The position numbers and the translations under genes are program-made. A DNA stretch of 64,000 bases from Gracilariopsis chorda. Lineage: Eukaryota > Rhodophyta > Florideophyceae > Gracilariales > Gracilariaceae. Where the stretch lies: positions 274,363 to 338,362 of the forward strand of contig NBIV01000056.1 of assembly GCA_003194525.1 (NCBI GenBank), read 5' to 3'. Below the pieces are notes generated by a model. It ran no database searches. It had not been told where the DNA came from and was given only the letters and a program-made list of their open reading frames with translations. This document shows, piece by piece, positions 1 to 64,000 of this stretch; the stretch's first letter is position 1, and every line of letters begins with the position of its first letter.

Positions 1-1190
1 GACTATCTGTCACGATTCATCATTGGTGGGATCGAAGAATCACCGGATGGTGTAGGTTGTATCGTTGTGGAAGAAGTTAAGTCTTTGAGAATTGAGAATC
101 ATTTCAAGGATACACCGAAATAACTCAACGTAAGAGAAATTTTAGAAACAAACCCCAAACGTGGAAGAAGTATCAGCCGTAATGCAAAGCTGTTTCATTC
201 TTGGAATGATAGAGGGATGAAACCTACTCTGAAGGCCACCGATTGATTCCTCCTTTTACTTCTAGACCATTAATACTGAATACAATCCATGTTGATATTG
301 GACACTGGGACGTTAAGTGAACTGAGACATTTGTTCTGTACATATATTGGTGGCAAACAGGTCACCGTGATATCATTGAGTATGTGAGAAGCTGTGAAGG
401 ATGCCAACGGTCGGTGTCTATACCCACCTACAAGACGAGACTGAAATGTACAATCACAGACTTGTTTCTCATTGTTTCTAGTAAATCTGCAAGAGCATTC
501 CCATTGAAAACTTAGGGAGTAAATTCATGTTAATTGCAATTGAGCGTAACTGGATGACCTCTTGCGTGGCATGCGCAAAAAATACACACCTCAAGTCATC
601 GATTTTGTGCGAAAGGAAATAATCTATTCGTATGGGCAATCATATCTCATCATATCTCATCATATCTGACCATGCGAGTTGCTTTACCGCAAGCAATCTC
701 GTGAAATTCATGAATGCGCATGGTATCGCTTGGAAAACAGGACCTTCAAATCGTAGAGCTGAAACGATGATGGCGACATTGAAAAATGGTATGAAATAAA
801 AAACTATTTTAGAGTCTCCAAATTACTGGAATAAAGCAATTTCGGGCGTCCTATGCGGATATCGGTACTGCTCACTTCGAGGAGGCAGTCTCCCGCCTGA
901 GCTACTCTATGGTTTGAATATAACTATTTTCCGTTGCTAACGCGTGAGGTATATATCTCTTACCCCATTAATGGAAAGATTGCGTGGTGGAACTCCACAA
1001 AAAAGTTTAGGTGACGCCATGGAAAGTCTGTAAGGACAGGAATCGGCACTATCAACTGTGTTCGCTTTCGAAGAATCAATGAGAATGAAATGGTCCAGTC
1101 TACGCTGATTGCAAAGACGAGTGAAGTACAAATGAGGACCAGCTGGTCCGCATTAGTACTTCGTTCGTTTGCAGAGAAAGTGACTAGGTA
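1..1190 (+). pseudogene. Ty3/gypsy-like pol remnant (RNase H end, integrase)
   Basis: Broken plus-strand translation of a retrotransposon polyprotein. It opens with a DYLSR motif typical of the end of the RNase H region. Around 280-425 there is an integrase zinc-binding signature (HVDIGH ... WW ... C-x2-C). At about 660-800 the integrase core reads SDHASCF, then AETMMATLKNG, and at 815-915 comes the downstream PPELLYGL-like segment. The left part is cut by the window edge, so reverse transcriptase would lie outside. Several in-frame stops (for example at 121 and 799) show it is dead. A short tandem repeat interrupts the core near 641-668. The right border is not visible; matches fade after about 1,190. 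Confidence 0.75.
641..668. repeat. Short tandem repeat (10-bp CATATCTCAT, about 3 copies)
   Basis: Three consecutive near-identical 10-bp units, the last ending CATATCTGAC, lie inside the decayed integrase. Probably slippage after the element died. Confidence 0.8.
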
Positions 1191-1526
1191 GGCAAACGTG
1201 TAGGTGTACTTCGGTATACGTCGAAGCTCAAGCGCGAGACTAAGAAGATTCAATAGCAGTTCATGCGCTAGCAACAGCTTACATTACATGGGGACACTAC
1301 AGACGCGCGTTTTCTTGTCGATCTGCGAGTTCTGCGGCTTTCGTACAGCCCGAGAGCGTTATAGAGCCATCTGATACGCGCAGTTCGTAGCGGCAGCAAG
1401 AAGACAGTTGCCGCTGTTCTGTCGTTAAAAGAGCCTGTTATGGTGGGTATCTTGAAATTGCCTCAGGCCAGAGACAGTTGAATGAGCATCAGGTTTTGCA
1501 AAAACAATGCTACATCCAGGAAATCT
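1191..1526. other. No gene recognised
   Basis: Only short, stop-interrupted frames. Probably the tail of the upstream retroelement remnant; no LTR end could be identified. Confidence 0.5.
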
Positions 1527-1844
1527 TCAAATGGCATCTAATATCCTTTCTTTATACCCCTGTGGAGCCCAAGTAGAAGATGAGGAAATGCTAAAACGAA
1601 CACGGAATTTCTTCTTCGGATGTTCTTGTTGTGCATGTGAGATGTTACCAATAATGGTTCGGGGTACGGAGTCCCCGTCTTCTTTGAGGAACGATTTCAA
1701 ATTGACATCAAGCTGATGAAATTGATCAATTTCATCTGGACAAAATTCACCTACGTAAATCTCACTGTCTCGAAAACTTTTGCTTCCAAGTTGAGTTTTG
1801 TCTCCAATCGCTAGCTTCCCAACGGCCCATTCATCTGGCGACAT
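1527..1844 (-). CDS. Possible gene fragment, unknown function
   Basis: A 105-codon minus-strand frame beginning MSPDEWAVGKLAIGDK. Its first 65 residues have a protein-like composition (acidic, mixed hydrophobic); the last third is serine-rich and less convincing. The same frame continues upstream to about 2198 across a single TGA, so it may be the remains of a longer gene. No domain recognised. It stands in transposon-rich surroundings and may itself be part of an element. The start is uncertain. Confidence 0.25.
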   Translation of the reverse strand: MSPDEWAVGKLAIGDKTQLGSKSFRDSEIYVGEFCPDEIDQFHQLDVNLKSFLKEDGDSVPRTIIGNISHAQQEHPKKKFRVRFSISSSSTWAPQGYKERILDAI

Positions 1845-2620
1845 TTGAAGTCGACCTGAAGATCATACATCCGCAGAAATATAAGAAGAAATCAAAGAAA
1901 ACACACTCCGTGAAGAGAACTGCTGATTACTATGTGGTAAAGAGAAAATGACAAAAGTAGAGGTGCCAGCAGCGTTTGACCATAAGTGAGTACATTCGTC
2001 CAGTATTTCATCAACCATATCTGCAATATATGCAAGAAGATAAAATGTTGGATCATGGTGGACGCACTTTGGGTTGGGGTGACGACGACGACCAGAACGA
2101 CGAATCACGAGATTGCTTCGTTGCATTCGCACGACGTGTGGTATGCGCCATGTTCGATGATTTCGAGTTTGAATTTCATCATGTTCACCTTGTTTCATAT
2201 TTGTTTCGCAGGTTGAGTTCTTCTGTTGCTCGCATGTTTATTTGTTGGCGTTTTCATCTTTTCGCGGCTTTCAGCTACAAGGACACTCTTTTTTTGGCCT
2301 GTTGTATCGCTATGTCTGGCCCCCCTTCTTCCACGTCTTCGTTGGTGTTCTCGTTATGCTAATTTGGCATTCAAAAGGTAAAGAATTAAAATGAACGAAT
2401 AACGACTCTTCAAACCCAATTTTGAATGAATCAAATTTCTCAAAATAATTCCATACATAGCACAGAGCTAGTTTGCTTAGGCCAAAAGACTAGCAGTATA
2501 CTAGACATTTCCCAGTTTCTTTGGAGGTAAAACTAGCGCCAGACTCCACTAATACCTACCCTCTCAGGTGCACGTGGAATCTAAATCTTACTGGTCCTGA
2601 GCGAGTGCCCCTTCAAATAG
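1845..2620. other. No supported gene
   Basis: Overlapping frames exist on both strands (up to 128 codons on plus around 1976-2362) but neither shows convincing composition or a recognisable domain. Confidence 0.5.
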
Positions 2621-2659
2621 CAAAATAGAATAGATAGAATAGAAAGAATAGATAAATAG
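2621..2659. repeat. Microsatellite-like A/T-rich repeat (AGAATAGAT type)
   Basis: Imperfect repeats of GAATA and GATAA blocks run along this stretch, just beyond the 3' end of the broken minus-strand coiled-coil gene. Confidence 0.75.
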
Positions 2660-2740
2660 CGTTTACATAACCAAATAGCTTTGGCTTTCTATCACCCGTT
2701 GCTTGACCTGCTCCCTGCATCACATGCTCTACCCCGCGCC

Positions 2741-5700
2741 CTACGAAAAGACGCTCTGCATCACGTGCACCACCTCATCTACGTTCGCCATAATATTACG
2801 CTCCCCGATATCCCACTCCGCCACCACCCTCCCTTCTCTGTTTCCAAACATCCCGTTCTCCGTTCTCCTTCCCCCGCCATGATACCCTGTTGCCATCCCC
2901 GTTGCACCTTCTATGGCTGCACCGTGTTCTCTCTCCAGAGTGACCAATGCAGGTGCCCTCATTGACTCACCCCCGACAAGCGCCCTTCCTCCTCCGCCAA
3001 CGCTCCCGTCCAGTTCCCTCCAAGGACCAAGCAACGAAAATCCGTTCCAAACCTCTCCACCATTCCTCCTCCCACTCCCCCACACTGCCCCTCCGACAGC
3101 GTCCCCCTCCCCGAAGATGAACCGTATCACATCCAACAGGCCTCCCTTTCCCTCCAAACACAAGACGCACACCACATGGCAAGTCACGCCCTCTGTTCAG
3201 TCTCCTCCTCAAACCCACCTCCCTATACCTCGTCCCAATACCCCTCCCCTTTCCTCAACAACCCCCATCTCGAGCAACTCGTTCTCTGCATCTCCTCCAT
3301 CACTTCCTCCTTCAGCACACGCAAAGCCGATGAACTCATCTCCCTTCTCAACCACCCGGACTTCTCCAAGTCAGCCTTCCAGAAATCCATCTCCTTCGCA
3401 AAGCAGTGCCTCCCACTCCGATACCACCTCGTCAAGGGACGTATCAACTCCACCAGTTTTCTCCCTCTCACAATCTCCGACGAGCACATATCCTTCTCCG
3501 CAACTCTCTTCCAAAAAGGCGCCATAGACGTCCTGAAGCAACAAATCGCTCTCGCACACTTGAACATCATCTTTTTACAACGCTTGTCCCAATCTTCACC
3601 TTACTCTTCTTCAAACCCCGCCTTCTCCCATCCTATGTCCGCAGCATTCGGAAACAAAATGGTTTCTGTCTTGAAGCAGGCCATCACGCAGTGCCACATC
3701 AATGATATCGTCTGGCACACCCCCAAAACAAACGGTATGGAATCATTCGTCTGTCTCGTCCAGGTATACTCCGATACGTCTGTAACCTCACTCAAAGGCT
3801 CCTCCATCACCTCGTACCCCCTTCACATCACCCTTCTCAAAATTCTCCGACGCATTCCACCGAAAGTGTGTCTCCCCAAACCTCACCCTCCTCGGATAAC
3901 TCCCAACTTTCTTCTCCCCCTCTTCCTCCCCCGGCGATGGATACTCCATCCCGCATTCGTCCTCCAACATCCCACGCAAAACAAGAATGGCCCTCATTCA
4001 GCGCGCTATCTCCACAATCTTCCGTTTCGAAGGTATCCACAGCGCTACCTTCGCTTCTCTACTCCCATTCCTAGCTATAAAACGCGGTTCACCTTCATCG
4101 CAACCTTCATTCTCCAATTCTTTATGATGTAGTTCTCTCACCCTCTCCCACGCCACCCCAAGTATTTTCTCCACCGCAAGCCGAAGATACTCCCCGTACA
4201 ACTAGGAAATAACAACTGCCTTCTTCTTCCACGCCCCATATCTGTGTCCATTGCTGTCAAAACAAATCTGATCCACGCATCCAAACGAGCCAAAGGCATC
4301 ACTGTCCCATCAACGTACTCCATCTTTCCCTCCATTTCCGTATCCACCTCATATCCCATGAATTCTTCCAACACTTCCACCGCAGCCCCGTTCTTGAAGT
4401 ACATGTCTTCTTCACTAAACTTCTTCAGCCGACCAGTAACCTGAAATCCAGAATACGTAAGACCCTTGATTGTTGTCATCCTCCAAGAACATAAACTACC
4501 GCTCTTCGCTTCCCCATTCCCCTTGAACTGCGTCTATGCTTCCTCTAACTGCTTCCTCAACTCAATGTCTAGCCCCATCCCCTCTTGCGGTCTCACACGT
4601 CTGGCAATCAATTCATATCCAAGCAACGAAAGCATTTTGTCCGGTGCCGCACGCTTCCGAATCCCAATCACATCACTCAAATTCTGCTTCATACGGTGTC
4701 TCAAACACCTGTCTGCAACAACCTCCGGCACGCATTGATCCTTCCTACCCACTTTACGAATCGACTGCCATCTCTCCACTTCAATCTCAACGCCAACCGA
4801 GTACTTCAATTGGTCATTACTTCCTCCTCGCGACGAAGGCATGTACGACTTCATCTCAGACGCGATCTCAAACGGACGGCGAGGCACAATTTCCTTTCCT
4901 CCGACAACAAACACACTCCACTCTCTTCCCTTCCTCAATAATTTGCATCGATTCTTCCAGTTTCTTTCCACACCCATCGAAGTAAAACAAAACTCCGATA
5001 CCTCTACCTCCGCATAGTACAACAACCTATCATATAATACCCTGGCAAACCCATGAAAACTCTCTTGCACATCAACAACATACTTCCTACGCCCTCTCAA
5101 TCCATTTTCACCTTCAGATCCCTTTCTCTCCCCTCTTCCCACCTTCATCCATTCCCGTAAGCTATCTATTAATATACTCTTCTCGCTAACCTCTTCTCTC
5201 ATCCTCTTCAGTTCCTCTTGCGTCAGCTTCAGCGACATCTTTAGGCGGCAGTGGTCCCCTTTGATCTGTCCGAGTTCTGCCTTCAATATATTGACCCTCT
5301 CAACTAACGATGATCGAGAAATCACAACGATGTCGTCATTTACTGCATCTACCAAAACATTGACAGGCAGGCTTCGCTCGTCAGCACGTTCACTTGGCGA
5401 CCGATGAACATTTCATTTTCTCTCTCGCATGCCTTCCAGAGTTTGCGGCGTTCTGCTTCCTTTATCACTTTCCAAGTTTTCAGCCATTTGCACCTTTCGC
5501 GTCCGCACGAGTGTGCTTGTACGGTCTCCGCTTTTCGATGCTTCCTGTATTCCATCCGTCGCTCTGACCACCTCTTCCCCTTCTCGCGTTTCTTTTAATT
5601 AGGGCAGCGTCCCACTTCTTCGTTTATCATATATCTCGTCCATCTCTCCTTCACAATGTGATCCTCTTCGTCTCCATCACTTTCTTCCAAAGAGAAATTT

Positions 5701-6344
5701 AACTCTCCTACATCTCGGTTTCCACTTGGGGCCCCGCCTCTCTTCAGCGCACCTAACTCTTCTATTTGTTTCCTTCCGGGCATATCTTCATCCTTATTTC
5801 GGTCTTCGACCGGCACATTTCCTTTCAATCCTCCCTGATCTATTACCTCTTCTGTTCTCCGAACAACGAACCCTTTTCTACCCTCCACTCTACCACCCGA
5901 CCCGGGCATAGATCGCTGTCCCCGAAACCAATCTCTCCCGCCCGCTATATGCGCATGGGCATCAGCCTTCAAGTTCTCACTCGTCGTGCGCTCACTCGTC
6001 GTGCGCTCGAATCCGACGTTCTTTGCCCCACCTCTTCTCCCTCTCTTCCAAGCACCTTCTCCTGACCTCTTCCCCGATAATCCAACGCTGGGAAAACATG
6101 ATTTTGCTTTCGTTCCACTTGCGGTTCGCCCCTCAATAGCCTTTCGCCGCGTCTTAGGCGCACTCGCCGCACCACCCCTTGCCGGGCCTCGCTTCTTTCC
6201 CTTCCGTGCCATTCTTGGAGTCAAACCTCTTGCAAAAGTGGCTAGTGACGCTCTGGGATGGCGCAAGCCGTGTGTTTTCAGGGAAAATCTCGCCACCCGA
6301 CGCGCACAAAAATCTTTGCTTTTTGTGAAATATTGAAAATACAA
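2741..6344 (-). pseudogene. Long broken gene for a basic, coiled-coil protein of unknown function
   Basis: Minus-strand coding character can be followed from about 6344 (first good ATG at 6211, MARKGKKRGPARGG) to a stop at 2741. It is carried through different frames by in-frame stops at 5595 (TAA), 4534 (TAG), 3998 (TGA) and 3601 (TAA) and by frame changes near 5350, 4200, 3800 and 3220. The N-terminus is Lys/Arg/Gly-rich and probably disordered. A basic segment follows at 5600-5400 (KKREKGKRWSERRMEYRKHRK) that could bind nucleic acid. A coiled coil lies at 5320-5160 (VERVNILKAELGQIK ... LKMSLKLTQEELKRMREE). The remainder is a globular-looking region with no recognised family. The intact product would have been well over 1,000 residues. 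The plus-strand Ser/Pro-rich frames here (2913-4132) are its shadows. It lies in the same orientation just downstream of the methyltransferase-SET pseudogene, so it may belong to the same element; that is inference. Confidence 0.6.
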
Positions 6345-6509
6345 TCCTTGGTGGTACCCAAAATGGACGTTTCTGTGTCACATCGATATCGCTTTGTATC
6401 TTCTATCCCTACTGAAAAGTAATATTGTCCTAAGTTAGGACTAGATATACGTTCACATAATAAACGAAATCCTTTAGCCAAGCTGTGGAGAACGGTTTAT
6501 AACAACAAA
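6345..6509. other. Short spacer between two decayed minus-strand genes
   Basis: AT-richer spacer between the coiled-coil pseudogene and the end of the methyltransferase-SET pseudogene. No feature seen. Confidence 0.5.
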
Positions 6510-6520
6510 CTAATCAATGA

Positions 6521-7206
6521 CGGTCGTTCCATCCTCCACATTCAAATGGGCTTGCCAGTCATAAACATTAACTTATCTGGCGAAGAGTTCCTCTCCTTGC
6601 TCTATGTTGGCTGCTGCCTCCATCTTAATAAGTTTGTAGTCCGTTATTCCCCCTGGTGTTCGTCCCACTCCCGGTGTCCATTTCACTCGCAAATTAGCTT
6701 CCCTTTTTTCACGAGGCCATCCACCATGGCATCTAACTGTTTATCCCGTTTGACGTACTTTGGATGGTTGATATACCCCGCAATCCAAAAAGGGGGAACG
6801 AACCACCCATAAAATGGGGTTTGCTTGTTTTCCATGCCAATTCGTCAGCTGTTTTCGATGCGGGAATGATTGGAACTGTTGACCGTAGACTTCTATCTCC
6901 ACCACATACTTCCGGAAGCGATCCTTCGTCACACCCATGACTCCCTCCCGTAGGTCTTGTGCATTTCTTTCCAATTCGAAAGGTCATGATAAACCAACAT
7001 CCCGTAGAAATAGAACACTACCTCCCCTGCAGCAATTCGACGAGTTGCAAACACTCCAACACCAGCCTTTTCGTGACGAATAGTAGACTTGCCCACTCGC
7101 AACCCATATTGGACAGCCTCCATTGCCAATAGAGACTTCATGTTCTCCAGATTCATTCTTCCTTGCAGCTCACTCGGCCATCCATCCATAGCTTTATTCC
7201 TTCCCA
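6521..7206 (-). repeat. Tandem duplication, copy 1 (SET-domain segment)
   Basis: About 690 bp almost matching the next block. Shared landmarks are the CATCCTCCACATTCAAATGG start and the SET motif GVGVFATRRIAAGEVV read on minus. Copy 1 carries the true gene end (stop at 6510-6512). Confidence 0.85.
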
Positions 7207-7900
7207 ACTATCGTCCCATCCTCCACATTCAAATGGGTTTGCCAGTCATAAACATCACCGTATCTGGCGAAGAGTTCCTCTCCTTGATCTAGGTCGGCTT
7301 TCCCCTCCATCTTAATACGTTTGTAGTCCGGTATTCCCCCTGGTGTTCGTCCTAATCCCGGTGTCCGTTTCATTCGCACATTAGCCTCCCTTTTTTTTCA
7401 CGAGGCCATCTATCATGGCATCTAACTGTATATCCCCTTTCACGTACTTTGGATTGTTGATATAACCCGCAATACAAAATGGGGCAAGAACCACCCCTTA
7501 AAATGGGGTTTGCTTGTTTTCCATGCCACATTGTCAGCTGTTTTCGATAAGGAAGTGATTGTAACTGTTGACCGTAGACTTCTATCTCCACCGCATACTT
7601 CTGGAAGCGATCCTTTGTCACACCCATGACTCCCTCCCCGTACGTGTTGTGCACTTCTTTCTGATTCGAAAGGTCATGATAAACCAACGTCCCGTAGAAA
7701 TAGCACACTACCTCGCCTGCTGCAATTCGACGAGTTGCAAACACTCCAACACCAGCCTTTTGGTGACGAGTAGTAGACTTGCCCACTCCCATCTCATATT
7801 GAACAGCCTCCTTTGCCAATAGAGACTTCATGTTATCCAGATTCATTCTTCCCTGCAGCTCCCTCGGCCATCCATCCATAGCTTTCTTCCTTCCCAACTT
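7207..7900 (-). repeat. Tandem duplication, copy 2 (SET-domain segment)
   Basis: Direct copy of 6521-7206 with scattered substitutions and small indels. This copy is continuous with the methyltransferase on its right. The junction (near 7206) is not in frame with copy 1, so the duplication would have truncated rather than extended the protein. Confidence 0.85.
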
Positions 7901-10400
7901 TTCTAGAATTTTACTTTGCCAAAAAGTGGAGAGAGAGTCGACAAGGTGTGAGGGAAGAATTTGGTGCGGTGGGAATCCGTCGACAGCCCTCCATAACACG
8001 GTGTGCCTGCTTCTTCCCATTGGGAATGCAGAGGAAACACAATGGGTAATCTTTCGAAGCTCCTGGCTCTTCTCAATATCCGTGTGTCCTTCGCGTATTA
8101 TGGAAGCGAAGCGAACAATAGTGGCATGCCTGGCGTGTTCAAAGCAAGCTTTCTTCATTTCACACCCCACAAACGTCCGATGCTTGGGCAGTTCCATGCA
8201 CGCCATCGCTGTCGAGAACGTTCCGGCAAACATGTCGACCACGAGGTCTCCTGGCTGACCGAAACTGCAAATCAGCTCTCTCAACAGTGTCCTACACTTC
8301 TGTTCCGGTCCCACCCTCTTCCTCGTATACTTCCCATCCGTGTTTTTTCACAGACCACATGAGCTTCTCACTATTTGACATCGGCGGCGCCTGATCCATG
8401 ATTGCATGATACGCAGGGTATCGTGAAGCAACATAGTTGAAGTTCTCATAGTTGACCATCCGGTGCTGTTGTGCATAAGGAGCTCCAGAACGAACAGCAT
8501 GTACAGCGTATTCTGTTGTCTGGTGCAACCGGCAACTTCTTCTCCCAACGTTACCCGTCGTATTACCTAAAGACCATACGAAATGGAGGTGCTGTTCGTC
8601 GACGACAAAGGAGTAACGCATCGTATCACAGTCATCCATGTAGGTAACTTTCCATAGCACATCCTGCCACAACGGTACCTGATCCCATGAGCAGAACTGT
8701 ATATATTTCCACCAGGACGTATAAGCTTTGACGACCTCCTTGCTGACCTGCTCATGCACTTCTCTGTCCGAATATCGTGTTCGCTGTTCTCCAAACGACG
8801 CTCAGAACGAGTCCCATATGGCGGATCGGAAAGCAGAAACTGTACCCTTCCTTCAATAGATACCTCGCTTTCGCCAGACTTGTTGTCGTCAACCTCGATG
8901 AGATTTTCGAACTTGCAGTTGTGGAGACGGAAGTTTCGGGACATTTCCTTCTCAAAATACTTGTAAGCTATCACATCGTCCAAAGTGGTAGGGTACGGTG
9001 GTGCATGAATCCCCGTGCCTTCGACCTCATACGATAAGTTCTGCGACAAAGCTGTTGTCTGCAGTCCTTCAGTGGCCTTTGGTGCAGTACCACGTTCCGC
9101 AGTACCACTTTACGCATCCTTTACCATCTCTATCTCTTCCAGTTCTTCCAACTCACCCTGATCACCACCTTCCACACGCTCAGCACGTTCGTTCCCACCA
9201 CCAGCCGTACCAGCTTCTACCGGCTCCATAATGATGTCAACGTCTTCTGTGCGCTCTGATTTCACAGCTTGATGTACTTTGACCTTGCTTCCATGCCATA
9301 CAATGAGCTTCAGAGGCTTTATGGCTTCTTGAACCGTAGTGACAAGAGATTCACTAAAGTTCTCAAACCACAGAGGGAAAAGTCTCGTTCTCGTGATGAT
9401 GAACCTTTTGAGGGCATCCCATTTGCTGGGAGCAGAGATGTCAAACAGTTTCTCTTGTACCACCAAATTAGAAAGGTCACCAAGGTATTCTTTGGCACAA
9501 ATGCGAAGGGCTGTATCCACTGGGTCCGGCAGATTCCGTGCCCATTTGTTAACGTTTTCTTCTACGGTGGTGACGTTCTTCTCCTCCACAAACTGTTTGG
9601 AACAATCTTTGTGTTGGAAGCCCATGGAGCGTTGTGCGATATTGGTGAAGACTACACTGATATTGTCGAGTCGAATGTAAGGCAAGATCATAACCTCAAC
9701 GTTGGGAAACCCGAGGAATTGGGCGAAACAATCCTAAGACCTGGTCACCAGCTGCACACCATACCCGACTCTCTGACTCTGGGTCTTGTCCGACAAACTC
9801 ACCTTCGAGAACTTCTTAGCTGCCATGCCCCTTTTCCTCTTCATACCACTTCCTCTCCTATCCACGGCAATCTGTTGCACCATAGACAACCCAATGAACA
9901 TTGCAAAGTCGGTGCAAGGATCCGTGTGGAAAGCCGAAGATTTCTTGGTTGCTCCCAGAACATGGGACTTGCAAGAGACAGATAGCAACACGTTACGGTG
10001 AATTCTTTTAAGCCCTTCCCTTTTACAATAAACCTTCCAAAAGTCCCTTACACGCCTGTCTTCTTCACAGTCCTTTACGTCCACCACTCTTGCCATAAGA
10101 TAGAGTTGACGTGGAGGGCCTCTGAATGCCATGTTACGGAGCTCGGAGTCCGAAGACGAGATGTAATCCGGTCCGATGAGAGTGAGAAACACTTTCTTGG
10201 CAGAGTCATGAACGTTGCGACTTTGTACCGCGAACTCCACAAGGTCGGTGTGCTTCAAACTTTTAGGCTCATCCACATTTTGCCTCGTCGCTGCGTAGTC
10301 ATCACGAACTGCAAGATAAGCATCAATAAGCTATTCTCCGGTTCCGTGCGTCTTGAATGAACCCGTTTCTTTCGGATTATGTTTCTCTTCGTTTTGGGTC

Positions 10401-10664
10401 GAGGACCGTGGTCCGTGGTGTCATGGTGCTCCATCGCGATTACAATGGAGCACCAGGCATGATGTTTAATTTGAATTTCGCGTCCTGGCACTCCATCGTA
10501 ATCGCGATGGAGCGCCCGGCATGAATTTTAATTAAATTTTCGCGTCCTGGCGCTCCATCGTAATCGCGATGGAGCGCCAGGCATGAATTTTAATTGAAAT
10601 GTTGGGTCCTGGTGCTCCATCGTAATCGCGATGGAGCACAACCACACCCTGGACCACGGACCTC
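10401..10664. repeat. Array of four 62-bp-spaced palindromes inside an outer inverted repeat
   Basis: Four dyads have centres at 10439.5, 10501.5, 10563.5 and 10625.5, exactly 62 bp apart. The best one (10546-10581) has 15-bp perfect arms, CCTGGCGCTCCATCG and its complement, around a TAATCG core. The first dyad is in the opposite orientation to the other three. Between the dyads are A/T-rich linkers of the form GCATGAATTTTAATT. The whole array is bounded by an imperfect inverted repeat with GGACCACGG-type arms (10401-10421 and 10644-10664). It lies between the divergent methyltransferase-SET gene and the ParB-like frame. Seen: the repeats and spacing. Inferred: an operator or partition-type binding array. 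A foldback transposon is the main alternative. Confidence 0.9.
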
Positions 10665-10768
10665 TACCAAAAAATTAACAAACTCTTTTGCAATGCAAGT
10701 AATTGGGAGGGGAATTGCAGGGATGCTACGTTGACGACAATGGATGTCATGAAAACGATATATAGTGC

Positions 10769-11246
10769 TTACTTCCATCTCTTCGGAACCAAGCATACGT
10801 GATCACGGGAGTATTTGACGTCAGCGGGTGCCAAGAAAACGCAAGCGCGACCTTTGAAGTACTTAGCCATAGATTCCACTGGGAATAAGGTAAACACGCC
10901 ATCACGGAAATGGACTCCGAGGAAGCCTGTTTCGGCAAAGAGACGTGTTATAGACATGTCGACCACGCGAGGCAAAGCGAAGAGCCGGGGCGCCACCCAA
11001 ACTGCCAGCCACCCTGAGCCATCAATTGGGGGCAATACCGGTCAGGTGCTTAAGGGCAATGCGGAGGTCAATCTGTTCGTACGAGTTGGGAGTAGTGATG
11101 CAAAGGTGAAGGTGGGGGAGGCGAAATTGCGCGGTGTGCGTTGCTGCGGGGCCGGGTACAAGACTCTGTCGTTCACTACGCAACCATCCCCTGTCCTCTA
11201 CGCAGAGATCTAGGGAGGACGTGGTGGTTATCTTTAAGACAAACAT
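10769..11246 (-). other. Ambiguous coding segment upstream of the ParB-like frame
   Basis: A minus-strand reading (about 11246-10769, two frames) contains protein-like stretches such as VVDMSITRLFAETGFLGVHFR and KYFKGRACVFLAPADVKYS. A plus-strand frame of 132 codons overlaps it at 10815-11213. The minus reading looks more protein-like, but nothing is recognised. It could be an upstream part of the minus-strand gene, a separate small gene, or noise. Confidence 0.3.
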
Positions 11247-11393
11247 TTCGTCACACCAAGATGAGAAGTACCCTTATGTTTTTGGAGGTCCCGAGGAACC
11301 GCCTGCAACTATGAAGGAGATGGTTTCAGCGGGTTTATATGCATGGGACACTGCGATGATGAGTGTCACAAATGAAGGCGGAGAGGGGAATGA

Positions 11394-13586
11394 GTCGGTT
11401 CCACCGCAGTCAGGAGCAAATGGGAAGACTGTCCACAGAATTACAGCTTCCAGGACCACTGTGAGACAAGTCAAGTGCCTTCCCGCTGTTGTGGTACACC
11501 ATCAAGCGTTTTGGTGACCAAAGCGCCGGTGAGGAGCCTTGAGAGCGGTGGAGAGGCTCCGGTGAAAACCCGTCAGAGTGGTGGAGGAACATCAGGTGCT
11601 CTCGTGGGCGGCTCTGGAAACCAAGGAGGCCCTGAAGTCGGAGCAAGCTCCAATGATGACGTCATAGAGGTGCCTGTACTCTACAGGAACAATCTTGATC
11701 CGGAGGAGAGGGTTTTATATGATGACAGTGATGCTGTTCCTTCGGAAGAGGTGGATAACAGTTTGGGTGTCTTAGACATCAATCGAGATGATTATGACCA
11801 GCAAAATTGCGTAATCGATATCCACAACATTCAATTTCTGAAGAACATGGTGCGTTCGAAGAATGACAAACATCTTCAAGATACTTCGAACAAACTGAGG
11901 AAATTCGGAAGGCTCCCTTCTCTTGGGTTGATTGCGGTGGCTCTGTTGGAGGGTGTGCCGGTTCGTGACGCTATTGATGCGAGTGGGCGTTTGATTGTTC
12001 CTGTGGTTTTAGTGGATGGCTTCCATCGAGTGAGTGTTCTACTGGACCTCGAGCAGGATGGTGCGAAATGGGCACGGATTACTGCTGGTTTGAACGTCAC
12101 GCTTTGGGAACGGAACCACGGCCGGAGAATGACATTAAATGAGGTGTTGTGGCTGGGGAAGACGTTGAATGATTTGAGCTCCAATGTTCTGGTGATGTCC
12201 TTCGCAGATAAGATTCACACTGCTGTTTCGTTTATTCGTAATGGCGTAGAGCAGGATGGGTATGATCTGTCAAAGCTTAAACCAAGCCAAATCACGGGGT
12301 TGTTGTGGAGCAGTGAGACGAACGGGAAAGAAGGGAAGATACGTCATTTCAATCGCCATTCTGCTCTTACTCTGAAGTTTGCGTGTAGTCCCGGTCTGTT
12401 AGAGTTATTCGATGTGGTGTGGCAGGAAATGCCTCAAATTGGAATAACTCATGTGTCTAGTGATATTCTGCTTGGAATGTCAGGGGATACGTTTTGTTTT
12501 ACTATCCAATGTCTACAGGCGCATGTTCGAATGAGGTCGGCGGCCACTGTGAAGATGGGACCGTTTGAGGGTTTCCGAAAGTACTTCTTCGACTGTGCTT
12601 CTAGAACGTATGACACTTGCAGTGAGCTGGGGAGTTCCATGAAGAAGAAAAAGAATGTACAGGAAGTGATGAATACCACAGTTGCCATCGGCAATTCTGA
12701 CCAGACTATGTCAAATTATATCACATCTCGTCTGGGGAAGTGGTATACGAAAGGGAAACGCAGTTCACTGGAGTCCAGAGTGAGTAATAAGGTGAAAGAG
12801 GCTCGTAGGACGTTTTCCAGCGCTTTGCCGGGCATGCAGAGACAGGATGCTACTGCTGCTGCTCCCTCTGTGGCCGATGTGGACGTGATCGAGTTGCTTG
12901 GTCTGAATGAGGAAGCTGCTCAGGAGCCTCTGAAAGCTGACCAGGATCCTCGAAGAAGTAAGAGAATCTCAAAGAAGCGTAAAGTGGAGGTCCTGGACGA
13001 AGATGAAGATGAAGAGTCAGTTGATTTTGAGCCACCGGTGAAGAGGCAGAGACCATCGAATCGTAAGCCGATTGCACCTGATGTGAAGCGGCTTGGCTTT
13101 GGTATCTCTCAGGAGGTGATGGGGGTGCTGCGTAGTATGGAAAGGGGAGATTTGAAAAGGTGGTTGACAGCAAAGGAGATCATTGTGCTCGAGTCCAGCG
13201 AGGATGAAGCTCAAGAGAACTTCGTGGATGATGAGGAAGACGAGGCAGAGGAGCACCAAACCGCAGGCAGCTTTGACGATAAGAATCCTGACAAGCTTCC
13301 AGCTGGCTTAAGTACGCCAGGAGAACTGGCTATGGGAGTGGACATGTCTTGCGTGGACCTGGTATACTCTTTGCTTAGTGAGTGGCGTGCAACCGGAAAT
13401 GCAGTGAAGCATTCCCATCCATGGATGCAGAGGATAAATCTGAGAAAGCACCATCGGAAGGACTGCCTATCACCTGATGACTTCCAAATGGTTCATCATA
13501 CTGTGTACTGGCGTGCGTCACGCAACATGCACAAAGAGATAGGTACTACGACACGTGCAGTGCTGGGCGTGAAGATGGGGTCGTGA
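11394..13586 (+). CDS. ParB-like domain protein with nuclear localisation signals (5' end unresolved)
   Basis: Long uninterrupted frame, about 700 codons. Counting from codon 11475, the ParB/sulfiredoxin-type core lies around residues 110-200, with the signature IVPVVLVDGFHRVSVLLDL; DGFHR is at 181-185. Upstream of it a segment (NIQFLKNMVRSKN) fits the start of a ParB N-terminal fold. The C-terminal half has eukaryotic nuclear features: KRISKKRK at about 496-503 and KRQRPSNRK at about 521-529, with acidic runs at 507-514 and 575-593. ParB-fold proteins bind DNA sites and can hydrolyse CTP or act as nucleases; which applies here is unknown. No ATG occurs early in this frame, and a different frame is open upstream from ATG 11311, so a first exon or a frameshift must be postulated. 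The gene diverges from the methyltransferase-SET gene across the palindrome array, which suggests a linked function. Confidence 0.65.
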   Translation, partial: VGSTAVRSKWEDCPQNYSFQDHCETSQVPSRCCGTPSSVLVTKAPVRSLESGGEAPVKTRQSGGGTSGALVGGSGNQGGPEVGASSNDDVIEVPVLYRNNLDPEERVLYDDSDAVPSEEVDNSLGVLDINRDDYDQQNCVIDIHNIQFLKNMVRSKNDKHLQDTSNKLRKFGRLPSLGLIAVALLEGVPVRDAIDASGRLIVPVVLVDGFHRVSVLLDLEQDGAKWARITAGLNVTLWERNHGRRMTLNEVLWLGKTLNDLSSNVLVMSFADKIHTAVSFIRNGVEQDGYDLSKLKPSQITGLLWSSETNGKEGKIRHFNRHSALTLKFACSPGLLELFDVVWQEMPQIGITHVSSDILLGMSGDTFCFTIQCLQAHVRMRSAATVKMGPFEGFRKYFFDCASRTYDTCSELGSSMKKKKNVQEVMNTTVAIGNSDQTMSNYITSRLGKWYTKGKRSSLESRVSNKVKEARRTFSSALPGMQRQDATAAAPSVADVDVIELLGLNEEAAQEPLKADQDPRRSKRISKKRKVEVLDEDEDEESVDFEPPVKRQRPSNRKPIAPDVKRLGFGISQEVMGVLRSMERGDLKRWLTAKEIIVLESSEDEAQENFVDDEEDEAEEHQTAGSFDDKNPDKLPAGLSTPGELAMGVDMSCVDLVYSLLSEWRATGNAVKHSHPWMQRINLRKHHRKDCLSPDDFQMVHHTVYWRASRNMHKEIGTTTRAVLGVKMGS

Positions 13587-13879
13587 AAAGGAGGTTGGAG
13601 GAGACGGACGAAGAAAGATTGGAGGTTAAGAGTCGGTTGAAGAGGAGGCATGGAAAGAGGGAAGCGGGAGAAGAAGGGTAGTGATGTTTAGGAGTGTCGT
13701 TGAGGCTGTTAGTACGACGGAATGGGTGGTATTGGAATCTGATGCGCGGTGCGTCGGGTGTGTGAGAACGGAGAGAGCTGCCCAGATGAGTTCCTGAGGA
13801 TGAGTTGGAAGTCAGACTAGGGCAGTATTAAGTTTGAAATTCAAAAGATGGAAATAAAAATGTTATTTTTGGTTGGGTG
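13587..13879. other. 3' flank of the ParB-like gene
   Basis: G/A-rich sequence after the stop at 13584-13586, then increasingly AT-rich. No gene or clear processing signal identified. Confidence 0.4.
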
Positions 13880-13922
13880 CTCGAAATGGCACTGGCCGCT
13901 GCGCAGCCAGCGCCATTTCGAG
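13880..13922. repeat. Inverted repeat (16-bp arms)
   Basis: Arms at 13880-13895 (CTCGAAATGGCACTGG) and 13907-13922 match at 15 of 16 positions around an 11-nt spacer. It lies about 300 bp beyond the ParB-like gene. Different in sequence from the 62-bp array. Confidence 0.85.
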
Positions 13923-16900
13923 ATCTGTATCTAGCCTTTAGCGGAGAATGAACTTGCTCCAAACTTGAAACTAGCGATGCGCAATGCAGGTGAGGCAAGG
14001 CTCTGTAAGATATGGAAGTGTGAATTCCAAAAATATTTTTTTTACTTGGCAAGCGCCAGAAACTACCATAATCTATCATTTTCGTAGTATTTTTGAGCTT
14101 TTGCCTAAGAAACTTGCAATCTAGCACCTCTATCTAGCATTCCGAGAACACCGACGTTGTGATGACGCCCACAATTACGTTTCGGTTTCCCTGGGAACCC
14201 TACCAAAAAACCTATTTGGCTCTACTCATAGCTTACCATAGCAATCCCGTGCACACGCCAAGAAATTGTGGGGAACGGTTCAGTCACGGTGTCAATTTGG
14301 TAGTTTAATACTCTCTACGCATGTTCTGTGGAGAAAGACCTGTGCATTTTCTGCTTGCTACAGTATCATTTTATTTGTATACCTGCGTTGGAATGGGTTC
14401 AAATCTACATCATTCGACTAGTCCATAATAGTTTTACAAACGAGGATCTTTTGTGCCTTACCGACGTTTCCAAGCATATGTTTTAAGTTCAGCAACGTCT
14501 ATCACCCCACTAGATCTTTACTGTTTCCTACCTTGCGAGGAACTATACGTAAGAAAGCGCTCCAAACCATTGGCTTCATGACCTGGCACTCGATGCTCTT
14601 TACGGCCGAGTGAGCTATACATGCAACCCTTCAATCGGTCTCTCTGACCATTTTATGGCTTGTATGGGCATTCCGCAGCTTCAACAACTCGTATTACACT
14701 GATATTCTGCTGTGCATTATCCTACAAAAACATAACTTTGAAACTAATACCAGTGGAAATACACTATACTATTTCGATATGATATAGATAAAGATGTAGC
14801 AGAATGTATATACTTCCAATTTACCTCAGATGAAGTATTGATATATTGTTCATTCCGGAAGCATGTATGCGTGCCTATCGCGCAAGAACCCGATACATAT
14901 GTCTCATGTTTTTGATATCGTTTGAAACATTTTCAGATATAGGAAATTTTGAAATATATTGAACGAATATCAAAATCTCATGAAAACTGTACCAGTGCGT
15001 ACCAGCATTATACCACGTTTATATCTTGAGCGTATCAAACATATCATCGGCAATACTATTTACATTTCAATCAATGGTCACTTAGGTATCAGCCACGCAT
15101 CATAACTATGCATTCCCACCATATCTGTTCTATATCAAAACGATATCTTGACTTTCTACTTGGTATTGGTCAAAACGTCTTCAAATGAGCACAGTTATTG
15201 ATGTATGTTTGGGCCAGTTGAATTCGAAACATTGTGCATTTTCTGAGTGCGGTGAGCAGCGTACGCGTAATCTAGAAGTTCATCAACGTCTACCACATCA
15301 CCAGTGGCAGGCTGCTCTGTTTTCTGAACTGTCCTGTCAGCAAGCTTCAGTTCCAAACCACTTTTTCACGTGATGTTAAACGCTTCTTACGGCCATGGCC
15401 CTCTGCTCCACTCTTTAATCGCTTGAGATGCGCAGTGTACTATTCGTACGCATATTTGCCCAGATCTTACACGTCTGTTTCCGTGTTTCTGATACGCTTT
15501 ACTCTTCCTTGTGCCCAAAATTCTCGTTGAAGCCAGAACGTTGCCCAAATGTGGCGACAATGTGCGCTATCCTGGTATTTAGAACAACAATGATGTCCAA
15601 ATCTATAAAAATGTAGATTACTTACAGTAAGACGGAAAGACCCCAAGATGTTGCTTTTATAATGATATGAATCTTTAAAAAATCCAAATTACCCACATCT
15701 CAACCATAATCTAGGCATTCCCTGTTTCATATGACGCAAATAAGTTCTCTTGAATACCGTTTTTATCGGGTATGCTTCGGAGGCGCACTGTGTTCGGTAA
15801 CCATTTTCGTTGCACTATGGAGGCCATTCTCGTGGCTCATAGTGTTAATGCCTCACATTTTGTGTTGCTTGTATCATAAAGAATGAATCGAGACGATACG
15901 ATTCTGTGCTAATCAAGATTGACATGATTCTTGGCACCGGCAAACTTCATTCCAGCCCCCACATTTTCCATAACTGAAATCAACGTTTTCATACTACGTT
16001 CTGTACTACGTTTGTCAGTAGCAACACTGAACTCTGAGTGAACAAGTAAATATCAGCCTTCTTGTTGTATGTGAATGCTGCTCATGATAAGAGGCATCCT
16101 TTTCCCAGAACACAATGAGTCAAAAATTCTCTATAGTTTTACTTCAATTGTTTCAAAATGTTTGCAGGCACCTCTGCGGGTTTTTGGGACCCCATAATTC
16201 AATTATTATGCTCTAGAATACGTAATAGCTCGTATTTACACTACAAAAGACACCCCGTTAAGATTTAGGGGTTCCGAGAAAACTCCTGGTAATAATAGGA
16301 GTGCATTTGGACGGTGCACAGCTGTTCTGGATGAAGTTCGGAAGCTAACTGGAGGCCATCCCGAGTTCTCAGCATCTCTCCTTCGGCCCTCGATGCTCGG
16401 TTTCCAAATTGATGGTGCAAGGAGCGCAAGCGGTACGCGGAGAGAGTGCTGTCTACAAAGTTTGCATTTAATTTGCACCAGGACTGCAACATTTTGTAAT
16501 TTTCCACACTTTATTTGCAATCCGCACGACATCCGGAAAATAAGAAAAGTCCATTGATTGCGCGAGAGGTGGTCTATTTCGAGGATACAAGGCGTTCTGC
16601 GTGAACCCCAATGGCCTATCAGACCCTTCAATATTGCACTCTGACTGCACTCCTCAAATTCCAAGCATTTGCTTTAGGGGTGCTGTATGGAGCCACGAAA
16701 ACAGTCTTGACAGAGAGATATTGTGGATAAAAATCTAGAATTGAGTGTAGCAACGTGCAATTAGTTTAAAAACGACTGAGCTCCAGACGGGGATAAATAT
16801 TGGCTACCGATGTACGGGCATTTGATTTTGCTATGGTGACAATGGCAGTTGGAAGCGGGTAGTGATCAAGACCGTGGACAATATTGCTCTAAGATATCAG

Positions 16901-17404
16901 TGATTTTAGTGGCCATGTGAATTCCAAGATGTTTCTTAGTTTCTGGAGACATGAGAGCATCTCCTTTAGAAAACAATTTCAATCAACACAGGCCAGAATG
17001 CGTAAAATCTTCTTCGCGTGCTTCAAAACCTCGTTACAAAGTCCAAAATTGACTCTCAACTGGTACCATTGATTTTACATACACCGCAACCGGCCACACG
17101 GGCAACTGGTTGATCCAACCACCATGGTGGCATGAACTTCTTTGGCTTCTTTTTCAAGGAAGAGAACAGCGGTGAACCCAGGAAAGTATTCTGGACGCAA
17201 ATGTTGTCGCAGTTCTTGATGTTCTTTAAAGATGAATAAAACCCTGACGATGTGCCTCTCGAAAACCTCCTAAACTTATAGGAATCATGCAAGCATTCAT
17301 CACTTTTATATGTTGAAACCTCCCCTCCAGCATTTAAAATATTTGAAAAAATTCCTTTATTTTGCGAAAGTCTCTAGTAGTCTTCGAGAAGCGTCAACCG
17401 AGAA
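13923..17404. other. AT-rich region without recognisable genes
   Basis: No long frames with coding character and no recognised RNA gene. The longest frame (16236-16664, minus, 142 codons) shows no family resemblance. If the gypsy element to the right was once complete, its 5' LTR and gag should lie here, but I could not recognise them. Confidence 0.5.
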
Positions 17405-20400
17405 AGCATCAGAGCAAACCAACGCCACCGCTACCTTTCAGCGTTAAATAGGTATCTTATTGACCCACTTCAAGTGGCGGAGTTGCTAGGTCTTTTTGGG
17501 TGGTATTATCATCTTCTCCAATAATTTGGACGAACATCTCACCCATGTCAGGGAGGTTTTCTCAGTAGTCTGTGATGCGGGAATTGCTCTCAAGCTGAGG
17601 AAGTGCGACTGCCTCACTGAGAAGGTGAAGAATCTGGGACATACTATCCATCCGGGATGGTGGATGATCGAGAAAGCTCGAGTCAAATGCCTTGTTGAGG
17701 CCTCAACCAGGAGTTCTTCGTGGGGCTGGTCAAGGTTTACCTACGGTCTACCCAGAACATTTTGGGCATCGCACCAACTTTAAACGCGTTTCTACCTGAA
17801 GAACATGCCTCAAAATTGGGACAGTTGACCCTCAGGCAATCGGAAGCGTTTAAATTTATAAAGGAGGCTGTCACGTCAGCATCCATCTTATCCTTACCCA
17901 AAGTGGGACCTACGTACTCTAGGAACACGGAAGTGTGCCACAACCAAGTTGGTTGTGCTCTTATCCAAGTGCCTCCGACGAGGACCGAAAACCAGTTGGA
18001 TATTGGTAGGGCTCGCTCAATATCCACGAGCGAAATTACTATGTCTCGGAGAAAGAGTGAATCGCCGTCGTTTGGGCACTTTGCACTCTACGCGCCTATC
18101 TTATGGGAGTGCATTTCACCGTATAGACGGATGGCTCTTCGTTGAGGTGGCTAATGAGTATCACCGATCCGTCAGGCCGCCTTATGCGCTGGAGACACGC
18201 CTTGCTGAATAATGCTTCCAAGTCATATATTAAAATGATGCTCTCAAAACCCACACCAACGCTTTGTCGCGTTTACACAAAAAAGCAGAAGCGCGCTGAA
18301 AGAAGTATGACGACATTCCATTCATTATGGCAGAATAATCGCATGATCCGTAGTGGATGTTCGAAGAATGGCCAGAAAACTGGGATGAAGATGTTGAATT
18401 TGACAATTTACTCACATCCCGTGAGACCCTTGAGAGTCCCTGACCAGAACGTTTTGTACCTGTTTCACTGGAGGAATTGCTCCGAGAACAATTCGGAGAC
18501 CAATTCTGTAAGAGGATTCGTGCCCGTCTAAACGGCAGTGAGGACCTGCCATTCTAGATAGACAATAAGGGGTACATCGTTTGGTTGTTCGAAGCTCGCC
18601 CACAGATTGTGGTACCTCATTCCTGCAGTGGCGGGTGTTACATCTTTTGCACTATGCGAAGCTCGGTGGCCACGTAGGTGGAAGGATGCTCTGCCTAACC
18701 CTACGAAGGTCTTTTTACTGGCCCGCCATGGCAGTCGATTGCTACACAACTCTGCGGTTTCATACCGAATGCGCGAAGAACCGGATGAAGCTCTGCAGGA
18801 ACGCGAAAGGAAATGAAGTTATTCCCTGCTAGGGCGCCACTAGAGTTTATCTAAATCGATATTCTCGGACCTCTCCTCACTACAAAGAGAGGGAACAAGT
18901 TCTTACTTGTGATCACCGATCGCTATTCAAAGCTTGCTCGGACTGACCCTCTTCGAAGGAAAACCGCTTTCACTGTGGCCCAGGCTCTGTTAACGCACTG
19001 GATCTTTGTCTACGGTCCTCCTGTGGAGGTGCTCTCCGATAATGGAAGGCAGTTGGCGTCCAAGTTCTTCCAGGACGATTGTCGCATCCTGGAAATGAAG
19101 AGCTTGTTCACTAATACCTACCATCTCCAATGTAATGGGCAAGTCGAACGGATCAACGAAACTTTGTTGGCCTGTCTCCGTTCCTACGTTGCTGATCACC
19201 CTAAGACTTGGGACTTTTATACAGAAGCTTTAACATTTGCATACAATACGCAAGTTCACCGGACTACCGGAGTGTCACAGTTCGAATTGGTTCTATCTCG
19301 TTCACCCCAGCCTGTGGCCTTATAATCCCAAGCCACCTTGGACAATTTCCCATCTGTGGGTCGCTATCGCCAGGAATGGAAGCAATAGCTTACTAAAATG
19401 GTCCCTACAGCGCGGAAGTCTATGGAACGCGCACAAGCCGCGTAGAAGCGGGATTTCGACGCTTGTTTACGAGATAATGCTCCCCCCGTACGGGCCAATA
19501 CCTACGTCTTTATACGTAAGGAATATTATAACACGGAACGGGAGAAGCGTCACAAGCTTTCGCCTGTGGCGGATGGACCATTTAAAGTGGTATCCGTTAA
19601 GTCCGACACTGTCAAAGTGGAGATGGGCAAGGCACACGAGCAGATTTCCCGCAATCGTCTTGTACCTGCCCCTCCTCCTTCATTTGAGGTGGTCCTGGAA
19701 ACAGGGTATCCCGTCTGTACGGACTCAGCAATGCCGGAAATCTCCCGACTAAATAGACCGACTACTCAACCAAACCTTGCTCGCTGCATCTTGGGTTTAC
19801 TGACTCTGCCGGAAACCCCGGCTCGGCCGGATCGTTTAGGTCCAAACGGAATCTTTTCTACTCCTAACACTACCGCCCCTTCGGCGCGCATTTACACCCG
19901 CCATTCGTGATATCCTACTGCTACTCCCCTTGCTCCGTCTAAGGAAGTGGAGGAGAGCTATCGCTACGATGGGAATTTACTACCGTCGCAATGGGATTTG
20001 AGCTATGAGACATGGAATGTAGATGAAGCCTCGCAATCCCCCACACAAGGTTCCGGAACGACGCAGGTACACCGTATGATACGGGAGAGTGGAACGACAT
20101 TCAACTATGTACCCCTCAACCAGGGAAATTCCCTGAATCAGGATAGCGATATTGTTTCGCAGACCCCTCACCAGGGTGTACTCGCAGAAACGTTGTTGAC
20201 AGAATTTCCCGCCAAAACGGATTCCTCAGCACCATCCACTTCACTGGTAGCGGGTAACAAACGCGTTGGGAATCCAGCAACGCTGGAACGTGAAGAGAAC
20301 CTCTTGGGGGAGGAAGACAGGAATGCACCTCTTGCAACGTAAGTCCATGGCTCTACAGCCCCGGACTTGAGAACCGTTTATAACGGGAATGTTGTCCAAA

Positions 20401-21320
20401 ATTCGGAGATTGAGGTGCTGAAGTCTCCGCGAAATCTCGTTAATATACCGAGCGTCTCGGAAAAATCCGGCGTCGTCACCAGGGTTACACCGGTCGTCCT
20501 GGATGATGCACCTCTTGAGGAAGACATCACACCTCACTTAGAGGCAAAGTCACCGGACAGGGTGTCCAAGGCGCCAGCTGTTCATGACCCATCAGAGAGT
20601 TTGATGCAACACACCGGAGCACCGGAAGTAATCGCCTGATACCGTGTGCCAACACAGCAGTGCACGGCTCAGCCAGACAGTGTAAGGCCCATGCCACGGG
20701 AGGCGAAACGCTAGGAGGTGGTTCAGAACCACATGTAGTGGGAGTCACGTGAACGGGCGGAGATTGTGCGCCGCGCACCAATCACCGCGTGACGCGGAAA
20801 GCCCCACCAGAAAATGACCTCTGCAACTCCACCGAAGCGGCAAGATGCCCGCAAGCTCGTGGTTCGAACGAACTACCGTCAACATGGGACGGAGGACCCC
20901 TGCAAACTAGCGGTGCGACCCAAGTACAGCGGAAGGCAGCAACCGTTCCACGAAGACACCCCGTTGAGGGATATTATTCCGCACTCGGCGCCGTATCCTC
21001 CGAGTAAGACCGGCAATTTGCATCCTGGCGTACCCCTGAGGGAAAATATCCCGTCCCACGGGCAACCCTTGACAAGAGAGGTCACCATAACACGGCAAGG
21101 CCAGCAAGTATACAAACAAGAGTTTGTGACTGACCGAATCGTCGGGCACACCTGGAATCAGGAAGGTATTCTAAGATACTGCGTCCGTTGGCACGGTTAT
21201 AAACCAAGGTTGGACGCCATGGAACCCATCGAACACCTCCCTCGTTCGAAGGTGGTCCAATATCACCGCAGCGAGGGTACTGCAAATCCATCTACGCTGT
21301 GCAACGCCCAAGTGGGGTAA
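17405..21320 (+). pseudogene. Chromodomain Ty3/gypsy pol, 5'-truncated and disrupted
   Basis: Successive broken frames give the canonical order. First is the end of reverse transcriptase (TNATATFQR at about 17420, then IIIFSNNLDEHLTHVREVF at 17500). The two aspartates of the YxDD box are absent; the matching position reads FLGG. Then come RNase H (to about 18210, RWLMSITDPSGRLMRWR), the integrase zinc-binding region (18640-18800, LLHYAKLGGH ... C-x-C-like), the integrase core (18909-19325, LSDNGRQLASKFFQDDC and NGQVERINETLLACLRSYV), the GPFKVVSV C-terminal module near 19570, and a chromodomain at about 21120-21270 (VTDRIVGHTWNQEGILRYCV). The order and chromodomain are those of chromoviruses. 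Frameshifts and stops run throughout. Gag, protease and the polymerase fingers are missing. Between integrase and chromodomain is an unusually long low-complexity stretch (19750-21060). Confidence 0.9.
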
Positions 21321-21611
21321 AAATGCCGCGAAGTCGGGGAAGGTAGGAAAAAGGAGTACACACCCTTTTGTATGGACTCCGTCAAGGACAGGAATGAAAG
21401 AGGAAACGCAGTTCTAAACGGGAAAGTCTACTCAGGAGCCTTGCGCTCCCGTTTGATACTAAGCTACATTACTTGCTAAGCCAAGGAAAGAGACCGGGAT
21501 ACTGGATTAGAGGTTTGACCCCTCCCCATCTTCCGGGGCGTGAACACCCGCAAGGTGGTAAGCCAAGGCATCCGCTATCGCTGTGACGTCACCCGAAACC
21601 TCTGCAGCGCT
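21321..21611. other. Spacer between convergent retroelement frames
   Basis: About 290 bp between the plus-strand chromodomain stop and the minus-strand accessory frame stop. No feature recognised. Confidence 0.5.
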
Positions 21612-23554
21612 TTAACCCGCTCCGCGGAGGAAGCGGTCAATGGCATCGCTTTCATTCACGGTACCCCCGCTGGGAAGTGAAGGTCTGGCGCTTGCCATCG
21701 GAGGACTGGGAACCGGAGGCACCCCCTCGGGAGATGCGTCTACGACCATGTCAGCAACATCTAGTTCCATGTCCCCCGGCTCTTTGGGTTTGCTATCAAC
21801 CATCAGGTTATCCCCGCTATACGCGCGGTAGTAATCGTCGGAATCAACGTACCCAATCGGGTGGTCGTTCGGCACGTGCTGCGGTGCGTCGCGGAGTTCC
21901 CTCGCCTCCTCGAAGGAATCTCCTGGAACTCCCAGGGATCAAAGTAGATGAAATCTACCGCGAGGGCGGTGTTTCTACCAAGACCCGGACCACTGGTACC
22001 ACCACCACCGCCGTCAAGCCGACCGCTCTGTTCCAGCGAATCCTCGCTCCAGTTAATACTGTCGATCAAACCAAGTAATTGGAGTACTTCATCATGGGTG
22101 GCAATACCCCCAGGGGAGACACTGAGGCCCAGATTGCCAATAGTGGCCCGCACACGCGGTTGGATGAACCACAGTCGATACTGGTCATAAACCTCCGGGA
22201 GGATATACGCTGCAGTGCGGGCAGCCCACCCGGTTACAATTACTGACCAAAGCCCTGACCGGGGATCCTGCATCAAAAAGGAGCAGAGGTACGTCCGTGC
22301 CAGCGGGAGCTCAACGTAGCAACCCCGGCAGTCCTCGTGAAACCTCTAGTATTCAGGGAGTGCGACGTCCCGACCCTGTCGGTGAGGCGGAGCCATCCGC
22401 TCAATCTCCATGTTTTGATACTGGACAAAGTACGCAAGTCAGGATCGCCAGCGCCGTTCATGACGGATGAAGTTTTGGCGGAAGTTGGACCGGGAATGCC
22501 GTGGAAGGTACCGTATTTCAGCCCGAAGTATCGGTCGTTCCCAATACAAGGCTTCTTGCCGCGCAGCGGGAAAGTCACTCCACACAAGGGATTTGAGGCT
22601 GGCCAGGCGTCCGCTGAAACCGATTTCACTGCACGTGCGAAATAGGCTGACGTCGAAGCCAAAGCCAGTAGGCAGCGAGGATTCGAAAGCCTCCCGGCTC
22701 TGCTGTTGATATTCGATCCGCACCAGCGCCGCATGAGCTGCAGTCGCTGATTCTCCCGAGTCTCTTCGGAAATGGTGCAGTGGGACGGCGATTCGATGCC
22801 GCCAGTCCCACGAAGAGGTGACGAGGCTGGGTAGATCCCCAGGCAGGGTACCGGAACCATCTGCGTAGGCCCTTACCAGATCCTCGTCGAGGGCAGCCAT
22901 GGGATGGAACCACGACGCAAGCCAGAGCCGCAAAGCGTGACTTCGACTCATCGGATCTAACCCTACGAGGGCATTATAAGAAGGCCAAGTCGCCGCCGGG
23001 ATCAGTCCGAAAGGAGCCACCGCTGGTGGAAGTTGGAACTCATGTTGGGACACTGTGCCAATGTTGGCCGGCTCTGCTGGAGTTCGCCTTTATTGTGGGA
23101 AGGGTACCGACTGGAAACTGGTTGTAAAGTTACCGACTGGAGTCGGTCTTGGAGGCTGGTTGTCGTTGTTGTTCATATTCCCCTTCGAAAGGGTGTGATC
23201 TGACTGATTTGAGTAAGAAGGAGAAGAGCTTGCACTTGTGGAAGGCTGGTTCGCTGCTTTCGCAGGAGGTTGTTTTTCTGAGGCCGAGGTTTGAACTGGT
23301 GACCCGGAGAGTTTTTGACCTTTATCACCCATTTTCTGCTGGGATTCGCCCGCGTTCGCGGTTGCTTCCTCGACTAAGGAAGGTGATATGAAGTGCAATG
23401 CCATCAGGGAGGTAGTCTTGGTACTTAGCTGATTTCCCCAATTTTGCGGTAATGTAGTCATTGCGTGAACTACGACCACTAATAGTGGATTTGACACGTG
23501 GGACACGGAAGAGTGAATTGGCGGTTGGCCACAGTAGTGGGCATGAACCACCAA
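21612..23554 (-). pseudogene. Convergent minus-strand accessory frame of the retroelement (possible gag-like), disrupted
   Basis: One reading frame from 23554 to about 21880 is broken only by stops at 23090 (TAA), 22439 (TGA) and 22346 (TAG). After a frame change near 21880 it ends at 21612. The implied product is about 640 residues. It has a Ser/Pro/Asn-rich N-terminus (to about residue 155), a helical, Trp/Leu-rich middle (LRLWLASWFHPMAALDEDLV; FGFDVSLFRTCSEIGFSGRL), a glycine tract, and an acidic C-terminus (EPGDMELDVADMVVDASPEG). No CCHC knuckle is present. The helical middle and flexible ends are compatible with a capsid-like protein, but no family is recognised. It is convergent with the gypsy pol. 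Either it is an antisense accessory gene of that element, as known for some plant gypsy lineages, or it comes from a second, nested element. Confidence 0.6.
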
Positions 23555-24122
23555 AGTGGAGTAGTTTAGTTAAATCTATTTATTATTTTTACATCCATTT
23601 CTGGGACGGTTAGTAATCAGTGCGCTGGGGAGTTGCCGTAGCACCAGTAAACCTTCCCCAACAGAGGACCCGAACCTGAGGAATTGGCTCTAAACTTCAC
23701 CGCCTTCGTGTGTTTTCTACTCTTCCTTGGAGGGAAGCACCGTATCATACCGAGCTTCTAGACACCTTGGCCATCTAAAGGACCGGGTATTTGGATTGTT
23801 ATTTCAACTGTCTTGGTGTCCGCCTTGTATAAGATTTATTTACTGGCAATGCCGTTAGTCTTGGTCAAGACAATCGTGACTCAGCTCGCTCTTATTCTTC
23901 CCTTTACAGAGTGGCTTTCCCACTACCGACGGCCCGTGTTCGCTGGTGCCACCAACTTGGAAATCTCACGTCTCTAGAGAACGATCACCCCCATACACTG
24001 CTCCTGCGGATACCCGATTCTTGCCTCAACCTTCCTGCGCAAGTTGCGACGGGTGGCCTCGGTCTTACAACCCGACATCGTCATGCCACTCCTGGGAGTG
24101 CTCTACCCAGCTGGGCTCACCT
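23555..24122. other. No gene; possible retroelement flank
   Basis: Sequence 5' of the accessory frame. It may contain an LTR, but no matching copy was recognised elsewhere in the window. Confidence 0.4.
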
Positions 24123-25201
24123 CTAAAGAGGAAAGATCCAGAACATCCCTCGGTGCACTCCCGCTTCCGGGCATTGCAATACAATAAGTATCCCAAACAC
24201 TTGCTCACTACTCACAAGACAAGATGAATGATACGAGTTGAATGAATCTTCTCTTCGCGTTTCACCACGCCCCGCATATGGTGTGATAACTTGATTATAT
24301 TTTGAATAAGCTTCATTGGCCACAACCGTAGCCCACTCAGGTAGAAAATCACTGTTCAGAAATCCATGTAGTGCCGTAGCTGTACATGCTGTTGAATCAT
24401 ATGTGTTACCTGCATGACGTTGAGACAAAACAAAACTTGTAATCAGTTTTAACAGCAGCCTCAACGCATATGGCAATAAAAAGCTCCATGGTATAATACT
24501 TGCGTGGATCAGGAACGTCTTTGAAAAAGATCGTCGACGAATTCCTATAGCACTTCCGTCCAACTGTGAAATAACCCCGTCAAATGGCGAATTTCGTAGC
24601 TTTTGAAACTTTGTCGCGTTTGATACGCACTATTTGTTTTTTGAAGGAAATTGATTCTGAGGCAAACCCTTGTCGAAAGCAAGAAGCTTTTTGTTAAAAA
24701 CATATGAAAAGTAGACTCTGCAATTATATAAGGCCACCAAACATCTAAATAACTTGCTGCAGCGATTAATCGAAGAGAAAAGAAAACCATTATTTTCATC
24801 GATATAGATGCTCTAATAAAAGCATGAGTAAGGTGATATCGCACTAGTTTGGAGCATACTACTTTCAGTAGTTTCCTGAACTGTGTCTTTGACAAGCGAT
24901 ACAGTCCTTGAAATTTAAAGTGTGATAGATTTGCTTCATGTGTTGGAAAATGGAACCAGAATATTTGCAAAACCGTGAAAAAAGGGCTGCTGAATCTACA
25001 TATTTCACCGCATATAGAAATCAAGATCACAGAAACGACAGCTGTATTTGAATGTCTCAGTTCTTGAACATTTTCATACTGCTTCGCACAATCTCTGCGA
25101 CGGCGCGAAGACCGAATTTTTAAGGTTTGGCGAGGTTTCCACGGCATGACCAGAGTTTGGGATGTATTGAGTTGCAATGTCTCAGACAACGAATGCAACA
25201 C
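24123..25201 (-). pseudogene. PIF/Harbinger (DDE_Tnp_4) transposase
   Basis: Two overlapping minus-strand frames. The first (25201-24545) holds the N-terminal region: YRLSKTQFRKLLKVV, then ISMKIMVFFSLRLIAAASYLD, matching the helical segment before the catalytic core. The second (24563-24123) starts LDGSAIGIR (first catalytic Asp), continues with SQRHAGNTYDS, then VANEAYSKYNQVITPYAGRG and SFNSYHSSCLVSSEQVFGIL. The last segment has the catalytic Glu. The second catalytic Asp, expected in an ADEAY-type motif, reads NEAY, so it is replaced by Asn. A frameshift near 24550 separates the halves. Length and motif order fit a nearly complete transposase. I did not find terminal inverted repeats or the companion Myb-like gene. 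Confidence 0.85.
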
Positions 25202-25301
25202 TGCTTATCTGGAAAATTACATGAATTGTATTTTGGAAACTTCAAATGTTTTCTTATTTACAAATTTCGAATTAGTGAATCACAAAGTCATAGAACCTTA
25301 A

Positions 25302-25315
25302 CCCTTTCGCTCCCA
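25302..25315 (+). repeat. piggyBac left terminal inverted repeat
   Basis: 14 bp, immediately after TTAA; perfect inverse of 28477-28490. Confidence 0.95.
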
Positions 25316-25703
25316 AAACCGTCAGTGATATTTATAAGCTTTAAGGTGACAAAGAACTGAATGCCGATTGGCTTTGAAGCGCTATATGTACCTAACAGAG
25401 GCCTGACTGCCACCTGTCCCAGGAGATATTTACTAGGCATATATATAGCGGATAACCGCTTGATTTCGATTGGGTAGAAATCACCTGGGTAGCCATGACA
25501 CTACGTTCCTGAAGTCCGAAATGTTGCAATTGATTGACCATTCACGAACACAGTACGCTTTCAACGAATACAACGGGGGTGTAACTCAGTTGTAGCTCAA
25601 ACGACATCGTCACAATTTGAATCCAACTTACTCATGTGGCTTCCGCACTACCACAACTCGAGCGAATGTAGTTTAGCAAACGGCAGTGCATCCCGACAAT
25701 CTG

Positions 25704-27718
25704 ATGGCCAACGAAATGCCAACCACCATTGACTTTGACAGTAACACTATACTTTCATCACCGCAAGTCTCAGACACCGAATTATTTCTAACCGAGTGTA
25801 ATGAAGAACAATTAGTAACCATGCAAGAGCGTATCGATGATTGCTTCCAATTAATCCCTTAGTACCGGCCGATGTTGACAAGCTTGATAGCATTCCTTAT
25901 TGCAAAAAATGGTCTTCGCATTCAGAACTACATATTCTGAAGAAGGGTCTAGTTCAACAAGCGCTGGATAGCGAGCGACGAGAAACTAATCTTATGAACT
26001 TATTTCTAAAGTCTTCTTTCATTGAGTGTATTCGGGCATGGACAAGTAAGGTCCTCGCAAGGAGAGGCAAGAAGTGCCTTACTACGACCGAACTGAAAGC
26101 CTTTATTTGTTTGGAGATAGCCACATCATTGTCAAGGATGAACAGAATACAGGATTACTGGAGTACGAAGATATTTGTGGGTCAGGTTGATTTTCAACGG
26201 ATTACGTCTCGTAACCGTTACCAAGATATCCGAAGTGCCTTGCGCCTTTATTGTTCTTATGAGCACAGTTCAGATACGGACCCTCTGTGGCATTCTAGGA
26301 TCATGATTGAACATTTCTTGAAAAACGCAACTTCTACTGCAGTACCCGTTGGTGTCACAACCTTGGACGAGACCACAATACGTTGCAAGGGTAGGACAGC
26401 TGCTCGATCATATATTAAATCGAAACCTGTGCGCTTTGGCATCCGATTGTACGTTGTCGCGGCTTGGAAATATGCTTATATAAACACGCTGTTGGACAAC
26501 GGATCAGGAAACAAAACTGGAGTGGCGCCGGCGATTGCATACACTACATTGTTCCGCACCCGGAGGGGTGTGTTTCATGGTAACTTGGATGGAAAGTTGA
26601 TAAAAAAATCCAGTGCTTCTGCGCTATGGTGTATTATGTTGACACATCAATGTCAGGCTACAATAACAGGGGACCAACAAAGGCTTGTCGTGATGGATAG
26701 TTTTTATACGAGGCACACATTCGCCAAGCAATTGAAAAGTATGACCGACAAGAAACTGAAGGTACTAGGCACTGTGCGGCTGAACAAAATTGATAATATC
26801 AACCGAGCAGCTGTTGAGGAGGCTCTTGAGCACCTAAAGGAGAGACGAAGAGGATCCTGGGTTTTGTGTCAAGCTTATGACAGATCCAGTGAGCCATATG
26901 TCGAGCCCACTGTGGCGCAGTCGTCTGGATACATTGTATTCAAAGACAGGAAAGTCGTCATATTCTACATAAACGACCTTGCATGCACACCGAACTCTAG
27001 AATTGTGGAGCCCAACAATCATGCCATTGAATGTGTAAATGGAATAGGCCCACTTGAGCGATGGGTCGGAGACGAAGCCTTACATCGAACCAAATTTGCG
27101 GTTCCGGCGGTCATTGTGGCTTATAGCATGTTTATGAATGGCGTCGACCGTTTTGATCAGCTGCGGTCAACGAATGCTATCGTGCGAAAGGAGCAACGTG
27201 TTCCAATGAGTGTATGTACCTTCCTCATTGATGCTAATATACTAAATGGGTTTGCCATTCTACAGGCATCTTCAAACGGGAACTTTGGATGCACGGTGCA
27301 TGATTTCAAACGCAAGTTAGCTGAACAACTTGCTTCTACACTAATAGATTTTCGAACGGCGAAGATTGCTATTCATTCACTGCTTTCCTCATGGACAGGA
27401 GAAGTTGCGGAAAGATTGCCGGTCCATTTGCTACTTGAAACTACGGGCAAACAGCAGGGACAGTGTTACTTGTGTAGGATAATGCAGAACTCTAAGAGAG
27501 TGATTACATCCATTTACGCGTGTTCAGTTTGCTTGCTTGCGTTTTAAGTTAACTGCTTTGCGATATATCACAATCTCAGTGAAATTTGTCGTGACCGGGT
27601 CGAATTATTCGAATTAATTCAAACCGCAATGACGATAAGAGAGAATTGTCCGCGTCGGAAAAGAACCATCAATTCCGCAACGTCCCTACAGCATGCCAGG
27701 TTGCCATTTCAATCTTGA
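25704..27718 (+). pseudogene. piggyBac-like transposase, two disruptions
   Basis: The main frame (25841-27547, 568 codons) shows the DDE_Tnp_1_7 family. First Asp region: TTLDETTIRCKGRTAARSYI (D176). Second: RLVVMDSFYTRHTFAK (D286). Third: YSMFMNGVDRFDQLR (D436), followed by FLIDANILNGFAI. The frame has no initiating ATG: a TGA lies directly before it. An acidic N-terminus typical of the family (from ATG 25704, TIDFDSNTILSSPQVSDTEL) sits in another frame and joins near 25855, a one-base shift. At the 3' end a TAA at 27545 falls inside the C-terminal cysteine-rich domain. Beyond it the same frame continues VNCFAIYHNLSEICRD to a TGA at 27716, supplying the missing Cys and His ligands. Without the frameshift and the stop the product would be about 670 residues. 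The catalytic triad is intact, so decay is recent. Confidence 0.9.
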
Positions 27719-28476
27719 TTCATTATTGCTCTTTGAAACACATGTACCTGTCATTTGGGTCTGGATAGCTCGCGCAAATTGCCGCTACGACACAATGCGG
27801 AAGTCTAATGCGTCTTATTTTACCCAATATGCCATGTTTGTATTAAGTGTATCTTTGATAAGCGCGTTTTCGTCGCGCAGACTTGTCAGAGTTTGACGAG
27901 TGTTGCTTAGGATTGTTATTCACATTCTCCATGACCTCGTCACCATGCTGCAGCCAGTAACACGGAGTTTTACCGCATTGTAAACACATTCGATCTTCCT
28001 CAGATGATTGCCTCTCTAGTGATTTTTTTTCCTTTTCCTTTAAATTGTTACTTGTCTCAAAATTTCCATGAATCGCTGTGATTGTTCAGTGTCTAAAGGT
28101 TTCAATCGTAGCTCGCACGGAAATTGAGGGTTAACAAGAACATACCTTGGTTTGAGTTTTTCTCTAAGTCTCCATGGGTCTCATTATCCCTTGACAAGGG
28201 TTTGCTCATTCTTGTTTCGCTGCGTTGCAAAAGGGCAGTGCGCTGTCGTTGATATGAAAGATCTTGTAGCCGGGGTCGTTGTAATTCCAAACGTAGTGGT
28301 GGCCGTGAACAAGAACCCATTTCAAGTGTGCTAAGACGGTACAAGCAGAGTGCAGTGAAGTTGCACGTGAAAATCTCACACCTCTGAATACTCGTACTTG
28401 ATGAATGAAAATATCTTAGATTCAAGCTATTACATTGGCTGACTGGTTTGGCTTATATATATCGCCTATCGTTTTC

Positions 28477-28490
28477 TGGGAGCGAAAGGG
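28477..28490 (-). repeat. piggyBac right terminal inverted repeat
   Basis: 14 bp TGGGAGCGAAAGGG, followed at once by TTAA. Confidence 0.95.
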
Positions 28491-28494
28491 TTAA

Positions 28495-30422
28495 GGGCTG
28501 AACGTCTTACAGCGCCACAGCTACATCATCGGGGGAAGCTTTTGATTTTCGGCACGGGTGGCAGGTAACGATGGAAATGAGGTGTTCACTATCGTCGGCA
28601 CCATGGCACACGAGGCTGATTGACAATGGCACGGACTGGGTATGCACTATAATAGCGTCGGCACGGCTTCACGCCAATGATACACTTCAGCGGTGTGTGC
28701 GCTATGGTGACGAGCGTCAATGGCACGCACACCATGCCGATGTCAACTAAAAACCGTGACGAATATCAGGCAAGTTGTTCCCGATGATAAGCGCTCCTGA
28801 ACGCTAGCAGTCTGGGTAGTAGCGATCGCCATTACATAGTGGTGCGTATGGCAGGAGTAGTGGGAGACCAACAGCGGAAGGGGCGTGAGGCAGGACAGTA
28901 GCTCTACGAAGGCGCGTTGCAGAGAGAGACGACACGCCCTTTGCGTAGCGCAATGGTTTGACAAGAGAGTCGAATACAGGTTTAGGGAAAGATTACGAGG
29001 TAGTACATCCCCTGCATTTCACCTCCAACTTGAGTAGCGTTAACGAAGATGTGCAGGCTTTCATAGCAGGGGGTTGCTCCCAAGGTAATCATGATGACGT
29101 AAGCGTATTGTGGAAGCAAGCGGGAAGCTTTGGGAACGGACACAGGCGATGTGATTAGACTCCGAGAGTGGGAAGGGCAGTGTCGGTGCGTTGACCTTAC
29201 AGCGTGCTCGCACTTGAAATTTTTGAATGTTGAACGCGAGTATGTAGAAGTTGTGGTGGAATGGTATGCAGAGCACTTGCGAAAAGGTTACAACGGGCGC
29301 AGGACATAATTGCGTACCAACAGTGGCGCACTCTGATGTGGATGTGTGCTTCTAGACGACTGGATAAATAGGAGCTGTTGGGCAGTCACAGATTGCAAGA
29401 GCTGCATTGAAAGCTGTTTGTCGAGTACTGGACATGTGCTGAAGTTGTGCGCAATGGCCAAAGTGGGTGCGGACGATCAGAATGAGGAACGCGTGCGGGA
29501 GTAGTTGCTGACGATGGGCGGTGAGGATTGAGGAGCAAGAGGATTGGTGATGAAAGCAGGGAGGGGAGCATCGTTTGCGGGATGCAAGGGCGCAACAATG
29601 GGGCGTTGCGTTGTGCGTGCGGTATCTACGAACGGTAGAAACTTTTTACACGGGACAGTGGTACGAATAGCGAGACTTTGGGGGCGGGATAGAAGCGACA
29701 GTGTTGTGAGCAGAGGCGAGCAAGACAGGGGCTGGACTGAGGGAGAAGGTTGTAAGCAATGGGGCGTTGGGGGGGGGGGGGGGAAAGCGTTTGGAATGAA
29801 GGAGAGTTGTGAGTGGCTGATGTGGAGCAGCGCGTGTGGCGAGTTGAGTTAGGGCCAACGTTAATTTGTATAAAGATGGGGGGCGGCGGGTGTTTTTTTG
29901 TAATTGGACAGCGCGCGATCTGCAACGATCTGCAGCGGCGCTTTTGAACGGGGGCGATGCAAAATTGCACTTGTAAGCCACACCGCGCCATACAAATTAT
30001 TCGTTTCTTTTTGACAGCCTTATGTGGCGCGCGCGCGCGCCACGTGTACGCGCTGTGGGCGGCGCGTGCGACTGGATGGAGCGCTGTTTCGTGCCGGTCG
30101 GCGGCTGTGCTGACGCGGCGGCGCTTTTTGCCACATGGTCGGAAAAAGGCGTCCCTCGCGCTCTCAGCGCCCAATTTTGATACCTCAGCGCATTTGTTCT
30201 CGGCAGGCAGCCGCTGTCGCGCGTTGGTGCCCATTGCCACACGTCAGTCGCTCATATAACAACCCTCCCTTGCAACTCCTCCCCAACAGCCACTCCCCCA
30301 CCCCCTCGCCCATACAAAAGTATGCGTACAGTCTCCCCGCATACTGCCGCTCCCTTCCGACGGTGACACCATTCACAACACTCCCCGCAACACAACTTCT
30401 TTCCCACACCAACCCCCCCACA
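28495..30422. other. Intergenic region, no supported gene
   Basis: From 28,500 to 29,000 the sequence has loose GGCAC-rich repetition. A run of about 15 G lies near 29770, and alternating GCGCGC near 30030. The 204-codon minus-strand frame at 29626-30240 has basic, low-complexity composition and is probably not a gene. The last few hundred bases likely include the promoter and leader of the next gene. Confidence 0.5.
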
Positions 30423-30881
30423 ATGCGTCCAATTCTCCCCCTTCTCCCCCTGGAGCTTCCTTGCGCCCTTCTGCGACAACCGCAACCAACTTCTCCACGT
30501 CGCCCACCAACATTGCCCTCAAAGCTCAAGTCCACCTGGCGCACCGTCGTCGTGCCCGGCACAGCCCCTTCAATGGATGCCGACGTCGTAGGCGTCGCCC
30601 TTCTAGCAGCTGAGGCCCGTCGTCGAGGCGGCATCATGATCAGAGAGCGAGGCTTCGTAGGCCTCAAAGGAAAACGCGCAAGCCCCCTTCTGAAAGATCG
30701 CGTCAGACTACTTGAGAAGGATGTCAACGCCATTGTGAAAACCATGGTTCGCGCAAAGGCTCGTGCAAAGGCTCATATTCGAATGAGAAGAAGCATCGCT
30801 GCTACTGCTGCCGCTGCCGCCGCCGCCGCCGCCGCTGCCGCTGCCGCCACCGCTACCGTCACCGCTGTAGCTAACCGATAG
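30423..30881 (+). CDS. Small basic protein with C-terminal poly-alanine, unknown
   Basis: The likely ATG at 30423 gives 152 residues. The frame is open further upstream, but that part is Pro/Ser-rich and reads like a C-rich leader. The N-terminus is Leu/Pro-rich. The middle looks structured: DADVVGVALLAAEARRRGG, then KDRVRLLEKDVNAIVKTMVR, probably helical. The end is an alanine run encoded by GCC/GCT triplet repeats (30796-30855). No family recognised. Convergent with the NudC-like gene. The alanine tract could instead be untranslated sequence if a splice site was missed. Confidence 0.4.
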   Translation: MRPILPLLPLELPCALLRQPQPTSPRRPPTLPSKLKSTWRTVVVPGTAPSMDADVVGVALLAAEARRRGGIMIRERGFVGLKGKRASPLLKDRVRLLEKDVNAIVKTMVRAKARAKAHIRMRRSIAATAAAAAAAAAAAAAATATVTAVANR

Positions 30882-31321
30882 CGTGCTTGCTGCCGTCTTG
30901 GCCCCGTGCTCTCGCACTTTGTACACCACTGTTTTCCACCTTCTTTTCCGACCCTTGTGCGTGCTCCTTGTACCGCGCCTACATCTTTGGCTGGCGCGCA
31001 GCGCTTGTCCCTTCACAACTGCATCGCCTCTAGCTTGAGCCATCGACGTGCGACACACACATTTGCGCGCTACGACTCCACGTCGCGGTCGTCGCCATTG
31101 GTGTCTCGGGTCGAACGCGCGCACCTTTCTGTACATATAATTGGTGTCGCTTTGCGTCGTGTGTTGTGTGCACCCGCTGAGTCAGTGAGCTGCTCCGCTT
31201 CCGCAACCACTGTTGCTTACAAAACGCACATGCCACCTCCACCATCGAGCGCTAGTGCTCCCAAGCACAACGTTAGCACCCTTTTCGCCTTTAGTGTTGT
31301 AAATACATTATCCTTGCTATG

Positions 31322-31952
31322 CTATTGTAATTTGGCGTTGCTAAAGTCCATTTCAGGGTGCTCCCTCTTGAACTTCTCAAACAGCTGCATCTTCTGTTGC
31401 TCATCACTCGTGGGTAAACCAGCCGCTTTCTGGCGTTGGTCATACATCATTTTCTCAACCATGCCGCGTGTCTCGCTATCCAGCTCGTCCAATCTACTAT
31501 TATCCGGCTCTATTTTGCTCAGATCTACGCAGCTGTGCCCTTGCACGACGCACGGCCACCAGTTCATTCGGTCTTGTTTTTCAAGGTGTATGCTCACTGT
31601 AGCGTCTTGTCGATCGATCTGCCAGTAACACTCGTCGGCGCGAACGGCGTTGGATAAGTGGCCTTCAATGTGCGACACGCCGTTTATGACCAGCTTTATG
31701 CTCTTGTCTGAAATGTCGCATTGCACTTGTTTGGCGGTGGTTTCCCGTGCAACGGCTGTTGTGAGCGTCACCTCGGCCAGCGTTTGAGACCAGCTGTAGT
31801 TGGGTCCTTCTCCGCCGTTACCTGTATCGGGCGCGACGACGGCTACATTTTTTGTTTTGTTTTCGGACTTGGGTCAGATGACGGTGTGTGGCTTTCGGGA
31901 GGACGGCGCTTTTCCACGGTTACATACCTTTGTTGTCGTTGGAGGTGGACAT
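31322..31952 (-). CDS. NudC-like CS-domain co-chaperone (2 exons)
   Basis: NudC family proteins are dynein- and Hsp90-linked co-chaperones. Exon 1 is 31928-31952 (ATG, MSTSNDNK). The intron 31843-31927 is 85 nt (GTATGTAA ... ATGTAG, phase 1). Exon 2 is 31322-31842. The product is 181 residues. It contains the CS domain (NYSWSQTLAEVTLTT; KSIKLVINGVSHIEGHL; CYWQIDRQDATVSIHLEK; NWWPCVV) and the highly conserved NudC tail LDELDSETRGMVEKMMYDQR, GLPTSDEQQK, HPEMDFSNAK. It is shorter than animal NUDC (about 330) because the N-terminal coiled coil is absent, and close to fungal NudC in length. The gene diverges from glutathione synthetase across 457 bp. Confidence 0.93.
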
Positions 31953-32409
31953 GAAAGTTTTGTTGAGCTGAGTGTTCGAAAGGTGAGGGAGGGCGCGAGG
32001 CGGAGTACAAGCGTGCTCTTGGGTTGCTATGCGCTTTGTACAACGGTACTTGGCGGCGGCGCCGTGCACTTGTTGTTGCTGCTGTTGCTACGCCACGAGC
32101 TGGGCGAGACTTCCACTGCAACACGTGTGTGAGACGTGTGAATCGTGGCCACGTGCAACACGTTCGTGAGCCGTGTGCGTCGTGGCCACGGGTACACATG
32201 CCGTGCGTGTCCATTGGGCGACCTCCTTTCTCTGGCAACGGAGACAACCGCGAGCGCATCATAGGCGGGGGGTGGAGCACGCGTAGATCTACGTAGATAG
32301 TCACAACTCTTATGTTGCGCTTTGTCCGCAGAATGGAAGCGGCGGACGCAATCGCGCGCCGACAGCAACTTCGCCGCCAAGCGCAACGCTTTCGCTCCCA
32401 GCAAACAAC
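31953..32409. promoter_or_regulatory. Divergent intergenic region, NudC-like and glutathione synthetase
   Basis: 457 bp between two start codons. It contains two similar blocks (ACGTGTGTGAGACGTGTG at about 32122 and a GTGAGCCGTGTGCGTCGTGG stretch at about 32165). Promoters are inferred only from position. Confidence 0.4.
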
Positions 32410-33855
32410 ATGACCACAATGAACATGCTGCAGCATAACCCGGCCGCCATCGCCGAAGCCGCGTCATACGCCGCGTCCCACGGGCTCGTCATGGCCCGCT
32501 CGAAGGACGTCACCACCGGCACTCAAATCGTGCACGCCCCGCTCACCTTCTCTCCAACCCCGTTCCACGCCCCCTCCTACCGCCACGCCATCCGAATAAC
32601 CCCCGCCCTCAACACCCTCGTCAATCGCATCGCAAACGACCACGCCTATCTCCGCCACACGCTCGCCCAAACCGCCCAAGCAGACCCGTTCACAGCGCGA
32701 CTTCTCGCCATGTTGGACCATGTTCCACCCGTCAATCGCGGCGTGCAGCTCTCTATTGTCAGATATGACTACTTTATGCACGCCTCTGCTCACGATGCCT
32801 ATGAGCTTCGCATGGTTGAGATGAATTGTATAGCCGCCAGTTACATTTGTCTTGGCACCAAAATGTCCGCCATGCATCGCTTCATGGCCACTCATCCCGC
32901 TACTCGACTCCACTTGCAGCTCGATAAACTGCCTGCTAATGATGCAATGCATGCAATTCCGAAAGGACTGGCAGCTGCTCACCACGCCTTTGTACGCACC
33001 CAGCTTGCAGGTCAGTCCAACAACGTCGTGCTCGTCATGATCGTCCAAGCGGGAGATACAAACTCTTATGACCAAGACCTGTTGCGTAATACCCTTTGGG
33101 AAAAACATCAACTCAACATGATCCGACTTTCCTTATCCGACATTCATGCGTACGCCTCCCTTCAGTCTGATTCCACTCTATTGTTAGATGTGCCTAATTA
33201 TCCGCAACCGCTCATTGCATCCGTCGTCTACTTCCGTGCTGCATACACGCCACACGATTATCCAACGGATCATCACTGGCAGGCACGAACGCTTATTGAA
33301 AAGAGCAACACTGTCAAGTGCCCCTCTGTCGCCATGCAATTGGTCGGCACCAAGAGGATTCAACAAGTACTGGACGAACCCGGTCGTCTTGAAAGATTCC
33401 TTCCCACCGAAGACGCACATCAAGTCCGCGCCACGTTTGCTCGACAATATGCATTCACGTCGGACGAAACGAGCGAAACACTGGTAAAGAAGGCCATTGC
33501 GAACCCGCAAGATTACGTGCTCAAACCACAGCGTGAGGGAGGTGGAAATAACCTGTATTCTCAACAACTCAAGAATGCATTAAGCACAATGTCTCCACAG
33601 CAGCGTTCTGCTTTCGTGCTCATGGATAGAATTCGACCACCACAGTTTACAAATGTTATCATTCGGGACGGTGTTGCCAAGCTTGATGAGGTCGTGTCAG
33701 AGCTCGGCGTCTTTGGCGTCTATGTTAGTGTCGATGGACGTGAGCAGGATAATTACGACGCTGGTATCTTGCTTCGAAGCAAACCGGCCGCTACTGATGA
33801 TGGAGGCGTTTCGGCAGGTGTGGCCCTTTTAGACAGTCCTTTACTATTCGATTAG
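32410..33855 (+). CDS. GSS: Glutathione synthetase (EC 6.3.2.3), eukaryotic type
   Basis: Joins gamma-glutamylcysteine and glycine with ATP, the second step of glutathione synthesis. Single exon, 481 residues, close to the usual 470-500. Visible signatures: VRYDYFMHA and RMVEMNCIAASY (metal-binding Glu and Asn, about 135-146), VVYFRAAYTPHDYP, TLIEKSNTVKCPSVAMQLVG followed by TKRIQQVLDEPG, the glycine-rich ATP loop YVLKPQREGGGNNLY (about 368-382), VLMDRIRPP, ELGVFGVYVS, and the C-terminal VSAGVALLDSPLL. ATG 32410 is chosen because the conserved region begins soon after; two further Met codons lie close by. Convergent with the PDCD5 gene, 217 bp apart. Confidence 0.97.
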   Translation: MTTMNMLQHNPAAIAEAASYAASHGLVMARSKDVTTGTQIVHAPLTFSPTPFHAPSYRHAIRITPALNTLVNRIANDHAYLRHTLAQTAQADPFTARLLAMLDHVPPVNRGVQLSIVRYDYFMHASAHDAYELRMVEMNCIAASYICLGTKMSAMHRFMATHPATRLHLQLDKLPANDAMHAIPKGLAAAHHAFVRTQLAGQSNNVVLVMIVQAGDTNSYDQDLLRNTLWEKHQLNMIRLSLSDIHAYASLQSDSTLLLDVPNYPQPLIASVVYFRAAYTPHDYPTDHHWQARTLIEKSNTVKCPSVAMQLVGTKRIQQVLDEPGRLERFLPTEDAHQVRATFARQYAFTSDETSETLVKKAIANPQDYVLKPQREGGGNNLYSQQLKNALSTMSPQQRSAFVLMDRIRPPQFTNVIIRDGVAKLDEVVSELGVFGVYVSVDGREQDNYDAGILLRSKPAATDDGGVSAGVALLDSPLLFD

Positions 33856-34072
33856 GCGTTTGTACACAATCTATTCCTTTTTTTGTCATGCATATTGTAT
33901 GTATATGTGCGTGTATAAACGGTACCCACATCAACTGAAGCAAGCGTTATGAATTCTATCATCTCCCCGTGAGATGTGTGTGAGTCACAATGAAAAGCGT
34001 ACTACGATCACTGGTGATGAGTGTGGGATGCAGTACTCCACTCTGCAGTGTGTCGATCATGAGTGTGAGACC

Positions 34073-34595
34073 TCAAGAATCATCGTCATCGTCATCATCG
34101 TCGTCGAATACTTTTCTTCTGCGCATGATGGTTACTTTCGTGCGCTTCTGCGTCTGCTCCGTTACAGAGCGGAGAAGGTCTTTCACCTGATCCTCGCCTA
34201 CCTTTCCGCCCAGCTGCCCCGATTGCGCAGAATTTATGAGGTACGTCTCCACTTGCTCCGCGCGCTCGGGCTTGACGAGCCTGATATTCGCCAGCTTCTC
34301 ACGGGCTTCTGGCGTCATGATTTGGTTGAGGATCATTCGACGCTGGTCTTGTTTTGCTCTGTTGTTGATACGACGGTAATGTTTCGTTGGGGGTGGAGAT
34401 GGAACAGTAAGTTAATGCGCCTGCGAAGCGGTTTACAAATCTGCTGCGTTGCTAGGTAAGCAAGCACACGTACTCTTCTTGTTTCCTTCGCATTTCCAGT
34501 TCCTCTGCAGACGGGCCTTGCGCACCGCCCGCTGCACCTCGCATTTGGGCCAAACGTTGAGCGCGCCATTGCGCAAGTTCCGGGTCGTCCGCCAT
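34073..34595 (-). CDS. PDCD5: PDCD5/TFAR19-family DNA-binding protein (2 exons)
   Basis: PDCD5 proteins are small helical proteins conserved from archaea to animals, linked to apoptosis, tubulin folding and chromatin. Exon 1 is 34474-34595 (MADDPELAQWRAQRLAQM ... EELEMRRKQE). The intron 34359-34473 is 115 nt (GTACGTG ... CAACAG, phase 2). Exon 2 is 34073-34358 (AKQDQRRMILNQIMTPEARE ... IRLVKPERAEQVETYLI ... GQLGGKVGEDQVKDLL ... TIMRRRKVFDDDD). The product is 135 residues, the usual size, ending in a run of Asp. The splice sites were chosen because they restore the family sequence exactly across the junction. Confidence 0.95.
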
Positions 34596-35899
34596 GTTTG
34601 ATTCCTACGCTTACCCTTTTAGCCGGGGTGAAGTGTTTCCGTCGCCTTGTTGACAATCCCGTAGTGCGATTTCTTTTGTGGGTGTCTTGGCATTGACAAC
34701 TGCTTCAGGGTTGCGCATGCGAAGACACGTCCTTTAATGGATCACAGAGCCCGTGTTCAAATGAGTGAATCTCAAAAAGTGTACATGTAAATCCCCAGTT
34801 CTTTTCACGCCGATTGGGCGGCGCGAGATATTCCATTTCAGCAATGCAAACTTTGTACGGTAGACATACCAGGTAGATATAAGGTAGATAAGTTACCAAC
34901 GGTACCGTTGGTAACATATCGGTAAGGGTTACCGTTTACCGTTGGAAACGGTAGACTACCAAGAAGTCTTTACTGCAAATGAAAGCAAGCTGAGATTGCG
35001 CCAGCTACGCCATGTTTGTCTTATCTTGACGATTCCTTCATCATCAGATATCTCAAATCTAAAAAAAGGGTCACCAAGGCTACGAAGAGTAAACGGTTAT
35101 CACGATACCAAGAGTATCCTCCACACCCTTTGTAATCTTACCCTTAAACGCCTTTCGCCATTGTAGGAGAGGCGTGTTGAATTCAGGACCTTTGGTGCTT
35201 ATGTCGCCACGCACCACATGCTCAAGACAATACCGACTTGGAATCTGCCTCTGTTGGAATAGCGGTACGGTGAATGGCTATCACTCAAAGAAGTTTGCTG
35301 TGTCTTCACCATATTTTCATCACGGGCAGAAGAGTTTAGTGCTATCCCTATGAGCGATAAGCATCGCATTAAGTGGGGTTCCACGATCCTGCAAGAATTA
35401 CAAGACCACCAGGTGACCCTTTGAAATAGCCATGCCCGTGTCACGTTTGGGAAGGAATGTAGGTCTCTTCTTCGAGAATAAGCAACAGTGAAGATGCATC
35501 AGCTTCTCGAACCGTTAGTATCTACAGAAGAACAAAAACATAATGCGCAAAGGTTTCAGGAATAACCCACTCTGCACAACTTCCAAAGGGGGGCTCTCGA
35601 TTTGAAGGGAAGAATTCTTCGAGTACGATGGCCGTTTAGAGTAAACCATGCTCACAATACTCTACACAAACATTGATTTTGATGGACTTGAACTCCCAGT
35701 GTTCCTTTTGCCACTGGACAAAGTTCATGGCAGAGGGAACGGGATGTAGTGAAATGACAAACAGAATCCGTAGGACTTATGCTGACATGAATACGTTCTA
35801 ATACTGCTCACAAAACAGCTGTTGGTCTCGATGAGAGATCCAATCGCCACTCCATTGTGCTTTCTCAGCAGAAGAGGAAAGACAGGAAAACCTCGAAAC
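34596..35899. other. Intergenic region with repeats, no supported gene
   Basis: No coding frames with recognisable content. Includes a perfect 24-bp palindrome (listed separately) followed by partial copies of its GGTTACCGTT theme up to about 34965. Confidence 0.5.
34892..34915. repeat. Perfect 24-bp palindrome
   Basis: Each half is GTTACCAACGGT or its complement, with no spacer. Related partial repeats (GGTAAGGGTTACCGTTTACC) follow directly. Confidence 0.95.
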
Positions 35900-35956
35900 T
35901 AGGGGTCGGCTCGTGCACGCATGTACTAAGTACATGCGTGCACGAGCCGACCCCTA
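35900..35956. repeat. Perfect long inverted repeat (27-bp arms, 3-nt loop)
   Basis: Arms 35900-35926 and 35930-35956 are exact complements around TAA. Arm content includes GGGTCGGCTCGTGCACGC. No coding sequence is associated; a hairpin-ended insertion or foldback remnant is likely. Confidence 0.95.
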
Positions 35957-36064
35957 CATTGTACTTACTAGGCAGGAAAGGGCGTTCGAAAAGCGTTTTG
36001 AAGTCGTAGTCGGAGTTCTCTCCGATTCTCGTGAACACATCAGTGATCTTCTCAGAATCTGTCT

Positions 36065-36129
36065 GTCCCTAGGTCCAAGACTACGGTAGGGGCTATTCTG
36101 ATTAGTACCGTAGTCTTGGAATTAGGGAC
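36065..36129. repeat. Inverted repeat with 24-bp arms
   Basis: Left arm 36065-36088 and right arm 36106-36129 match at 22 of 24 positions (core CCAAGACTACGGTA). The right arm starts a dispersed repeat seen again at 39762. Confidence 0.9.
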
Positions 36130-36161
36130 ACGAGCCCATATAAACACACTCACGCACACAC
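36108..36161 (+). repeat. Dispersed repeat, copy 1
   Basis: Begins CCGTAGTCTTGGAATTAGGG, continues with ACACGAGC, CATATAAACA and a CA-rich tail. Near-identical to 39762-39813. Possibly a transposon end; the TATAAA-like block could be a promoter. Confidence 0.9.
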
Positions 36162-36552
36162 ACACATCAGTGGCTAGAGATTACCAAAGCTTTGTTGACT
36201 TGTAGCAATAACCGCAACGATATCAGTTCAAGAAAGCGCAACCTTCTTCAATGTGGTAGAAGACCCAGCGATAACCGGGCTCTCGATTTTGCTCATTAAA
36301 TTGCTGAGAGTGTGGTTACAGGGATAGCTATCCCTTTCAAATCAAGCCGCGGAGAAGGTTACCAGGCCGAGACACGAGAGGTATCCTTCCTTTCTAAACG
36401 CTAAGAAGTTTTATTGTTGACAGCACTACTCTTGAACTTCGCTACTACTACTGGGTTCTTCGGACGGGAAAAGTTGTGAGAACTGTGCTGGTCACATCCC
36501 AACACTGCAACACACATCAGCTCATCTGCAGCCTAAGAAGGCGATTCTTTTT

Positions 36553-37062
36553 CTATGCGTGTCTGTTTACATGGGCTTCGCTCCCCAGATTCCAAGGATA
36601 TGATACGGTACTAACTCTTCTGGTCAGAAGTAGACTTCTAGTAAGGAGCCTTACCGTGCTTTCGGAATCAGAACCACCTCCCATAAGCAAACAAGTAGAA
36701 GCTATCTCCACTCGGCGGCCAAGTTCCTCTAGTAGATCCAATCGCGGATCGATTATCTTAGGCGAACGACTTCCGCTCCTTCAACGTAAAATAAGGACAC
36801 CATTAATCACTTTGCCTTTAGCTACTAGCTTTTCTTGCACAGCAAGGATGCCCTCCGCGCGAGACCGACGTGACCTGACTGCCATCGACATCATGAGGAC
36901 GTTATCAGAAAAGCTGCTAGAATATCGTGAGATAGTGCGTGGACCTTGAGCAACCTTAACCGCGATTAAACATTTGATGTCATCAGCACATATCCGCGTG
37001 TGACTGTAGACACAAATGGGAATAGTGTCCTCTCCTATGCTACATATATACCTGTGGGCCAT
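36553..37062 (-). pseudogene. Decayed coding segment, unknown
   Basis: One minus-strand frame, interrupted only by a TGA at 36781, runs through 37062-36553. The first quarter is doubtful. From about 36950 on it is Arg/Ser/Leu-rich and protein-like (SRRSRAEGILAVQEKLVAKG; LDLLEELGRRVEIASTCLLM). It lies among LINE and foldback repeats, so it may be an ORF1 or another transposon frame. No domain recognised. Confidence 0.35.
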
Positions 37063-37195
37063 TTATCTTCCGTTGTAAATTGCCATGTACGAAACTGGCT
37101 TCGATATTTGGAGGCCAGCTCATTAACAGCAATAGTAAATGAAAACATACAGACAACGCTCAAGCCCTGGCGTACAAAGTCTGATTTGTACTCCA

Positions 37196-37603
37196 TTATA
37201 CGAATGTCTCTTCTGAGACTACTTGAGTTGCCCCGAAGTACGCCGCCGGGATATATGTGCAAGTGCTTAGTATAGCAAACCAAAGAGGATGCGGAATGAC
37301 GGTCAAGTTTTGAACCCCAAACAGAGTTAGCAATACCCCTAGTGTAATGGCCAGGTGGATCTTATGCGAGGATGCAATTTTTGCCGCCGCATATCCGCCC
37401 AAAACACTTCCAACGATGTACGATAGTTCCACAAACAGGAAAGCTCCAAGAGGCAAAGACATAATGTGATGGAAAGAGTAGGGCGCGACAGGGTTAGCAA
37501 CAGGATATATTCGGTGACCAACGCTCTGAATAAGTGCTATGACCACTGTTGCGACCAATAAACCACAGAGGAAGGCGAAGGCATTTCCCAAGACTGGATG
37601 CAT
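37196..37603 (-). CDS. Small four-helix membrane protein of bacterial type
   Basis: An intact 135-residue frame with ATG at 37603. Four hydrophobic segments are visible: FAFLCGLLVATVVIALIQSV (about 9-28), LPLGAFLFVELSYIVGSVLG (about 50-69), a third around 82-100 (LAITLGVLLTLFGVQNLTVI), and LWFAILSTCTYIPAAYFGA (about 107-125). The pattern GHRIYP after helix 1, GGYAAAKIA after helix 2 and IPHPLWF before helix 4 resembles a family of uncharacterised bacterial inner-membrane proteins. Function unknown. It is surrounded by transposon debris and has no obvious host neighbours. A bacterial or organelle-derived origin by transfer is a reasonable inference from resemblance, not shown here. Confidence 0.7.
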   Translation of the reverse strand: MHPVLGNAFAFLCGLLVATVVIALIQSVGHRIYPVANPVAPYSFHHIMSLPLGAFLFVELSYIVGSVLGGYAAAKIASSHKIHLAITLGVLLTLFGVQNLTVIPHPLWFAILSTCTYIPAAYFGATQVVSEETFV

Positions 37604-38816
37604 CTTTTGCGTTGCGCTAGGGAGATTGATGCTACTGCGCTTGTCTCTCCAGTTGTGTGTCGACTTCTTCCCTTGATCAAGTCGTTAATGCTGTTTGAAA
37701 CGTTTCCGTTCGACCTGGTTAGGTGCGCCAAGTGTGAGAGGTCGGGAATGACTCTTTTGGCGCGAGGGGGCAGAGCTCTGGGCATCGCCGAAATTTGCTT
37801 CATGATTTCTGTAAAGGTAGTGCACATCATGATAATCCGCTTCGAAGGATATCGACATTCCCTCCTTTCTGCTCTATGTTTGAGGCCTCTGGAAATGACG
37901 ACTTTGCATTCCCGTATTCCACTTCTCTCATAAGCTGATCAGAGATCGATGAGGCGTCGAAGATTGCGTTATTCCTGTTTACTGTCGGACGTAAGCCTAA
38001 TCACAGAGAGAGAAGTTCTTAAGGACTCCTGATTCCTACCACGCTTTCGGAAGAAGTTCCGTGCGCTCACACATCACACAGTAGACAAACAACAACCCTT
38101 TACCATTAGAACTTACGTGTTATTGTGGGTCGTGCTCCGAATTCTGACTACGCACACACACTCTCTCTATTATGGGTACACTAGTTTAATTCCTACTTTG
38201 TGCAGAGCGCTTCAATTGAAAGTAGCGTTCTCTCGCTAGGAACATCAGGATTCGTTCAGGCCATTTTCTGATGATGTCTTGAACACCCAAAAGGGCATCT
38301 TAAAAAATACTGGTCGACATCATTTAGTACACCCGGTCTGAATCTGCAAACCATTCGCCGTTTTGTTAAATAAGACCCCAAAGGATGTAAGCACGGTGTA
38401 TGACCGACTGCTCATTGCGACAGAGCAACTTCTGCTTCTCGCTGAAACACAATCCTATCGATTTCTTTTGGAACGCATCATAGAATCGACAAACAGCGTT
38501 GTTTCTTTGTCACGCTTCTTTTCACATCTGCGTAATCCACTGGAATGGTAACTTGATCTTCAATCTTCAGGTCCAGAGCTGATTTGGATGACCACACTAC
38601 AGGACTTTCTAAGAGTTCTCTATCTCACGTCTAAAACTTGCAATAACTACGATACCTTATTACCACCCTTTTAGTTTAGCAACTCGTCTAACCGCATGGT
38701 TCCGATGCACTGAAGAGACTTCTAACGACCCTCACTCGCTGTAAAACTAGTCTGTACTTCAACCTTTCGGTTGTAGGTGACCACTGTATGGTTCCGCCAC
38801 CCATCTGCAGCACTAC
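37604..38816. other. No supported gene
   Basis: A minus-strand frame of 97 codons at 37537-37830 partly overlaps the membrane-protein gene and has ordinary composition (LTRSNGNVSNSINDLIKGRS) but no recognised domain. The rest holds short frames only; the right part may be the 5' side of the LINE remnant. Confidence 0.4.
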
Positions 38817-39532
38817 TTGTTGTTGATGTTGTTTTTGGTTATGGGCCGACGAAGCCTAATTCCGATTTCGACGTACCAGCTCTCTAAGAAGCTGGTCTCT
38901 GCCGCGAAGGCGAAGTTAGGCAGACCCAGTTGCGCATCCAATGTAATTTCTCCCGGTTCGCATCAGCACGTGAGGATGCTCCTGTCCTTATCTCTAGGCT
39001 CCCTAGTCCCACTTGCACTCACCCACACCTGTCAAATTGTATGGGTATCAGGAACATGCGGGTTGCCCCGAAACGAGGCTATCGACCACCTTGCGAAGAA
39101 AGCCTTGGATTACTACCTATGGGACAGCAACTGCTAAAAAGACATGGACTTCCTGGAGCTGAAACAAAGAATCCGCGTCTGCCTAACAAACGCAGAGCAA
39201 ATAAGCGAAGTTTCGGAGCCGCTGCTGATACGGCGACCATGAGAAGAGCGCATACTGCTTTGACGCAAATATATACCGGCCACGTCCGGACTCTGCATCC
39301 TGTCTATACGTTTGTCCACAATAGGAAATGTTTCTGCCTGCTCGGATGTGGGCTTAACATACAAAATAGTGCAGACCATTTCGTTCTTAGATGTCGCCGA
39401 AGAGCGCCGAATCGACGTAGAGAACTTCCACCTCTCCGAGAGAGGCAAGGTCTTGACGTCGAATCAATAATAAGAGCATGGCCAGAAAAGTCACTGGTTT
39501 ATCTAGAGAAAGAGGGATTCTTCTCACTTTAA
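38817..39532 (+). pseudogene. Non-LTR retrotransposon (LINE) RNase H and 3' zinc-binding end
   Basis: Two plus frames. The first carries the RNase H C-terminal motif IVWVSGTCGLPRNEAIDHLA followed by KKALD, as in LINE RNase H domains (WVPGHxGxxGNExAD-type; the usual His is Thr here). After a frame change near 39130 the second gives the LINE tail: TGHVRTLHPVYTF, then C-x4-C-x9-H ... C (CFCLLGCGLNIQNSADHFVL, RCRRRA) and RRRELPP. Reverse transcriptase and endonuclease are absent, the usual 5' truncation of LINE copies. The frame ends at 39532. Confidence 0.8.
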
Positions 39533-39761
39533 ACCCCTACTGTTACGCAAGACAGAGAATTGTATCCCCAAGCCGAAAAGGCGCCAACTGATGACAGCTG
39601 GCAATAAGATCAGCGCTAATTCGAAGTCGTGCAACGGTCGCGAATAAGGGCGACCGGTACGCTCTGTATTGCATCAGTAGGAGGCAGAGCCTTAGTGCCC
39701 ATCATCCTTGTTTATGTTTTGCTTCTCGTTGACCCAAGTTGCGCGTACAGCTCAACACCTG

Positions 39762-39813
39762 CCGTAGTCTTGGAATTAGGGACACGAGCTCACATAAACA
39801 TACATGCACACAC
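39762..39813 (+). repeat. Dispersed repeat, copy 2
   Basis: Near-identical to 36108-36161 in the same orientation, including CCGTAGTCTTGG and the CA-rich tail. Lies between the two LINE tails. Confidence 0.9.
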
Positions 39814-39851
39814 GCCGCCGTTAATATGAAGAGCCTCAGGCTGAATCTAGG

Positions 39852-40097
39852 TCAAAACGACCCTAACTGACAAGAGACAGTAACTTCTCGATACACCATA
39901 TCGACTAACTCCTGTTGTCCGCAAGAGGCATAATCGACTGTGAAGACGAAGGATGCAGCAGAGAGGTAGCTCTCCCAGTCATAATGCCGCTCTATGTCGA
40001 CATCGCACAAGTGATCAACACTGTTTTGTATGTTGAGACCGCGTTCAAGCGAACAGCAACATTTCTTTCTGTGGAATTTCGTAGATACGGGACGCAA
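39852..40097 (-). pseudogene. LINE 3' end fragment, inverted copy
   Basis: The minus-strand reading KKCCCSLERGLNIQNSVDHL matches the tail of the plus-strand LINE remnant at 39320-39400 (GLNIQNSADHF). Divergent copies of one family in opposite orientation, about 600 bp apart. The zinc-ligand pattern is already lost here. Confidence 0.7.
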
Positions 40098-40990
40098 AGC
40101 CGAAACATTGCCGGTAAACGTTTGCGCCAGAGCTGTGTGTGCTCTTCAGAGAGACAGACTGCCCAACAACGGTTCTGACACTTCAGCTATCGGCTCAGAA
40201 CCTGGTAAGGCGGACACGGAGCCCTCGCCCAACCTCAAGGAAATCTATCTCTTCCAGCTGTTGTTGAATGGATACTCCGAGGTTTTTCTTAGCGAGAGCA
40301 TCAACAGCCTAGTTTCTCAGCAGGCCACAGTGTCATGGCACCCAGAAAATGGTGATGCTATGCGTTCTGTTGTTTCGATTAGACGGGCACTTGTTCGCAA
40401 TATCAGTTTACTTTGTGTATGCGTTTGTGTTACGCTTTCAACATTTGTGCAACGTAACGCAAATCGTACAAGAACTTCTTATTGATGGAGGTGCGTTCCA
40501 CGTCACCGCGTTGAAGATGCTTTACCCTTTGTCTCAGTGCTGTTTCTTCCGGAGAATCGTGACGCAATTCATATAAGTTGAGGCGGCCCTCTTTACGTGG
40601 CCGTACCTCACCAAGCATTGAACAACGGAGTCTTCTCGCCGGACGGCCATAGAGGAATGAAACACCCGTTCATGTCTTCAGAGGTGCTCTGTTGGGAACC
40701 ATCGTGCCACAAATCGAACATGTTGAAGATTTCCTTTCTTAGTGGTGAGCGTTGCTGTGGTCTTTCGAAGAGCTCCTAGTACGTGATCTCATTCCGAAGT
40801 CGATGTACAAATGCGATAAGCTCAGCTTCCTCAAAAGATGGGTGCATGGATAGACTTTGCTGTTTGTCTGGTTGATTTGAGCGCGCGAAGCGTCATCCCG
40901 ACCTGTATGAGTCAAGTTGCTGGAATATGAACTTGTACTGTAAGCAAAGCAGTTAATGCTATCTATCTGCGTAGGTTGTTAGGCTGGTGA
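40098..40990. other. Intergenic, no supported gene
   Basis: A plus frame at 40030-40485 overlaps the inverted LINE fragment and shows no recognised domain. The last part is the 3' flank of the Rab escort protein gene. Confidence 0.5.
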
Positions 40991-42745
40991 CTACTCTTGT
41001 TCCTCTTCGGCTGCTTCTGGAGATTGTACACCGTTCCCTGTTTCCGAATGTAGTACTTCGTTCGTATTCTCTTCAGGGTTTCTAGGTGCGAGAAATTCTC
41101 TATCTGGGTGAACAACTCTGAAACATCTTTCTGCTTCTCTAATGATTTCGTCCATATCGTGCTCCATCTCACTCGCAGATACGTGCACAACACCTTCAGT
41201 ACCATCAGTCTCGCTAGGTCCACAAGTGCGGGAATACGAAATGCTCCACAGACAATTCGGTTTCATATGGGCCCTTGAATCATTTGGTTTGTGAATGTCT
41301 CCGTTTTGATGCTCTCCTTCTGTTTTCTCCGCGTCTGCTCCGTCTTGCTCGAATTCATCGTCGTGATTCAGATTGACGTAATTCCGAAGAACGCCATGGA
41401 TATCATGTTCTGTACTGCCATGCTCTATGGTTTCGGCATAAAGTATGTAATACCCTTCAGGACAAACTTTGACTGCAGCGTCTACCTGCCTGATGCGTAC
41501 GGCGGATGCTTTGTTCCCCAGGGTTCCACGCGGAACTGTAATCATGACGCGATCTGGTTCACCGGCTTTCATTACGCTTCCGTCAAGCACTGCTATTGCG
41601 TGCCAGATATCCGCTTTTTTTTCCTTCTCCTGACTCATCAAATCATGAGACACAAACACATATTTCGTTCGCACAACATCACCAGCAGTTGTAACCACTC
41701 CAAGATGGTGATCAGCAGACTCAGACTTGTTGCGGTCGATGCCTTTGGGAGACCGTATAAGGGCGGTGGCGCCGCGGCGTAGGACATAAGTCCCACCATG
41801 CACTGCGGATAGCCTGCAGAACGCTTGGGAAAGCTCTCCTGTTCCAAAATTTGGGTACAGGAACGGGGTCTTTGTTCCAAATCGCATGACAGACGCCTGG
41901 TATGTATAGATAGCGTTCATCGCATCAAGCTTGGAAAACGATTCCTTTCCAACCGAAAACAGTATAGAATGGGTGAGAAAAGTCTGCAATGTAGATGTCA
42001 GCTTCATAGCATCCATGTCTTCTTGTATTGAAAGATCGAAACTGTGGTCACCGCTTTCAGATTCAACATCTTCAGATTCAACATCTTCAGTTTCAAGGTT
42101 GTCTTCCATGCGGATTCGAATGTCGTCATAACGTTTGGTCACATAGCGCATTAAGAGCCTTTTCTCTGGCATGCTTACGAATGAGTTTTGAAACACATCG
42201 GCGCGACTTCCAGGTACTCGTTGTAAACCAGACGACCCAGGAAATTGGACGTAAAGCCCATCGACGCCGCGGAAGTCGATATAATGACCAACATTCGTTC
42301 GTACAAGTGTCTCCACCATTTCACCGCTTGACATAATCGGTCTAGGAACAAGATCCAGTAGGCACGATTCAATCTTGTGGTCTAGCTCAACAGAGTGCGA
42401 AAAGGATAGTACGCGAGCTCCCAGAGGAAAGAGACGATCATAAGTAGAAAGTGCGGGGAGCTCTTGGAGTTCATAGTCTGGAAACATTTCCCTTATCTTC
42501 GAATCAGAGCTCTGTGCATCAGAACGAATTAAACCAACATTGTCGGTCTCTAAGAAACTGTTCAGCTGGGAGAGGGGAATTGTGGCCCATTTGCCACCAT
42601 AGAAGCCATTTGCATCTAGATGTAAGATTCGAGAGCCCGCAAGGGACAAAGCGGCTGCTAGCACAGCCTGCGGAAGATCAGTTCCAATAATCACAGCGTC
42701 ATACTGTGTTTCCGAGAGAGGATAAGATTGCTGAACCTCAGACAT
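40991..42745 (-). CDS. Rab escort protein (GDI/CHM family)
   Basis: Presents newly made Rab GTPases to geranylgeranyl transferase II and delivers them to membranes. Single exon, 584 residues from ATG 42745 (MSEVQQSYPLSE); the frame extends 6 codons upstream without an ATG. The N-terminus carries the nucleotide-binding-like GDI motif: YDAVIIGTDLPQAVLAAALS, then ILHLDANGFYGG (about 14-60). Further GDI-type blocks are YDRLFPLGARVLSFSHSVEL, QTFLTHSILFSVG, TPFLYPNFGTGELSQAFCRL and HGGTYVLRRGA. An acidic insert (about residues 225-245) and an acidic Glu-rich C-terminus distinguish it from Rab GDI, which is shorter (about 450). It diverges from GMP synthase across 509 bp. Confidence 0.92.
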   Translation of the reverse strand: MSEVQQSYPLSETQYDAVIIGTDLPQAVLAAALSLAGSRILHLDANGFYGGKWATIPLSQLNSFLETDNVGLIRSDAQSSDSKIREMFPDYELQELPALSTYDRLFPLGARVLSFSHSVELDHKIESCLLDLVPRPIMSSGEMVETLVRTNVGHYIDFRGVDGLYVQFPGSSGLQRVPGSRADVFQNSFVSMPEKRLLMRYVTKRYDDIRIRMEDNLETEDVESEDVESESGDHSFDLSIQEDMDAMKLTSTLQTFLTHSILFSVGKESFSKLDAMNAIYTYQASVMRFGTKTPFLYPNFGTGELSQAFCRLSAVHGGTYVLRRGATALIRSPKGIDRNKSESADHHLGVVTTAGDVVRTKYVFVSHDLMSQEKEKKADIWHAIAVLDGSVMKAGEPDRVMITVPRGTLGNKASAVRIRQVDAAVKVCPEGYYILYAETIEHGSTEHDIHGVLRNYVNLNHDDEFEQDGADAEKTEGEHQNGDIHKPNDSRAHMKPNCLWSISYSRTCGPSETDGTEGVVHVSASEMEHDMDEIIREAERCFRVVHPDREFLAPRNPEENTNEVLHSETGNGVQSPEAAEEEQE

Positions 42746-43254
42746 TGTCGTTTCGTTGAACAAGCCGTTCCCAATATGCAGTGCAGCTTTTTGGCTGGCC
42801 TTGACGCATGCGCAATGGTCAGGACACCCGATGCAGAACTACGTATTGGGTGATAGGTTCCAAGAAATGGCTATTTAGCAAATGAGAATACACGCGTGTC
42901 GAAGCTGATGAAAACGCCTAGCATTTGCTGCGCAGCGCACCTTCGAACTAAAGATGCAACGCTGCATGAAGAAACAGAGGCCTACAACATTCCGAACGCT
43001 AAAGACGGAGTATGTAAGGCGCGTCAAGTTCGCAGTCTTCAATGGGGCATCTTCTGTGCTTTTGGCAGCGTGTGTCACGGGTGCCACGTGGCTACTGATC
43101 ATTGGACGTATGTGCGCATGGAGCGGATCAAATCTGCCGCCTCCGCTCCGACGGCACGAACTTGAGCTGTGAGAAGGAGGAACTCAAGGCTCGCCAGTTC
43201 ATTCCTTCAGATGACATCGACCTTGCTCAGTTCTTTCTTACCAAAGCTCATACC
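42746..43254. promoter_or_regulatory. Divergent intergenic region, Rab escort protein and GMP synthase
   Basis: 509 bp between start codons. The right half has an open frame continuous with GMP synthase (from about 43102), so an N-terminal extension is possible. No defined element is visible; a shared promoter is inferred from position. Confidence 0.4.
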
Positions 43255-44808
43255 ATGGAGGACTCCTTCACGACTGGTCACGAGCTTATCGTCATCTTAG
43301 ACTTTGGTTCCCAATACACCCACTTAATTGCTCGTCGCCTGCGCGAGTGCAATGTGTATTGCGAACTCCACCACTTTAATCTCCCGCTCTCTGATATCAA
43401 AGAGCTCAACCCTTCCGGAATCGTACTTTCTGGAGGCCCCGCTTCCGTTTACGAGGAAGGGTCCCCACATGCTGCGAAGGGAATTTTTGAGCTAGGTGTT
43501 CCGGTGCTGGGCATATGCTACGGGCTACAAGAAATGGCTAACGCATTAGGCGGAGAGGTGCTGCCCGGTGAAAAGAAAGAGTACGGTCATGCAGATATCC
43601 AGACTTCGAATACTTATGATCTCTTTGACGGAATTCAATCTGAGTTTGGGGTTTGGATGAGTCACGGCGATAAGCTTTCGCTACTCCCTGACGGGTTTTG
43701 CGACATTGCTACAACAGATAATACGGAACATGCGGCTGTAGCAGATGTCAAACGCAAACTTTACGGACTTCAGTTTCATCCAGAGGTGACTCATACACAG
43801 TTTGGTACAAACATTCTCGCCAACTTCGTCACGAAGATATGTGGCTGTAAATGTGACTGGTCAATGTCTGATTTCCTAACGGAGGCGAAAGGAGCAATTA
43901 GAACTATGGTAGGCGATGGTATGGTGATTGGGGCTGTCTCTGGTGGAGTGGACTCAACAGTTGCCGCAGTGCTCATGAAGGAAGCTATAGGAGACCAGTT
44001 TCACGCTTTTCTGGTCGATAATGGTGTTCTTCGAAAGAATGAAGCAACTGAAGTTATGGAACGTCTCGCAAGTCGATGTGGCGTTAATCTAAAGCTTGTT
44101 GATGCCTCCGAAATCTTCTTGCAGAAACTAAAAGGCGTCACAGATCCTGAGAAGAAACGAAAAATCATTGGCAACACTTTTATTGAATGCTTCGAGAAGG
44201 AGGCATCACAACTTAAGGCTAACTTCCTACTTCAAGGAACTCTTTACCCGGACGTAATTGAATCTACGAGCCATAAGGGACCATCAGCAACCATCAAAAC
44301 CCATCACAACGTCGGTGGGCTACCGGCACATATGAAACTGAAATTGATAGAACCACTGCGCTTCTTGTTCAAGGATGAGGTCAGAAAGCTTGGCCTCGAA
44401 CTGGGAATTGAGAGTGAAAGCATATACAGGCATCCCTTTCCTGGGCCTGGACTGGCAATTCGAATTTTGGGAGAAGTTACAGCAAACAGGCTAAAAGCAC
44501 TACGTGAGGCTGACAAGATCTTTTTAGAGGAACTGCGATCTGCAGGGTTGTACCGAAACATTGGACAAGCGTTCGCTGCTCTCTTACCGGTTAAAGCTGT
44601 TGGGGTTATGGGCGACAAGCGCACCTATGAAGAAGTCATTGTGTTGAGGGCAGTGAAGACAACAGACTTCATGACCGCTGATTGGTTTGATTTACCCACA
44701 CCTCTGCTCAGGAAGATATCCTCCAGAGTGGTTAATGAGATACGCGGAGTGAATCGCGTCACCTACGATATCACATCGAAACCTCCAGGGACGATTGAAT
44801 GGGAGTGA
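43255..44808 (+). CDS. guaA: GMP synthase, glutamine-hydrolysing (EC 6.3.5.2)
   Basis: Converts XMP to GMP with glutamine and ATP, the last step of guanylate synthesis. 517 residues from ATG 43255 (context TACCATGG), the normal GuaA size. Class I glutamine amidotransferase: LDFGSQYTHLIARR (14-28), nucleophile Cys88 in GICYGLQ, His175 and Glu177 in FHPEVTH. ATP pyrophosphatase: P-loop GAVSGGVDST (226-235), then LLQGTLYPDVIES and HHNVGGLP. Dimerisation domain: RHPFPGPGLAIRILGE and the C-terminal end VTYDITSKPPGTIEWE. It resembles the two-domain bacterial/plant form more than the animal form with its large insert. The open frame extends about 50 codons upstream without conserved sequence, so ATG 43255 is preferred. 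Confidence 0.97.
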   Translation: MEDSFTTGHELIVILDFGSQYTHLIARRLRECNVYCELHHFNLPLSDIKELNPSGIVLSGGPASVYEEGSPHAAKGIFELGVPVLGICYGLQEMANALGGEVLPGEKKEYGHADIQTSNTYDLFDGIQSEFGVWMSHGDKLSLLPDGFCDIATTDNTEHAAVADVKRKLYGLQFHPEVTHTQFGTNILANFVTKICGCKCDWSMSDFLTEAKGAIRTMVGDGMVIGAVSGGVDSTVAAVLMKEAIGDQFHAFLVDNGVLRKNEATEVMERLASRCGVNLKLVDASEIFLQKLKGVTDPEKKRKIIGNTFIECFEKEASQLKANFLLQGTLYPDVIESTSHKGPSATIKTHHNVGGLPAHMKLKLIEPLRFLFKDEVRKLGLELGIESESIYRHPFPGPGLAIRILGEVTANRLKALREADKIFLEELRSAGLYRNIGQAFAALLPVKAVGVMGDKRTYEEVIVLRAVKTTDFMTADWFDLPTPLLRKISSRVVNEIRGVNRVTYDITSKPPGTIEWE

Positions 44809-45022
44809 ATGAAAGTTCCGGGTGCAACGGAGGAGCCGTATGAAATGTCGTTAATCACACAAAAGACTGGTGTTTACAACTACTTCGGTATCTATTCTAC
44901 CCAAAAGGACCTCTAGAAGCTTTACTACTTTGACCAAACACAAGTACCACAATATCTGATCCCCCAAGCTTGTCCGTTTTCCCGAGAATATGCCATAGGC
45001 TTTGCGACGTGTCGCACTAGTG
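44809..45022. other. Convergent 3' spacer
   Basis: About 210 bp between the stop codons of GMP synthase and the zinc-finger gene. Nothing distinctive. Confidence 0.6.
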
Positions 45023-48000
45023 TTAAATCGGTTCGTCTTTGGGTTGAATAAGTGGAGCAAAAGGTATCTTGCTCGATACTGGACATAAGAAGGAGATGAG
45101 GTTGAGTACAATATCGTCTACGCTCTGATTCTTACCTTCGTAGATTGCTAGTTTTGCGGCAACGATTTTCCGTTCAGCAGATAGCCAAGTTTGTGTTGGA
45201 ATGAATTGCTGAAGACTGTCAATAACATTGATTGCGTGTAAGGTCGGATTAAGGGGTAGCCGTAGGTGTTGATATATGCATTTCCTATTCGAGCACTGCC
45301 CTCGCAATTCCTGTGGGCATAACGCTTTGTTTGGGTCTAGTTTTCTTGCCCACGTGAGCGATAGTGGACTAAAATTCTGTCTATCTGAGGCCTTAGCATG
45401 GTTTGGTATTCTCAATATGAAGCTGTGGAATGCAGAACAAGTTTCAAAAACGTTAATACGACGGGCAACCGGCAAACACAAGAAACCGAAAGTTAGATGA
45501 GCATAAATCGAAACGCAAGATTGATGTCGAGAAAGGATATGACAAAGACGCAAGAAGTACCGGATATGGGCAGTTTTCGTTTGAGGTCGATGAAAATTTG
45601 GATCCAACACCGAGCCCGAAGCGTTCATGTCGAAGAAATGGAAACAACGAAAGCGCAAACTCATGTCAGCTCTCTGAAGACTCAAGATATCGAATCGCAG
45701 CCCGGTGGCCCTCAAGGAAGTATAACGTGACGACAAGTAATGGCACGCAGGTTTTGAGCTTATGAGGGCTTCGGAAAAAGGGATGCGCAAACCGTACGCT
45801 TTCAAACCGGTGAGGACACTAGTGTATACATCTGTTGGTGACGGAGTGTATGGTGATGGTCGTAAAACAAGGTCAGACTGGTAGCGGGCCTTTTCTTCAT
45901 CTTCTTCTCTTCCATTGCCTTCTTTGGAGTTGGAAGTGAGCTTAATTGGAGATATTTGGTATCCAGCGGGCTGTTTCACATTGTCAGCATCCAAATCTGA
46001 CGAAAAGTTGTGAGCTGAGATATCCGGTGTACCTGAAACCTGTTCGGCGGGCATAGAAGGAATGTCAATGGACGGGTATGTATTATCTGGGTCTTCTCCC
46101 AATGATGCTCTTACTCTCTGGGCTGCAGCGACTGTTGTACGATATTCCTCTTCTGCTGTCACTATATCAGTTTGAGCTTTCTTCAGTTCATGTTGCACGG
46201 ATCTTAGCCGACTTCTCTTGAACCCTAGCTTCGCGTATGCTTCAGCAACGGAAACATCAGCTGCCTGAATGAGCCGGTTGGCATCGCGCTCGGAATCCAA
46301 AGCTTTCTTAGATTCTTCAAGTTCGAGGCGTAAATCGTTAATCAATCGTGTATCTGCGGTGTCTACTTGAACGGGAGAGCCTAGCTTCCGCACGGAGTTC
46401 TCTTTCCATAGGGAAGGTTCAGGGATAGCAGCAGATACAGAACTCGATGTAGATTCAGTTGCGTCTGGTGCTGAGCGGCACGGAGAAACTGAAGGTGAAA
46501 CTGGAGGCACGGCATCATGAGCGGGTAAAGAGCTGCGTTGTATGTCTGAATAATAGCGGCGACGCTTTTCTGGCTCATGACGTCCAGAATGTGGCTTAGT
46601 GGACTCAGCGGACCTCTTGAGTATTGAGAGTGACGAATTTGGCAAGGGCGAAGTCAGGCTCTTTGGCCTAGCTTGGTGCTCACCGGTCTGCTGGTCCGAC
46701 TTCTGCTGTGCGATGCGCTGTTCCATTTCCTTAATCTGACGACGCAACAGAGCGATCTTATCGCGTTTCGCAGCTGGTGTCGGTGGTTGCCATTTACCTT
46801 GATGGCCAGTTAAGATGCTCAAAGTCTGCAATGATTGCAGCGCGTCGTTGTCACCGGAGGTCAACGAAGCGATTGAAACATTGTCGCTAGCTTTTGCCGA
46901 AAGACTGGGCATAGCTGGCAAGCTCAGGGAAGGAGTTCTTTTCAAAGGAGGATACCCTGAAGACTGGATTCCGTCACCTCGCTCGGCGAAAGCTCTTGTG
47001 TTCGTGTCCTTAGTGAGCATTGATGGACATTGCCCAAGCCTGACGACGCGAATTTTCATATCCTCAATGGCCCTCTTCCGATCTGTTGCCGTAGAATTCA
47101 CATTACCCACGGAAGGTGAGGGGATGCGCTCATCCTCAGACTCCTCATCAGAGGTCGAAAACTCAAATATAATAGCATCTCCAGGTGCTTGGTTTGGCAG
47201 CGAAGGTATGGAAGACGCGGAAGAGCCAGGAATGAGTATACTGCTGTTGGACATGGACGGATTGGTGCGTGGCATGCCAGCCAATGCTCTTCGACGAAGC
47301 TCTGCCAAGGATGGCTTCTTTCTCGGAGGAGGAGGCGGGGGCGGCGGGGGCGGCGGTGGCGGCGATTCCGGATGGAGCTGCGGAGATTCTGAAGGAGAAG
47401 GAGAAAGAGGTTGGGGAGGCGGGGATGGAGTCCGAGAACGAAGAATACGAGAGGGCATTCTGTGCGAATGGGACGGAGGTGGCATATGCTGCACGGAAGT
47501 AGACTCATACGTGGGACGTGGGATTAGAGGTGCTCGCGGCGGTTGCATCATTGGGGTATGCAGGGGGCGCTGAGGAGGAGGATGCATCAGCGGCGGAGTT
47601 GGAGGCGGTATGCGAATGAAATGTGGAGGTTGGGGATTATGCATAGGCAGTTGAGGCGGGTGAACACGCATAATGTCAGGGGCGGATGGGTGCATGGAAT
47701 GCATTGGGCTAGCTCTTGGATGCATCGATAATATGTTTCCCTGCGCAAAGGTGGGGGGCGGGGAGATACCATGAGGTTGCGGAACCTGCATGGAATGCTG
47801 CATTGGGATGGCGAGCGCCTGAGCGGGGTGAGGCGGTGGAGCCATACCGACATCGAAGAAACGATGACCGGGCGGTAGTTGCGGAGCGACCTGCGGTAAC
47901 TGGGGCGGAGCGGGGGCAACGCCGGTGTTCCAATACGGGCGATTGTTGAAAGAGGGAGGTGGATTTACGGGCATAAAATCTTTGGGATCATCAAGGTCTA

Positions 48001-48058
48001 TGAACTCACCGTCTTCGATTGGAGCCATTGCTCGCATGCTTGGCGCGGTTGTCGCCAT
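45023..48058 (-). CDS. ZFC3H1-like proline-rich zinc-finger protein
   Basis: 1,011 residues from ATG 48058; the frame is open a further 45 codons but those residues look non-coding. N-terminal third: acidic start (IEDGEFIDLDDPKDFMPVNP), then a long Pro/His/Met-rich region ending in a run of about 14 Pro (plus strand 47330-47370) and KKPSLAELRRRALAG. Middle: Ser-rich linker, a short coiled coil (DKIALLRRQIKEMEQRIAQQ) and a longer one (INDLRLELEESKKALDSERD). C-terminal: zinc-finger segment KLDPNKALCPQELRGQC followed by SNRKCIYQH, with spacing C-x7-C-x4-C-x3-H (45268-45330), matching the putative zinc-finger of ZFC3H1/PAXT proteins. Those connect the nuclear exosome to polyadenylated RNA. The segment just before the finger (about 45440-45780) looks less conserved and might hide an in-frame intron. 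Diverges from the bromodomain gene. Confidence 0.7.
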   Translation of the reverse strand: MATTAPSMRAMAPIEDGEFIDLDDPKDFMPVNPPPSFNNRPYWNTGVAPAPPQLPQVAPQLPPGHRFFDVGMAPPPHPAQALAIPMQHSMQVPQPHGISPPPTFAQGNILSMHPRASPMHSMHPSAPDIMRVHPPQLPMHNPQPPHFIRIPPPTPPLMHPPPQRPLHTPMMQPPRAPLIPRPTYESTSVQHMPPPSHSHRMPSRILRSRTPSPPPQPLSPSPSESPQLHPESPPPPPPPPPPPPPRKKPSLAELRRRALAGMPRTNPSMSNSSILIPGSSASSIPSLPNQAPGDAIIFEFSTSDEESEDERIPSPSVGNVNSTATDRKRAIEDMKIRVVRLGQCPSMLTKDTNTRAFAERGDGIQSSGYPPLKRTPSLSLPAMPSLSAKASDNVSIASLTSGDNDALQSLQTLSILTGHQGKWQPPTPAAKRDKIALLRRQIKEMEQRIAQQKSDQQTGEHQARPKSLTSPLPNSSLSILKRSAESTKPHSGRHEPEKRRRYYSDIQRSSLPAHDAVPPVSPSVSPCRSAPDATESTSSSVSAAIPEPSLWKENSVRKLGSPVQVDTADTRLINDLRLELEESKKALDSERDANRLIQAADVSVAEAYAKLGFKRSRLRSVQHELKKAQTDIVTAEEEYRTTVAAAQRVRASLGEDPDNTYPSIDIPSMPAEQVSGTPDISAHNFSSDLDADNVKQPAGYQISPIKLTSNSKEGNGREEDEEKARYQSDLVLRPSPYTPSPTDVYTSVLTGLKAYGLRIPFSEALISSKPACHYLSSRYTSLRATGLRFDILSLQRADMSLRFRCFHFFDMNASGSVLDPNFHRPQTKTAHIRYFLRLCHILSRHQSCVSIYAHLTFGFLCLPVARRINVFETCSAFHSFILRIPNHAKASDRQNFSPLSLTWARKLDPNKALCPQELRGQCSNRKCIYQHLRLPLNPTLHAINVIDSLQQFIPTQTWLSAERKIVAAKLAIYEGKNQSVDDIVLNLISFLCPVSSKIPFAPLIQPKDEPI

Positions 48059-48590
48059 GCACGAGATCGAGGCCGACGAATTTAGCGGAGCCGCGTCGTT
48101 CGGAGAAGACGCGGAGCGGGTAAACGGCCAGGAACGCTTGCGGAACGGTAATGCGGCGCGAAGATGAACGTGTGCGGGGTGAAAGAACCACAAAGAACAG
48201 AGAACGCGAGACGAAGACGAGCGTGCAGTCCGTTGGATGGAGGACGTTGAACTGAGGCAGTGTTGCGTTTCGAAACGTGTACGCGTGTGCTACGTTTTCG
48301 GTTTGCTGTTGATGAAATTAGTTTTCGAAATGCGCAAAATTGCAGAATTCTTGCGTTCAGGAATGCAGCTGTATTTTTCGTTTCCGAGGCCTCTGGAGAA
48401 ACAGCGCATGGCACGAGCATCGGTCTGCGTAAAGTCAAAAGGGCGCGGGACCGCATCTTTCGCGCCCCGTTTTGCCTTCGTGCACTGGTCCCTCTCCCCC
48501 GCTCCGAGGTATCCCTTCGTGAGCGTATCGCTCGCCGTCTTCCCCAGCGCACCTTTTGCGTCCTAATTATTTTCCCCGAACCAACTACAT
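48059..48590. promoter_or_regulatory. Divergent intergenic region, zinc-finger and bromodomain genes
   Basis: About 530 bp between starts. Frames are open on both strands but with C/T-rich, non-conserved translation. A shared promoter is inferred from position only. Confidence 0.4.
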
Positions 48591-49946
48591 ATGGGTCGTT
48601 CGAAGGCTCGTCGCTCCACCTCTGGAACGTCCGTCTCTCCGACCGCAGCTGTCCCTGACGAGGAAGAAGAGTTGATCGATCATGGCAATGGCAAAGCATT
48701 GGAAAGCACACCCTCCGCGAACCGCCCTAACAAGAAAAGAAAGCGCGAAACTGTCCTCAGCTCTCCTCGCGCGGTGCGCAGCACTTCTGAGTATGCGTTT
48801 TATGAGGGAATGCTGTTCGAACTGATGCAGAATGCAGAGTGCACAGACTTCTTAGAGCCGGTTCTGACGCTGTGGAGTCCGCAAGACGTACCCGGCTATT
48901 TGGATAAGATTAAACACCCGATGGATCTCGGCACTGTCAAAAAGCATATGCAAAACGGAAAGTACATTTTGCATGATAAGAAGACTGATGGATACTCCTT
49001 CGACAGCAAGGCCATGGCGAAGGACTTGCGCCTCATATTCCAGAACTGCATGGAATACAATGAGCCGAGCAGTCCCTTGTATAACACAGCAAAGAAACAA
49101 CTTGAGGATATAAACTCACAGATTCTCGAGAATGAAGCGCACATCAATCGCGAGAAGGAAAAGGAACGACGTGAAATAGAACGAAAACGTGAAAACGAGC
49201 GCAAGAGGCGTAAAGCGGCGGAGGAAGAAGCAGCACTGGCAGCCTCCCAGGCAAAAAAGGCGGCCCTCGCTCTGGAAAAAGCGAAGAAAGAAGCGCGAGA
49301 AGCAGAGAGAAGAAGGCAAGAAGAACTGAAACGAAAAGACGCCGAATGGGCTGCTCGTCTCAAGCAAGAAAAGGCTCGCGCTGTTCAAGAGGCACTCGAT
49401 GAGTTGCTCGCCAAGCAACGTAGAGATAGACGGGGTAGTGTCGTAAACACCAGTAGCGTCAGCAGTGATGATAACGATGGTGGCATTGGCGAGGTTAGTT
49501 TCACGTTTGTTTCCACAGAAGGGATGGAAAAAAAGCGTGGGCGAAAGAGCGCTGTTGTGATGGAACTAGAAGTGCAGCATGACGATCTGATGAAGAGACG
49601 AAAAGCTATTTTGGAAAGGGCTGCAGAACTGGAGAAAATGAAGAGCATCGAGATGTCGTTTGAAGAGAAACGCGAACTTTGCAATATGGTGGGGCAACTG
49701 GATTTTGTGCGAATGAAGGCAGTAGTTGACATTATCGTGAATGGAATGGGTCGTGCAGATCTCCTTCACGATGTGGAGGTAGACCTGGAGGTCAACAAAA
49801 TCAACAAGGATGTGCTGCGAGAAATACAGTTCTTCCTACAAAATCCTGCGGCTCATACAGCGAGGGATGCGTTAAGACACATTGAGTTGAAGATAACAGA
49901 TATTGAGACAAGGCTGGTCGAGATTCGATATCAGAAGATCTCTTGA
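48591..49946 (+). CDS. BET-family bromodomain and NET domain protein
   Basis: Reads acetylated histones and recruits transcription factors in the nucleus. Single exon, 451 residues. The basic NLS NKKRKRE is at 47-53. The single bromodomain (about 68-175) includes LWSPQDVPGYLDKIKHPMDL (a variant WPF shelf), FDSKAMAKDLRLIFQNCMEY and the acetyl-lysine-binding Asn157 in EYNEP. A highly charged Glu/Lys/Arg helix (about 180-275) follows, then a linker with a possible second NLS (EKKRGRKS). The NET domain (about 355-425) reads MSFEEKRELCNMVGQLDF ... VDIIVNGMGRADL ... VDLEVNKINKDVLREIQFFL. One bromodomain plus NET is the plant GTE-like layout; animal BETs have two. ATG 48591 follows CATATGGG and is the only early ATG. 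Confidence 0.96.
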   Translation: MGRSKARRSTSGTSVSPTAAVPDEEEELIDHGNGKALESTPSANRPNKKRKRETVLSSPRAVRSTSEYAFYEGMLFELMQNAECTDFLEPVLTLWSPQDVPGYLDKIKHPMDLGTVKKHMQNGKYILHDKKTDGYSFDSKAMAKDLRLIFQNCMEYNEPSSPLYNTAKKQLEDINSQILENEAHINREKEKERREIERKRENERKRRKAAEEEAALAASQAKKAALALEKAKKEAREAERRRQEELKRKDAEWAARLKQEKARAVQEALDELLAKQRRDRRGSVVNTSSVSSDDNDGGIGEVSFTFVSTEGMEKKRGRKSAVVMELEVQHDDLMKRRKAILERAAELEKMKSIEMSFEEKRELCNMVGQLDFVRMKAVVDIIVNGMGRADLLHDVEVDLEVNKINKDVLREIQFFLQNPAAHTARDALRHIELKITDIETRLVEIRYQKIS

Positions 49947-51335
49947 CGAACATGTACAGAGGCCGTGTGATGGGTGGTGGAAACTGATCGTCGGTTGTTC
50001 TGCGTGGATTAAAGATTGCAATCGCAAGAGAGATAAGCCTAGTCTCACGCATCAGGATCCATTTTGCAGCAGAGCTTGGTTACCGAAACAGTTCCAGCGG
50101 TGTTCATTATTCTTATTTTGTAACTTCAGGGGAATGACGAGAGGAGAGATGCAAGATATTGGTGGGAATCATGACGGACATTCGACGTTGGATGATGTGC
50201 AACCCCTTTTCAGACTCCGTTTTTTTTTTTTGACTGTCTTTCAAACACAGTTCGCTTGACAAGAGTGTGACCGAAAAGTCGTAAAATGTGTTTCATTAAC
50301 TAAGCTGGTGCGTCGCGTATGTGTGGTACACGATTTCTCGTTGGTTCTGCTAATGCTATTGGTCTTGCAAGCCTCATTTACGGGGCGAGAAGGGGAACTT
50401 ATCGATGCTGTAAAAACATTGGTGAGCTTGTTTGTTGTAGCGACATTGTTTCGCCTGCCGTGTTTCGTCGCGGAAACCACGCCAACTGGTGAAGTGCAAA
50501 CAACGCCTGCCCTGACGTCGCGTTAAACAAATACGAAAACATGTGTTGTAGATGAGTAGCGTACTACAGTTTTGCGTCGAAGCAGTTAGCAGGAAACAAT
50601 GCTCTCACGATAGGGAAGAAGATGCGGCTACCGGAGGTACATGGAAAACTGGGGACAAGGCTAACTGCTAACCTTTGTGCTTTTGGCATCCCAATGAGTA
50701 TTGAGGGGTATAGGCAAGGCTGACTTGCCGCACGGGCCATAGTACAGAAGTCTTTGAAATGCAGACGTGGTGAGAACTTTCTGAGAAGACGGCAACAATG
50801 GGTTTGCAGGCTTCAGCAGCGAGGACTTGTGATCCATGAAAGGGTTACTGAGCTGGGCATTGCATGCTGCGGAGCCAGTTGGATAAAGGCCAACTAAGAG
50901 CCAGCTAAGGGTATTCTGCTGCGGCATGCAAATGAAAGATCGCAAGAGCGGCAGTTGTAGCGCAACAAGATCATATCGAAGCATAATAAGGCATATTTAA
51001 TGTGTAGATTGCGGAAGTGCGCTGTAACTAGCGTGAGTGGTGTAAGGGAGGAGGAGTTTTAATCACAAAGTGTGGTTGATCACGAAGAATCAGTGACTTT
51101 CTGCGCTCACATGGTTGCAAAAGAAGTACTATTGTGGGAAGCAAATGAAGTGGCGAGGGAAGATGGACCAGTGACAAAGAACTAGATAGATGTGACGGTC
51201 GGGTGAGATAGGGACTGGTTCTGTACACGAAGTAGGCCAGTGAAGAATGTACACCAGTCCTCGGAGGGTGTCAGAGGTATATGGGATAGGTATTCACAGG
51301 TTTGACATACAAGGCAGGCGGGGCGGTGACAACGG
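49947..51335. other. Intergenic region, no supported gene
   Basis: 3' flanks of two genes. A plus frame at 50308-50526 (hydrophobic, KTLVSLFVVATLFRLPCFV) and a minus frame at 50661-50984 (107 codons) exist. Neither has family resemblance, and the first lacks a good start. A poly-T run lies at about 50220. Confidence 0.5.
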
Positions 51336-52385
51336 TTAATAGCGTCTCTCCCTAGTTAGTGCCCTTATCAACTGCTCATGTAGGAACTTTTCACCCTTTT
51401 CAACAGTGGCTTGGACAACAGGGTCTTGCATCTTGTCGGCAATGAAGGCCCTGAGCGACTGGCGTCTCTGTGGAGGTGGGGGAGGAAAGCCGGTGTACGA
51501 GTGACGTGGCTGTTGATGATGTTGTGAGGAAGGTGTGGGATATCCTGGTGGCGGTGGCGGTGGCGGTGGCGGCGGCGGTTGATGATGTGCACGTGGTGGA
51601 GACGGGGTGTAAGACCGTCTCGGCGGGGAGGGGTATCTCGCTGGCGGAGATGCACGTCTTCTTTGAGGGGAGTGGTATCTGCGTGAGGCGGGAGGGCGAG
51701 TGGACGGCGGGGCCGGAGCATGTCGACGAGCCGGGGAGGAACGTCTTCGTCGCATGGAAGAGTAGTCACGCGGGGGCGGTGAGGGCGATGGTGAAGGCGT
51801 CCTGTACCGGCGGGAGGAACGACGACGATCATGACGATGTGAGCTGCGTCGCTTTTCGCTGCGGTGTCTGGAGCGACGGTCGTCTCGTGCGCGAGAATGA
51901 CGTTTGTCTCTGCTGCGGCGATAGTGTTCATCTCTGTTGTACTCATGATCGGTGACGTAGTCGTCGCGACGACGGTACTCGTCGCTGTAGCGTGCTCGGG
52001 AGCGTCTTTCATCGCGGTGGCGTGAATAGGAATCCTCGGCGGCATGGGAGCGTCTGTGGTCGGTGTCGCGTTCCCTGGCGAGGGGGAGTCGTCTTTCTCC
52101 CGAACGAGCGCGCGCTCCACCGCGGACACGACGCTGAAACTTTCTCAAGGCGGCGGCGGGGCCGCGGTTGTTCGCGCCTTCTGCGCGCGTATCGTACTGT
52201 TGTTCAGCTGAGCGAATGCTTTTCTTGAGTTGCTTTTCGACAAGAGTCATACCTCTTCGCAGTCCAGGAGCGATATCCTCGCGGTGCTGGGCGTTTCTGA
52301 GCACCTTTCGGGCCTTGTTTCCATGAGAGAGCAAGAACATTTGAGACTCGCGTTTGACGCGGCCGACAAAGTCGTCGCCATTCAT
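51336..52385 (-). CDS. RS-rich, proline-rich protein, possible splicing-related factor
   Basis: 349 residues from ATG 52385. The N-terminal 75 residues look folded and helical (DDFVGRVKRESQMFLLSHGN; MTLVEKQLKKSIRSAEQQYD). Residues about 90-270 are dominated by Arg/Ser/Asp/His dipeptides (HRDERRSRARYSDEYRR; RSRHRSEKRRSSHRHDRRR) and SP repeats, as in SR-type splicing proteins, but without an RRM. A run of 11 Pro and a His/Gln-rich part follow. A short conserved-looking C-terminus (LRAFIADKMQDPVVQATVEK, then FLHEQLIRALTR) closes it. RS domains suggest nuclear-speckle localisation. It diverges from the small proline-rich gene. Confidence 0.65.
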   Translation of the reverse strand: MNGDDFVGRVKRESQMFLLSHGNKARKVLRNAQHREDIAPGLRRGMTLVEKQLKKSIRSAEQQYDTRAEGANNRGPAAALRKFQRRVRGGARARSGERRLPLARERDTDHRRSHAAEDSYSRHRDERRSRARYSDEYRRRDDYVTDHEYNRDEHYRRSRDKRHSRARDDRRSRHRSEKRRSSHRHDRRRSSRRYRTPSPSPSPPPRDYSSMRRRRSSPARRHAPAPPSTRPPASRRYHSPQRRRASPPARYPSPPRRSYTPSPPRAHHQPPPPPPPPPPPGYPTPSSQHHQQPRHSYTGFPPPPPQRRQSLRAFIADKMQDPVVQATVEKGEKFLHEQLIRALTRERRY

Positions 52386-52766
52386 GGTGGGAAGTGGTTT
52401 GTTGGACGGGGACGGGGACGGGTGCTGTTAGTCGGGTTGGGATTGCGAAGTGTGTGTTCGACTATGGACAGGAAGGAACGGCACGAGACGGTTTGCTTTT
52501 ATAGAGGCGACGAGGAGTGAGCGCTCACTCGCTGGCAGAAAGGAAGCAAACGACAACCATTGGTGCAGAAGAGTGCAGAAAGGTGGCAGTTGGCACAGTG
52601 ACCAATGGGCAGCGCGTACCGTCGGTGCTGTGTGCACGCGCAGTACACGCGCAAATACCCCTCCGCCGCCGCAGCGTTGCTTACAACCTTATACACTAAC
52701 TTACTGGCGCCGCCATGCGCCGCGCCACCGCCGTCCACACATGCCACTCGCTCAGACCACATCGCA
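52386..52766. promoter_or_regulatory. Divergent intergenic region, RS-rich and proline-rich genes
   Basis: 381 bp. A TTTTATAG block at about 52497 could serve as a TATA element. Evidence is positional. Confidence 0.35.
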
Positions 52767-53063
52767 ATGTCCAACTATACGCATCCGACGCACTATACCG
52801 GCACCCCGTCGCCCCCGCCGCCGTCGTCGTCCTCCGGCGCAGGCACTTACAACCCACCGCCGCTTCCCACCGGCTATCTCGGTCAGCCGCCGCCGCCGCC
52901 CGGCCAATCCGTCCGCACTGATGCTCCGCCGACAGCGCCGTCGACCTACCCCGGTATCGCCCCGCCGCCGCCGCCGCCGCCGCCTCCCCAATCCTCGTCC
53001 AGCACTTCCCAGCACGTGCGCAAGATCAAACGACGCGCGAAGCAGATGTTGCGAAAATCTTGA
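52767..53063 (+). CDS. Small proline-rich protein with basic C-terminus
   Basis: 98 residues from ATG 52767 (context CGCAATGTC, MSNYTHPTHYTGTPSPPP). The frame is open for 54 codons upstream but composition and an earlier weak start argue against use. Nearly all Pro/Ser/Thr/Gly with runs of 9 Pro. It ends with a basic helix HVRKIKRRAKQMLRKS. No domain recognised. Its PPP and YTG elements echo the C-terminal part of the divergent neighbour, perhaps only by composition. Confidence 0.5.
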   Translation: MSNYTHPTHYTGTPSPPPPSSSSGAGTYNPPPLPTGYLGQPPPPPGQSVRTDAPPTAPSTYPGIAPPPPPPPPPQSSSSTSQHVRKIKRRAKQMLRKS

Positions 53064-55001
53064 TTCGCCCCTTGCCTCGTGTCCGTTTGTACGTAGCCGT
53101 CACGTGCCGGCGTATCCGTTTTGGAACAATCTCTTGGCTTCGCTACCCCCCCTTTGCCCGCACTATGTAGCACTTCTGCGCGTCTCCCACGCGTGATCCC
53201 CTTTGGCCGCTGTATGTGTCTGCCCGTTCCACCATTGGCACCGCGCTATGCTTGCGCCTTTTCTCTTGTGCTCCGGTCCGCTGTTTCCACTTCTGCTTGG
53301 CAATACCGAAAAGCATGTTCTTCAGCTCGAGAGTCGTCTGTAAAAATACAAGCGCCATCGTCTATACCTTGTGCCCTCATTTCTTTCAACAGGCGCTGTG
53401 TTATTAAACCTTCATTTTCTACCTTCGCTTTCTTCGTTTATTGCCACTACCCTATAAGTCTACTAGTAAGTCTACACCTCTCCAATATTTTCAACGCTTC
53501 TTCGCGCCCCCCCTACTCTACCCTTGCTACAACGGAATGCGCATCTGCGTCAGCGGCTACTGGCCCACATATTTGACACCGAAGCATGACCATTAACCTT
53601 TCTGGAGTTAAGGTATCCCTCCCAAGTTGCAACGCTAGCAGTGTAATCCCCGCCATCTCATACCTCCCTAACCTTAAGAAGCTTGTGGCCTCACACTCGC
53701 ACGTCACCACAGGGGTATAAGAATCTAAATTTACTGTCGCCGCTTTGCTTCATCGCTGTGCTTGCAAACGCAACAACATCTCACCGCCAACTATCCAGCC
53801 CCCAACTTTGCCTCCCCAACGTCAGTACGTTTGGCCTAAAGTATTGTCCAAAAGCCTCAAGAGCAGGTCCTGCACGTCTCCACACACACGCAAAATCATC
53901 AGTAAACCCGTTTCCTCATCACGTGAGTAAGTCAAACGACGTCCGCTCGTAAATCTCCGTCATGTTGCTTTCCATCCACTAAAGCTACCGCGGGGATATC
54001 AACTCAAGCTTCCAACCCAAAACCCACTTGTTCTAACCTTCTCCACCCACTAATGACAAAATGTCTTCATACGAGCAACCGATATTCAACCCACGAGAGG
54101 TCTCGACATAATGTTTCTTCAATCACAGCCTTCCACACGATCATCACGCAACACTCGTCTTCTCGTATTTACGAAGTTGTCATCTATCTTCGGTAACCGG
54201 TACACGTATTTCAAGCCTTGTTAACACACCACCACAGCCGTGTCCGTCTCCAAATTCTCGGTAGCGCCACGGGAAACCGTTGGGTTCCATCCCGTCCTCC
54301 CTTCTGCAGTCGCCAAACGCGCGCTCACCACTGCCTTTTCCCTCCTCCTCTTGACCGTGACTTTTAGGCACGAGCGTTCGACTACAACGATCGGCTCCTG
54401 CTTCGTAACGTAGTTGGAGTGAACGTCTCATTTCGATATCTGCAGCAGAAAGGCAATCTAGAGCCCTTTTGGTACCGTTGGTACCACATCCCTATATCAC
54501 CTATTCTGGCTCATACAGCGTCAGCATGTAACATACACCATGTCTACCCCATTACAGATCTCGTGTTACGCTCGCAAGCCATAATTCCCCAGATGTGCCA
54601 GCCCAGCACTTTGTCTGTCCACAGACATCGAGTATCGGACTCATTTCCCTACAGACGCTCGTCCACTCCTTCCCCTCGTTCTCTAGAGGATGTCGGTAAA
54701 GGCACGCGCCGCGAAAAAGCGGAAGGCATCGCGCCCCCTTTGCACCACCCAGAAACAGCGGCGGCATCTCTCGTCGTGTTGTCTTGTCTTCCTCCATATC
54801 GCCAACACAAGATAGAAAGAAAGACTCAAAAAGTCCACTTTCCTCGGATCTCGGCGTACTGCACGATACAACCCTGCGAAATCAACTTGGAGCCATACCC
54901 CACTAACTCTGTAAAAACCAGGAATGACATTGTGAAGCAACATGGGCACGGGAGCTTTAGAGGGAGACACGAATGTAAGCTAAGCGATATTGAACGGGAC
55001 C
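53064..55001. other. Intergenic region, no supported gene
   Basis: C/T-rich at the left. A 44-codon frame at about 53586-53720 contains an LRR-like PAISYLPNLKKLVASHS but is too short to call. A plus frame at 54419-55018 lacks recognised content. Confidence 0.5.
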
Positions 55002-55467
55002 ATGAGCGTTTTCTTTGACAGAAAACCGAAACTGGAAGCGAGATTGGTAATATTGCACGCTGGACGGGGAATGCGTCAAGGGAGTTTGCAAAACTCTGTG
55101 AAGACAACACTGTCTTCAACCATGCAACGTTTGTGTACAAGTCTCAATGAACTTTTGACAATTGATTGAACTTATACTAGAATTCGGGACTACCTCAGCA
55201 AAGGCGACCGTTTGCTATGTTCTTTAAGTGTATCTCAAAAGATACAGCAAAGCGCATGTGCTCACAAGCGTATACTTCATTCAGAAGCTCGCGCCAGTGA
55301 CCGCTGAGCGCGTGGAGGCCACAGTTTTGCAAAGAATGCTCGAATCTATTGATGCCTTTCTTGTCGAGCTTCAAGAGACAGCGCTGGAGATGGGAATTAG
55401 AAACATAGATTTCGGAAACGCTTGTAGAAGAGGAAGTTTTGTGGGGGCGATTCAAGCCTTTGTCTGA
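55002..55467 (+). CDS. Tentative two-exon small gene, unknown
   Basis: Exon 1, 55002-55134, starts at ATG in a good context (GGGACCATGAGC) and reads MSVFFDRKPKLEARLVILHA. Exon 2, 55229-55467, reads YLKRYSKAHVLTSVYFIQKL, then VLQRMLESIDAFLVELQETA and RNIDFGNACRRGSF. The proposed intron 55135-55228 is 94 nt (GTACAAG ... TTTAAG), phase 1, like the two well-supported introns in this window. The product would be 123 residues, mostly helical. No family recognised. The splice model is my proposal; the exons could instead be unrelated frames. Confidence 0.4.
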
Positions 55468-55572
55468 GGAGGAAGATCAGCTAGTGAACGCACAGGAAGC
55501 AACGGTAGCGATCGAGATAGAAACGTTTTGGCGTCTCATTCCGGCAACAAAGACGCGATACTACCCTTGATA

Positions 55573-55700
55573 GTGAGCATACGCACCCAGAATTCTGCAT
55601 AGTAGTGAGCATACGCACCCAGAATTCTGCATAGTAGTGAGCATACGCATTCAGAATTCTGCATAGTAGTGAGCATACGCATTCAGAATTCTGCGGAGTA
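55573..55700. repeat. Tandem repeat, four 32-bp units
   Basis: Four head-to-tail units begin GTGAGCATACGCA and contain CAGAATTCTG, itself a palindrome. Units 1-2 are identical; units 3-4 share a CC to TT change. Confidence 0.97.
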
Positions 55701-55762
55701 CGAAGCAGAATTCTGCCAAAATCATTACACTGAAACAAGGGTGAGAAGGGCCTTCGGCCCTA

Positions 55763-56110
55763 CCACTCTTGCCTGCAGTTGTGACGTCTGCATCTTGCCT
55801 GCAGGAAAGTGGTAGCGCCGCCCCACCACACTTTCTTGCAGTTGTGATGTCTGCATCTTGCTTGCAGGAAAGAGTGGTAGGGCCGGCCTACCATTCTTTC
55901 CTGCAGTTGTGACGTCTGCATCTTGCCTGCAGGAAAGAGTGATAGGGCCAGAGCTTGAGTCCTTTCACTTTCACTTGAACACTTTCCTGCAGTTGTGATG
56001 TCTGCATCTTGCCTGCAGGAAAGAGTGGTAGCGCCGCCCTATCATTATTTCCAGCAGTCGTGACGTCTGCGTCTTGCCTGCAGGAAAGAGTGATAGGGCC
56101 GGAGCTTGAG
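55763..56110. repeat. Tandem hairpin repeat, five units
   Basis: Five related units of roughly 60-95 bp each contain TTCCTGCAG and CTGCAGGAAA arms flanking TGTGACGTCTGCATCTTGC. The arms can pair as a stem. Units 3 and 5 share the extra tail GGGCCRGAGCTTGAG. Confidence 0.9.
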
Positions 56111-56323
56111 CGGTCACAAACATGAGAATCAAACGTTTTGGTTCTCCAAAACCTTTGATTATCATTGGCGCAAAACATTGGCGAACCAAAAGGCTCAAAA
56201 AAAGAACTTGAAGCACGATTTTGGGTGCTAGAGCAGTTTGCGCCAAAAACACGAAATCGTGCATTTTACTATTTTTTAAGGGGTGCAAAGGTCGTTGTCG
56301 CACAAATCCTTAGATAGGTTAGA
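56111..56323. other. Spacer with a small inverted repeat
   Basis: Around 56130-56180, AACGTTTTGGTTCTCCAAAA and GCGCAAAACATTGGCGAACC suggest imperfect dyads. No gene seen. Confidence 0.4.
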
Positions 56324-56757
56324 CAAGCGGAAACGGCCTTCGGCCGTGGGCGGCGCTGCGCGCCGCGTTGGTTCTGTAGCTTTGTGTACTTCGTAGCGTT
56401 CGGAGGCTCTCCGAGCACTTTGCTCGCTTGCGCTCGCAATAGCGCTCGTAGAACCACGGGGCGCCACGGCGCCTAGGTGCCTAAATTGACTGCAGTGCCA
56501 GCCAATGATGAGAAAGCGCGACACGTTGCTTTGTGTAACTGGCTGGCACTGCAGTCATTATGGGAGTGCCAGCCAGTAAGCAAGAAGCTTTGCTGCTGCT
56601 GCTGCTGCTGAATTTTTTAAATGGCAGGGAGGCGTTGCGCCAAATGGGCGATTTGGATGGGCAAACGGGGGCGTGCAAGAGGATTTTGTGACGCAACGCC
56701 TCCATTCAATCAAGAACACCCCCCTCATACGCGTATAAATACTTATGATGGAGAGAC
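56324..56757 (-). repeat. Composite palindromic unit A
   Basis: Landmarks in order: CGGCCTTCGGCCG hairpin (56336), GC-rich hairpin, GGAGGCTCTCCGAGCACTTT (56402), a GGCTGGCACTGCAGTCA pair, (CTG)n at 56591-56610, inverted GGCGTTGCGCCA / GCGCAACGCC, and an ACGCGTATAAATA block near 56728. Confidence 0.85.
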
Positions 56758-57203
56758 AAGTGGAAACGGCCTTCGGCCGTGGACAACGCGCAGCGCCGCG
56801 TTGGTTTTGTAGCTTTGTGTATTTAGTAGAGTGTGGAGGCTCTCCGAGCACTTTGCTCGCTTGCGCTCGCAATAGCGCTCGTAGAACCACGGGGCGCCGC
56901 GGCGCCTAGACTATGTGGAGCCGTTAGGGTTTGTGTTTAGGTGCCTAAATTGACTGCAGTGCCAGCCAATGATGAGAAAGCGCGACACGTTGCTTTGTGT
57001 AACTGGATGGCACTGCAGACATTATGGGAGTGCCAGCCAGTAAGCAGCAAGCTTTGCTGCTGCTGCTGCTGCTGAAATTTTTAAATGGTAGGGAGGCGTT
57101 GCGCCAAATGGCCGTTTTGCATGCGCAAACGGGGGCGTACAAGATAATTTTGTAGCGCAACGCCTCCATTCTATCAATAACACCCCTCTAATCTCTCCAC
57201 TAT
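56758..57203 (-). repeat. Composite palindromic unit B
   Basis: Direct copy of unit A with the same landmark order; (CTG)n at 57055-57074. It contains an extra GCCGTTAGGGTTTGTGTTTA segment also present, inverted, in unit F. Confidence 0.85.
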
Positions 57204-57628
57204 AATGATTTATACGCGTATGAGGGGGGGGTTCTTGATTGAATGGAGGCGTTGCGCCACAAAATCCTCTTGCACGCCCCCGTTTGCCCATGCAAAACGC
57301 CCATTTGGCGCAACGCCTCCCTACCATTTAAAAAATTCAGCAGCAGCAGCAGCAGCAAAGCTTCCTGCTTACTGGCTGGCACTCCCATAATGACTGCAGT
57401 GCCACCCAGTTACACAGAGCAACGTGTCGCGCTTCCTCATCATTGGCTGGCACTGCAGTCAATTTAGGCACCTAGGCGCCGCGGCGCCCCGTGGTTCTAC
57501 GAGCGCTATTGCGAGCGCAAGCGAGCAAAGTGCTCGGAGAGCCTCCGAACGCTACGAAATACAGGCTACAAAACCAACGCGGCGCGCAGCGCCGCCCACG
57601 GCCGAAGGCCGTTTCCACTTGTCTCAAC
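57204..57628 (+). repeat. Composite palindromic unit C (inverted relative to A/B)
   Basis: Head-to-head with unit B; the junction lies at about 57204 between two ACGCGTAT ends. Same landmarks in reverse order; (CAG)n at 57341-57358. Confidence 0.85.
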
Positions 57629-58072
57629 ACCCCACTCTTAATGATTTACACATGTATGAGGGGGTGTTGTTGATTGACGGGAGGCGGTGCGCCAATAAAC
57701 CGCCCTGTATGCCCCTCTATGCGCATGCAAAACTGCCATTTGGCGCAACGCCTCCCTACAATTTAAAAAATTCAGCAGCAGCAGCAGCACCAAAGCTTCC
57801 TGTTTACAGGCTGGCACTCCCATAATGACTGCAGTGCCACCCAGTTACACAAAGCAACGTGTCGCGCTTCCTCATCATTGGCTGGCACTGCAGTCAATTT
57901 AGGCACCTAGGCGCCGCGGTGCCCCGTGGTTCTACGAGCGCTATTGCGAGCGCAAGCGAGCAAAGTGCTCGGAGAGCCTCCGAACGCCACGAAATACACA
58001 ACGCTACAAAACCAACGCGGCGCGCAGCGCCGCCCACGGCCGAAGGCCGTTTCCACTTGTCTCTCCATTATA
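57629..58072 (+). repeat. Composite palindromic unit D
   Basis: Same orientation as C; (CAG)n at about 57774-57790; CGGCCGAAGGCCG at about 58037. Confidence 0.85.
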
Positions 58073-58580
58073 ACCATTTACAAGCGTATGACGGCGCACA
58101 TGTTGATTGAACGGAGTCTTTGCGCTAATAAACATGCCCGCACGCCCTCTCCAGCGCATGCATAAACCTCTTTTCGCGCAACGCCTCCCTGCCATTCATA
58201 AAATTCTCCAGCAGCAGCAGCAGCAGCAAAGCTCAGACCTTATTGGCTGCTGCTGCATGTGGACTGCCGCTGCTGCTCATTGGCTGGCACTACAACACTG
58301 CTACCCATTCCACTGCACAGTCGTTGGCACTGCAGTCATTTTGACAGTGCTGGCCAATTACATTCCACTGTAATTCCATGCACAACTGCAGTGCACGCCA
58401 ATCACAATCGCTCGGGGGCTCAATTCCTACTCTATTCTATATTCACTCTCGGCGCCGCGGCCCTCATGTGTCTGCAGGTCATTTACAAGCGTTAGAGAGC
58501 ATAAGCGGGCTGCAGATCCCCCAAAGTCACCCCTATTCAGGGGCGCGCAGCGCTGCCCGCGGCCGAAGGCCGCTTCTACT
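58073..58580 (+). repeat. Composite palindromic unit E, divergent
   Basis: Keeps the GCGCAACGCCTCC end and (CAG)n at about 58209-58230, then diverges into several CTGCAGT/ACTGCAG dyads. It regains GCGGCCGAAGGCCGC at about 58559 and lacks the TGCTCGGAGAGC block. Confidence 0.75.
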
Positions 58581-59075
58581 TGTCTCAACACCCCCACTCT
58601 TAATGATTTGCTCATGTATGAGGGGGGGTTGTTGACTGACGGGAGGCGTTGCGCCACATAATCACTTTGCACGCCCCTGTTTGCGCATGCAAAACGGCCA
58701 TTTGGCGCAACGCCTCCCTACCATTAAAAAAACTCAACAGCAGCAGCAAAGCTTGCTGCTTACTGGCTGGCACTCTCATAATGACTGCAGTGCAACCCAG
58801 TTACAGAAAGCAACGTGTCGCGCTTTCTCATCATTGGCTCGCACTGTAGTCAATTTAGGTACCTAAACACAAACCCTTACGACTCGACATACTCTAGGCG
58901 CCGCGGCACCCCGTGGTTGTACGAGCGCTGTTGCGAGCGCAAGCGAGCAAAGTGCTCGGAGAGCCTCCGAACGCTACTAAATACACAAAGCTAAAACAAC
59001 AACGCGGTGCGCAGCGCCGCCCACGGCCGAAGGCCGTTTCCACTTGTACGCGTATAAATAATTATAGTGGAGAGA
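58581..59075 (+). repeat. Composite palindromic unit F
   Basis: Same orientation as C-E; short (CAG)n at 58737-58748; ends with ACGCGTATAAATAATTATAG next to the Helitron. An altered copy of the CCTTCGG and GCGGCG hairpins follows at 59085-59125. Confidence 0.85.
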
Positions 59076-59222
59076 AAAGAAGAAGCGACCTTCGGATGCG
59101 GGCGGCGGTTTGCGCCGCGGTGTAGGATTCATAACAGTAGTGAAAAGAAAAAATGGGTGAAGAAAGCAAAAGCAGAAAAGCAAGTAATTTAATTCAGTGA
59201 ATGAAGAACGCAAGAAATATGA

Positions 59223-60983
59223 TTATGGTTGTGGAGGGATGCAGAAGTGAATGGCTTCAGGCAGCACTGGGTTGGCGATAGCCACAGGCATGGGATGAAT
59301 TGTGTGCGCATTTGTGGATGTAAGCTGCGGGTCATGCAGGAGTAGCACATGGTCGTTCCTTCGAACGCGTGACAATGCGACATATAACTGACCGGCGCAG
59401 AAGAAGTTGGATCGCACATGCACAACCAAGCTATCCAAGGTTTTTCTCTGTCCTTTGTGAACTGTAGCTGCAAATCCAAGACGAATGGGGAACTGCCTTC
59501 GAATCATGCGAATGTCTGCGAAAGAAAACTCGAAGTTGATAGGATGCAGGAGCTGTCGTTCGAGCACCTGTCCGTTCTCGTCGAGTCGAGCCACCTGCAT
59601 TGTAAATTGATCGACACGCGCGACTACGAACAGCTTTCCGTTGACCACAGCGGGATGCAGCACGTTCCGAATGACCATAACTGGCACACCGATCTTCAAG
59701 TCCAAGTTATAAGGCGGTACTCCAGTAGGCGCATAATGATATGCAAAGTCGGGGACGATGGAACTGGCGAAGTCAGACTTTGGATTCTGTTCACGATCAG
59801 GTTGTACCGTCGTAGCTGACGGAAGAGTGAAGCATTCACCAGGAAATAGATCTAGCGCTGCCGCATTGTATTCGTCGACCAACTGGTTTGTGGAGGCAAT
59901 AAGCGTTCTGCTGAGATCCACATCCTCCTTGCGTCGTGTTTTGTGCCACTTCCACAGGAATTGGTAGGCAGTTTGCATGCCACCGGTAGATCTGAGTGGT
60001 ATTGGAGCGTTGTTGGATATTGTGTTTCGTGCAATGGAACGTAACAGCGACGCAAATGCGGGATCATCGGCTTGGGGTACTTTCTCGGTGAGATACAGCA
60101 CTTGACCCGAGCACAACGTCTACAGATCACTCTTCCACGGCAATTCGTTGAGAATTTTTGTGTACACTCTTCTTACATTTCCACTTGGCTCGGCCTCCAT
60201 GTACACCAGCGGCACCACTGGAAGCAGCTGGGAGTAGTCGCGGGATAGAACAATGGTCAAGCCCCCAAACGGAGGCGGATTTTCCATTCCACTGCAGCGA
60301 AGATCTTTAAGCGACGCATCCATGAGTTCGAAGAGCTTTCGTGAGAGCATGAACGCCTCATCCAAGACGAGCAGTTGTATTTCGCGTAGCAATTCCGCAC
60401 GTTGAGATCGGGGACCGTACCTTGAAAAAGTGGCTGTAGTGCTGGTTGTGCTGTCCCTATCAGCTATACCCAGTCCGAGCAGGCTATGTAAAGTGCGGCC
60501 ACCTTCGTACAACGAAGCTGTAATGCCTGTTGTAGCAGTCATTTCGGCGAGCATTTCTTCCGACTGAGCGATATCACGAAGGAGGTTGAGCACGTATGTC
60601 ATTCTGGTTCCTGCGGGTCCTTGCACAAATAACACGTTTCCAGGAGTGCTTGTTCGCTCCTGCAGCGCTTTTCGTTGTTGCAATGCGGCAATGACGGTGT
60701 CAATGAGTTGTCTTTGGCTAGATTTTAAGGTGGCGTACCTTGACTGCAAACTTGACGAATTTCGCACCACTCGCGCTTTTCGAGATGTTATAGCTCGATT
60801 TGCCTCAGTCAATGCTGCATGGATCTGCTGTAGGTGTTGGGAGAAGAAGCTGTGATCGCGAAGCAGTCGCCCACAGTGCTGGTCTGAGATCTCCACCACA
60901 CGTCGGTACATTTCTTGCTTTCGTTGCTGCTCATCTCCTGTATGTATGTCACTACATAGTGGCTCCCAGTTTTCGACGGCCAT
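59223..60983 (-). pseudogene. Helitron Pif1-type helicase domain, inactivated
   Basis: Two minus frames, 60983-60120 and 60116-59223, are separated by a stop at 60120 and a frame change. Motif I reads VLFVQGPAGTRMTYVLNLLR; the family has AGTGKT/S here, so the Walker A Lys is Met and the preceding Gly is Arg. Motif II reads IQLLVLDEAFMLSRKLFELM. Then FGGLTIVLSRDYSQLLPVVP (motif III, normally GGDFRQ) and, near the end, LGFAATVHKGQRKTLDSLVV and FCAGQLYVALSRVRRNDHVL (motifs V-VI). The domain was complete but would lack ATPase activity. The C-terminal end is at 59223, and the next sequence is repeat. Confidence 0.9.
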
Positions 60984-61327
60984 TTTTTCTGGGCCTGCAG
61001 TGTGACAATCAGACGTCGTAGCTCGGAGGGCGTGCTGTATATCTGCACTGCTTCTTGGAATGCAATATCACACTGGGATCCGTCCGCGAGCAGTCCGCTT
61101 ACAATCGCAGTTTCACGATACGTTCCATACTGCTGTCCGTTGAAAGTCCTTGCGTCTTCATAAGAGCTCGATCCGTAATTCATGAGCAGCAATCGCAGAG
61201 AAAAGAGCTCAATGTCCGACGGTGAAACACGTTTGATCCTTGCGACGCACTGCTCGTCTTCCAGGCACTGTACCACGTACATAGGCAGATCGCAGTGGTC
61301 TGTGGGCACCTGAGTGCTGTCTCCGTC
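60984..61327 (-). pseudogene. Helitron region between Rep and helicase
   Basis: The minus frame 61309-60809 overlaps the helicase frame. It contains CDLPMYVVQCLEDEQCVARI, FSLRLLLMNYGSSSYEDART and YGTYRETAIVSGLLADGSQC. These match the conserved stretch linking Rep and helicase in Helitron proteins (R-x2-YFLRLLLxxV-x-G..SFxxLRTV, and ACxxxGLL). Frames change at both ends. Confidence 0.75.
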
Positions 61328-62482
61328 CTATTGATTAAGCACGCGGGCTGGAAGCGTGCGATACAATCGAACTTTTTCAAAGTACGAAAGGTAGTGGATG
61401 TTTGCATATGCTTCGAGCCTTGCAAAATATCTCTCCAACGTAGACGGCGGCGATGCGGAATGCATTTGATTTGAACCTCTGCGCAGAAAATGTGGCTCTC
61501 CTTCCAAGTGAATGGCCAGTCGCTCTACATGTGGTACGATGTGAACATGTCGAAACTCGAAAATTCTCCAAGCTGCGTTGACGGCCCCCACCACACGTGC
61601 TCGCATGTGTGCACGAATGTCGTTCTGCGCCTGCGGCTTTTGTTGCTGCGCGTTGTGTGTGCCTGTCTCATTAGCACCATCTACATTGAGCACCACCCCC
61701 TGAGCTTTGGGCTGCTTAAACGCGTACTTCATCAGATAAGCCACTGCGCCCCCTCTTTGCGTGCGCTCTACGTTGATATGGGAGCGGTACTTCTTGGTCA
61801 AAGTTGGGTTGTACGGCACAATCTTGAGTTTATGTTGCCTTCTTTTGCGGTAGATCACGCGATTCGTGCCTTCTTCAATGTACGTCTCCGGCACAATCAT
61901 GTTGCGGTCGTATCCAAACTTGCAACGCCCAGCGCGATTCCGGCAATAGGGGGAGTGGCGGTGCCTGTGCATGGAACGAATGAGGCCACGCAGCGCGTCG
62001 TCTTCAACTGGAATAGGAAGGTCTGCACGAATGAGCTCGTCGATCAAATCAACGTCTTCAATCACGCCTACTTCGAGCCAGACGAGCATATGGTGATGAG
62101 GCACATTGCCCTCTTGAAACTAGAGCTTTGATGCAAGCCCCAGGCACTTCAATCCTAAGATTTGCTCCAAGTTCTTCTCCAAGTCCTTCAAGAAGTCGTT
62201 TACGTACTGGTGGTACACCCTTGCAATCAGATCAGGTTGGTCAAACGGTCGAGGGCGGTTGCTCTGTGCCGTAAATTTGCTCCGATTGCTGGTATCCATA
62301 CTAAGGCGCTGGATGTCCTCTCTACAGATATTCATGGTGATTGTAATGAAAAGAGAAGGCGGTCCGCTCCGCGCTACGATCGCCTGTACATCCATGCGCT
62401 CTTTCTTCCAGTACGTTGCTGAGTTGACCGAGTCATCGGGCAGAAATATGCGTCCCATTTGTGCGAACTGTAATGGTGACAC
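61328..62482 (-). pseudogene. Helitron Rep (HUH) nuclease domain
   Basis: The first frame (62482-62120) has VARSGPPSLFITITMNICRE and RPRPFDQPDLIARVYHQYVN, the Helitron_like_N signature. After a frame change near 62110 the second (62104-61328) has the HUH motif MPHHHMLVWLE, then SPYCRNRAGRCKFGYDR. The segment with the catalytic Tyr pair follows: GGAVAYLMKYAFKQPKAQGV. The Tyr spacing (Y-x2-KY) is that of Helitron nucleases. AYANIHYLSYFEKVRLYRTL follows toward the helicase. Confidence 0.88.
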
Positions 62483-63970
62483 ATGAGCTGTTTGCTGTTG
62501 TGCTTGCTGGATCTCTTGCTCTTGTAAAATAAGTGCCTTTGTCTCTCTCTAAAGGAAACGTAGTCGCATGTCCTCAATGTTTTTGTGCGTGCGAAGCATC
62601 CACATCTGCATTGACGGTCCACTGTTGAGGGGATGTTGTCTGAGTACAAACATCGCTTCGCGTTCTCAGCCCAGATGAGATTTCGAAGCTTCCATTCGTT
62701 GACGCTCAGACCTGAGCTTTGCTGTGTGGAGTTCCTTGCATCCAGAAACAGGCCGATGTCAAAATGTTCGTGCTGATCCCCGTACGCGTAGAGAAGAGGA
62801 AAGTGCCCTTCTCTGCAAGTTTGGATGCCGGTTTTAGAAGTCCGGTACCGAAATTGCGCATTGTTTGGGGCATTCGCAGTCGCCCCTGCTCGAGCAGCAG
62901 CAGCACTGGTCACTGCAGCGTGCTCTTCGGTTACGGTTCCTTCTACCAAGCGCGGTACCTGAGACTCCACTCGGTACAGGCCAGTCGGATCAACCACGAG
63001 CGTTCTCATGATGGTTGGCCCCCCACCTGAAACATCTTCAGGGAGAGGGCCAGCACCTGCATGAGGAGTAACTGACTGTAGCACTTCGGGCTCCTTCGTA
63101 TCCACGTACGACTACTCCTTGTTTGGCTGCTTGCTCGCTGATATCCACGGCAGTCTCCGCATTTTGTTGTTGTTGTTGCTGTTGCGTGCTAAGCAAGGTT
63201 CGGTAACGTTCGCGCACCACGTCTGGCTTGGACTGGATCACATCATACAACTTGGACATGATGTCTCTTCCGTTGATGTCCTGAATGAACGCACGCATAT
63301 GGGCACGAGCATAGTGAGATGGATCTATGGAAGGCGGACTGGTACCCCACAAAAAGCTGTAGCGCGTGTTGTTCTGGTTCTGCGTGGCAGAGCGAGAGCT
63401 GCGTTGCCCTAAAGTCTGAAAAAGGAGGGACCGCCTCCCGTCACATACGACATGTCCATGAACGCTTGCGTCGTTGCGAAGAGCGTATTCAAGTGGAAGA
63501 AATGGCTGAGAAAGGCTCTCAGGCTATAAAGACTGCGAATTCAACTCGCTGCTATGCCTTCTGCTGAACGTGACGCCCCACCCGGACATTTTTTTCATTC
63601 CACAGCACACTTCATTGTTCTCTTTGCCAAGCAAAACGCATCCGCAGTACTTGCAGCTATGAATTCTCAATGTCCAGTCTGGTAAGGGCAGGAGGAGAGC
63701 TTGTGTGCGTGCTCCCCGCATCTTTCACATCGCCTTTGACACGCAGTGGAATGCGTCTTAAACTCTGGAACGCTTGCCCGGATGGATGGATCATTCCAAG
63801 CTTCATCAGACGCGGTATCCCACGCATAGTAAAAGCGATACAGCCCTCGATCTGGACGTCCAGCACACTGCATGATCGTCATATCAATCTGTTGCTGTGG
63901 CTGATGCTGCGGCTGGTGTGATGGAGCCGGTGTCATCTCACCCTTTTCCACCTCCATCGGAATGGGCATC
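62483..63970 (-). pseudogene. Helitron N-terminal region
   Basis: Several broken minus frames. 63969-63667 ends HSTACQRRCERCGEHAHKLS, a Cys/His cluster that may be an upstream zinc finger. 63721-63524 has the Helitron N-terminal motif CKYCGCVLLGKENNEVCCGMKK (C-x2-C ... CC, given in part). 63352-63038 has HYARAHMRAFIQDINGRD and a glutamine run from CAA/TTG repeats (63163-63185). 63105-62374 has GHFPLLYAYGDQHEHFD, the pre-Rep block of Helitrons. Frameshifts separate all of these. Confidence 0.75.
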
Positions 63971-64000
63971 TGTTGTTCTTTCTGTTCAGCTTGTGGCAGC

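Follow-up and report, generated by a model that had tools for sequence, protein, structure and literature searches.

In the part of Kojima (2025; PMC12730594) drawn on here, target duplications of 2 bp are given for PlavakaA transposons and of 2 or 3 bp for PlavakaB, and fungal Plavaka elements are described which carry TET/JBP genes and thereby an extra DNA-modification function. Shortened copies of CACTA/En-Spm elements are reported, in the cited section of PMC2613891, to be mobile if their cis sites are kept, and the portion of a ParB-CTPase-fold survey used here (PMC12704722) places ParB-fold proteins on mobile elements and, in phages, often in fusion with N6/N4 methyltransferases. The locus described here, an array of four palindromes (dyads) in a 64,000-nucleotide stretch of DNA (the window), is almost certainly an internal part of a Plavaka-type transposon. 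As in the Plavaka elements of the CMCT group outlined in the cited part of PMC12730594, a transposase domain, terminal inverted repeats and 2-bp target duplications occur together. Unlike the elements described there, this one resides in a probably red-algal host, ends in CGTCGG..CCGACG and contains an internal palindrome array, and whereas the fungal elements of that account carry TET/JBP genes, the cargo here comprises a methyltransferase-SET gene and a gene with a ParB-like motif. As its termini are neither those of PlavakaA (TGT..ACA) nor those of PlavakaB (CATCA..TGATG), the element is filed as Plavaka-type only.

The host is a eukaryote, most likely a red alga, since its genome yields 15 matches to the light-harvesting family PF00504 (fragments included) and seven to the phycobilisome-linker family PF00427. 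No red-algal Plavaka element with a ParB-motif or SET gene was found by title and abstract opening in the openly licensed literature, among the matches listed, and there is weak evidence that a red-algal Plavaka-type element with such cargo is novel.

The transposon, its genes and its distribution

Two families of the element are distinguished, family A, to which the window copy belongs, and its sister, family B. The window copy spans positions 2340-14156, with CGTYGG terminal repeats and a TT target duplication, and its sharp ends were obtained by comparison with the C1 copy, homology to which begins at 2344. In young copies the terminal repeats have the sequence CGTCGGTGTTYTCGGAATGCTAG, from which old copies deviate, and 2-bp target duplications flank all four copies read on both sides (TT in the window, TA in C1, TC in C34 and AT in C15). 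The Plavaka transposase domain (PF18759) was detected in an ORF of the C15 copy (E = 7.5e-22; 78.4 bits against a cut-off of 26.3), to which the transposase remnant in the window aligns by tblastn at 66% over 333 aa (E = 3e-118) and 62% over 69 aa. A full element measures approximately 18 kb, one side accounting for about 8.0 kb (as in C204) and the other for 10.0 kb (as in C31). The features of the window copy are as follows:

2338-2339, unstranded: target-site duplication TT, left (by eye; matches 14157-14158)
2340-2361, plus strand: left terminal inverted repeat CGTTGGTGTTCTCGTTATGCTA (comparison with the C1 copy)
2879-4022, plus strand: relative of the Plavaka-type transposase, broken, two pieces in different frames (tblastn with the C15 ORF)
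4016-6284, minus strand: relative of the 802-aa gene of the sister family, no Pfam hit (tblastn)
6513-9232, minus strand: DNA methyltransferase (N6_N4_Mtase) and SET-domain gene, broken and partly duplicated (Pfam, tblastn)
9557-10366, minus strand: first gene to the left of the array, 68% to the 320-aa ORF of the sister family (tblastn)
10392-10673, unstranded: whole palindrome array with outer inverted arms (Tandem Repeats Finder and inverted-repeat match)
10429-10450, unstranded: dyad 1, with flipped core and one arm mismatch
10491-10512, unstranded: dyad 2
10553-10574, unstranded: dyad 3
10615-10636, unstranded: dyad 4
10884-13577, plus strand: ParB/Srx-motif gene, with a 703-aa ORF at 11475-13586 (tblastn)
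13577-14156, unstranded: right terminal segment ending in the terminal inverted repeat CATTCCGAGAACACCGACG (comparison with the C1 copy)
14157-14158, unstranded: target-site duplication TT, right (by eye)

The N6_N4_Mtase domain scores above its Pfam cut-off in the window copy and the SET domain below it, whereas in family B the methyltransferase and SET domains are joined in one ORF and both exceed their cut-offs. Within the broken window gene lies a direct duplication (6524-7209 and 7211-7899, 90% identical). The 413-aa and 259-aa ORFs at the right of the element gave no Pfam hit. The gene to the right of the array had been called ParB-like, a label that rests on a ParB/Srx-like motif seen by eye and was not borne out by profiles, since no ParB hit was obtained for the proteins of the element in Pfam, PHROGs or NCBIfam, nor any hit in PDB. 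A single-sequence AlphaFold model of the protein was unusable (mean pLDDT 30.5). At the end of the 1417-aa protein of family B stands a motif (HTD..H..R) which we take to be dioxygenase-like, and which found no support in the profile libraries searched.

Several further traces of mobile DNA accompany these elements. Directly to the right of the window copy is a reverse-transcriptase fragment (RVT_1, 17496-17783; E = 8e-05, below the cut-off), and the window also encodes a piggyBac-like transposase at 25841-27547 (568-aa ORF; DDE_Tnp_1_7, PF13843; E = 2.2e-35) and, at 59223-62104, ORFs with a Pif1_2B_dom match (E = 1.7e-05) that we interpret as Helitron-helicase-like. An ORF adjoining the C15 copy (L076:2-940) resembles a tyrosine recombinase by eye.

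The genome searched comprises 91.3 Mb in 1081 contigs. Allowing up to three mismatches, the dyad 22-mer was found 94 times on one strand and 106 times on the other, and its reversed control not at all. The 37 array loci retrieved represent 24 distinct places, in all of which the sequence of one long gene-bearing element adjoins the array. The ParB/Srx-motif gene to the right of the array has 73 matches genome-wide, and in 19 of 20 copies fetched by its protein, dyads lie upstream within the locus; in the remaining copy (C628) the array is situated just beyond the fetched piece. The preliminary description had advised a search for the dyad elsewhere in the genome, especially near ParB-like genes, and this search thus places it consistently within one element and beside this gene. 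It had also warned that solo copies flanked by target duplications and lacking linked genes would point to a foldback or MITE element; none was found among the 24 places, and both that class and a simple satellite are ruled out for the places read. A scan of viral contigs returned 56 stretches with the pattern and no true relative of the array.

Organisation, variation and decay of the array

The dyads are centred on 10439.5, 10501.5, 10563.5 and 10625.5, with a constant step of 62 bp, exactly to the base as previously described. The pattern CTCCATCG-N6-CGATGGAG, with at most three mismatches, matches at these four sites and nowhere else in the window (0.27 matches expected by chance), and four matches occurred in none of 100 shuffled windows. 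The flipping of the first dyad is seen in its asymmetric 6-bp core, which reads CGATTA there and TAATCG in dyads 2-4, and the outer inverted repeat said to close the array was likewise recovered, with 66-nt arms (10392-10457 and 10608-10673) that are 86% complementary. Tandem Repeats Finder reports a single 62-bp array of 3.5 copies, and the array folds as a hairpin when single-stranded (z = -16.0). Its position between divergent genes also stands, as minus-strand homology to a sister-family gene extends up to 10366 and plus-strand homology starts at 10884, the two genes pointing away from each other. A second, unrelated palindromic array is found at 55571-56110 of the window, where the unit of 65 bp has inverted-repeat structure (GCCCTACCACTCTTTCCTGCAG...CTGCAGGAAAGAGTGGTAGGGC) and is accompanied by a 32-bp tandem unit.

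A spacing of 62 bp was observed in 42 of the 46 neighbouring pairs with perfect half-sites, the remainder being spaced at 61 (two pairs), 64 and 58 bp, while the reversed pattern used as a control for this search gave one match per strand. Most of the arrays read contain two dyads, which are mirror images about an AT-rich linker close to CAGGCATGAATTTTAATTAAAATTTCGCGTCCTGG. In larger arrays the 62-bp unit is repeated, with three dyads in C212, four in the window and C150, and five in C332; exceptions are C125, with irregular steps, and C6, with a 50-bp step. In the gene-proximal array 62-bp steps are present in 17 of 19 loci, one of the other two having a 64-bp step and one a single dyad passing the cut. 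The period, which the preliminary description had suggested checking in other copies, is widely, but not universally, kept. Two or more linkers 476-496 bp apart are found at 16 sites, in opposite orientation at six and the same orientation at ten (hand count), and since opposed linkers occur at six of these sites the linker seems able to flip, which its position between inverted arms would lead one to expect. Such opposed linkers are seen in C3, C10, C35, C51, C90 and C112, in paired arrays about 490 bp apart.

From the 62-bp period it had been concluded that all sites face the same side of the DNA helix. As a general rule this proved unsupported, as in copies with a pair of arrays the distance from a dyad of one array to its neighbour in the other is 377-426 bp, and that between the two family-B palindromes 235 or 236 bp, and helical phasing need not be invoked because tandem duplication yields such a period by itself. 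The extra 62-bp units would have arisen by tandem duplication of one unit, through slippage or unequal exchange; an array which looks designed, with an exact period and apparently one helix face, can stem from plain tandem duplication.

To judge by sequence, family A looks old, since in-frame stops interrupt 19 of the best 20 of the 73 ParB-motif matches and over a 1.2-kb piece of the gene its copies are about 5-8% divergent from the window copy. The window copy has no in-frame stops in the ParB-motif stretch, yet its gene lacks the last quarter of the 1417-aa sister-family protein, and because this gene is truncated and the transposase broken, the array of the window copy is probably no longer in use. 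In 19 family-A copies selected by protein and not by array, mean diversity was 0.125 and 0.062 in the dyad arms, 0.258 in the core, 0.154 in the linker and 0.148 in the outer arm, as compared to 0.055-0.109 in the flanks and 0.074 in the gene. These values run counter to the earlier view that cores and arms are conserved while linkers vary, the core being more diverse than the linker and the array no better conserved than its flanks. Two core types, TGTTCG and TAATCG, are found among the family-A dyads. Across 54 dyads from 19 of 20 loci, 34 one-sided changes and a single two-sided change were counted in 432 pair cells, and pairing equals that of shuffled dyads. We infer that the lineage preserved the symmetry for as long as it was active, and that in family A it has been eroding from then on. 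The one-sided changes cluster at the arm CpG (positions 7 and 8) and 22 of the 34 are transitions; this pattern may hint at cytosine methylation.

The sister family and its shortened copies

The ParB-motif match of family B is 67-68% identical to that of the window and has an intact ORF of 1417 aa. Its copies are mutually about 98-99.8% identical over shared stretches, and the family looks young at the sequence level. The divergent promoter of family B contains two perfect palindromes with 38- and 43-bp arms (76 and 86 bp) at the same place as the family-A array, and the palindrome folds strongly when single-stranded (z = -16.3). The arms of the two families are related, GGTCCGTGGNCCG..GTGTCRTGG being followed by CTCCATCG in family A and by CTTCATCA in family B, and over a 40-nt arm approximately seven to eight differences are mirrored on both sides (by eye). 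A gapped alignment of the two intergenic regions gave 30/40 and 105/142 identical positions, near the level of shuffled letters (0.71-0.72). The 44-mer palindrome of family B occurs at 51 places, the best 50 of which are all perfect. At C210:119997-120057 both half-sites are perfect but stand 19 bp apart rather than the usual 2 bp.

At all ten palindrome loci read, family-B sequence lies alongside with one or both sides deleted, and the derivatives in C34 and C15, which were read from end to end, share only end pieces of about 2.3 and 2.1 kb and a 277-bp palindrome middle. Sampling that does not depend on the palindrome was achieved by locating family-B elements through their two ends, among the 40 matches listed for each end, and this end pairing recovered at least 24 complete elements of 5.6-11.9 kb. 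Among the matches listed, the perfect 44-mer is present in 21 of these 24, in 11 length layouts (20-bp bins), and a widened-centre palindrome in the 22nd (C210), so that 22 of the 24 complete elements listed retain a palindrome; the remaining two (C14:325957-332971 and C27:206634-217801) have none among the 50 of 51 places and 100 of 106 matches listed. Where a first end has no partner, a palindrome follows within 12 kb in 12 of 16 cases, among the matches listed, and none does so in C325, C228, C919 and C143, where the contig may end. The near-constant presence of the palindrome exceeds what random deletion would leave, as 7-kb copies hold about a quarter of the interior and yet nearly all keep it, although the deletions are nested, not independent, and commonly end at the palindromes. 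The deletion ends in family B are as follows:

2448, 2464 and about 2477: deletion ends at palindrome 1
2632 and 2697: deletion ends at palindrome 2
2750, 3055 and 3188: other deletion ends

A proposed role of the palindrome and comparison with known systems

The four dyads almost certainly constitute the palindrome array at the centre of a large DNA transposon of Plavaka type, between two divergent genes. In the proposed mechanism, a protein made by the element, either the ParB-motif protein or the transposase, would bind the palindrome, and the bound palindrome would control the two promoters and/or transposition, as do the TnpA sites of CACTA elements and the VANC motifs of VANDAL elements. 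The palindrome is considered a candidate cis site at which a protein encoded by the element would control transposition and/or the divergent promoters, with a probability of roughly 0.55. It suggests itself as a switch or docking site because shortened family-B copies nearly always keep it, and family B maintains related perfect palindromes in place despite protein identity of only about 68%. The poor conservation and one-sided decay of the family-A dyads argue against a binding site, as do the imperfectly fixed spacing of two-dyad arrays and the two of 24 complete family-B elements and four of 16 unpaired ends without a palindrome, among the matches listed.

The main rival, and a strong one, is that the hairpins simply stop deletions: repair copying after excision would stall at a hairpin, deletions would end there, and the palindrome would survive through its position. 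Five of the eight distinct family-B deletion ends fall within or no more than 3 bp from a palindrome, the linker that follows the first dyad contains a family-A junction common to C85, C51 and C336, single-strand folding is very strong for both structures, and the lack of extra conservation in the family-A array is as expected on this account. Deletion ends at palindromes, together with such strong hairpins, weaken the step from a palindrome that is kept to one that is needed. A mechanical origin would, however, leave unexplained why a related palindrome occupies the same place in a sister family with its differences mirrored in both arms, and why the palindrome persists in elements that end elsewhere on the right (2750, 3055 and 3188), and as a full account it is judged possible but on the unlikely side. 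A literature search on hairpins, gap repair and transposon deletions retrieved nothing pertinent. The array might instead be transcribed as part of the 5' leader of either gene and act there as an RNA hairpin, given that in family A it begins about 40 bp or less from the homology start of the left gene (10392 as against 10366), but with pairing-preserving changes absent across the 54 dyads and no Rfam match, such a device appears improbable.

The operator-, iteron- or parS-like cluster of the preliminary description survives in part, in that regulatory-looking palindromes, and not a satellite, adjoin a ParB/Srx-motif gene; its parS and iteron components do not. A site for partition or replication served by a ParB-like protein would accord with this neighbourhood, but the palindromes belong to an element of a eukaryotic nucleus that ends in terminal repeats and is flanked by target duplications, the profile and structure libraries recognised no ParB domain, and family scans of the ORFs of the element revealed no ParA-like gene. 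Iterons are direct repeats at a plasmid origin, whereas the dyads here are mirror-oriented at the two ends of the array within a nuclear transposon. Nothing points to plasmid replication or partition, the genome being eukaryotic and the genes those of a transposon, and a parS- or iteron-like role is considered very unlikely. Scarcely any weight is given to insertion of a foldback or MITE element into the promoter; inverted-repeat structure and many copies are what such an element would show, but the same long element, and no short stand-alone one with its own target duplication, surrounds the array at every distinct place read, and the ends and target duplications are kilobases away.

A more elaborate version of the cis-site reading, in which the palindrome, multiplied in 62-bp steps, is read by the ParB-motif protein and aims the methyltransferase-SET protein at the element, shortened copies without it being immobile, is doubtful. 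If true, it would imply self-regulation, or escape from silencing, by the element's own methyltransferase-SET protein, in a VANC-like system of independent origin built from bacterial-type DNA-modification parts. Should the palindrome prove to be required, it would account for the parts of an 18-kb transposon that cannot be missing from a shortened copy, and the unusual methyltransferase-SET and ParB-motif proteins would gain a target open to testing.

As in the systems surveyed in PMC12704722, a paper that nowhere uses the words for transposon and palindrome, a ParB-motif gene shares an element with an N6_N4_Mtase, although here the two are separate genes and the motif was seen by eye. The VANC motifs of VANDAL elements, as presented in the cited part of PMC5735166, are likewise non-coding transposon motifs gained and lost in tandem and of two types (here TGTTCG and TAATCG), but are short, share one orientation and have been shown to be bound, whereas those described here are long palindromes and putative sites, and VANDAL elements constitute a different transposon group from this Plavaka-type element. 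The TnpA sites of CACTA/En-Spm elements, in the cited section of PMC2613891, are also repeated sites and serve a related transposase group; they are subterminal, while the array here is central and a self-comparison of the window revealed no second copy of it near the element ends. With a motif array in the non-coding part of the element, varying from two to five dyads as in arrays of the VANC/TnpA kind, the locus resembles the TnpA (PMC2613891) and VANC (PMC5735166) targets by its anatomy and is a putative target of this kind.
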